DNA from: Burkholderiaceae bacterium
GTDB lineage: Bacteria; Pseudomonadota; Gammaproteobacteria; Burkholderiales; Burkholderiaceae_C
Length of the DNA: 37,083 nucleotides
Assembly: GCA_014879745.1 (NCBI GenBank)
Contig: JACSRM010000220.1
Span: forward strand, 1 to 37,083
Direction of reading: 5' to 3'
Position 1 is the first letter of the stretch. Every line of letters starts with the position of its first letter. The notes beneath the pieces were generated by a model. That model saw only the letters and a list, made by a program, of their open reading frames with translations, made no database searches and was not told the DNA's origin. Positions 1 through 37,083 of the stretch are shown here, piece after piece. The translations under genes were made by a program, and so were the position numbers.

Positions 1-240
1 GACGTGGATGCCGGTGCGCACGCCGTAGGCGGCGCCGAACTTGGCCATCCAGACGAACATGATGATGCACAGTTCCTGCGCCCAGCCGAAATTGAGCGTC
101 AGCATCCAGTCCTGGACGACCGGGATGCGCATGCCCGACGCATAGCGGTGCAGCACGGCGACGAAGATGATCAGCGTCGCCGCGCCCATGAGGAAGGTGA
201 TCAGCCATTCCTCGAGATGATCGAGACCCCGCATGATCAT
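1..240 (-). CDS. dctQ: TRAP transporter small permease, DctQ family (3' end outside window)
   Basis: Small membrane subunit of a tripartite ATP-independent periplasmic (TRAP) transporter, which with the large DctM permease imports organic acids using an ion gradient. Only the first 80 residues are in the window; the gene runs off the left edge. The visible part has an amphipathic start (MIMRGLDHLEEW), a hydrophobic helix at about residues 13-30, and a second around 52-68 containing the family-like pattern WAQELCIIMFVWMAKFGAA. A good GGAGG Shine-Dalgarno lies 7 bases before the ATG at 240, so this start is favoured over the in-frame ATG two codons later. It follows dctP by 71 bases on the same strand, the usual TRAP order; dctM should lie beyond the edge. 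Family assignment is firm, substrate is unknown. Confidence 0.85.
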   Translation of the reverse strand, partial: MIMRGLDHLEEWLITFLMGAATLIIFVAVLHRYASGMRIPVVQDWMLTLNFGWAQELCIIMFVWMAKFGAAYGVRTGIHV

Positions 241-311
241 CGGCTTGCCTCCGGCTTGTTGTTGTCGGTCTCGCGCCGAGGTGTTGCCTGCGGCGCCGGC
301 TCAGGCGGGAA

Positions 312-1313
312 TCAGAGCTTGCTCGGATCGAACCCGGTTTCCTTGTAGACCTCGCGCAGCGTATCGGCTCCGATGCGCGATTCCATCTCCTTGTGCACCT
401 TGATCATCGCCTTCTTGAGCGCCAGGCGCTCCTGGGCGGTGGGCGTATAGACGTCGGACTTGCCCGAGGCCTTGACCTTGGCCATCGACTCGTCGTTCTC
501 TTCCTGCGCGATCTTGTTGGCATAGGTGGTCGCCTCTTCCATCGCCTTCTCGAGCTGGCCGCGCACATCGGCCGGCAGGCCGTCCCAGAACTTCTTGTTC
601 GTGATGACGGCGTAGCCCAGATAGCCGTGATTGGTGATCGAGACGTTCTTCTGCACCTCGTACATCTTCTGCGTATACAGGTTGGACGGCGGATTCTCGG
701 TGCCGTCGACGACGCCGGTCTGCAACGCCTGGTAGACCTCGGAGAAGGCCATCACCTGCGGCAGGGCACCGACCGAGCGCATCTGCGCCTCGAGCACCTT
801 GGACGACTGGATGCGCATCTTCAGGCCCTTGTAGTCGTCGGGCATCTTCAGCGGCCGGTTCGCCGACATCACCTTGAAGCCGTTGTCCCAATAGGCCAGG
901 CCCTTGACGCCCTTCGATTCGAGCTTGGTGAAGAGCATCTTGCCGACCGGGCCGGTCGTCACCTTGTGCAGCTCGGTCGCGCTGTCGAAGATGAACGGCA
1001 GGTCGAACAGTTCGAACTCGCGAACGCCGAGCGGGCCGAACTTGGCAAGCGACGGCGCGAGCATCTGGACGGCGCCGATCTGCAGCGCCTCCATCTCTTC
1101 CTTGTCCTTGTAGAGCGTGCTGTTCGGATAGACCTCGACCTTGACCTTGCCGCCCGTCAGTTCGGCCGCCCGCTTGGCAAAGAATTCGCTCGCCTTGCCC
1201 TTGGGCGTATCGGCGGCGACGACGTGGCTGAACTTGATGACGATTGGGTCGGCGGCAGCGGCCGCCTGGGAGATCACGAGGAGGGCCGCGGCGGCCAGGA
1301 TTCGAAGTGACAT
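312..1313 (-). CDS. dctP: TRAP transporter periplasmic solute-binding protein, DctP family
   Basis: Binds an organic acid, probably a C4-dicarboxylate or similar, in the periplasm and hands it to the DctQM permease. The 333-residue product begins with a Sec signal peptide (hydrophobic stretch ending AQAAAAA before DPIVIKFSH). The mature protein shows DctP hallmarks: IKFSHVV at the N-terminus, the KMRIQSS segment carrying the conserved carboxylate-binding arginine, and QTGVVDGTENPPSN. I start it at the ATG at 1313, preceded by AAGGA 8 bases upstream, rather than at longer in-frame extensions that would bury the signal peptide. It is the first gene of the transporter operon. The DctP family covers many carboxylates, so C4-dicarboxylate specificity is not proven by sequence. 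Confidence 0.93.
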   Translation of the reverse strand: MSLRILAAAALLVISQAAAAADPIVIKFSHVVAADTPKGKASEFFAKRAAELTGGKVKVEVYPNSTLYKDKEEMEALQIGAVQMLAPSLAKFGPLGVREFELFDLPFIFDSATELHKVTTGPVGKMLFTKLESKGVKGLAYWDNGFKVMSANRPLKMPDDYKGLKMRIQSSKVLEAQMRSVGALPQVMAFSEVYQALQTGVVDGTENPPSNLYTQKMYEVQKNVSITNHGYLGYAVITNKKFWDGLPADVRGQLEKAMEEATTYANKIAQEENDESMAKVKASGKSDVYTPTAQERLALKKAMIKVHKEMESRIGADTLREVYKETGFDPSKL

Positions 1314-1359
1314 GGGTCTGTTCCTTGGGAGTTTGAATCGACGGGCAGTTTCCAGCCCG

Positions 1360-1388
1360 AACATACCCTGCCGCGCGGGGCAGGCCAA
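1360..1388 (-). promoter_or_regulatory. Candidate promoter of the dctP operon with an inverted repeat in its spacer
   Basis: On the minus strand, TTGGCC (1383-1388) and TATGTT (1360-1365) are separated by 17 bases, each matching four of six consensus positions. The spacer contains an inverted repeat, CCTGCC and GGCAGG (1367-1384), which could be an operator or simply a hairpin downstream of ccmI. The rest of the 260-base gap between ccmI and dctP shows nothing else I can support; a strong sigma-54 site, common upstream of dct genes, is not apparent. Confidence 0.3.
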
Positions 1389-1573
1389 TGAGGAAACTAC
1401 GCATGGCGATGCGGCCCGGATTCGGCCGTCCTGCGGGCGCGCTGCCGCGACCGGTGTGGACGCGGGCCGGCTTCAACGCCGCCAGCTCGCATGCGGTTCG
1501 CGCCCGAGCGAGGCACGCGCGCCGCACCGCTCGTCGGACCGGTGCTGCAGGATCCGCGGCGCGGCGTCGCGAA

Positions 1574-2737
1574 TCAGTTCTTCACGATCTCGTCGATCTC
1601 GAGCGCCACGCCGTCGGCATGATTCGCCATCGCGGGCGTCTCGCCGACCAGATCGCCCGGGCTCGGCGTTGCCTGACCGCTCTTGCTGACGCGCGCGCTG
1701 ACGATCACCCTGGGCGCCGCGGAGAGCCTCGCGGCGGGCGACATCGCGCTGCTGTCGTCGAGCGTGAATGCGGCCGGCAGATCCCTGACCTGCAGGCGCA
1801 CGATCGCCAGCGGCATGCGCGGGCCGTCGGCGGCGCGCGCGTAGACGAAGACGGTATCGTCGGCGGCCGCCTTGCCGGCCACAGCGGGCGAGAGACTCAC
1901 CGTGCCGCGGATCGCCGCCGCGGCGGCGGCTGGCGTCGGTGCCGCGGGCCGCGGCGCGTCGGCCGAGGAGGCCGCGCGCGGGGCCAGCCCGCCCTGCCTG
2001 CGCGCCTCGTCGATCCCGGCCTGCAACTCGGGCAGGTACGGCGCCGTGGGCGGCGAGAGCTCGACGACGCGCTCCCAGTACTGCGTTGCGCCGGCAAAGT
2101 CCTTGCGGTCGAAGGCTGCGGCACCGGCGAGCGAGAGCGCCTTCAGATGGTGGGGATCGAGCTTCAGTGCACGCTCGATCAGGCGGGTCGGCTCGCCCTC
2201 GAGGTTGCGGCCGTTCGCGACCGCGAGCACGTCGGCGTAGTCGACCAGCAGCGCCGGATCGTCGTCGCGCAGCGCGACCGCTTTCCGGAACGCTGCCAGC
2301 GCCGGTTCGACCTGCCCGAGGCGCACATAGGAGCGCGCGAGCAGGGCCCAGCCTTCGGCCTGCTCGGGATGCTCCTTCATCTTCGCGGCGAGCTCCTCGA
2401 CCGCCTGCGCGAACTTGCGCTCGTTCTCGGACTGCGCCGCACTGTCCGATGCAGAAGCCGTCGCCGCCGCGCCGGGGCCGGCGAGACCCGGCGAACCCGT
2501 CCACCAGTAGCCGACGCCGGCGACGGCAAGCACGGCCGCCGCGAGCGACGCAACGAATCGAGTCGACGGCCGCGCCAGCGCACCGTCTTCGGCCGGCTCG
2601 GTGAGCACACGATCGACGAGTGCGCGCTCCAGACGTGCTTTCTCGGCGGCATAGGCATCGTCGGCGAGGTCGCCCGCAGCGTGCCGGGCCTCGATCTGTT
2701 GCAGCTTGCGCCGCAGCGCGGAGAGTTCGTCGGTCAT
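1574..2737 (-). CDS. ccmI: Cytochrome c maturation protein CcmI (CycH), N-terminally short form
   Basis: CcmI is the apocytochrome c chaperone of the System I heme ligation complex, holding the apoprotein C-terminus for CcmF/CcmH. The 387-residue product starts with a charged helical segment (MTDELSALRRKLQQIEARH), has one membrane helix at about residues 60-77, then a periplasmic TPR region at about 100-240, a low-complexity Ala/Pro linker and a C-terminal beta-rich domain ending near the C-terminus. Classical CcmI begins with an extra membrane helix before the charged loop; none is present here, so this version has a single membrane span. The start at 2737 is chosen because the protein then begins at the conserved charged segment; an extension to 2779 only adds a basic tail. 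It is the last gene of the ccm operon, 48 bases after ccmH. Confidence 0.88.
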   Translation of the reverse strand: MTDELSALRRKLQQIEARHAAGDLADDAYAAEKARLERALVDRVLTEPAEDGALARPSTRFVASLAAAVLAVAGVGYWWTGSPGLAGPGAAATASASDSAAQSENERKFAQAVEELAAKMKEHPEQAEGWALLARSYVRLGQVEPALAAFRKAVALRDDDPALLVDYADVLAVANGRNLEGEPTRLIERALKLDPHHLKALSLAGAAAFDRKDFAGATQYWERVVELSPPTAPYLPELQAGIDEARRQGGLAPRAASSADAPRPAAPTPAAAAAAIRGTVSLSPAVAGKAAADDTVFVYARAADGPRMPLAIVRLQVRDLPAAFTLDDSSAMSPAARLSAAPRVIVSARVSKSGQATPSPGDLVGETPAMANHADGVALEIDEIVKN

Positions 2738-2785
2738 TCGTTTCGATTCGAAGCGTGCGCCGGGCGCGCCACGTTGCACGGGCGA

Positions 2786-3244
2786 TCAGGGGGCGGACGC
2801 GGGGGCGTCGTCCGGCTCGTCGTCGGGTTCGAACTGATCCGCGCTGAGCCGGCTGCGATGGCGCAGCACGAGCGCCAGGCCGGCCAGACCGCCGACCAGC
2901 AGCAGCAGGGGGCCGAACCAGAGCAGCCAGGTCGTCGCCTTGACGGGCGGGCGGTAGAGCACGAAGTCGCCATAGCGCACCGTCATGTAGTCGAGGATCT
3001 GCTGCTTGCTCTGGCCGGTGTGCAGCAGTTCGCGCACCTCTTCGCGCAGGTCGACGGCGAGATCGGCATGCGAATCGGCGATCGTCTGGTTCTGGCAGAC
3101 GAGGCAGCGCAGTTCGCTCGTGATCTCGACCATGCGCGCTTCGAGCGCCGGGTCGGCGGCGGCGGGTGCGGCATCCTTCGCCCACGCCGCGAAGGCGGGC
3201 AGGACCAGCAGCGCGGCCAGCAGCAGCCTATGCACCGAGTTCAC
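2786..3244 (-). CDS. ccmH: Cytochrome c maturation thiol oxidoreductase CcmH
   Basis: Membrane-anchored periplasmic thiol-disulfide protein that helps keep the CXXCH cysteines of apocytochrome c reduced for heme attachment. The 152-residue product has a signal peptide (residues 1-22), the family motif LRCLVCQNQ with redox cysteines C47 and C50, the downstream DLR.EVRELL..G.S...I.DYM..RYGDFVLY.PP block typical of CcmH/CycL, and a membrane helix near 103-122. The start codon is GTG at 3244. It overlaps the 3' end of ccmG by 17 bases, which implies translational coupling. This is the short, single-domain CcmH form paired with a separate ccmI gene. Confidence 0.95.
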   Translation of the reverse strand: MNSVHRLLLAALLVLPAFAAWAKDAAPAAADPALEARMVEITSELRCLVCQNQTIADSHADLAVDLREEVRELLHTGQSKQQILDYMTVRYGDFVLYRPPVKATTWLLWFGPLLLLVGGLAGLALVLRHRSRLSADQFEPDDEPDDAPASAP

Positions 3245-3761
3245 GGATCAACGGTTCGATACGATCGCGCAGCACCTCGGGCGTGACCGGGCCGATCTGC
3301 TTGAACCGAATGACGCCTTGCTTGTCGATGACAAAGGTTTCGGGCACGCCGTAGACGCCGAAGTTGATGCCGACCCGGCCGTCGGTATCCGAAAGCGAGG
3401 CCTCGTAGGGGTTCCCGAGCCGCGACAGCCACTCGATCGCATTGCCGCGCTCGTCCTTGTAGTTCAGGCCGTAGATCGGCACCAGGTGCCGGCGCGCGAA
3501 CTCGACGAGCACCGGATGCTCCTCGTGGCAGGCCACGCACCACGACGCCCAGACGTTGAGGATCCAGACCTTGCCGGCCAGATCCTGCCGCGTGATGCGC
3601 TGCGACGGATCGTCCAGGCGTGGCAGGTCGAACGCCGGCGCCGGCTTGCCGATCAGTGGCGATGGCACCTCGCGCGGATTCAGATTCAGGCCGACGGCGA
3701 GGAAGCCGAGCAGGATCACGAACAGCGCCAGCGGCGCCAGATATTTCCAGCGCTTGCTCAT
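3228..3761 (-). CDS. ccmG: Thiol:disulfide interchange protein CcmG (DsbE)
   Basis: Periplasmic thioredoxin-like protein tethered to the inner membrane that takes part in reducing apocytochrome c or CcmH during cytochrome c maturation. The 177-residue product has an N-terminal anchor (about residues 8-26), then a thioredoxin fold with the active site WCVAC (C75 and C78), the DsbE-type segment GKVWILNVWASWC, and the downstream GVYGVPETFVIDKQGVI block containing the cis-proline equivalent. The start at 3761 sits immediately after a 97-base palindromic element that separates it from ccmF. That is unlike the overlapping junctions through most of the rest of this operon. A TAGGG sequence inside the element, 8 bases before the ATG, probably serves as ribosome-binding site. 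Confidence 0.96.
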   Translation of the reverse strand: MSKRWKYLAPLALFVILLGFLAVGLNLNPREVPSPLIGKPAPAFDLPRLDDPSQRITRQDLAGKVWILNVWASWCVACHEEHPVLVEFARRHLVPIYGLNYKDERGNAIEWLSRLGNPYEASLSDTDGRVGINFGVYGVPETFVIDKQGVIRFKQIGPVTPEVLRDRIEPLIRELGA

Positions 3762-3858
3762 CGGTGCGCCCTACGGCCTTCGGCCGGTCCCGCCGAGCGG
3801 GAACGAGCCCAAGGGGCACGCAAGTGACCCCTTCGGGGACAGGGCGGCCGGGCGGGGC
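3762..3858 (-). repeat. Intra-operon GC-rich palindromic element, copy A (ccmF-ccmG junction)
   Basis: Fills the whole gap between the ccmF stop and the ccmG start. Read along the transcript it begins at the ccmF stop with ATGAGCCC followed by CGCCCGGCCGCCC, then forms several short perfect hairpins: TCCCGC/GCGGGA with a 3-base loop (3788-3802), CGGCC/GGCCG with loop GAA (3774-3786), and CCCC-GAA-GGGG. Copy B in the pqi operon shares the start, including the exact 13-mer, the orientation and the position between stop and next start. I infer a dispersed, operon-embedded repeat family. Confidence 0.6.
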
Positions 3859-5844
3859 TCATGCCGCGGCCGTACCTGCGGCGTGCGCCGTCGCCTGCTG
3901 CTCGCGTCGCGCGAGCCGGTAGCGCCGGTCACTCGCGGCGAGCGCGCCGCCGAGCGCCATGATGAGACAGCCGCCCCAGATCCACGTCACGAACGGCTTG
4001 TAGTAGACGCGCACGACCCAGGCGTCGCCGTCCACCGGCTGGCCGAGCGAGACGTAGAGGTCGCGCACGAGCCCGGTGCGGATCGCCGCTTCCGTCATCG
4101 GGTTCGTCTGCACCCGGTAGACGCGCTTCTCGGGCCGCATCTGTGCGACCTCGCGCTCGCCCTTGGTGACGACGACGAGGCCCTGCGCGGCGTCGTAGTT
4201 CGGCCCGGCGACATCGCGCACGCCCTGGAAGGTGAAGGTGTAGCCGTTGATCTCGGTCGTATCGCCGACGGCCATCTTCACGTCGCGCTCGACCTCGTAG
4301 GTCTTGACCATCGTGACGCCGAACGCGAACGCCGCCACGCCCAGGTGCGCGACCATCATGCCGACCGTCGCGCGCGGGATCAGCCGCAGCCGCCGCCAGA
4401 CCGAGGTGCGCACGCCGCCTGCGGGGCGCACGCGTTCCCAGAGATCGGTCGCGGTCGAGGCGACGATCCAGAATGCGAGCACCAGCCCGACGCTGGCGAG
4501 CGCCGAGAAGTGCCCGGCCAGCCAACCGGTGGCGACCGTCGCGATCACGGTGGCGACCGCCGCCCAGCGCAGCCGGCGTGCGAGATCGGGCGCCTGTGCC
4601 TGCTTCCAGCGCGCCAGCGGGCCGACGCCCATCAGCACGACGAGCGGCGCCATCAGCGGCACGAAGACGGTATCGAAGTAGGGCGGCCCGACCGAAATCT
4701 TGCCCAGGCCGAGCGCGTCGAGCGCGAGCGGGTACAGCGTGCCGAGGAATACCGCGCCGCAGGCGACGACGAGCAGCACGTTGTTGACGAGCAGCAGCGT
4801 CTCGCGCGAGACGAGCGAGAAGCGCGAACCGAGGCCGACCGTCGGCGCGCGCCAGGCGTAGAGCGCGAGCGAGATGCCGACGACGATCGCGAGGAAGGCG
4901 AGGATGAAGAGGCCGCGGCTCGGATCGGTCGCGAATGCATGGACCGACGACAGCACACCCGAGCGCACGAGGAAGGTACCGAGCAGCGACAGCGAGAAGG
5001 TCAGGATCGCGAGCAGTACCGTCCACGACTTGAACGCGCCGCGCTTCTCGGTCACCGCAAGCGAATGGATCAGCGCGGTGCCGACGAGCCACGGCATGAA
5101 CGACGCGTTCTCGACCGGATCCCAGAACCACCAGCCGCCCCAGCCGAGCTCGTAGTACGCCCACCAGCTGCCGAGCGCGATGCCGATCGTGAGGAAGATC
5201 CACGCCGCCGTCGTCCACGGCCGCGTCCAGCGCGCCCAGGCGCCGTCGAGGTTGCCGCCGATCAGCGCGGCGACGGCGAACGCGAAGGCGACCGAGAAGC
5301 CGACATAGCCCATGTAGAGCATCGGCGGGTGAAAGATCATTCCCGGATCCTGCAGCAGCGGGTTCAGGTCGCGGCCGTCGGCGGCGGCCGGAACGAGCCG
5401 CTCGAAGGGGTTGGACGTGACGAGCGTGAAGAGCAGGAAACCGACCGCGAGCCAGGCCATGACCGAGAGGATACGCGCCAGCACCGGCAGCGGCAGGCGG
5501 CGGCTGAAGCGGGAGACGGCAAATGTCCAGGCCGCGAGCATCAGCAGCCACAGCAGCATCGAACCTTCGTGCCCGCCCCAGACGCCGGCAATGCGAAAAG
5601 GCAGCGGCAATGCGCTGTTCGAATGCGACGCGACATAGAGCACCGAGAAGTCGTTGCCGACGAAGGCCGCCGTCAGGCACAGGTAGGAGAGGGCGACGAA
5701 CGCGAACAGCCAGAGTGCGGCGGGCCGCGCGACCTGCATCCAGTCGGTTCGGCCGCGCGCCGCGCCGACCAGCGGCACGACGCCCTGCACGAGGGCGACG
5801 CCGAGCGCGAGCCAGAGCAGGAAGTGGCCGATCTCGGGGATCAC
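3859..5844 (-). CDS. ccmF: Heme lyase subunit CcmF
   Basis: Large polytopic inner-membrane protein that, with CcmH and CcmI, receives heme from holo-CcmE and ligates it to apocytochrome c. The 661-residue product is strongly hydrophobic with many membrane helices. It contains the tryptophan-rich WWD heme-binding motif [12 protein letters not shown] at residues 235-246. Conserved histidines flank it, including H172 in [12 protein letters not shown] and H260 in [15 protein letters not shown]. The length matches the family (about 650). It overlaps ccmE by 4 bases (ATGA at 5841-5844). The C-terminal part has a soluble periplasmic segment before the last helix, as in E. coli CcmF. Identification is secure. 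Confidence 0.97.
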
Positions 5845-6302
5845 TGCGGCGCCTCCTTCGGCATCGATTCGGCCAGCTTCGGGTCGCCGTGCTTGGCACG
5901 CTCGAGCGCGTCGGCGGCCTCGGGCGGCATGTAGTTCTCGTCGTGCTTGGCAAGCACCTCGCGGGCGACGAAGACGCCGTCGTGCAACTGGCCCTGCGCG
6001 ACGACGCCCTTGCCCTCCTTGAAGAGGTCGGGGAGGATGCCTTCGAAGCGCACCGGCACGGCCTTGGCGGTGTCGGTGATGACGAACTGCACGTCTGTTC
6101 CCTTGACCTTCAGCGAGCCCTCCTCGACCAGCCCGCCGATGCGGAAGGTGCGTCCGCTCGGCGCTTCATTGGCCGCCACCTGCGACGGCGAGAAGAAGAA
6201 GACGAGGTTGCTCTGGAAGGCGTTGAGCACGAGCGCCACGGCGACGCCGACCGCGGCGAGCAGCCCGCCGGCGATGGCGAGCTTCCTGTGGCGCGGCTTC
6301 AT
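5841..6302 (-). CDS. ccmE: Periplasmic heme chaperone CcmE
   Basis: Binds heme covalently on the periplasmic side after CcmABCD have loaded it, then delivers it to CcmF. The 153-residue product has a basic N-terminus, one membrane anchor (about residues 8-27), an OB-fold-like beta domain with [11 protein letters not shown] and [21 protein letters not shown], and the heme-attachment motif [12 protein letters not shown], with H120 the covalent heme ligand and Y124 the axial residue. The start at 6302 is set by the MKPRHRKL start typical of the family and the 4-base overlap with ccmD. Longer in-frame starts would read through ccmD. Confidence 0.96.
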
Positions 6303-6478
6303 CGCGACGCCCCGGCGCTGCGCGCGCGCCGCGCGGCGCCGCGCAGTGCGCCGCGCAGACGGCGCCGAGCGAGCAGCGGCTCGGCCGCCATCAGCACGAG
6401 CGCCATGGCGTAGGAGCCCCAGACGTAGAGGCCGTAGCCGCCCATGGCGAAGAAGTCCGCCGCACTGTTCCAGTTCAT
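6299..6478 (-). CDS. ccmD: Heme exporter protein CcmD
   Basis: Tiny membrane protein needed to release holo-CcmE from the CcmABC complex. The 59-residue product has the expected layout: a short N-terminus with [16 protein letters not shown] (the family's conserved tyrosine/tryptophan region), one membrane helix at about residues 14-33, and a basic cytoplasmic tail rich in arginine. It overlaps both neighbours by 4 bases (ccmC stop and ccmE start), which fixes its start at 6478. It is assigned from size, topology and its place between ccmC and ccmE. Confidence 0.92.
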
Positions 6479-7233
6479 GGCTCGATTTTCCCACGTGCGG
6501 CCGCCGCCACCCATGCCGTGTGGGCTTCGCGCTCGACGACGATCGCGCGGGTGCGGGTGAAGACGACGGCAAAGGCGTAGGCCCAGAACGCGAGCGTCAG
6601 CAGCAGCATCGCGGTGAGCATCGTCGTCGCCATCTTCGGCGCCGCCGTCATGCTGATCGTCGCGCCCTGGTGCAGCGTATTCCACCACTTCACCGAGAAG
6701 TAGATCACCGGCACGTTGACGCTGCCGACGATCGCGAGCAGCGCGCCTGCCTTGTCGGCGCGCCGGGTGTCGTCGATCGCGTTGACGAGCGAGATGAAGC
6801 CGAGGTAGAGAAAGAGCAGGATCAGCTCGGACGTGAGCCTTGCGTCCCACACCCACCACGTGCCCCAGGTCGGCTTGCCCCAGAACGCGCCGGTCCACAG
6901 CGCGAGAAAGGTGAACATCGCGCCGGTCGGCGCCAGCGCCCGCGCGAGCATCGAAGCGAGCCGCGCGTTGAACGCCCAGCCGATCGCGGCCCAGAACGCC
7001 ATCACAAGATAGAGCAGCATCGACATCCAGGCCGCGGGCACGTGGATGAAGATGACGCGGTAGGCCTCGCCCTGGGTCGCATCCGTCGGCGCGACGAAGA
7101 AGCCGATATACAGGCCCGCAAGGCCGAACAGCGCCGCCGCGGCCCAGAACCAGGGCACGAGAGCGCCGGTGAGCGCGTAAAAGCGCGACGGCGCGGCGAA
7201 GGTATACAGGCGCAAGCGGCCCGGCTCGTTCAC
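6475..7233 (-). CDS. ccmC: Heme transporter/handling protein CcmC
   Basis: Inner-membrane heme-handling protein that loads heme onto CcmE. The 252-residue product has six predicted helices and the WWD-domain motif [16 protein letters not shown] at residues 123-138. It also has histidines in the expected flanking positions, H64 in [11 protein letters not shown] and one in NTLHQGAT. Length and motif match CcmC rather than CcmF. It starts 10 bases after ccmB and ends in a 4-base overlap with ccmD. A Shine-Dalgarno is not obvious, in line with coupling to ccmB translation. Confidence 0.96.
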
Positions 7234-7243
7234 GCGGGCATCC

Positions 7244-7912
7244 TCATTCGGTCGAGATGCGAAGCGCGGCGGCAGTCGCGAGCGGCGCGCCGATCGCGGT
7301 CGCGATCAGCAGCGCGCCGAGCAGCGATAGATGCCCCGCCGGCGACAGCCCGGCCTCGACGGTGCTGACCGAACCGGCACCGAAGATCAGCGTCGGCGTC
7401 GCCAGCGGCAGCACGATCAGGATCAGCAGCATGCCGCCGCTCCTCAAGCCGAGCGTGAGCGCCGCGCCGAGCGCGCCGAGCAGACTCAGGATCGGCGTGC
7501 CCAGCAGCAGGCCGTAGACGAGGACGGCCAGCGCCTGCCCCGACAGGCCGAACAGCAGGCCGACGAGCGGCGCGGCGACGATCAGCGGCAAGCCCGACAG
7601 CAGCCAGTGCGCGCAGCACTTCGCCGCGACGAGCGCGATCGGCGACTCGGGCGCGAGCAGCATCTGCTCGAGCGAGCCGTCGGCCAGGTCGCCGGCAAAG
7701 AGCGCGTTCACCGACAGCATCGAGGCGAGCAGCGCGCAGACCCAGACGATGCCGGGCGCGATCTCGCGCAGCATCTGCGGCTCGGGGCCGACGCCGAGCG
7801 GAAACATCGCCAGCGCGACGCCGAAGAAGGCGAGCGGCTGCAGCGCATCGATGCGCCGGCGCGACGCCAGCCGCAGGTCGCGCCGCAGGACCGTCGTGAA
7901 GGCCGCGCTCAT
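7244..7912 (-). CDS. ccmB: Heme exporter ABC permease CcmB
   Basis: Membrane subunit of the CcmAB ABC transporter, whose ATP hydrolysis drives release of heme-loaded CcmE. The 222-residue product has about six hydrophobic helices, opening with the amphipathic segment TTVLRRDLRLASRRR, and contains family segments such as FAGDLADGSLEQMLLAPESP and GLPLIVAAPLVG. The start at 7912 overlaps the ccmA stop by 4 bases. A longer reading of the same frame extends back through ccmA and is not real. Confidence 0.95.
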   Translation of the reverse strand: MSAAFTTVLRRDLRLASRRRIDALQPLAFFGVALAMFPLGVGPEPQMLREIAPGIVWVCALLASMLSVNALFAGDLADGSLEQMLLAPESPIALVAAKCCAHWLLSGLPLIVAAPLVGLLFGLSGQALAVLVYGLLLGTPILSLLGALGAALTLGLRSGGMLLILIVLPLATPTLIFGAGSVSTVEAGLSPAGHLSLLGALLIATAIGAPLATAAALRISTE

Positions 7913-8538
7913 GTGCGACCATGGCGGTCGAGATCGAAGATGCGCGGCAGCGGCGCTGCGAGGCTCAGCGGCTGATGGCTCGTCAGCAGGGTGGCGCCGC
8001 CGCGCGCGGCGTGCTCGGACAGCAGCGCGTTCAGTGCCTCGATCCCGCCCGCGTCGAGCGCGTCGAAAGGCTCGTCGAGCAGCCAGAGCGGGGCATCCAG
8101 CGCAAGGGCGAGCCGGGCGAGCGCGACGCGGCGGCGCTGACCCTGGCTGAGCGTGCGCACCGGGGCGTCGCGGCAGGCGCCGACGCCGAGCCGATCGAGC
8201 GCGGCGTCGAGCGCGGCGTCGCCGGGGCGCGACCCTTGCAGCTCGATCAGGAAGCGCAGCGCCTCGAGCGCGGTCAGATCGTCCTTCAGCGCACTGTGAT
8301 GCGCGATATAGATCAGCCCGCGGCGCCACGCCGGGGGTGCGCCGCGCAGCGGCTGGCCGTCGAACGCGAGGGTGCCTGCCGTCGGTGTCGCAAGCCCCGC
8401 GAGCAGGCGCAGCAGACTCGTCTTTCCACAGCCGTTGCGCCCGCGCAGCCAGGTCACGCTGCCGGGCGCGAGGGCCAGATCGAGCTGATCGAAGAGCCGG
8501 TGGTCGCCGCGCTGGCCGCCAAGCCCCGTCGCCTCCAT
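7909..8538 (-). CDS. ccmA: Heme exporter ABC ATPase CcmA
   Basis: ATPase of the CcmABCD complex. The 209-residue product carries Walker A GRNGCGKT (residues 33-40), the ABC signature LSQGQ (130-134), Walker B LWLLDEP (151-157) with the following FDALD, and a switch histidine in TSHQP. The length fits CcmA (about 205). The start at 8538 is the ATG that begins the conserved protein; a GTG immediately before it (GTGATG) is equally possible. There is no clear Shine-Dalgarno. It is the first gene of the nine-gene ccm operon, 160 bases downstream of proQ. Confidence 0.95.
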   Translation of the reverse strand: MEATGLGGQRGDHRLFDQLDLALAPGSVTWLRGRNGCGKTSLLRLLAGLATPTAGTLAFDGQPLRGAPPAWRRGLIYIAHHSALKDDLTALEALRFLIELQGSRPGDAALDAALDRLGVGACRDAPVRTLSQGQRRRVALARLALALDAPLWLLDEPFDALDAGGIEALNALLSEHAARGGATLLTSHQPLSLAAPLPRIFDLDRHGRT

Positions 8539-8653
8539 CACGGCAGGCGAAACGGAGGCGGGCAGGGACGATTCAGCGTTGACCGGGGTGGGTGACACGT
8601 CGGGGGCAGCGCGCAGTGCGCAAGGCGCTGGCGGTTGGCGGCGGCGGTGCAGA

Positions 8654-8673
8654 CCGGCGGCCTGTGCCGCCGG
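8654..8673 (-). terminator. Hairpin between proQ and ccmA
   Basis: A perfect 8-bp stem, CCGGCGGC and GCCGCCGG, with a 4-base loop lies just after the proQ stop on the minus strand. There is no T-run, so if it ends proQ transcription it does so weakly or with Rho. The rest of the 160-base proQ-ccmA gap shows no promoter I can defend. Confidence 0.35.
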
Positions 8674-8698
8674 GCACAACCGCGCAGTGTACTTGGGT

Positions 8699-9340
8699 TC
8701 AGCGCCGCGCCCGGCCGGCACGGGCATCGTGGCGCGGTGCACGCCCGCGCGGCGGCGCCGGCGGTTGCGCTGCCTCCTCGCGCGCGATCGCCAGAAGATG
8801 GTCGAGTTCGGCTTCCGCGACACCCTTCAATGCGCAGAAGTTGGCGCGCGCGAGCGTCGTGCGCTCGAAATCGCGCAGCAGCCCGGCACGGTTGCGGCGC
8901 TGCTGCCGGTCGAGTTCCTCGCGCGCCGCCCGGTTCGCCCGGCGCCGCGCCAGTTCGTCGGCGGCCGCCTTGCGATGCTCGTCGCTGATCTCGCCGTCGG
9001 GCTGGCCGTCGAGGTCGAATCTCGGCCCGCCCTTTGCAATCGCGAGCAGATACGACGTGCTGCCGGTATGCCGATGCAGGAAGGCCGACAGCGCGGCCCG
9101 GGTAAAGCTGCCCGGGCTGCGCGACTGGATATCCTTCTGGATGCGCAGCTTGATCGGTCTGGCGCCGCCCGCAAAGAGCGCCGGCCAGAGTTGCGCCAGG
9201 CGCTGGCCACACGCGGCGGGCGTCATCGGGGCCTCGGCCGGGGCCGGGACGGCGTCGGGCCGGCTGGCGCCATCCGGTGCCTGACCTTCTGGCGCCGAAG
9301 TGGCTGGAACCGGGTCGGGTTCGGTTGCGGTCGAGTGCAT
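8699..9340 (-). CDS. proQ: ProQ/FinO-family RNA chaperone
   Basis: RNA-binding protein of the ProQ/FinO group, which bind structured 3' ends and sRNAs and affect RNA stability and pairing. The 213-residue product has a disordered, Pro/Ala/Asp-rich N-terminus (about residues 1-45). The FinO-type domain follows at about 45-140, recognised by the run PIKLRIQKDI (from residue 62), SFTRAALSAFLHRHT, YLLAIAKGGPRFDLDG and the DEHRKAAADELARRR helix. A second charged alpha-helical region and a very basic C-terminus end the protein. I start it at the ATG at 9340; a TTG four codons upstream is the alternative. It appears monocistronic, with hairpins on both sides. The symbol is used for family membership, not proven orthology to E. 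coli ProQ. Confidence 0.85.
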   Translation of the reverse strand: MHSTATEPDPVPATSAPEGQAPDGASRPDAVPAPAEAPMTPAACGQRLAQLWPALFAGGARPIKLRIQKDIQSRSPGSFTRAALSAFLHRHTGSTSYLLAIAKGGPRFDLDGQPDGEISDEHRKAAADELARRRANRAAREELDRQQRRNRAGLLRDFERTTLARANFCALKGVAEAELDHLLAIAREEAAQPPAPPRGRAPRHDARAGRARR

Positions 9341-9386
9341 GGCGAGATGCAATGGATGATGTCGGTTGGCCCGGCATTGTGCCGCG

Positions 9387-9418
9387 CTGCCGGCGTGTCA
9401 GCGCCGGCGCGCCGGCAG
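9387..9418 (-). terminator. Stem-loop between the esterase gene and proQ
   Basis: A 9-bp inverted repeat, CTGCCGGCG (9387-9395) and CGCCGGCAG (9410-9418), lies directly after the esterase stop on the minus strand, with GCCGGC repeated in its loop. No T-run follows. It is plausible as a transcription end or processing barrier. Confidence 0.35.
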
Positions 9419-9425
9419 GCCGGTT

Positions 9426-10544
9426 TCAGGCTGCCTTGCGGGCCGCGGCATCGGCTGGCGCGACGGCCTCGAGAAAACCCCGGATCTCGTCGAAAGCCTC
9501 GCGCGCCTCGGGCAGTGCCGGGGTGAAGATTTGCCAGACGTGAACCATATGGCTCCAGGTCTGCAGCCGCACCGGCGAGCCGGCGGCGTGTGCCTTGTTC
9601 GCATAGCGCCTTGCGTCGTCGATCAGCATCTCGGCGCGGCTGGCCTGGATCAGCAGCGGCGGCAGGTTCGACAGATCACCCCGCAGCGGCGAGATGACAG
9701 GGTCGGCCGGGCGGATGCGGTTCTGCAGCCAGGCGCCCCACAGCAGCAGCGCGTGCGGGATGCGGATCAGGTGCCGGAAGATGGGCCCGAGCATCGGATC
9801 GGTGGCGAGGTTTGACTTCAGGCTCGGGCTTGCAAGCGCGGAATCGGTGGCCGGCGAAAGGGCGATCGCGGCGTCGGGCGCGCGCAGGCCGGCGTCTCGT
9901 ACCCAGGCGATCAGCGACAGCGTGAGGTTGCCGCCCGCGGAGTCACCGGCGACGAAGACGCTCGCCGCCGGCGCCGCGCCCTCGGGCCCGTTCTCGAGCA
10001 GCCAGCGGTAGGCGCTGCGGCAGTCTTCGATGCCGGCGCGTCGCGGATGCTCGGGCATCAGCCGATAGTCGATCGCGAGCACCGCGCCGCCGGTGATCTC
10101 GGCAAATCGCGCCGTGATGCTGCGATGGCTCTTCGGACTGCCCGCGGTGTACGCGCCGCCATGGACATAGAGCGTGCGCCGGTTCGGGTCGGCGCCCGGC
10201 GCGAGCACCCATTCGGCGCCGACCCCCGAGGCGTCGGCGGCGACGAAGCGGCAGGCCAAGCTGCGGCCGTCCATCATCGCGTCCATGCTCGATCGCATTT
10301 GCGCGAGGCGCTTCGAATACGGGACATGCGTGATATCGCCCAGCAGCCTGGCGAGCGTGTCGAGAACGCTGCGCTGCTCGCTGCTGCGGCCGTCGGCGCG
10401 CGCCTCGAAGCGCACTTCGACCGCGGCGTCCGGCGCAGCACCCGCCATGGCGTCCCATTGCCGCATCTCCGCCCCCTTCAGCCAGCGCGTGACGCCGAGC
10501 CAGGCCGCGATCGCGAGAAGCAGGATCAGAACGAATGTATTCAT
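9426..10544 (-). CDS. Alpha/beta hydrolase, hormone-sensitive-lipase (HSL) type esterase
   Basis: Predicted carboxylesterase. The 372-residue product has an N-terminal membrane helix (about residues 3-20), so it is probably anchored in the inner membrane. The HSL-family signatures are clear: oxyanion-hole motif HGG at 128-130 in LYVHGGAY, nucleophile Ser202 in GDSAGGNL, and a C-terminal histidine H335 in SHMVHVW. The acid of the triad usually sits in a D-x-L-x-D segment; here the aligned position appears to be glutamate E305 in SRAEMLIDD. It follows the acyltransferase gene by 69 bases on the same strand, which may hint at lipid-ester metabolism. Substrate cannot be told from sequence. Confidence 0.87.
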   Translation of the reverse strand: MNTFVLILLLAIAAWLGVTRWLKGAEMRQWDAMAGAAPDAAVEVRFEARADGRSSEQRSVLDTLARLLGDITHVPYSKRLAQMRSSMDAMMDGRSLACRFVAADASGVGAEWVLAPGADPNRRTLYVHGGAYTAGSPKSHRSITARFAEITGGAVLAIDYRLMPEHPRRAGIEDCRSAYRWLLENGPEGAAPAASVFVAGDSAGGNLTLSLIAWVRDAGLRAPDAAIALSPATDSALASPSLKSNLATDPMLGPIFRHLIRIPHALLLWGAWLQNRIRPADPVISPLRGDLSNLPPLLIQASRAEMLIDDARRYANKAHAAGSPVRLQTWSHMVHVWQIFTPALPEAREAFDEIRGFLEAVAPADAAARKAA

Positions 10545-10563
10545 CTGCAGCGCTGGAAACGGT

Positions 10564-10579
10564 GGCGGCCAGGGCCGCC
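10564..10579 (-). terminator. Short GC hairpin between acyltransferase and esterase genes
   Basis: GGCGGC and GCCGCC with a 4-base loop sit in the 69-base gap downstream of the acyltransferase gene. The stem is short and there is no T-run, so this may only slow transcription within an operon. Confidence 0.2.
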
Positions 10580-10613
10580 GAATGCGGTGGGCGACGGCCC
10601 CGCGCGCGGGACC

Positions 10614-11528
10614 TCAGGCATGGGCAACGCCGCGCCCGGCAGCAAGGATCGTATCGATCTGCGCATCCTTTTCTTCCCAGAGCCGTGCCAGCCATTGGTG
10701 GAACTGGCTGCGAAAGGCCGAGTCACCGGCATAGTCGCCGGATGCGAATTCGGCCGGGATCGGCAACTGGCGTATCCGCACGACGACGCGCTCGGTTCGG
10801 CCGCAAAGGAACTCCCAGAAGGTCGGCGCGCCTTGCGGATAGACGATCGTCACGTCGATCAGCGAATGGAACTGCTCGCCCATCGCGTTGAGGGCGAGCG
10901 CGAGCGCGCCGGCCTTGGGCTTGAGCAGGTGCCGGTAGGGTGAAGCCTGAGCCTGGTGCTTGGCCGTCGTGAAGCGCGTTCCTTCGGCAAAGTTCATCAC
11001 GCAGGTGGGGACGAGCGCGAACTTCTCGCATGCCCGGCGCGTCGTCTCGCGGTCCTGATCGCGCAACGCAGGATTTGCTCGCAGCGCCGCCTTCGAGTGC
11101 CGTCGCATGAACGGGAAGTCGAGCGCCCACCACGCGAGGCCGATCACCGGCACATAGATGAGTTGCTGCTTGAGGAAGAATTTGAGCATGGGGATGCGCC
11201 GGTTCAGCACGTGCTGGAGCACGAAGATGTCGACCCAGGACTGATGGTTGCAGTTGACCAGGTACCAGCCGGCGTACTGCAGGTCGGCCGCGCCCTGCAC
11301 GTCCCATTGCGTGCGCTGCGTGAGAAGCATCCATGCGCTGTTGAAGCCGATCCATTGGGTCGCGATCGCATTCAGCAGGGGATCGATTCGCGCCCGCACG
11401 GCGCGCATCGGCAGCGCAAGCTTGACGAGCGAGACGATGAACAGCAAGCTGCACCAGAACAGGGTGTTGAGCACCAGCAGGCACAGCGCGATCACGCCCA
11501 CGACGACGGGCGGCAGGAATCCGAGCAT
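10614..11528 (-). CDS. YihG-like acyltransferase (PlsC/LPLAT family)
   Basis: Membrane-bound acyltransferase of the 1-acyl-glycerol-3-phosphate acyltransferase superfamily. The 304-residue product has an N-terminal membrane segment (about residues 8-38). Its HX4D catalytic motif is NHQSWVD with H95 and D100, and block III is NFAEGTR at 179-185. The pattern VNCNHQSWVDIFVLQ, LKFFLKQQLIYVPVIGLAWWALDFPFMRR and the length resemble E. coli YihG more than PlsC itself. YihG-type enzymes are linked to acyl-chain composition of phosphatidic acid. It lies between the cold-shock gene and the esterase on the same strand; no strong Shine-Dalgarno is visible. Confidence 0.88.
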   Translation of the reverse strand: MLGFLPPVVVGVIALCLLVLNTLFWCSLLFIVSLVKLALPMRAVRARIDPLLNAIATQWIGFNSAWMLLTQRTQWDVQGAADLQYAGWYLVNCNHQSWVDIFVLQHVLNRRIPMLKFFLKQQLIYVPVIGLAWWALDFPFMRRHSKAALRANPALRDQDRETTRRACEKFALVPTCVMNFAEGTRFTTAKHQAQASPYRHLLKPKAGALALALNAMGEQFHSLIDVTIVYPQGAPTFWEFLCGRTERVVVRIRQLPIPAEFASGDYAGDSAFRSQFHQWLARLWEEKDAQIDTILAAGRGVAHA

Positions 11529-11636
11529 GGCAGGTCAAGGGAACTTCGCAAACGGGGGAAGCGCCGATGCGGCGAGCGCCCCATCGGCGTGAACGGCGAT
11601 CGGCGCCGCAGGGAACTCTAACAAGCTTTCGAGCGA

Positions 11637-11672
11637 TCTCGCCGGCACGCTGCGCCGCATGGCGCGGCGAGA
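11637..11672 (-). terminator. Stem-loop downstream of the cold-shock gene
   Basis: On the minus strand, just after the cold-shock gene, an outer stem TCTCGCCG/CGGCGAGA brackets a nested inverted repeat GCGCC-GCAT-GGCGC. It probably ends the short cold-shock transcript before the acyltransferase gene. No run of T follows. The rest of the 146-base gap up to the acyltransferase start shows nothing clear. Confidence 0.4.
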
Positions 11673-11674
11673 GC

Positions 11675-11953
11675 CTATCGGTGGGGCGCGGAACCCGCCG
11701 GCGGTGCAGCGGCTGCGGACTGTGCCGGCGGCGCGGACGCTGCGGCTGCTTCGACGGCGCGGATCTCCTGCGCCATCCTGCCCTTGGGCCCCTGGGCGAT
11801 CTCGAAGCTCACCCGCCCGCCCTGGCGAAGGGTGCGAAAACCCTCCATCTGGATCGCCGAGAAATGCGCGAATACGTCGTCGCCGCCGTCGTCGGGCTGG
11901 ATGAATCCGAAACCTTTGGAGTCGTTGAACCACTTGACCGTTCCGACTGCCAT
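11675..11953 (-). CDS. Cold-shock domain protein with Ala/Pro tail
   Basis: Single-stranded nucleic-acid-binding cold-shock protein. Residues 1-67 form one [23 protein letters not shown] with RNP1 KGFGFI (13-18) and RNP2 VFAHF (27-31). Residues 68-92 are an Ala/Pro/Ser tail absent from the roughly 70-residue classical Csp proteins. I start it at 11953, 6 bases after GGGGAG, which gives the standard Csp N-terminus; an upstream in-frame start adds 12 residues of no homology. A strong sigma-70-like promoter lies about 40 bases upstream, and the transcript leader would be about 32 bases, too short for the long thermosensing leader of E. coli cspA. Which csp paralogue it is cannot be told. Confidence 0.93.
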
Positions 11954-11991
11954 CGCCGTCTCCCCACACGTCCCGCCGCAGCGGCGCAAGG

Positions 11992-12020
11992 ATTCTGCGC
12001 AGCGCCCGGATGGCTGTCAA
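11992..12020 (-). promoter_or_regulatory. Promoter of the cold-shock gene
   Basis: TTGACA (12015-12020), a 17-base spacer and CAGAAT (11992-11997) on the minus strand. The -35 is a perfect match and the -10 differs at one or two positions. The expected start of transcription is near 11985, leaving a leader of about 32 bases with a GGGGAG ribosome-binding site. Confidence 0.7.
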
Positions 12021-12096
12021 GGCGGACCGAAAAGGCGCCCCGTCGTGATGCAATTCGGTACTTGAGGAATGCCGATCCGGCGCAACATGGCAAGCA

Positions 12097-12124
12097 CTGA
12101 CAAGCGCAGTCCCATCTCTATAGA
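12097..12124 (+). promoter_or_regulatory. Promoter of clpS-clpA
   Basis: CTGACA (12097-12102), a 16-base spacer and TATAGA (12119-12124), followed by AT. Transcription would begin around 12130-12132, only a few bases before the clpS ATG at 12134, implying a leaderless or nearly leaderless mRNA. No Shine-Dalgarno precedes that ATG. The element is divergent from the cold-shock promoter, with about 75 bases between the two -35 boxes. Confidence 0.6.
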
Positions 12125-12133
12125 ATCGTCTTC

Positions 12134-12490
12134 ATGCCGCGTGAAAAGCCCAAGCTTCCTGCTGTGCGACCGAGCGTGCCGGCGCCCGACGAGGGGCAGG
12201 GCAGCGTGGTGGTCGAGCGGCAGGCCGCAAGGGTGGAACCTCCGCCGCTTTTTCAGGTCGTGCTGCTCAATGATGACTACACACCGATGGAGTTCGTCGT
12301 GATGATCCTGCAGGAATTCTTCAGCCACGATCTGGAAACGGCGACGCAGATCATGCTGAAGATCCATCACGAAGGTCGCGGGGTGTGCGGCGTGTTCACG
12401 AAGGACGTGGCCGCAACCAAGGTCGAAACGGTGTCCGCCGCCTCGAGGCGTCATGGTCACCCGCTGCAATGCATTCTGGAGGCCGCATGA
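12134..12490 (+). CDS. clpS: ClpAP protease adaptor ClpS
   Basis: Adaptor that delivers N-degron substrates to ClpAP. The 118-residue product has a flexible N-terminus (about residues 1-37) followed by the ClpS core: [27 protein letters not shown], with the DDYTPMEF segment that forms the N-degron pocket, [34 protein letters not shown], and a C-terminal HPLQC. The start at 12134 gives a length normal for betaproteobacterial ClpS. An in-frame GTG near 12206, preceded by a GAGGGG-like sequence, could give a form without the flexible N-terminus, which is the part that enters the ClpA pore. The stop overlaps the clpA start (ATGA). Confidence 0.95.
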
Positions 12491-14787
12491 TCGCCCAAGA
12501 ACTTGAAGTCAGCCTGCACATGGCGTTCGTCGAAGCACGCCAGCAGCGCCACGAGTTCATCACTGTCGAGCATCTGCTGCTCGCGCTGCTGGACAATCCA
12601 TCGGCGGCCGAGGTGCTGCGCGCCTGCTCGGCCAATACCGACGAGCTTCGCAAGAGCCTGGTGCAGTTCGTCAAGGAGAATACGCCCACCGTCGGCGGCG
12701 CCGACGAGGTCGACACCCAGCCGACGCTGGGCTTCCAGCGCGTGATCCAGCGCGCGATCATGCACGTGCAATCCACCGGCAGCGGCAAGAAGGAAGTCAC
12801 CGGCGCCAACGTCCTCGTCGCGATCTTCGGCGAGAAGGATTCGCACGCCGTCTACTACCTGCACCAGCAGGGCGTCACAAGGCTCGATGTCGTCAACTTC
12901 ATCGCCCACGGCATCAAGAAGTCCGACCCGCCGGAGCCGGCGAAGTCGGGCGACGGCCGCGGCGAGGGAGAGAAGGAAGAGAGCGAAGGCAAGGCCTCGC
13001 CGCTGGATCAGTTCACGCAGAACCTGAACCAGCTCGCGCGCGACGGCAAGATCGATCCGCTGATCGGCCGCGAGCACGAGGTCGAACGCGTGATCCAGAT
13101 CCTGTGCCGCCGGCGCAAGAACAATCCGCTGCTCGTCGGCGAGGCGGGCGTCGGCAAGACCGCGATCGCCGAAGGCCTGGCGTGGCGGATCACGCAGTCC
13201 GACGTGCCCGAGATCCTGGCCAACGCGACCGTCTATGCGCTCGACATGGGCGCGCTGCTGGCGGGCACCAAATACCGCGGCGACTTCGAACAGCGCCTGA
13301 AGGGTGTGCTCAAGAATATGAAGGAGGTGCCGGGCGCGATCCTCTTCATCGACGAGATCCACACCCTGATCGGCGCCGGCGCGGCGTCGGGCGGCACGCT
13401 CGATGCGAGCAATCTGCTCAAGCCGGCGCTCGGCTCGGGCGCGTTGAAATGCATCGGCGCGACGACCTTCACCGAATACCGCGGCATCTTCGAGAAGGAT
13501 GCGGCGCTGTCGCGGCGCTTCCAGAAGGTCGACGTGACCGAGCCTTCGGTCGAGCAGACGGTCGAGATCCTGAAGGGCCTGAAGTCGCGCTTCGAGGAGC
13601 ACCACAGCGTCAAGTACGCGCTCGGCGCGCTGCAGGCGGCGGCCGAGCTGTCGGCCAAGTTCATCAACGACCGCCACCTGCCCGACAAGGCGATCGACGT
13701 CATCGACGAGGCCGGCGCCGCGCAGCGCATCCTGCCGAAGAACAAGCAGAAGAAGACGATCAACCGCGCCGAAGTCGAGGATATCGTCGCCAAGATCGCG
13801 CGCATCCCGCCGGCGAGCGTCAGCAACGACGACCGCTCGAAGTTGAAGAGCCTGGACCGCGACTTGAAGAGCGTCGTCTTCGGCCAGGACCCGGCGCTCG
13901 ACGCGCTCGCCTCGGCGATCAAGATGGCGCGCTCGGGGCTGGGCAAGCCCGACAAGCCGATCGGCTCCTTCCTCTTCACCGGGCCGACCGGCGTCGGCAA
14001 GACCGAGGCCGCGCGCCAGCTCGCCTACATCCTCGGCATCGAACTCATCCGCTTCGACATGAGCGAGTACATGGAGCGCCATGCGGTGAGCCGCCTGATC
14101 GGCGCGCCCCCCGGCTACGTCGGCTTCGACCAGGGCGGGCTATTGACCGAGGCGATCAGCAAGAAGCCGCACGCGGTGCTGCTGCTCGACGAGATCGAGA
14201 AGGCGCACCCCGACGTCTTCAACGTGCTGCTGCAGGTGATGGACCACGGGACGCTGACCGACAACAACGGCCGCAAGGCGGACTTTCGCAACGTCATCAT
14301 CGTGATGACGACGAATGCCGGCGCCGAGACGATGAACAAGGCGACGATAGGCTTCACGAACGCGCGCGAGTCGGGCGACGAGATGGCCGACGTGAAGCGC
14401 CTCTTCACGCCCGAGTTCCGCAACCGGTTGGATGCGATCGTCAGCTTCAAGGCGCTCGACGAGGAGATCATCCTGCGCGTCGTCGACAAGTTCCTGCTCC
14501 AGCTCGAGGGCCAGCTCGCCGAGAAGAAGGTCGAGGTGACGTTCACCGACGGCCTGCGCAAGTACCTCGCGAAGAAGGGCTTCGATCCGCTGATGGGTGC
14601 GCGACCGATGCAGCGCCTGATCCAGGATACGATCCGCCGCGCGCTGGCCGACGAACTGCTCTTCGGCCGGCTCGTCGATGGCGGCCGGCTCACGATCGAC
14701 ATCGATGCGCAGGGTGCGATCGAACTCGACATTCAGCCGCAGCGCAAGAGCGACAAGCCCAAGGCGGAGCCCGCAACGGCCGATTGA
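12487..14787 (+). CDS. clpA: ATP-dependent Clp protease ATP-binding subunit ClpA
   Basis: AAA+ unfoldase that feeds substrates into ClpP. The 766-residue product has the N-terminal repeat domain (about 1-145) that docks ClpS, a charged linker (about 145-170), and two AAA modules. The Walker A motifs are GEAGVGKT (about residue 218) and GPTGVGKT (about 499), with the corresponding Walker B segments [13 protein letters not shown] and [16 protein letters not shown] ClpP-docking IGF tripeptide lies near residue 621, where E. coli ClpA has IGL. Length and linker fit ClpA rather than ClpB or ClpC. The start is fixed by the ATGA overlap with clpS, so the two are co-translated. A terminator-like hairpin follows. 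Confidence 0.97.
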
Positions 14788-14811
14788 AGTCGCAAGCGAT
14801 GCTTGTTCGAG

Positions 14812-14832
14812 CGGGGCCCCGAGTGGGCCCCG
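14812..14832 (+). terminator. Bidirectional terminator-like hairpin between clpA and mtfA
   Basis: A perfect 8-bp stem, CGGGGCCC and GGGCCCCG with a 5-base loop, lies 24 bases after the clpA stop and 19 bases before the convergent mtfA stop. It is followed by TTCCATTC on the plus strand. Its position between convergent genes supports termination of both transcripts. Confidence 0.6.
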
Positions 14833-14851
14833 TTCCATTCGGGCCGTGCGC

Positions 14852-15643
14852 TTAGCGCGCGTCTGGCGCGCCAGCCGGATTCTGGCGATAGAAGTCCGCC
14901 AACGCGGCATAGAGCGCCGGATGCTCGGCGCGCAGATCGAACGGCGCGACGAAGAAGGTTTCGCTCGCGACGGCAAAGAACTCTTCGAGCGACTCGCTCG
15001 CGTAGGGATCGAGCAGCGGCTCGTCGCCGCGGTCGACCACGTCGCACAGCGTCTCGTAGTGCGCCTGCATCACGGCGAGCCAGCGCTCGCGCGCCGCGCG
15101 GTTCGGCAGCGGCGGCACGCCGTCGGCAATGCCGTCGCGCATGTCGATCACGTGTGCGAATTCGTGGATCACGACGTTGTAGCCGTACTCGGCCGAGTCG
15201 CCGGAATCGGCGACGTCGCGCCACGACAGCATGACGGGGCCGCCTTCCATGGCCTCGCCGGCAAGCGATTCGTCGTATTCGTGGACGACGCCGGCCTCGT
15301 CCATGTGCTCTCGCCGCACCGATACCAGATCGGGGTGGACGACGATGCCGACAAAGCCGTCGTACCAGTCGAGGCCGAGTTCGAGCACCGGCAGGCAGGC
15401 TTGCGCCGCGATCGCCACCGCCATCTCGTCGGTCACCTGCAGGCCGTGGCCGCCGCTGAACTCCTTGCGGGCAAGAAAGAGCGTCGTCATCTCGCGCAGT
15501 CGGCGAAGATCCTGCGCCGGGCGCCGGGTCAGGAACGGATAGCGCGCCAGCGTCAACTGCCACAGCGCTTCGGGAATCGCGCGCTGTTCGAGGATGCGCG
15601 CTTCGCGCCGCTCGCGCAGCGCCTGCCACCAGTGCGCAATCAC
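14852..15643 (-). CDS. mtfA: Zinc-dependent peptidase MtfA (M90 family)
   Basis: Cytoplasmic metallopeptidase; in E. coli MtfA (YeeI) binds the glucose-responsive repressor Mlc (DgsA) and so affects ptsG expression. The 263-residue product has the gluzincin motif HEFAH at residues 160-164, inside NVVIHEFAHVIDMRDG. A downstream glutamate, in the YASESLEEFFAVASETFF segment, is where the third zinc ligand lies. The family N-terminal pattern (PFL, L..L...T..FL..K.F) is present. The start is the GTG at 15643, overlapping the lpxH stop (GTGA); longer in-frame extensions would read through lpxH. No Mlc or PTS gene is nearby, so the E. coli role should not be assumed. Confidence 0.9.
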   Translation of the reverse strand: MIAHWWQALRERREARILEQRAIPEALWQLTLARYPFLTRRPAQDLRRLREMTTLFLARKEFSGGHGLQVTDEMAVAIAAQACLPVLELGLDWYDGFVGIVVHPDLVSVRREHMDEAGVVHEYDESLAGEAMEGGPVMLSWRDVADSGDSAEYGYNVVIHEFAHVIDMRDGIADGVPPLPNRAARERWLAVMQAHYETLCDVVDRGDEPLLDPYASESLEEFFAVASETFFVAPFDLRAEHPALYAALADFYRQNPAGAPDAR

Positions 15644-16461
15644 GGCGCCGGCGTGGCCCCACTCGCCTGTGCGAGAGTGAGTCGCTCGAAGCCGGCGCGC
15701 GTGAGCCTGAGCACCTGCGCACGCCCGCCGCGGCTCGCATGGTCGAGATCCCAGTCGCTCAAGACGTGGCGCATGAATCCGGCCGCCAGCGGTGCGCTGC
15801 CGGGCCGATGCGTGTGGCCGTGAACGAGCGCGTGCGCGTCGGCGTTGCGCAGCCAGGCGGCCGCGGCGCCGGCGTCGATATCGGCGGCATCGGCCGGCAA
15901 CAGGCCTTCGGCGTTGCGCTGCTCGCTCGCGTGGCGCATCTGCGCCGCGTGCCGCCGCCGCTCGGCGAGCGGCAACGCGAGCGCCATCGCCTGCCATTGC
16001 GGATTGCGCACCATGGCGCGAAAGCGCTGGTATTCGGTGTCGGCCAGGCACAGCGCGTCGCCGTGCGTCAGCAGCACGCGCTGATCGAAGGCCGCCAGCA
16101 GCGTCGGGTCGGGCAGCGCGATCACCCCGCAATCGGCGAGCATCGCGTCGCCGAGCAGGAAGTCGCGATTGCCGGCCATGAAGCCGACGCGGCGCCGGCG
16201 TGCCGCCTGCTTCAGAATGTCAGCGCACTGCGCCTCGAAGCCTTCGAGTCGCGCATCGTCGCCGACCCAGGCATCGAACAGATCGCCGAGGATGAATACC
16301 GCGTCGGCCGTCGTGCCAAGCAGATATGCCGCCCACGCATCGAAGGTGCGCGGCATATCGGCCGCGAGGTGGATGTCGGAGATGAAGTCGATCGCCGACC
16401 AGCCCTCGGCGGCCGTCAGTTCGTGGGCGGCCGAAGGCACGCCGGCGGCGGCTGTGCTCAC
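15640..16461 (-). CDS. lpxH: UDP-2,3-diacylglucosamine pyrophosphatase LpxH
   Basis: Peripheral membrane metallophosphoesterase that cleaves UDP-2,3-diacylglucosamine to lipid X and UMP in lipid A synthesis. The 273-residue product has the full calcineurin-like motif set: DFISDIHL (D29, H31), [11 protein letters not shown] (D60), GNRDFLLG (N98, R99, D100), LTHGDALC and HGHTHRP. The start is the GTG at 16461, whose GTGA overlaps the ppiB stop. It is about 20-30 residues longer than E. coli LpxH, partly from an N-terminal Ala-rich segment; a later start cannot be excluded. Confidence 0.94.
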
Positions 16462-16967
16462 GCGGCGGCGACGATCTTGGCCGAGACGATGACGACGTCG
16501 TCGACCGGCACGTCGCCATGCCCGCCACGGCTCGCGGTGCGCACGCCTTCGATCGCATCGACGACGTCGCTGCCCGAGACGACCTTGCCGAAGACCGCAT
16601 AGCCCCAGCCCTGCGCATTCTCGGCCTTGTGATCGAGGAAGGCGTTGTCGGCGGTATTGATGAAGAACTGCGCGGTCGCCGAATGCGGGTCCGAGGTGCG
16701 CGCCATCGCGAGCGTGTAGTGCCGGTTCTTCAGGCCGTTGTTCGCCTCGTTGGCGATCGGTGCGCGTACGCGCTTCTGGTTCATGCCGGGTTCGAAGCCG
16801 CCACCCTGGATCATGAAGCCCTTGATGACGCGGTGAAAGACGGTGCCGTCGTAGTGCCCGGCACGCACGTAGTCGGCGAAGTTGGCGGCGGACTTGGGCG
16901 CGCTGGCGTCGTCGAGTTCGACGCGGATCGTGCCCTGGCTGGTTTCGAGATCGACGAGGGTGCTCAT
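16458..16967 (-). CDS. ppiB: Cytoplasmic peptidyl-prolyl cis-trans isomerase B (cyclophilin)
   Basis: Cyclophilin-type proline isomerase. The 169-residue product lacks a signal peptide and has the cyclophilin core: [23 protein letters not shown] with the catalytic arginine in FHRVI, the [19 protein letters not shown] block, and [18 protein letters not shown] near the C-terminus. The start at 16967 is 3 bases from the ppiA stop region, and the stop overlaps the lpxH GTG. It is a close paralogue of the neighbouring ppiA, consistent with tandem duplication and retargeting. Confidence 0.95.
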
Positions 16968-16970
16968 GGC

Positions 16971-17540
16971 TTACTTCTCCGCAGTGGCTGATTTGATGAC
17001 GACGGGTTGCAGCGGCACGTCGCCCGGGCCGGTCGGCACGGCCTTGATCTTGTCGACCACGTCCATCCCCGAGACGACCTTGCCGAAGACGGCGTAGCCC
17101 GCGCCGTCGCGCGCGTTGGCGGCGTCGAGGAAGTCGTTGTCCTTGACATTGATGAAGAACTGCGCGGTCGCCGAGTTCGGGTCGTTGGTGCGCGCCATCG
17201 CGACGCTGCCGCGCACGTTCACGAGGCCGTTGCGGCTTTCGAGAGGGATGGGCGCCCGGGTCGCCTTCTGCTTCAGGTCCGAGGTCATGCCGCCGCCCTG
17301 GATCATGAAGTTGCCGATCACGCGGTGAAAGATCGTGCCGTCGTAGTGGCCCGACTTGACGTATTGCAGGAAGTTGTCGACCGTCTTCGGCGCCTTGGCC
17401 GCATCGAGTTCGATCACGATGTCGCCCATCGTCGTCGCGAGCTTGACCTTCTGCGCAAGGGCGTTTGCACTCAAGCCGACACACAGTGCGAAGGCGGCGA
17501 GCACACGTGCGGTGCGCGGCGAACAGAGCTTGGAAAACAT
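16971..17540 (-). CDS. ppiA: Periplasmic peptidyl-prolyl cis-trans isomerase A (cyclophilin)
   Basis: Exported cyclophilin that speeds proline isomerisation in the periplasm. The 189-residue product has a signal peptide (residues 1-29, ending ANALAQ before [15 protein letters not shown]), then the cyclophilin fold with [38 protein letters not shown] and [23 protein letters not shown] sequence about 9 bases before the ATG at 17540 supports this start. It is followed by ppiB with a 3-base gap and preceded by a TPR gene 95 bases away. It may share a transcript with the ppiB-lpxH-mtfA chain. Confidence 0.95.
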
Positions 17541-17635
17541 GCGTCGGGACTCCAGAGGTTCGATGAGAGGGATGGCGAGACGAAGCGCGATGTCGGGGAG
17601 ACGGGTTGCCGAAACGGGGTGAGCTCGCGCGGGCC

Positions 17636-18211
17636 TCAAGACGGGTTCTTCGCGGTGGCGGCGCTCGCCGCGCTGGCGGCAGCTTGCGCGGCGACCGGCT
17701 TGAGCGTGAAGAGCGTCTGCAGGCGCGCCAGTTTGGGCGCGAGTTCGGCATTGCCCGGATCGAGCTGCTGCCCCCGCGCATACGCTTGCGCCGCGAGGCG
17801 GGCGTAGACGTCGCCGAGGTTCTCGTACGCCGTCGCGTAGTTCGGATTGCCGCGGATCGCCGCCTCGAGCGCGACGCGCGCCTTGTCGTAGCGGCCCTGT
17901 CCGGCGTAGATCACGGCGAGGTTGTTGTAGGGCTCGGCCAGTTCGGGATAGTCGACCGTGAGCGCGACGAAGATATCGATCGCTTCGGCGGTCTGCCCGC
18001 TCTCGGTGAGCAGCACGCCCTTCAGAAAGCGCAGTTGCGGGTCCTTGGGTTTGGCGGCGAGGAACTGATCGAGCTTGGCGCTGGCCTCGGTCGTCTGTCC
18101 GGTGCGAAGCAGTTGCTTGACCTCGGCGGCGTCGTCTGCACGCGCCGCGCCGGACGCGGCGACGAGCATGGCGGACAGCGCGAGCGCAGCGGACGATCGA
18201 AACGGCAGCAT
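17636..18211 (-). CDS. Exported tetratricopeptide (TPR) repeat protein
   Basis: The 191-residue product has a Sec signal peptide (residues 1-25, ending AARA before DDAAEV). About three to four TPR units follow, for example [60 protein letters not shown] and [26 protein letters not shown], and an Ala-rich C-terminus ends it. It is therefore likely to act as a periplasmic protein-protein interaction module. It sits upstream of ppiA-ppiB-lpxH-mtfA and divergent from cysS. The function is unknown; neighbours suggest envelope protein quality control, but that is only a guess from context. Confidence 0.82.
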
Positions 18212-18284
18212 CGAAAGGGGTTCGGAGTCGCCGCAATGCGGCGATCTGGGGGTTGTTGCGGGGCCCGCAGCGAGGGGGCGCCGC

Positions 18285-18290
18285 TATACT
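18285..18290 (+). promoter_or_regulatory. Possible -10 element of the cysS promoter
   Basis: TATACT stands out in a very GC-rich 190-base divergent gap between the TPR gene and cysS. No recognisable -35 box lies 16-18 bases upstream. If used, the cysS leader would be about 100 bases. There is no Shine-Dalgarno before the cysS ATG (the preceding bases are TTCTCCCCTTC). Confidence 0.3.
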
Positions 18291-18401
18291 GATCGATTCT
18301 AGTTCAGCTCTCGGTTGCAGCGTGATTCAGCGGCCTTGCGGCGGCGGACTGGCCGGGAGCCGGCGTCCGTGTCGGACCGGGCCGAATCTGTTCTCCCCTT
18401 C

Positions 18402-19778
18402 ATGAGCCTGCGGATCCACAACACCCTGACGCGCAGCGTCGAGCCGTTTGCATCGATCGAGCCGAACCATGTCCGCATGTATGTCTGCGGCATCACGATC
18501 TATGACCATTGCCACGTCGGGCATGCCCGCTTCCTGATCGCGTTCGACGTCATCGCGCGCTGGCTGCGCACGCTCGGCTACCGCGTGACCTACGTTCGCA
18601 ACATCACCGATGTCGACGACAAGATCATCCGCCGCGCCCTCGAGCGCGGCATCCCGATCCGCGAGTTGACGACCGAGATGACGCAGGCGATGCACGAGGA
18701 TATGGCAGCGCTCGGCATCGAGCCGCCGACGCACGAGCCGCGCGCGACCGAGCACATCGGCGGCATGCTCGATCTGATCGGCAAACTCGAATCGCGCGGG
18801 CTCGCCTACCGCGCCGCCGACGGCGACGTGAATTTCGCGGTGCGCAAGTTTGCGTCCTACGGCAGGCTGTCGGGCAAGTCGCTCGACCAGTTGCGCGCCG
18901 GCGAGCGCGTCGCCGTCGACAGCGGCAAGAACGATCCGCTCGACTTCGTGCTCTGGAAGGCTGCCAAGGAGAGCGAGCCCGACGACGCGAAGTGGGACAG
19001 CGCCTACGGCCGCGGCCGCCCCGGCTGGCATATCGAATGCTCCGCGATGTGCAAGGCGCTGCTCGGCGAGCATTTCGACATCCACGGCGGCGGTATGGAT
19101 CTGATCTTTCCGCACCACGAGAACGAGATCGCGCAAAGCGTCGGCGCGGGCGACAGCGGTCGCTTCGCGAACGTCTGGATGCACAACGGGCTGCTGAATC
19201 TGGACAACGAGAAGATGTCCAAGTCGCTCGGCAATTTCTTCACGATTCGCGATGTGCTGCGGCGCTACGACGGCGAGACGCTGCGCTTCTTCTTCCTGCG
19301 CGCGCACTACCGCAGCGCGCTCGCGTTCTCCGAAGCGAACCTCGACGACGCGCGCAACGCACTGCGCAGGCTCTATACCGCGCTCGACGGCGTCGAGGCC
19401 TCGTCCAACGAGATCGACTGGTCGCAGCCGCAGGCGGCGGCGTTTCGCGCCGCGATGAACGAGGACTTCGGCACGCCCGAGGCGGTCGCGATCCTGTTCG
19501 AACTCGCCGGCGAACTCAATCGCACGCGCTCGCCGGCGACCGCGTCGCTGCTCAGGAACCTCGGCGCGACGCTCGGCCTGCTCGTGCAGCCGCCGCGCGC
19601 CTATTTGCAGGGTGGCGCCGCGCTAGACGAAGCGCTCATCGAGCAGCGCATCGCGCAGCGCGCGGCGGCGAAGCAGGCGCGCGACTTCGCGCGGGCCGAC
19701 GCGATCCGTGACGAACTCGCCGCGCTCGGCGTCGAACTGATGGATTCGGCGCAGGGTACGCGCTGGGTCCGCTCGTGA
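18402..19778 (+). CDS. cysS: Cysteinyl-tRNA synthetase
   Basis: Class I synthetase that charges tRNA-Cys. The 458-residue product has the HIGH-type motif HVGH (residues 38-41) and KMSKS (271-275). The zinc-site residues that discriminate cysteine are C29, C213 (in WHIECSAMC), H238 and E242 (in FPHHENE). The length is typical. I start it at the ATG at 18402, which gives the normal [12 protein letters not shown]-terminus; the frame is open 29 codons further upstream but that stretch has no homology. It heads a plus-strand run of housekeeping genes. Confidence 0.97.
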
Positions 19779-19827
19779 GGCGGGCGATGTCGATCGGCCG
19801 CGCGCGACGGCGAATCAGCGGGTGATC

Positions 19828-20469
19828 ATGGCCCGCACCGTCACACCCGACTACTGGGACGATGCCTGCAAGCATCTTGCGCGTCGCGACCGCGTCATGC
19901 GCAAGCTCATCGCGCGCTCGGCCGACGGGCGCCTCGAGAGCCGCGGCGATGCGTTCACGACGCTCGCGCGATCGGTCGTCGGCCAGCAGATCTCGGTGCG
20001 CGCGGCGCAATCGGTCTGGGAACGCCTGACCGCGATCGTCGACGGCGCCGCGTCGGCGCTGGCGCCGACCGCGGTGCTTGCCCTGGATGCGCCAACGCTG
20101 CGCAGCGCGGGGCTTTCGGCACGCAAGGTCGAATATCTCACCGATCTGGCTCGCCACTTCGAATCGGGCAGGGTGCACGTCGCGCAGTGGCGCAAGATGG
20201 ACGACGAGGCGATCATCGAGGAGCTCGTCGCGATCCGCGGCATCGGGCGCTGGACGGCCGAGATGTTTCTCATCTTCCACCTGATGCGCCCGAATGTGCT
20301 GCCGCTCGACGATATCGGCCTGCTCAAGGGGATCAGCCTGAACTACTTCAGCGGCGAGCCCGTTTCGCGCGCCGAAGTGCGCGAGGTGGGCGACGCCTGG
20401 GCACCGTTTCGTTCGGTTGCCACATGGTACATTTGGCGCAGCCTAGACCCCCTGCCGGTGGCCTATTGA
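19828..20469 (+). CDS. DNA-3-methyladenine glycosylase II, AlkA/HhH-GPD superfamily
   Basis: Base-excision repair enzyme removing alkylated purines. The 213-residue product has the helix-hairpin-helix LVAIRGIGRWTAEM (about 133-146) and the GPD region with the catalytic aspartate in LPLDDIGLLKGI (D161/D162). It also has the upstream substrate-fold segment FTTLARSVVGQQISVRAA. It is the short form without the N-terminal domain of E. coli AlkA. Start choice is between the ATG at 19828 and a GTG two codons earlier (GTG ATC ATG); neither has a strong Shine-Dalgarno. It lies between cysS and accA, an order I recognise from Burkholderiales. Confidence 0.88.
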   Translation: MARTVTPDYWDDACKHLARRDRVMRKLIARSADGRLESRGDAFTTLARSVVGQQISVRAAQSVWERLTAIVDGAASALAPTAVLALDAPTLRSAGLSARKVEYLTDLARHFESGRVHVAQWRKMDDEAIIEELVAIRGIGRWTAEMFLIFHLMRPNVLPLDDIGLLKGISLNYFSGEPVSRAEVREVGDAWAPFRSVATWYIWRSLDPLPVAY

Positions 20470-20557
20470 CGGCGCGATCGAGCGCCGCCGCGGGACCGCC
20501 GTTGCGCCCTGACGGGCGTGCACTCCCCGAACCGCGGGACTTCAGGAAAAGAGCTCC

Positions 20558-21529
20558 ATGAGCAAGAGGCACTTTCTCGAATTCGAGCAGCCGATCGCCG
20601 ATCTCGAGACCAAGATCGACGAACTGCGCTACGTGCAGAGCGAGTCGGCGGTCGATATCTCCGAGGAGATCGACCGCCTCGGCAAGAAGAGCCTGCAGCT
20701 CACGAAGGATATCTACTCGAGCCTGTCGCCGTGGCAGGTGACGCTGATCGCGCGCCACGCGCAGCGGCCGTATACGCTCGACTACGTCGGCGAGATCTTC
20801 ACCGAATTCCAGGAGTTGCACGGCGACCGCCACTTCGCCGACGACCAGTCGATCGTCGGCGGGCCGGCGCGCTTCAACGGCCAGGCCTGCATGGTGATCG
20901 GTCACCAGAAGGGTCGCGATACGAAGGAGCGCGGCGCGCGCAATTTCGGCATGTCGCGGCCCGAGGGCTACCGCAAGGCACTGCGCCTGATGAAGCTCGC
21001 CGAGAAATTCGGCCTGCCGGTCTTCACCTTTGTCGATACCCCCGGCGCATACCCCGGGATCGGCGCCGAGGAACGCAACCAGTCGGAGGCGATCGGGCGC
21101 AATATCTTCGAGATGGCGCAGCTCGAAGTGCCTGTCATCGTGACCATCATCGGCGAGGGCGGCTCGGGCGGCGCGCTGGCCATCAGCGTCGGCGACCAGG
21201 TGCTGATGCTGCAGTACTCGGTCTATTCGGTGATCTCGCCCGAGGGCTGTGCATCGATTCTGTGGAAGACCTCGGAGCGCGCGTCGGACGCGGCCGATGC
21301 ACTCGGCATCACCGCGCACCGCCTGAAGGCGCTCGGCCTCGTCGACAAGATCGTCAACGAGCCGGTTGGCGGCGCGCATCGCGATCCGAAACAGATGGCG
21401 GTCTACCTGAAGCGGGCGCTGAACGACGCGCTGCGGCAGGTGGGCGACCTCGACGTGAAGCAGCTGCTCGAGCGGCGCTACGAGCGCATCGGCGCCTACG
21501 GACGCTTCAGCGATACGAAGGAACGCTGA
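20558..21529 (+). CDS. accA: Acetyl-CoA carboxylase carboxyltransferase subunit alpha
   Basis: Alpha subunit of the carboxyltransferase that makes malonyl-CoA for fatty acid synthesis, partnered by AccD elsewhere. The 323-residue product shows the typical N-terminal helical region [19 protein letters not shown] and the [14 protein letters not shown] block. It also has the crotonase-like core with [22 protein letters not shown] and [11 protein letters not shown], and [11 protein letters not shown]. The length matches E. coli AccA (319). AGGAAA lies about 10 bases before the ATG. tilS begins 2 bases after the stop. Confidence 0.97.
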
Positions 21530-21531
21530 GC

Positions 21532-22842
21532 TTGGCGCCGGCTTGCATTGCGGTCGCCTATAGCGGCGGACGCGATTCGAGCGCGCTGCTGCATGCCACG
21601 CTCGCCGCCGCCGGGGCGCTCGAGATCGGCGTCGTGGCGCTGCACGTGCACCACGGCCTGATGGCGGACGCCGATGCATGGCTGTCCCATTGCGAGCGGC
21701 AATGCCGGCGCTGGGCGAGGCGCGGGCGCCGGCTCGTCTTCGATCATCGCCGCCTCGACGGCAGGCCGGCGCGCGGCGAGAGCGTCGAAGCCTGGGCCCG
21801 GCGCGAACGCTATGCCGCATTGCGAGAGATGGCCGCCGCCCACGGCGCCGGCGCCGTGCTGCTGGCCCACCATCGGCTCGACCAGGCCGAGACGCTCTTG
21901 CTGCAGGCCCTGCGCGGCGCAGGTGTCGCCGGGCTCGCCGCGATGCCCGAGACGGCGCAGCGCGACGGCATCTCCTGGCTGCGGCCCTGGCTCGGCGTCG
22001 ATCCGTCACGCATCGCGGCCTACGTTCGCCGCCACCGGATCGCCTGCATCGACGACGCCAGCAACGCCGATCCGCGCTTTGCGCGCAACCGGCTGCGGCT
22101 GCATGTCTGGCCGGCGCTGATCGACGCCTTTCCCGAGGCGCAGAAAGCGCTCGCCGCGAGCGCCCGCTGGGCGCAGGAGGCGCGCGCCTGCGCCGAGGCG
22201 CTTGCCGCGATCGATCTTGCCGACGCCGCCGACGGGCGGGGCCTGGACCTCGGCCGTTGGCAGGCGTTGCCGCCGGCGCGGCGCAGCAACGCGCTGCGCG
22301 CCTGGCTCGAGGCGCAGACCGGCAAGCCGGCCGCCGTGGCCGAGGTGGGGCGCCTGCTCGATGAACTTCCGGCGTCGGCCGCGCCCGGCCGCTGGCGGCT
22401 CGGGCGCTTCGAATTGCGCCGCTATCGCGGCCGACTCGACTGTGCGGTGATCGCTCGACCGGCGTCGCGCGAGAGCGCACCCGAGCCCCGGGCACAGACG
22501 CTTGCCGTGACCCGCGCCGGCACCTACCCGTTGGCGGGGTGGGGCGGCAAGCTGCGCGCCACGCGCGTCGCGCAGGGTGGGGTGGCGCTTGCCGCGCTGG
22601 CGCAGCTTCGCCTTGCGCAGCGGCAGGGCGGCGAGCAGTTTCAGAGCGCGCCGGATCGCCCGCCGCGCAGCCTCAAGAAGCAGTATCAAGCGCACGGCGT
22701 TCCGGCCTGGGAACGACAAGGGCCGCTTCTGTACAACGGAGGGACCTTGATCTTCGTTCCGGGCCTGGGCATCGACGCCCGCGTCATCGCTCGTCCCGCG
22801 CAGGCGCAGGTCCGCCTGTCGTGGATCCCGGCGCCCGGCTGA
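21532..22842 (+). CDS. tilS: tRNA(Ile)-lysidine synthetase TilS
   Basis: Modifies C34 of the CAU-anticodon tRNA-Ile2 to lysidine so that it reads AUA. The 436-residue product has the PP-loop ATP-binding motif SGGRDSS (residues 11-17), followed by VHHGL, LAHHRLDQAETLLLQALRGAGVAGLAAMP and DDASNADPRFARNRLR, all characteristic. A C-terminal RNA-binding region (about 220-436) includes the TilS C-terminal domain. I propose the TTG at 21532, two bases after the accA stop, because the PP-loop starts only 10 codons later and no ATG or GTG is available there. The frame is open through accA but that is a shadow. Translation is probably coupled to accA. Confidence 0.94.
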   Translation: MAPACIAVAYSGGRDSSALLHATLAAAGALEIGVVALHVHHGLMADADAWLSHCERQCRRWARRGRRLVFDHRRLDGRPARGESVEAWARRERYAALREMAAAHGAGAVLLAHHRLDQAETLLLQALRGAGVAGLAAMPETAQRDGISWLRPWLGVDPSRIAAYVRRHRIACIDDASNADPRFARNRLRLHVWPALIDAFPEAQKALAASARWAQEARACAEALAAIDLADAADGRGLDLGRWQALPPARRSNALRAWLEAQTGKPAAVAEVGRLLDELPASAAPGRWRLGRFELRRYRGRLDCAVIARPASRESAPEPRAQTLAVTRAGTYPLAGWGGKLRATRVAQGGVALAALAQLRLAQRQGGEQFQSAPDRPPRSLKKQYQAHGVPAWERQGPLLYNGGTLIFVPGLGIDARVIARPAQAQVRLSWIPAPG

Positions 22843-22892
22843 TCGCGGCGGCGCGAGGCTTCTTCGGGTCCGGAATGCTGCACTGCAACAGC

Positions 22893-22898
22893 TAAAAT
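22893..22898 (+). promoter_or_regulatory. Possible -10 element of the lysC promoter
   Basis: TAAAAT is the only AT-rich hexamer in the 110-base tilS-lysC gap, about 55 bases before the lysC ATG. The corresponding -35 position (CCGGAA) does not match consensus. Confidence 0.3.
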
Positions 22899-22952
22899 GC
22901 AGCCTTCGCGCGGAGCGGTTGCCGCCCGCGGCCATTGCATCGAACAATACCC

Positions 22953-24221
22953 ATGGCACTTATCGTTCACAAGTACGGCGGCACGTCGATGGGATCGACC
23001 GATCGGATCCGCGAAGTCGCGCGCCGCGTCGCGAAATGGTCCCGCGCCGGGCATCGCATGATCGTCGTGCCGTCGGCGATGAGCGGCGAGACGAACCGCC
23101 TGCTCGCGCTGGCCAAGGAACTGGCGCCGGCGTCGAGCACGCCGCAGACCGAGCGCGAACGCGACATGATCGCCGCCACCGGCGAGCAGGTCTCGGTCGG
23201 GCTGCTCGCGCTCGCGCTGCAGGCCGAAGGCGTGCCGGCGGTCAGCTATGCCGGCTGGCAGGTGCCGATCCGCACCGATTCCGCCTATACCAAGGCGCGC
23301 ATCGAGAGCATCGACGATACGAAGGTGCGGGCCGACCTGGACGACGGCCGCGTCGTCATCATCACCGGCTTTCAGGGCATCGACGCGCAGGGCAATATCA
23401 CGACGCTCGGGCGCGGCGGGTCGGATACCTCGGCGGTCGCGGTCGCGGCGGCGATGAATGCCGACGAGTGCCTGATCTTCACCGATGTCGACGGCGTCTA
23501 TACGACCGATCCGCGCATCGTTCCCGAGGCGCGCCGCCTGCATACCGTCAGCTTCGAGGAGATGCTCGAGATGGCGAGCCTCGGCTCCAAGGTGCTGCAG
23601 ATCCGCGCCGTCGAGTTCGCCGGCAAGTACCGCGTGCCGCTGCGCGTGCTGTCGAGCTTCACGCCGGCGGACATACCGATCGACGAGGAAGCGTGCTCCG
23701 GCACCCTGATCACATTCGAGGAGAAGCTCAACATGGAACAAGCCGTCGTCTCAGGCATCGCCTTCAATCGTGACGAGGCCAAGATCAGCCTGATCGGTGT
23801 GCCGGATCGGCCGGGCATCGCGTTCCAGATTCTCGGCCCGGTGGCCGACGCCAACATCGACGTCGACGTCATCATCCAGAATATCTCGCACGAGGGCAAG
23901 ACAGACTTCTCGTTCACGGTCCACCTGAACGACTACGCGAAGGCGATGGAACTGCTCAGGTCCAAGGTGCTGCCGCTGACCGGCGCCGAGCGGATGGCGG
24001 GTGACGACAAGATCTGCAAGGTCAGTATCGTCGGCATCGGCATGCGCTCGCACGTCGGCGTCGCGAGCAAGATGTTCCGCACCCTGAGCGAAGAGGGCAT
24101 CAATATCCAGATGATCTCGACCAGCGAGATCAAGACGAGCGTCGTGATCGACGAGAAATATATGGAACTCGCGGTGCGCGCGCTGCACAAGGCCTTCGAT
24201 CTCGAACAGGGGCTGATCTGA
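22953..24221 (+). CDS. lysC: Aspartate kinase (aspartokinase), with probable internal start for a beta subunit
   Basis: Phosphorylates aspartate, the first step to lysine, threonine and methionine. The 422-residue product has the kinase domain (about 1-245) with KYGGTSMG at residues 7-14, the GFQGIDAQGNITTLGRGGSD segment and FTDVDGVYTTDPR. Two ACT regulatory domains follow (about 265-335 and 345-420), with VPDRPGIAFQILGPVADANIDVDVIIQ and MISTSEIKTSVVID. This is the class with tandem ACT domains, usually feedback-regulated by lysine and/or threonine. I start it at the ATG at 22953 (MALIVHKYGG). An internal, well-spaced ribosome-binding site and ATG at codon 261 could yield the separate regulatory beta subunit known in alpha2beta2 aspartokinases. 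Confidence 0.97.
   Translation: MALIVHKYGGTSMGSTDRIREVARRVAKWSRAGHRMIVVPSAMSGETNRLLALAKELAPASSTPQTERERDMIAATGEQVSVGLLALALQAEGVPAVSYAGWQVPIRTDSAYTKARIESIDDTKVRADLDDGRVVIITGFQGIDAQGNITTLGRGGSDTSAVAVAAAMNADECLIFTDVDGVYTTDPRIVPEARRLHTVSFEEMLEMASLGSKVLQIRAVEFAGKYRVPLRVLSSFTPADIPIDEEACSGTLITFEEKLNMEQAVVSGIAFNRDEAKISLIGVPDRPGIAFQILGPVADANIDVDVIIQNISHEGKTDFSFTVHLNDYAKAMELLRSKVLPLTGAERMAGDDKICKVSIVGIGMRSHVGVASKMFRTLSEEGINIQMISTSEIKTSVVIDEKYMELAVRALHKAFDLEQGLI
23718..23735 (+). promoter_or_regulatory. Internal ribosome-binding site and start codon for LysC beta subunit
   Basis: GAGGAG (23718-23723) is followed after 9 bases by an in-frame ATG (23733) inside lysC. Translation from here would give a 162-residue protein, MEQAVVSGIAFNRDEAK onward, made of just the two ACT domains. 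It is a better-formed ribosome-binding site than the one before the full-length start. Overlapping alpha/beta aspartokinase genes are established in Corynebacterium, Bacillus and Thermus; use of this site here is inference. Confidence 0.6.
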
Positions 24222-24274
24222 CGCCCGTCCACGAGGGCGAAGAGCGTCGATGCGGCTAGAATCGTCGCCGTGCC

Positions 24275-24367
24275 GGAGTCGTGACCGAGTGGCCGAAGGT
24301 GCTCCCCTGCTAAGGGAGTAAGCGGGCAAAACCTGCTTCGAGGGTTCGAATCCCTCCGACTCCGCCA
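24275..24367 (+). tRNA. tRNA-Ser (anticodon GCT)
   Basis: The acceptor stem GGAGTCG (24275-24281) pairs with CGACTCC (24357-24363), followed by discriminator G and an encoded CCA (24365-24367). The anticodon stem CTCCC/GGGAG encloses the loop CTGCTAA, giving anticodon GCT (24309-24311), which reads AGC/AGU. A long variable arm and the GGTTCGAATCC T-loop region fit a class II serine tRNA. A TAGAAT hexamer at 24257-24262 could be its -10 box. Confidence 0.97.
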
Positions 24368-24378
24368 GACACGTGCGG

Positions 24379-24397
24379 CCCTCGTCATCGAGGGTTT
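24379..24397 (+). terminator. Intrinsic terminator after tRNA-Ser
   Basis: CCCTCG and CGAGGG form a 6-bp stem with loop TCAT, followed by TTTCGTCTGTCT. It starts 12 bases after the tRNA CCA, so it is well placed to end tRNA transcription. The remaining roughly 210 bases up to the efflux operon hold no regulator gene and no promoter I can defend. Confidence 0.6.
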
Positions 24398-24610
24398 CGT
24401 CTGTCTGGATCGTGCCGCTGTGCATCGACAGTACGGGCAGCGGGGCATTCGCGCGAGCAGCAAGCCCGCCGCACACCGATCTGCGCCGGATCACGCAGGC
24501 AGGACTGCGCGCGCGGTCAGGCGCCGGTCTGCCAGGTCTCGCCCGGCCGGCTAGCGAGGGAGCTTGCCGGGCGTCTGTGCGGGCGGTCCGTGGATCGGAA
24601 GAACAAGTAC

Positions 24611-25825
24611 ATGATCACACCCAAGGCTCGTGGACTCCATGCATTTGCGGCGCTGCTGCTGGCCGCATCGCTTGCCGCCTGCAGCCCGGAGAAATCGGCA
24701 CCGGCCGGCGCCGGTGCGCCGCCGCCGGCCGAAGTCGGCGTCGTCACGGTGACGCCGCAGGTCGTCGGCCTGGCGGTCGAACTGCCGGGGCGGCTCGAGG
24801 CGACGCGCGTCGCCCAGGTTCGCGCCCGCGTCGCCGGCATCCTGCAAAAGCGCCTGTTCAAGGAGGGCAGCGACGTCAAGGCGGGGCAGGTGCTGTTCCA
24901 GATCGACGCCGCGCCGTATCACGCCGCGTATGAGAGCGCGCAGGCGGTGCTCGCCCGGGCGAAGGCCAACCTCGTGCAGTCGACGGCGCAGGTCGATCGC
25001 TTCAAGCCGCTGCTGCAGGCCAACGCCATCAGCCGCCAGGACTTCGACAACGCGGTCGCGGCGCAAAAGCTCGCCGAGGCCGACGTGCAGGCCGGCAAGG
25101 CAGCGGTCGAGACGGCGAGGATCAATCTCGGCTATGCGACCGTCACCTCGCCGATCGCGGGGCGCATCGGCCGCTCACTGGTCACCGAAGGTGCGCTCGT
25201 CGGGCAGGGCGAGGCGACCCAGCTCGCCGTGGTGCAGCAGATCGATCCGATGTACGTCAATTTCACGCAGTCGGCGACCGACCTGCTGCGCCTGCGCAGG
25301 GCGGTCGAAAGCGGGGTCTTCAAGCGCGCCGGAACGGATGGCGCGAGCGTGCGTGTCGCGCTGGAGGATGGCAGCGTCTACAAGCTGCCGGGCAAGCTGC
25401 TGTTCTCGGATCTGAGCGTCGATCCGACGTCGGGCCAGATCATGCTGCGCGCCGAGATCCCGAACCCGCAGGGGCTGCTGCTGCCCGGGCTGTACGTGCG
25501 CGTGCGCCTCGAGCAGGCGCAGGCGCAGGCCGGGATCGTCGTGCCGCAGCAGGCGGTGCAGCGCGGCTCGACCGGCGACAGCGTGATGGTCGTCGGCGGC
25601 GACGGCAAGGTCACGCCGCGCCGGGTGACGATCGGCCGATCCGTCGACGGGCAGTGGGTCGTGCTCGACGGCCTGAAGGCGGGCGAGACGGTGATGGCCG
25701 ACGGTTTTCAGAAGCTGCGCGGCGATGCACCGGTGAAGCCCGTGCCGTGGAAACCGGCGGCCGAATCCGCGCCGGCCGGGGCCGCATCGGCCGCGCCGGC
25801 TGCATCGGCCGCCTCCGGCACCTGA
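24611..25825 (+). CDS. RND efflux periplasmic adaptor (membrane fusion protein, AcrA/MexA family)
   Basis: Lipoprotein that couples the inner-membrane pump to the outer-membrane channel. The 404-residue product has a lipoprotein signal peptide with lipobox LAAC. Next come a lipoyl half-motif (VEVPGRLEA-like ELPGRLEATRVAQVRARVAGILQKRLFKEGSDVKAGQVLFQID), a coiled-coil hairpin (AKANLVQSTAQVDRFKPLLQ onward), then the second lipoyl half ATVTSPIAGRIGRSLVTEGALV and beta-barrel/membrane-proximal domains. It ends in an Ala/Pro tail. GGAAGA lies 8-9 bases before the ATG at 24611; the GTG at 24590 is less likely. It is the first gene of a three-gene operon, 13 bases before the pump gene. Substrates are unknown. 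Confidence 0.94.
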   Translation: MITPKARGLHAFAALLLAASLAACSPEKSAPAGAGAPPPAEVGVVTVTPQVVGLAVELPGRLEATRVAQVRARVAGILQKRLFKEGSDVKAGQVLFQIDAAPYHAAYESAQAVLARAKANLVQSTAQVDRFKPLLQANAISRQDFDNAVAAQKLAEADVQAGKAAVETARINLGYATVTSPIAGRIGRSLVTEGALVGQGEATQLAVVQQIDPMYVNFTQSATDLLRLRRAVESGVFKRAGTDGASVRVALEDGSVYKLPGKLLFSDLSVDPTSGQIMLRAEIPNPQGLLLPGLYVRVRLEQAQAQAGIVVPQQAVQRGSTGDSVMVVGGDGKVTPRRVTIGRSVDGQWVVLDGLKAGETVMADGFQKLRGDAPVKPVPWKPAAESAPAGAASAAPAASAASGT

Positions 25826-25838
25826 AGGGCGCGCGGAC

Positions 25839-28800
25839 ATGCCTCGCTTCTTCATCGACAGGCCGATCTTCGCCTGGGTGATCGCGCTCTTCATCCTCGT
25901 CCTCGGCGGGGTGGCGATCAATCGGCTGCCGGTGTCGCAGTACCCGACCGTCGCGCCGCCGGCGATCGTGCTCACCGCGGTCTACCCGGGGGCTTCGGCG
26001 CAGACGCTCGAGAACAGCGTCATCAGCGTCATCGAGCAGGAGATGAACGGCTCGCCGGGTCTGATCTACATGGAGTCGGTCAGCCAGGCCAATGGCAGCG
26101 GCTCGGTGACGCTGACCTTCGAGGCCGGAACCGATGCCAACCTGGCGCAGGTCGACGTCCAGAACCGGCTCAGCCGCGCCGCGCCGCGCCTGCCGTCGGC
26201 CGTCACGCAGCAGGGCGTGCGTGTCGACAAGGCGCGCTCGAACTTCCTGCTCTTCACGATTCTGTCGAGCGACAACCCGGCCTACGATCCGATCGCGCTC
26301 GGCGACTTTGCTTCGCGCAACGTGCTGCCCGAGATCCAGCGCCTGCGCGGCGTCGGCCAGGCGCAGCTGTTCGGCACCGAACGAGCGATGCGGATCTGGA
26401 TCGACCCGGCCAAGCTGGTCGGCTTCGGGCTCGCCGCGACCGACGTGAACGCCGCGATCCGGGCCCAGAACGCGCAGGTCGCCTCGGGCAGCATCGGCGA
26501 TCTGCCAAATATCCCCGGCCAGGGCATCTATGCGACGCTCGTCGTCAACGGCCAGCTCACGTCGGTCGAGCAGTTCGGCAATATCGTGCTGCGCGCGAAT
26601 ACCGACGGCTCGAGCGTCAGACTGCGCGACGTCGCGCGCATCGAGCTCGGCGGCCAGAGCTACGGTACCTCGGCACGCCTGAACGGCAAGCCGTCGACCG
26701 GCATCGGCGTGCAGCTCTCGCCGACCGGCAATGCGCTCGAGACGGCGACGCTCATACGCCAGCGCATGGCCGAACTCGCGGTCTACTTTCCGCCCGGCGT
26801 GAAGTGGGACATCCCGTACGACAGCTCGCGTTTCGTCAAGATCTCGATCAACCAGGTGGTGCAGACGCTGGTCGAGGCGGTGGTGCTGATCTTCCTCGTG
26901 ATGTACCTGTTCCTGCAGAACCTGCGCTATACGCTGATCCCGACCGTCGTCGTGCCGGTCTCGCTGCTGGGCGCGTTCGGCATGATGTACGTCTTCGGCT
27001 TCTCGATCAACGTGCTGACGATGTTCGCGATGGTGCTCGCGGTCGGCATCCTGGTGGACGATGCGATCGTCGTCATCGAGAACGTCGAGCGCATCATGAG
27101 CGAGGAAGGGCTGCCGCCGCGCGAGGCGACGAAGAAGGCGATGGGGCAGATCACCGCCGCACTGGTCGGCATCACCGTGACGCTGGTCTCGGTATTCCTG
27201 CCGATGGCGCTGTTCGGCGGCTCGGTCGGCAATATCTACCGCCAGTTCTCGCTCGTGATGGTGAGTTCGATGCTGTTCTCGATCTTTCTCGCCAACTCGC
27301 TGACGCCGGCCTTGTGCGCAACCTTCCTGAAGCCGGTCGAAGCCGGTCACAAGCACGTCAAGCGCGGCTTCTTCGGCTGGTTCAATCGCGGTTTTCTCGC
27401 CGCGACACATGGCTACGAAAGCACGGTCGCGCGGATGCTCAGGCGAACCACGCGCTTCATGCTGCTGTTCGGCGTCATCGTCGCCCTCGTCGCATTCCTG
27501 TTCGACCGCATGCCCGAGTCGTTCCTGCCGAACGAGGATCAGGGCTACATCATCGCGAACGTGCAGCTTCCGCCGGGCGCGACGCAGGAGCGCACGCGCG
27601 CCGTGATGGAGAAGGTCGAGAGCTTCATGCTCGCGCAGCCCGAGGTTGCCCAGATGGTGAGCGTGCTCGGCTTCAGCTTCTCGGGCAGCGGCCAGAATGC
27701 GGCGCTCGCCTTCGTCACCCTCAAGCCGTGGGAGGAGCGGTCCGGGCCGCAGCATTCGGCGCAGGCGCTCGCCGGGCGGGCGTTCGGCGCCCTGTCGGGC
27801 GTGCGCGACGCCTTCATCTTCACGCTCAGCCCGCCGTCGATTCCGGAACTCGGCACCGCGACCGGCTTCACGTTCCGGCTGCAGGACCGCGGCGGCAATG
27901 GCCACGAGGCGCTCGTCGCGGCGCGCAACCAGTTGCTCGGCATGGCGGCGCAGAGCAAGGTGCTCACCGGGGTGCGCCCGGACGGGCTGGAGGATGCGCC
28001 TCAGTTGCAGATCGATATCGACCGCGACCGCGCCAGCGCGCTCGGCGTCTCGTTCGAGAGCGTCAATACGGTGCTGTCGACGGCACTCGGATCGGCCTAC
28101 GTGAACGACTTTCCGAATGCCGGGCGGCTGCAGCGTGTCGTCGTCCAGGCCGACGCGCCCGATCGCATGCAGGGCGACGATCTGCTCGCGCTGAACGTGC
28201 AGAACAATCTGGGCAAGCTCGTCCCGCTCTCCTCGTTCGCGACGACGCGCTGGGTCACCGGGCCGATGCAGAAGATCCGCTACAACGGCTATCCGACGAT
28301 GCGCATCGCGGGTGACGCCGCGCCGGGCTTCTCCACCGGCGAGGCGATGAACGAGATGGAGGCGCTGGCCGCCCGGCTTCCGCCCGGTTTTGCATTCGAG
28401 TGGACCGGCCTGTCACGCGAGGAGCGGCTGTCGGGGTCGACGGCGATGATCCTGCTTGCCTTCTCGATGCTCGCCGTCTTCCTGTGCCTCGCGGCGCTGT
28501 ACGAGAGCTGGTCGATCCCGTTCGCCGTGCTGCTCGCGGTGCCGCTGGGCGTGCTCGGCGCGGTGCTCGCGGCGAATATGCGCGGCCTGCCCAACGATAT
28601 CTTCTTCAAGGTCGGCTTGATCACGGTGATCGGCCTGTCGGCGAAGAATGCGATCCTGATCATCGAGTTCGCGAAGGATCTGCACGCCGAAGGCATGAGC
28701 CTGATCGACGCCACGCTCAAGGCCGCGCACCTGCGGTTCCGGCCGATCCTGATGACGTCGATCGCCTTCATCTTCGGCGTCCTGCCGCTCGTCGTATCGA

Positions 28801-29000
28801 GCGGCGCCGGCTCGGCCAGCCAGCGTGCGATCGGCACCGGCGTGATGGGCGGGATGTTTACCGCGACGCTGCTCGCGATCTTCTTCGTGCCGGTCTTCTT
28901 CGTCGCCGTTCGCAGCCGCTTCAAGGGCAGCGAGCGGCAGCGCCGGCTCTACAGCCACCCGAGCGAGAAGCCGCCGGCGGCCGGGGAGGGCGCATCGTGA
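25839..29000 (+). CDS. RND multidrug efflux pump, HAE1 family (AcrB/MexB-like)
   Basis: Trimeric proton-driven inner-membrane pump. The 1053-residue product has the full two-fold RND architecture: twelve membrane helices with two large periplasmic loops. The N-terminus MPRFFIDRPIFAWVIALFI is typical of HAE1. Proton-relay aspartates D407 and D408 lie in GILVDDAIVVIENV, exactly matching AcrB numbering, and the partner lysine is K936 in LSAKNAILIIEF (AcrB K940). The Gly-rich and Phe-rich pore regions look intact. The stop overlaps the start of the outer-membrane gene (GTGA). Length and motifs point to a drug/organic-solvent class pump, not the metal class; exact substrates are not predictable. 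Confidence 0.96.
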   Translation: MPRFFIDRPIFAWVIALFILVLGGVAINRLPVSQYPTVAPPAIVLTAVYPGASAQTLENSVISVIEQEMNGSPGLIYMESVSQANGSGSVTLTFEAGTDANLAQVDVQNRLSRAAPRLPSAVTQQGVRVDKARSNFLLFTILSSDNPAYDPIALGDFASRNVLPEIQRLRGVGQAQLFGTERAMRIWIDPAKLVGFGLAATDVNAAIRAQNAQVASGSIGDLPNIPGQGIYATLVVNGQLTSVEQFGNIVLRANTDGSSVRLRDVARIELGGQSYGTSARLNGKPSTGIGVQLSPTGNALETATLIRQRMAELAVYFPPGVKWDIPYDSSRFVKISINQVVQTLVEAVVLIFLVMYLFLQNLRYTLIPTVVVPVSLLGAFGMMYVFGFSINVLTMFAMVLAVGILVDDAIVVIENVERIMSEEGLPPREATKKAMGQITAALVGITVTLVSVFLPMALFGGSVGNIYRQFSLVMVSSMLFSIFLANSLTPALCATFLKPVEAGHKHVKRGFFGWFNRGFLAATHGYESTVARMLRRTTRFMLLFGVIVALVAFLFDRMPESFLPNEDQGYIIANVQLPPGATQERTRAVMEKVESFMLAQPEVAQMVSVLGFSFSGSGQNAALAFVTLKPWEERSGPQHSAQALAGRAFGALSGVRDAFIFTLSPPSIPELGTATGFTFRLQDRGGNGHEALVAARNQLLGMAAQSKVLTGVRPDGLEDAPQLQIDIDRDRASALGVSFESVNTVLSTALGSAYVNDFPNAGRLQRVVVQADAPDRMQGDDLLALNVQNNLGKLVPLSSFATTRWVTGPMQKIRYNGYPTMRIAGDAAPGFSTGEAMNEMEALAARLPPGFAFEWTGLSREERLSGSTAMILLAFSMLAVFLCLAALYESWSIPFAVLLAVPLGVLGAVLAANMRGLPNDIFFKVGLITVIGLSAKNAILIIEFAKDLHAEGMSLIDATLKAAHLRFRPILMTSIAFIFGVLPLVVSSGAGSASQRAIGTGVMGGMFTATLLAIFFVPVFFVAVRSRFKGSERQRRLYSHPSEKPPAAGEGAS

Positions 29001-30448
29001 CGGCGGCCGCCGCGCGCATGCCGCGCGCCGTGCTCGCCGTGCTGGCGGGCGCGCTGCTTGGCGGCTGCATCTCGCTCGCGCCCGAATACGAACGGCCCGC
29101 GCTGCCGGTTGCCGACCGCTATCCGCCGCCGCCGAGCCTTCCCGCCTCGGCGCCGCTGGCACCGGCCGCGGCGGCGTCGGCCGCCGCCGGCCGCGCGGCG
29201 GTCGACATTCCGTGGCAGCAGTTCTTCGGCGACGAGCGGCTCAAGAGCCTGATCGCGCTCGCGCTGCAGAACAACCGCGACCTGCGCGTCGCGGTGGCCA
29301 ATATCGAGCAGGCGAGGGCGGTCTACCAGATCCGGCGTGCCGACCAGGTGCCCAACATCAACCTCGGGGTGACCGGAAATCGGCTCACGAATGCGGACGG
29401 CGGCATCACCGCATCCTACGTCGCCGGCCTGTCGCTGGCGTCGTTCGAGCTCGACTTCTTCGGCCGCGTGAAAAGCCTGTCCGACGCTGCGCTCGAGCTC
29501 TATCTGGCGAGCGAGGAGGCGCGCCGCTCGGCCCAGATCACGCTCATTGCCTCGGTCGCGAACGCGTACTACAGCGTGCTCGCGGACAACGAGCAGCTCG
29601 CGCTCGCGATCCGTACCAGCCAGACGCGCGAGGTCTCGCTGCAGCTCACGCAGCTCAAATTCGACAATGGCGTGGCGTCCGAGCTCGATATCGCGCAGGC
29701 CCGCTCGCTCGTCGAGGGCGCGCGCGTCGCGCAGGCGGCGCTGGCGCGCATGCGTGCGCAGGACGAGAACGCGCTCGTGCTGCTCGTCGGCGCACCGGTC
29801 AAGCTCGACCTCGCGCCCGATGCCGGGCTCGTCGGCACCCAGGTCGGCCCGGACCTGCCCGCCGGGCTGCCCTCGGAGTTGCTGACGCACCGGCCCGATA
29901 TCCGCCAGGCCGAGCAGCAGTTGCGCGCGGCGAATGCCAATATCGGCGCGGCACGCGCCGCCTTCTTCCCGCGCATCAGCCTGACCGCAAGTGCCGGCTT
30001 TGCAAGCGGCGACCTGCTCGGCCTTTTCGATTCGGGCACCCTGGCCTGGTCGTTCACCGGCCAGCTCCTGCAGCCGATCTTCGACGGCGGGCGCAACCAG
30101 GCGAATCTGGATGCCGCCAGGGCGGCGCGCGAGATCGGCGTCGCCCAGTACGAGAAGTCGATCCAGACCGCATTCCGCGAAGTCGCCGATGCCCTCGCCG
30201 CGCGCGCCATGCTCGGCCAGCAGCTGGATGCGCAGCGCGCGCAGGCGCAGGCCGAAGAGCTGCGCTTTCGGCTCGCCGAGCTGCGCTATCGCAACGGCGT
30301 GACGAGCTTTCTCGATGTCCTGGACGCGCAGCGGTCGCTGTTCACGACGCAGCTCGCGACGGTGCAGGTGCAGCTGTCCAAGATCCAGAACGAGGTCACC
30401 CTCTACAAGGTGCTGGGTGGCGGCTGGACCGAGCCCGTGGCGCAGTGA
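28997..30448 (+). CDS. RND outer-membrane efflux channel, OprM/NodT family lipoprotein
   Basis: TolC-like trimeric channel completing the tripartite pump. The 483-residue product has a lipoprotein signal with lipobox ALLGGC, a Pro/Ala-rich linker, then two OEP repeats. The first includes WQQFFGDERLKSLIALALQNNRDLRVAVANIEQARA and the second THRPDIRQAEQQLRAANANIGAARAAFFPRISLTAS with the conserved RPD. It also has the family segment LAELRYRNGVTSFLDVLDAQRSLF near the C-terminus. The start is the GTG at 28997 within GTGA; GGGGAGGG lies 6 bases upstream. An ATG seven codons later is an alternative. Confidence 0.94.
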   Translation: MTAAAARMPRAVLAVLAGALLGGCISLAPEYERPALPVADRYPPPPSLPASAPLAPAAAASAAAGRAAVDIPWQQFFGDERLKSLIALALQNNRDLRVAVANIEQARAVYQIRRADQVPNINLGVTGNRLTNADGGITASYVAGLSLASFELDFFGRVKSLSDAALELYLASEEARRSAQITLIASVANAYYSVLADNEQLALAIRTSQTREVSLQLTQLKFDNGVASELDIAQARSLVEGARVAQAALARMRAQDENALVLLVGAPVKLDLAPDAGLVGTQVGPDLPAGLPSELLTHRPDIRQAEQQLRAANANIGAARAAFFPRISLTASAGFASGDLLGLFDSGTLAWSFTGQLLQPIFDGGRNQANLDAARAAREIGVAQYEKSIQTAFREVADALAARAMLGQQLDAQRAQAQAEELRFRLAELRYRNGVTSFLDVLDAQRSLFTTQLATVQVQLSKIQNEVTLYKVLGGGWTEPVAQ

Positions 30449-30596
30449 TCGCCGCGCGTTGCGCCGGCGCCAATCCCGGTTGACGGCGCTGCGCCGGCCA
30501 TGCAAGCTCGCATGTCGCCCGCCGCACGCCATGCACCGCAGACCGCGAGTCACCCTTCCGATGCCGACCGTGCGCCAGCCGGCGCAAAGCTGACGC

Positions 30597-31277
30597 ATGG
30601 ACGCCACCACCCGCCGCCTGCTGACCGGCTACGGCCTGTTCGACCAGCGTGACGATCTGGCGGCGCATGCTCACGTGCGCCCGGATCTCGTCGTCTGCGA
30701 CGAGTGCGACGCGGTCTACAAGCGGCGCGCGCTGGCTCACAACGAGACGGCGCGCTGCCTGCGCTGCGGCTCCATGATCGGCCGCGGGCACGCGCTCACG
30801 GTCGATGGACAGCTGGCCCTCGCGATCGCCGCGCTGCTGGTCTTCATCATCGGCAATGTCTCCGACATCGTCACGCTCAACGTCGCCGGTGTGCAGTCGC
30901 CCGTCACGCTCTACGAGTCGATCCGCTCGACCTGGGTTACCGGGCAGCACCTGGTTGCGCTGCTCGCGGCGGCGACCGCGTTCGCCTTTCCGCTCGCCGT
31001 CATCCTGCTGCGCCTGTATGTGCTGCTGCCGCTCGTGGCCGGCGTGCGCGTGAACGGTTTCGTGCCGGCGATGCGTGCGCTGCGCTGGGTGACGCACTGG
31101 AGCATGGTCGAGGTCTTCCTGTTCGGCGCGCTGGTCGCGATCGTGAAGAGCGCGGGCCTTGCGAGCGTGATTCTCGGCGCCGGCATCTTCTCGTATGCGG
31201 TCCTCACATTTCTGCTGGCGGCGAACCAGGCCGTCGGTCTGCACGGCCTGTGGCGCCGTGCGTCGGAGCTGCGCTGA
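30597..31277 (+). CDS. pqiA: Paraquat-inducible protein A family, first half-protein (PqiA1)
   Basis: Inner-membrane component of the Pqi lipid-transport system linking inner and outer membranes. The 226-residue product carries one of the two PqiA modules: a zinc-ribbon-like pair, CDEC and CLRC (about residues 34-37 and 54-57), then four membrane helices with the YESI and HWSMVEVF patterns. In E. coli both modules are in one protein of about 417 residues; here the second module is a separate gene 79 bases downstream. The ATG at 30597 has no strong Shine-Dalgarno. The 148 bases between the efflux operon and this gene show no clear promoter beyond a lone TTGACG at 30480. Confidence 0.88.
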   Translation: MDATTRRLLTGYGLFDQRDDLAAHAHVRPDLVVCDECDAVYKRRALAHNETARCLRCGSMIGRGHALTVDGQLALAIAALLVFIIGNVSDIVTLNVAGVQSPVTLYESIRSTWVTGQHLVALLAAATAFAFPLAVILLRLYVLLPLVAGVRVNGFVPAMRALRWVTHWSMVEVFLFGALVAIVKSAGLASVILGAGIFSYAVLTFLLAANQAVGLHGLWRRASELR

Positions 31278-31356
31278 TGAGCCTGTCGCCCGGCCGCCCG
31301 AAGATGCGCCCGCTCCCCCGCGGAGGGGTCGGTGCGAAGCACCGTGAGGGGCTGCG
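31278..31356 (+). repeat. Intra-operon GC-rich palindromic element, copy B (between the two pqiA half-genes)
   Basis: Occupies the entire gap between the pqiA1 stop and the pqiA2 start. It opens with ATGAGCC, then CGCCCGGCCGCCC (31287-31299), identical in 13 bases, order and orientation to copy A in the ccm operon. It contains a perfect hairpin CGGTGC-GAA-GCACCG (31330-31344) and a CCCC/GGGG pair. It ends with GAGGGG 5 bases before the pqiA2 ATG, thus providing its ribosome-binding site. The other junctions of this operon overlap, which makes the spacer look inserted. Confidence 0.6.
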
Positions 31357-31989
31357 ATGAGCGTTGCGCCGGTGGCAGATAGCGTGCCGACCGGTCGCGC
31401 CCTCGGGCTGCTCGGCTGCGAGTGCTGCGGGCTGGTGAGCGAAGCCAAGGGCGGCGACGGACGCTGCCCGCGCTGCCATTTCGCGCTTCATGCGCGCAAG
31501 CCCGACAGCCTGCAGCGCTGCACCGCGTACATCATCGCGGCCACCGTGCTCTACATTCCCGCCAACGTGCTGCCGATCATGAGCACCGCGAGCTTCGTCT
31601 ACGGGCGCGAGCAGCACACCATCCTCGGCGGCATCGTCGAGCTCTGGACGACCGGGTCATGGGAGTTGTCGGTGATCGTCTTCATCGCCAGCATCGCGGT
31701 GCCGATCCTGAAGATCCTCGCCCTCGCGCTGCTCGTCGTCACCGCGCAGCGCCGCTCGCGCTGGCGCCAGATCGAACGGGCGAGCCTGTACCGGCTGCTC
31801 GAGACGGTCGGCCACTGGTCGATGCTCGATGTCTTCGTCGTCGTCCTGCTCGTCGGCATGGTGCGCTTCGGCGCGCTCGCCAACGTCGAGCCGTCCGCCG
31901 GGCTGCTCGCCTTTGGCGCGGTCGTCGTGCTCACCATGCTCGCGTCGACGAGTTTCGACCCCCGCCTGATCTGGCCCGCCGATGACTGA
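31357..31989 (+). CDS. pqiA: Paraquat-inducible protein A family, second half-protein (PqiA2)
   Basis: Carries the second PqiA module of the Pqi lipid-transport system. The 210-residue product has a CECC...CPRC zinc-ribbon-like region (about residues 22-48), then four membrane helices with IPANVLPIMSTASF, GGIVELWTTGSWELSVIVF and the HWSMLDVFVVVLLVG signature matching PqiA. The start at 31357 is preceded by GAGGGG at 5 bases, inside the repeat element. Its stop overlaps pqiB by 8 bases. Presumably it pairs with the upstream half-protein in the membrane. Confidence 0.9.
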   Translation: MSVAPVADSVPTGRALGLLGCECCGLVSEAKGGDGRCPRCHFALHARKPDSLQRCTAYIIAATVLYIPANVLPIMSTASFVYGREQHTILGGIVELWTTGSWELSVIVFIASIAVPILKILALALLVVTAQRRSRWRQIERASLYRLLETVGHWSMLDVFVVVLLVGMVRFGALANVEPSAGLLAFGAVVVLTMLASTSFDPRLIWPADD

Positions 31990-33694
31990 GACCACCGACA
32001 CCCCGCAGGAGCCCGACGCGAGCGTCCCGGAGATGACGGTCGTGCGCCGCAAGCGCATGCGCGTGTCGCTCGTCTGGCTGGTGCCGATCGCGGCGCTCGT
32101 CGTCGGCGCTATCCTGGTCGTGCGGGCGCTGACCTCGGTCGGCCCCGAGATCACGATCACCTTTCGCACCGCCGAAGGGCTCGAACCGGAGCGCACCGAG
32201 GTGCGCTTCAAGGAAGTCGCCGTCGGCAAGGTCAGCCGGGTCGCGCTGAGCCCGGATCGCGAGCGGGTGCTGGTGACGGTGAAGCTCGACAAGAGCGCCG
32301 AAAGCCTGGCTGTCGACGATACCCGTTTCTGGGTCGTCAAGGCGCGCGTCGGTCTGGCCGGCGTGACCGGTCTGGGCACGCTTTTCTCCGGCTCCTACAT
32401 CGGCGTCGATGCCGGCGCTTCGGAAGAGGGCCGTACCTATTTCACCGGCCTCGAATCGCCGCCGCTCGTGCTGCGCGACGAGCCGGGACGGATCTTCCAC
32501 CTGGATGCCGACGAGCTCGGATCGCTCGACGTCGGCTCGCCGGTCTACTACCGGCGTGCGCGGGTCGGCCGGGTCGTCGGCTACGCGCTCGATGCAGTGC
32601 GCGACACGCTCGACGTGCAGGTGCTGATCGAAGCGCCGAACGAGCGGCTCGTGACGAATCGATCGCGCTTCTGGAACGCGAGCGGGGTCGACGTGACGCT
32701 CGATGCGAATGGCTTCCAACTCAATACCGAGTCGCTCATCTCTCTGATCGCGGGCGGTGTGGCGTTTGCCAATGTCGACGACGAGGGCAGGGCAGAGCCG
32801 GCCGACGCCGAGAGCCGATTCGAGCTTTTCTCGACCCGCAAGGCGGCGCTCGCGCCGCCCGACGGCCCCGCGCAGCGCATCCGCATGGTGTTCGAACAGG
32901 CACAGCGCGGGCTGGTCGTCGGTGCGCCGGTGGATATGCTCGGCATCCAGATCGGCAAGGTGCGCGGCGTGCGGCTGATGAACAAGGAGGGGAGCGAGAA
33001 GTTCCCGGTCGAAGTCACTGCCGATCTCTTCCTGGAGCGCCTGGGCTCGGTGCGCAGCGCCTTCAAGGTGCCAGCCGGCGCCGAGACGCGGGCCGACGCG
33101 CTCTTCCTGAAGCGCCTCGTCGATGCCGGCATGCGAGCCCAGGTGCGCACCGGCAATCTGCTCACCGGCCAGCTCTACGTCGCGCTCGACTTCCCGCCCA
33201 AGGTCGAGAAGGCGACGATGGACGCCAATGCCGAGCCGCCGACGGTGCCGAGCATTCGCGGCACGCTCGCCGACCTGCAGCCGCAGATCGCCGATATCGT
33301 CGCCCGCGTCGGCAAGATCCGCTTCGACGAGATCGGCAAGGAACTGCAGTCGACCCTACAGCGGGCGGGGGCGGCGAGCGACGGCCTGAAGGATACGCTG
33401 GCGAGCGCGAACGCGACGATCAAGCTCCTGACGCCCGAGGCGCAGCGCGCACTCGTCGATGTGCAGAAGACGCTGACCTCGGCGCAGACGACCCTCGCCA
33501 ACCTCGATCGCAACGTCACGCAGGCCGAAGCGCCGCTGCAGCAGAACGTGAACCAGGCGCTGGTCGAGATGCGGCGCGCCGCGCAGGCGCTGCGCGTGCT
33601 GGCCGACTACCTTCAGCGCCACCCCGAGGCGCTGCTGCGCGGCAAGCCGGCCGATCCCGATCCAGCCAGCCTGAGCAGCGAGACCAAGAAATGA
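31982..33694 (+). CDS. pqiB: MCE-domain lipid transport protein PqiB
   Basis: Inner-membrane anchored protein whose MCE domains stack into a needle-like tunnel crossing the periplasm, thought to move phospholipids between membranes. The 570-residue product has one membrane helix (about 28-48) and three MCE domains: about 53-145 (ITITFRTAEGLEPERTEVRFKEVAVGKVSRV), about 165-255 (GSPVYYRRARVGRVVGYAL) and about 295-400 (GAPVDMLGIQIGKVRGVRL). A long helical C-terminus (about 430-550) completes the PqiB layout. The start overlaps pqiA2 by 8 bases and the stop overlaps pqiC by 4. Confidence 0.94.
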   Translation: MTETTDTPQEPDASVPEMTVVRRKRMRVSLVWLVPIAALVVGAILVVRALTSVGPEITITFRTAEGLEPERTEVRFKEVAVGKVSRVALSPDRERVLVTVKLDKSAESLAVDDTRFWVVKARVGLAGVTGLGTLFSGSYIGVDAGASEEGRTYFTGLESPPLVLRDEPGRIFHLDADELGSLDVGSPVYYRRARVGRVVGYALDAVRDTLDVQVLIEAPNERLVTNRSRFWNASGVDVTLDANGFQLNTESLISLIAGGVAFANVDDEGRAEPADAESRFELFSTRKAALAPPDGPAQRIRMVFEQAQRGLVVGAPVDMLGIQIGKVRGVRLMNKEGSEKFPVEVTADLFLERLGSVRSAFKVPAGAETRADALFLKRLVDAGMRAQVRTGNLLTGQLYVALDFPPKVEKATMDANAEPPTVPSIRGTLADLQPQIADIVARVGKIRFDEIGKELQSTLQRAGAASDGLKDTLASANATIKLLTPEAQRALVDVQKTLTSAQTTLANLDRNVTQAEAPLQQNVNQALVEMRRAAQALRVLADYLQRHPEALLRGKPADPDPASLSSETKK

Positions 33695-34311
33695 ACCCTG
33701 GCTTCACTCCCATTCGCCGCCGCTTCGCCTGCGCGGCCGCAGCGCTGGCGGTGCTGTCGGCGCTCGCCTCCGGCTGCAGTTCGCCGCCGGCGACGCGCTA
33801 CTACACATTGATGCCGCCGCCCACCGCAGGCGACCGCGCTGCGGCCGCGCTTCGCCTCGACTGGGAGCTGTTGCCGGTCGTCGTGCCGGCACAGATCGAC
33901 CAGCCGCAGTGGGTCGTGCGCAAACCCGACGGCAGCCTTGCCGTCCTCGAACAGGAACGCTGGATCGCGCCGCTTGGCGACGAACTCCGCGGCGCCATCG
34001 TCGAACGTCTGACCCGGTCCTTCGGGCCGCCACGCGCGGCAGCGTCGGCAGATGGAGCGCCGCAATGGCGCATCCGCGTCGAGGTTCAGCGCTTCGACCT
34101 GATCCCGAATCAAGAGGCAAGGCTGGCCGCCGACTGGTCGGTGCGTGGTGCAGGCGCCGCCACCGTCTGCCACGCCGATATCTCGAAACCGGTGCCCGGG
34201 CTCGACTACATCGACCTTGCGCGCGGACAGCAGCAGGCAATCTCGCAACTCGCCGATGTGATCGGCGCGGCGCTTCTCGCGGCAAGCAAGGGCCAAGCGA
34301 TCACCTGCTGA
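33691..34311 (+). CDS. pqiC: Outer-membrane lipoprotein PqiC (ABC-type transport auxiliary family)
   Basis: Lipoprotein that anchors the tip of PqiB at the outer membrane. The 206-residue product has a lipoprotein signal with the cysteine in ALASGCSSPPATRYYTL; the C-S-S-P...YYTL start is the hallmark of this family (YmbA/PqiC). The body includes LPVVVPAQIDQPQWVVR and WIAPLGDELRGAIVERL, and WRIRVEVQRFD, matching the conserved beta-alpha pattern. The ATG overlaps the pqiB stop by 4 bases. It is the last plus-strand gene before the orientation switch at the dif-like site. Confidence 0.9.
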   Translation: MNPGFTPIRRRFACAAAALAVLSALASGCSSPPATRYYTLMPPPTAGDRAAAALRLDWELLPVVVPAQIDQPQWVVRKPDGSLAVLEQERWIAPLGDELRGAIVERLTRSFGPPRAAASADGAPQWRIRVEVQRFDLIPNQEARLAADWSVRGAGAATVCHADISKPVPGLDYIDLARGQQQAISQLADVIGAALLAASKGQAITC

Positions 34312-34412
34312 CGGCAGCAAGGGGTGACGCCGGGTTCGGCCCCGCGTGTGCAGGGCCATGCACGCAAATCCGGGGCCGACTCGGGTGCCATGCTTCAACC
34401 GTAGGATCTTAT

Positions 34413-34440
34413 ACTTGACATAATATACATTGTCGCAATG
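34413..34440 (+). other. dif: Probable chromosomal dif site (XerC/XerD recombination site)
   Basis: A 28-bp AT-rich island in a GC-rich convergent gap. On the plus strand it reads ACTTGACATAA (XerD-type arm, 34413-34423), TATACA (centre, 34424-34429), TTGTCGCAATG (XerC-type arm, 34430-34440). Against the E. coli dif arm ATTTAACATAA the XerD arm matches 9 of 11, the centre matches 6 of 6, and 14 consecutive bases (ACATAATATACATT) are identical. The XerC arm is more diverged, as is usual between species. Gene direction flips here, and the six GGGNAGGG motifs found to the left all point toward it. A Xer site used by an integrated element is the alternative, but no element is present. Confidence 0.75.
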
Positions 34441-34700
34441 TTCAGTCTGGTGTCCGAGAACGCCTGGGCGCCGTATGGGTCCGACCGGTCCCGTTCAACA
34501 AGGAATGCAGCCCGAGGAAGCTCGGTTGCTCGGTTGCCGTGATTCACGCGCTGCGGTCTGCTGCCGTCGAAGCTCGACCGGCTCGCTCACCCTTCGCCTC
34601 GCGGCGCAACTCGCGCCTGAGACGGGACTGATCGAGTCCGGAACTGGAGCCGGACTGCGGACAAATTAGTCAATAGATCCAGTGCGATACAACGCAGACG
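34441..34700. other. Gap between dif-like site and the small minus-strand gene
   Basis: No gene can be supported here. A 79-codon frame starting at a TTG inside the dif-like site runs through it on the plus strand but has Arg/Cys/Gly-rich composition without recognisable features and no ribosome-binding site. The 100 bases between the pqiC stop and the dif-like site also hold nothing I recognise. Confidence 0.5.
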
Positions 34701-34715
34701 TGATGTAAAACATCA
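34701..34715. terminator. Short inverted repeat at the 3' end of the small minus-strand gene
   Basis: TGATGT and ACATCA flank an AAA loop, and the repeat includes the stop codon of the small gene. On the minus strand the loop reads TTT and no T-run follows, so it is a weak terminator candidate; it could equally be a protein-binding site near dif. Confidence 0.3.
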
Positions 34716-34940
34716 TGTGTTGCGAGGGTCCGGATCGCTCTCGGTTTCGGTCTGGGCTTCGATCGCATCGTCGGCTGCGTCGCCGCCCGAACCGCTGCAC
34801 GCGATGACCGGCTTGTCCAGCGGTCGGCAGATCCGGCGCTGCAGGCGCTCGAGCCGGTCGGATCGGGCGATCGCCTGAAGCACGGCCTCCGGGTTCATCA
34901 TCAATTCGAACGGATTGGCTATCGACCTGGGCTCTTGCAT
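34713..34940 (-). CDS. Small protein of unknown function (75 residues)
   Basis: I do not recognise a named family. The product begins MQEPRSIANPFELMMNPEAV and continues LQAIARSDRLERLQRRICRP, followed by LDKPVIACSG. It has a charged amphipathic helix in the middle, and the last 25 residues are acidic and probably disordered (DAADDAIEAQTETESDPDP). The pattern NPFELMMNPEAVL and RICRPLDKP resembles short hypothetical proteins I have seen in Burkholderiales, but that is memory, not a search. AGGAG lies 6-7 bases before the ATG at 34940, the best ribosome-binding site in this part of the window, so the longer in-frame start at 34982 is unlikely. It is soluble with no signal peptide. It sits just beside the dif-like site. 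Confidence 0.75.
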   Translation of the reverse strand: MQEPRSIANPFELMMNPEAVLQAIARSDRLERLQRRICRPLDKPVIACSGSGGDAADDAIEAQTETESDPDPRNT

Positions 34941-35092
34941 GACGTGCTCCTGGGCAATGCTTGCGTTTCGATACCAGTCCACTTTAGCCGGTCTGGTGCG
35001 CAGCGGAAGTCATCCTTGCCCCATACCGGTCGTCAGGCAAATGCTGACATCGCCAATGCGTCACGCTTTCGCGGTTCCGAGCCCAGCCTCTC

Positions 35093-35716
35093 CTATCTGG
35101 GCAGGCGCTGCACCAGCCATTCGCGCCCGCCGCCTTGCGCGAAATCGGCGGCATTCATATTGCGGGCATTGATCCGCTTCGGGTCGGCGCCACGCGCCAG
35201 CAGCAGCATCACGCTTTCTTCCGGGCCGTAGCGCGCCGCCATCATCAGCGGCGTTGTCTTGTCGGGCGATTCGGCGTCCACCACGGCGCCGCGGTCTAGC
35301 AGCAATTTCACGACCTTGGGTTCGGCTCCGGTCGCCGCATAGTGAAGCGGCGTCCAGCCCGGCTTGTTGACGCTCGCGCCGCGCGCCAGCAACCGCTCGC
35401 ACCAGGCCAGGTTGCCGCGCAGCGCGGCCATCATCAATGCCGACTCGCCGGACGCATTGAGCGCATTGACGTTCAGGTCGGGCCGCGCCATCAGCGCCTC
35501 GGCGACCGCAAGATTCTCCGCCTGGAGTGCCAGCACAAGTGCGACATTGCCCGACGGGTCCGGTGTATTGGGATCGAAGCCTCGTTGCAGCAATTCGGTC
35601 ACGCTGCCGCCGTCGTTGCGTTTAACGGCGACGAAGAAGTCCTCGTACGAGCCTGCAAGTGCCGAATAACTTGCAAATAAAACAATAAGATAGATTATCG
35701 TCTTCAAGTATTTCAT
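35093..35716 (-). CDS. Exported ankyrin-repeat protein
   Basis: The 207-residue product has a signal peptide (MKYLKTIIYLIVLFASYSALAG) and then about five ankyrin repeats. Examples are DPSGNVALVLALQAENLAVAEALMARPDLNVN, NASGESALMMAALRGNLAWCERLLARGASVN, WTPLHYAATGAEPKVVKLLLDRGAVVDA and KTTPLMMAARYGPEESVMLLLARGADPKR. It is therefore predicted to act in the periplasm as a protein-binding scaffold. The start is either the ATG at 35716 or one two codons earlier (35722); neither has a clear Shine-Dalgarno. It follows tatD by about 20-25 bases on the same strand. The first 25 codons are noticeably AT-richer than the neighbours. The partner is unknown. Confidence 0.88.
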   Translation of the reverse strand: MKYLKTIIYLIVLFASYSALAGSYEDFFVAVKRNDGGSVTELLQRGFDPNTPDPSGNVALVLALQAENLAVAEALMARPDLNVNALNASGESALMMAALRGNLAWCERLLARGASVNKPGWTPLHYAATGAEPKVVKLLLDRGAVVDAESPDKTTPLMMAARYGPEESVMLLLARGADPKRINARNMNAADFAQGGGREWLVQRLPR

Positions 35717-35741
35717 GATCATTGGCGTGGGCAAGACGCCA

Positions 35742-36521
35742 CTATTCAACGCGTTTGAACAGGCGCTCGAAGTTGGCGCTGGTCGCTTCGGCGACGGTTT
35801 CGACCGGGCATCCCTTCAGGGTTGCGAGCTGCCGCGCGACATGCACGACGTAGGACGGATTGTTGAGTCGGCCTCGGTGCGGTACCGGCGCCAGATACGG
35901 GCTGTCGGTCTCGATCAGGCATCGATCGAGAGGGACGAAGCGCGCCACCTCCTGCAGGTCGGTGGCGTTGCGAAATGTCAGGATGCCGGAGAAGGAGATA
36001 TGGAAGCCGAGGTCCAGCGCCGCCCGCGCAACCTCCATCGTCTCGGTAAAGCAGTGAAAGACGCCGCCCGCCGCCGCGGCGCCCTCCTCCCGCAGGATCG
36101 CCAAGGTATCCTGCGATGCGCTGCGGGTGTGCACGACAAGCGGCAGGCCGGCCGCGATCGCGGCCCGGATGTGGACGCGAAAGCGCTCGCGCTGCCACGC
36201 CATGTCCTGCACGCTGCGGCCGGCAAGGCGGTAGTAGTCGAGGCCGGTCTCGCCGATCGCGACCACGCGCGGCTTCGCCGCCAGCGCGACCAGGTCGTCG
36301 AGCGTCGGCTCGCGCACGCCCTCGCTGTCCGGATGCACGCCGGCGCTGGCCCAGAGGTTGTCGTAACGCATCGCGAGCGCGTGTACCTCGGGAAATTCCT
36401 CGAGCGTGGTGCAGATGCACAGGGCCCGATCGACATCGGCCTGCGCCATCGCGGCGCGGATCTCGTCGATGCGCGATGCGAGTTCGGGGAAGCTCAGATG
36501 GCAGTGCGAGTCGACGTACAT
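35742..36521 (-). CDS. tatD: TatD-family metal-dependent hydrolase (DNase)
   Basis: TIM-barrel metallohydrolase of the TatD/YcfH group, 3'-5' exonucleases linked to DNA repair and RNA or peptide processing. The 259-residue product has the metal ligands in order: DSHCH (H6, H8), GETGLDYY (E91), VVHTRSA (H131), FHCFTE (H156) and IETDSPYLAP (D206). Length is typical (about 260). Position next to pilZ suggests the YcfH-type paralogue found in the holB-pilZ-tatD cluster, not the Tat-operon gene. The start at 36521 gives the canonical MYVDSHCH N-terminus; the longer open frame upstream would overlap pilZ. Confidence 0.93.
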   Translation of the reverse strand: MYVDSHCHLSFPELASRIDEIRAAMAQADVDRALCICTTLEEFPEVHALAMRYDNLWASAGVHPDSEGVREPTLDDLVALAAKPRVVAIGETGLDYYRLAGRSVQDMAWQRERFRVHIRAAIAAGLPLVVHTRSASQDTLAILREEGAAAAGGVFHCFTETMEVARAALDLGFHISFSGILTFRNATDLQEVARFVPLDRCLIETDSPYLAPVPHRGRLNNPSYVVHVARQLATLKGCPVETVAEATSANFERLFKRVE

Positions 36522-36561
36522 GCGAAGGCCGCTGCGGCGTGCGTGCGCCGCCGGCGCGCTC

Positions 36562-36948
36562 TCAGATCGTCTGCGTCGGCTTGGACGACGAGATCGACGT
36601 GCCCAGGATCTCCTCGATCTTGAGCTTGAGCAGGCGCGTCTTCTCGTCGCCCGGGAAACGCACGCCGACTCCCTGCGTGCGGCCGCCCGAGGCATTGGCC
36701 GGCGTGAGCCAGGCGACCTTGCCGGCGACGGGGTAGCGCTGCGGGTCGTCCGGCAGCGTCAGCAGCAGGTAGATGTCCTCGCCGAGCCGGTAGTCGCGCG
36801 TCGTCGGGACGAACAGGCCGCCGTCGGTCAGCGCCGGCATGTACGCCGCGTAGAGCGCGCTCTTCTCGCGAAACACGAGCTGGATGACGCTCGGCCGCGC
36901 GCCGCCTGCGGGCGCCGCGGCGGGGGGGCGGCCGGGGGTTTCGCTCAT
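36562..36948 (-). CDS. pilZ: PilZ-domain protein
   Basis: Single PilZ domain of about 128 residues, of the type IV pilus assembly PilZ group. After a Pro/Ala-rich start it shows VIQLVFREKSALYAAYMPALTDGGLFVPTTRDYRLGEDIYLLLTLPDD, AGKVAWLTPAN and GVGVRF, matching family proteins encoded between holB and tatD. The RxxxR c-di-GMP-binding motif of canonical PilZ domains is not evident, in line with the pilus-type PilZ, which generally does not bind the nucleotide. I start it at 36948 (MSETPG). The frame is open to the window edge, and no strong Shine-Dalgarno is seen. Confidence 0.88.
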   Translation of the reverse strand: MSETPGRPPAAAPAGGARPSVIQLVFREKSALYAAYMPALTDGGLFVPTTRDYRLGEDIYLLLTLPDDPQRYPVAGKVAWLTPANASGGRTQGVGVRFPGDEKTRLLKLKIEEILGTSISSSKPTQTI

Positions 36949-37083
36949 CGGCGCGAGTGTACCGAATCGTGTGCGCCCGCGGTGGCATGCCGACCGATCA
37001 GAGGCTGAGAGTTCTTCGGGCGTGCCAGAGCGGCGCGCCAGAAGGTGTCCGATCAAGGCGCGAAGCGCAGCCATAGCTCGGGC
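36949..37083 (-). other. Right-edge segment upstream of pilZ, no gene assignable
   Basis: Gene order in related bacteria would place holB here, ending just before pilZ. One minus-strand frame ends in a stop at 37053-37055 after only ten codons, and none shows a recognisable HolB C-terminus. I cannot assign this segment from what is visible. Confidence 0.3.

Follow-up and report, generated by a model that had tools for sequence, protein, structure and literature searches.

Evidence for a chromosomal dif site with a family-type XerC arm in a Burkholderiaceae genome, and a candidate pairing between XerC residue 221 and base 6 of that arm

The locus

The window, i.e., the whole stretch of 37,083 nucleotides analyzed here, corresponds to bases 1-37083 of contig C526 in a genome assembly of 535 contigs that is 96.84% complete. 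Toward its right end, pqiC on the plus strand and an 89-aa ORF on the minus strand face each other across an intergenic gap, in agreement with the convergent arrangement described in the original prediction. The gap holds a 28-bp site and has the following surroundings.

30597..34311, plus strand: two PqiA genes, a PqiB-like MlaD protein and a PqiC-like lipoprotein (Pfam)
34312..34712, no strand: convergent intergenic gap of 401 bp holding the site; pqiC (plus) ends at 34311 and the 89-aa ORF (minus) has its stop at 34713
34413..34440, minus strand in XerC-to-XerD order: very likely dif site, 28 bp (sequence, single copy, conservation, KOPS convergence)
34413..34423, minus strand: XerD arm TTATGTCAAGT in dif orientation (layout compared with published dif; XerD gene at G000:C47)
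34424..34429, minus strand: central hexamer TGTATA, identical to the centre of E. coli dif (PMC2731167, Table 1)
34430..34440, minus strand: XerC arm CATTGCGACAA, family type with an AC[AG]A inner end (comparison with 30 counted family sites)
34713..34982, minus strand: 89-aa ORF without a Pfam match, conserved in the genus (Pfam, locus comparison)
35093..36527, minus strand: ankyrin-repeat protein and TatD DNase (Pfam, locus comparison)

A PilZ protein is also encoded on the minus strand to the right of the site. The 89-aa ORF shares 54-79% identity with its counterparts in other members of the genus. An ankyrin-repeat and/or TatD relative adjoins dif in 12 of 27 family loci (about 3 kb each, own locus left out), and the neighborhood therefore looks old. 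At the order level, a TatD relative also adjoins the site of G052 (L002). Two further ORFs, at 33909-34418 (plus) and 33613-34398 (minus), both overlap pqiC and were taken as spurious; the former extends 6 bases into the site.

In the genus relative G004, dif and the conserved 89-aa ORF are separated by about 3.6 kb (L039, 5389-9030) missing from the window. This stretch carries an M20-peptidase-like ORF and a membrane-protein-like ORF, both judged by eye, and a search allowing up to 3 mismatches found no further dif-like copy. No RNA or tRNA feature was found at the site itself, the sole match in the window being a tRNA-Ser (gct) gene at 24275-24367. Repeats around the site are limited to short families, which were taken as chance.

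The 28-bp site

The plus-strand letters at 34413-34440 are ACTTGACATAATATACATTGTCGCAATG. Read on the minus strand, the site becomes CATTGCGACAA-TGTATA-TTATGTCAAGT, in the order XerC arm, centre and XerD arm; base 6 of the XerC arm is a C, opposite the G at 34435. The original prediction had proposed a 28-bp site of 11-6-11 layout at this place, and its letters and coordinates are exact. Its count of 19 of 28 positions shared with E. coli dif, including a run of 14 identical bases, was reproduced by hand against Table 1 of PMC2731167.

Allowing up to 3 mismatches, the 14-base core has a single match in the window, with 0 mismatches, and 6 of 100 shuffles also give one match. At the same threshold the complete 28-mer occurs once in the 4,504,894-base assembly (reversed control, 0), which answers the second-copy search that had been suggested, and a dif with the canonical arm (TTNACATAATATACATTNTGCGCA) has no match elsewhere in this genome at up to 3 mismatches. 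On a weight matrix derived from 30 family sites other than that of the window, the site reaches 42.1 bits, against 12.7 bits for the best of 200 shuffles. The same site scores 6.3 bits on the opposite strand, as it is nearly palindromic, and the next unrelated position of the window scores -5.3 bits. The match to dif is far above chance.

KOPS polarity and position of the terminus

Given that the assembly is split into 535 contigs, the polarity of the FtsK-guiding KOPS motif GGGNAGGG was used as the terminus test for this genome in place of whole-replicon skew. The motif search returned six copies in the window, all of them directed toward the site.

8560..8567, plus strand: KOPS GGGCAGGG, toward the site
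12194..12201, plus strand: KOPS GGGCAGGG, toward the site
20166..20173, plus strand: KOPS GGGCAGGG, toward the site
25202..25209, plus strand: KOPS GGGCAGGG, toward the site
28983..28990, plus strand: KOPS GGGGAGGG, toward the site
32785..32792, plus strand: KOPS GGGCAGGG, toward the site

The plus/minus counts in the window are thus 6/0 on the left and 0/0 on the right, and as many copies occur in 14 of 100 shuffles. Only 2.6 kb of the window, devoid of KOPS, lies to the right of the site, so that two-sided convergence rests on relatives. Within the genus, the counts are 8/0 left and 0/1 right in G003, 2/0 and 0/4 in G004, and 3/0 and 0/3 over the whole 24,475-base contig of G001. With these contigs in the same orientation as the window, 27 of 27 KOPS point toward the site (left 19/0, right 0/8); the copy at offset -1639 is common by descent to the window and G004, so that independence does not hold for every one of the 27. 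Polarity was ranked for all 16,384 words of the type NNNnNNNN in the DNA of the window, G001, G003 and G004; for G001, the ranking took 20,000 bases of the 24,475-base contig and therefore 26 KOPS in all. Among the 4,436 words with at least 20 copies, GGGNAGGG is the most polarized and the only one at 100%, the next reaching 95%.

Three more distant members of the family, chosen for their long contigs, were examined over 200 kb on either side of their sites. KOPS counts are 46/9 left and 3/50 right in G030, with a switch located -1.4 to +4.7 kb from the site, 59/7 and 7/52 in G007 (-1.3 to +2.9 kb), and 37/9 and 9/38 in G019 (+3.0 to +3.2 kb); 44 of the 326 copies in the three genomes point away from the site. 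Cumulative GC skew places its maximum 8.7 kb left of the site inside the window, and 38.5 kb left, 27.9 kb left and 24.9 kb right of it in G030, G007 and G019, respectively. Neither in the window nor in these relatives does the maximum coincide with the site, which counts against it; offsets of 25-39 kb are nevertheless ordinary, since the distances given in Table 1 of PMC2731167 span 146 bp to about 103 kb. A switch of KOPS polarity at dif has been reported across most replicons examined (PMC13342612, 2026). Location of the site where the replichores meet is supported in the relatives, and we infer the same position for this genome. With this site, the terminus is anchored in a genome that is otherwise fragmented. 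More generally, a dif can be validated through KOPS polarity on short contigs from relatives where whole-replicon skew is out of reach.

Conservation in relatives and the family-type XerC arm

A 17-bp core was searched in 60 genomes at up to 2 mismatches. It is present in 49 of them including our own, i.e., in 48 of the 59 others, and is single in 43 of the 49; the reversed control gave 12 matches in 8 of the 60 genomes. Three of four genus relatives (G001, G003, and G004) carry the site. The fourth, G002, whose genome is 87% complete, yielded no match to the 17-bp core and no convincing one with a looser pattern. Applied to the 11 genomes without a core match, this looser pattern matched in 8, convincingly in G024 (family type) and G048 (canonical). 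The other matches are scattered and chance-like (e.g., G012, G016, and G050), and the reversed control is similar for several of these genomes.

The inner end of the XerC arm reads A8 C9 [AG]10 A11 in 30 of 30 counted family sites, a count that leaves out the window, both G008 sites and G023; among the sites left out, G008b fits the family signature (ACGA) and G008a and G023 do not. At the order level, base 9 is T in 16 of 18 rows and C in none, bearing in mind that these rows include G053b, which is the G053a site on the opposite strand. Judged from these alignments, the arm that had been called diverged carries a family signature, AC[AG]A in place of ATAA. The earlier suggestion of a lineage variant is borne out by this comparison with other dif sites of the family and order, which had also been proposed. 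This type is already visible in the dif site published for Rhodoferax (PMC2731167), and the XerC side of dif is known to be more variable than the XerD side (PMC2731167; PMC3025954). The dif site is ordinary in kind, with a XerC arm typical of its lineage.

Recombination machinery and proposed mechanism

The genome encodes the enzymes expected to act at dif. XerD is found at G000:C47 (355.7 bits, above the cut-off) and the FtsK gamma domain at G000:C466 (89.3 bits). XerC, at G000:C291, scores 333.1 bits, 2 bits below the NCBIfam cut-off, and is the best match; the reading frame upstream of its gene is dapF-like (by eye), as in the dapF-yigA-xerC arrangement of E. coli. By analogy with E. coli, and in the minus-strand reading of the site, the left arm would be the target of XerC and the right arm that of XerD. 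FtsK, likely guided by the GGGNAGGG motifs pointing to the site, would switch on XerD there, and a chromosome dimer could then be resolved into two monomers by cutting and rejoining. We infer the binding of the arms, the sequence of cleavages and the activation by FtsK from the E. coli system. The XerC arm is probably read by a XerC bearing Arg at a position where most examined XerC proteins from outside the family have Gln or Glu.

Xer-using mobile elements and other readings of the site

Mobile elements do exploit family-type dif sites. In G008, a filamentous provirus encoding Rep_trans, TspB and Zot (L040, about 9716-17403, equivalent to G008:C1:1805716-1813403) is bounded by two dif-like sites on the same strand, 7.66 kb apart, one of which lacks the XerC arm. 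The provirus contains no KOPS; in the 30 kb examined, four plus-strand KOPS lie to its left, and four minus-strand and two plus-strand KOPS to its right. Family-type dif sites are also present on 14 IMG/VR contigs (L180-L193) of 6-19 kb, except for L191, which has 71 kb. Zot, Rep or TspB relatives resembling those of filamentous phages were found on 13 of the 14, L191 being the exception. Contigs L187 and L188 show the XerD arm twice, at spacings of 8.0 and 7.4 kb, and in one of the copies the XerC side is GC-rich and unlike dif. The genus-type site occurs in none of the viral contigs. Phages that use the family-type site imply, without proving it, that the variant XerC arm works.

Such elements lend some substance to the idea that the site in the window belongs to a Xer-using phage, plasmid or pdif module, as its attachment scar or recombination site, and is not the chromosome's own dif, given the G008 provirus lodged between two dif-like sites and the phage genes on 13 of the 14 viral contigs. 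Yet the site is single in its genome, with no second dif-like copy flanking element genes, its neighbors are ordinary chromosomal genes kept in genus relatives, and KOPS converge on it; we therefore consider a mobile-element origin very improbable. Fortuitous resemblance of a promoter or operator to dif deserves even less credence. In its favor are a TTGACA hexamer at 34415-34420 (by eye), TATA-like words and the short inverted repeat ACATTG-TCG-CAATGT at 34427-34441 (by eye). However, no sigma-70-type site was found in 33600-35400, the intergenic gap is convergent, other genomes of the family have sites of this 28-bp layout between different flanks, and the inverted repeat is not kept in the three genus relatives, in which the arm ends in CAAGT. 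Finally, the notion of an AT-rich island arising by chance in GC-rich DNA draws on AT-richness only and is refuted by the weight-matrix score (42.1 bits against a shuffle maximum of 12.7) and by the recurrence of the site in relatives, which leaves it a negligible probability.

We thus hold with great confidence that the window contains a bona fide chromosomal dif, very likely the site of chromosome-dimer resolution by XerC/XerD. The function assigned in the original prediction, dimer resolution for this replicon, accords with KOPS convergence, the single copy, conservation in relatives and the presence of the enzymes.

XerC residue 221 and base 6 of the XerC arm

Residue 221 of XerC, numbered on the genome's own match, corresponds to Q221 of E. 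coli XerC and W224 of E. coli XerD, and presumably to E262 of Cre (alignment by eye). Its identity tracks base 6 of the XerC arm. In 76 XerC/dif pairs, Arg occurs with C 12 times, Trp with A 19 times and Gln or Glu with G 42 times; the rows outside this scheme are Arg with T in G009, Tyr with T in G037 and Ala with A in G103. E. coli fits the pairing, its XerC having Gln with G6 and its XerD having Trp.

The pairing was first seen in 47 rows, 30 from the family and 17 from the order, one of which had a XerD-like top match (G038) that was later replaced. The expected pairing was written down before adding 30 pairs: 27 class genomes, G150, G026 and the replaced G038. The class genomes came from a sample of 30 that were hand-picked among the matches listed (184 searched, 157 with a match). 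As many as 29 of the 30 added pairs were as expected, and G103, with Ala facing A, fails. Twenty-six of these 29 belong to the common Gln/Glu-G class and are weak evidence; the others are G150 (Arg-C), G026 (Trp-A), and G038 (Gln-G).

The 76-pair set leaves out G004 (XerC not found), G023 (doubtful site), G158 (a site-like match, with no XerC/XerD match at 1e-60) and G196 (only XerD found). The second-ranked match was used for G038, G191 and G200, where the top match is XerD, and also for G013. The match closest to a full dif was used for genomes with several site-like matches (G008, G035, G039, G049, G053, G055, G150, and several class genomes). The XerD signature NHGADLR is absent from all 76 XerC rows and present in 24 of 24 XerD proteins; the XerC pattern tested is missing in one XerC row (G191). 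The residue of XerD at the W224 position is Trp in 24 of 24 examined. The arms of these XerD proteins have the matching base, which provides no independent support since the search patterns fixed it.

Among 2,048 pairs of a XerC column with an arm position, residue 221 and base 6 rank first, with a normalized mutual information of 0.779. Residue 65 and base 9 follow at 0.743. In the numbering of the L102 match, column 65 is Leu (once Ile) beside C9 in 14 family XerC proteins and Arg or Lys beside T9 in 15 others, one of them XerD-like. We rejected residue 65 and base 9 as a recognition pair, since the shift belongs for the most part to the root of the family and descent confounds it. Against arm base 10, the XerC columns fitted less tightly, residue 221 sorting 83% of the family rows, and base 6 was retained as the better one.

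A tree built without the columns around residue 221 was used to place the changes; it is weak, 6 of its 73 inner branches being starred. The tree places 5 changes of residue class and 6 of the base; every one of the 5 shares its branch with a base change, an outcome seen in 0 of 200,000 random placements. No other column of the 256 shares 5 changes; column 218, one helical turn away, shares 4 of its 10. The joint Gln/Glu class was defined only once the data had been seen; if the two residues are kept apart, column 221 changes 11 times, with 5 changes shared with the base. The independent-pairs test, applied to residue 221 and base 6, has 1-2 supported pairs (sign test p 0.5-1) and is underpowered.

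The most telling case is G150, an Arg-C pair inside a Trp-A clade, for which the site on the 4.39-Mb contig (C6) was used. A second dif-like site of this genome, at G150:C3:81146-81169 (L255), has the arm ACTACATATAA with A6 and lies on a 104.8-kb contig that is perhaps a plasmid or secondary replicon; this site would break the pairing. In the XerH-difH structure (PMC5241119), most contacts of the catalytic domain are with the backbone and sequence-specific reading is confined to the five inner bases of each arm, so that base 6 would lie just outside. Both the second G150 site and the structure lower the odds that we give to the pairing. On balance we lean slightly toward a model in which residue 221, in the major-groove helix of XerC, reads arm base 6 (Trp with A, Arg with C, Gln or Glu with G), the pairing having been rewired at the family root, split again inside the family and switched back once, in G150, with enzyme and site changing together. 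The pairing is a strong lead and no proof.

Co-evolution of Xer enzymes and dif arms was proposed in general terms by Carnoy and Roten (PMC2731167). Earlier work cited there assigns dif positions 23 and 24 a part in XerD specificity and predicts a contact between Q221 of XerD and position 24; the mirror position of arm base 6 is 23. Table 1 of the same paper lists alphaproteobacterial XerD arms beginning with TTATGGAA, with C at the base equivalent to base 6, and XerC arms with C6 as well, e.g., the TCCCATAA types of the delta group. No description of covariation between the residue and the base appeared among the titles and opening abstract lines of the matches listed, a scope outside of which most subscription journals lie. 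The pair makes Xer specificity testable by swaps of one residue and one base, and in this respect outweighs in importance the dif site itself.

Comparison with known dif sites

The integrative elements known as IMEX, such as CTXphi and VGJphi (PMC5357621), use the same kind of XerC/XerD target, as seen here in G008 and the viral contigs. The window differs from them in having one site and no provirus. Among the published sites of Table 1 in PMC2731167, the dif of Rhodoferax ferrireducens (Carnoy and Roten, 2009) matches the site at 22 of 28 positions by hand count. The two share the centre, 10 of 11 XerD-arm bases and the A8 C9. A11 inner end, and differ at XerC-arm bases 1, 2, 6, 7 and 10 and at one XerD-arm base. 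Base 6 is A in Rhodoferax and C in the window, and the inner end is ACGA in the former and ACAA in the latter. With respect to E. coli K-12 dif (PMC2731167), 9 of 28 bases are different, 7 of them in the XerC arm (CATTGCGACAA in the window against GGTGCGCATAA in E. coli), whereas the 11-6-11 layout, the identical centre and the 14-base identical run are held in common. In E. coli K-12 as well, KOPS run from the origin to the terminus (PMC2680272).
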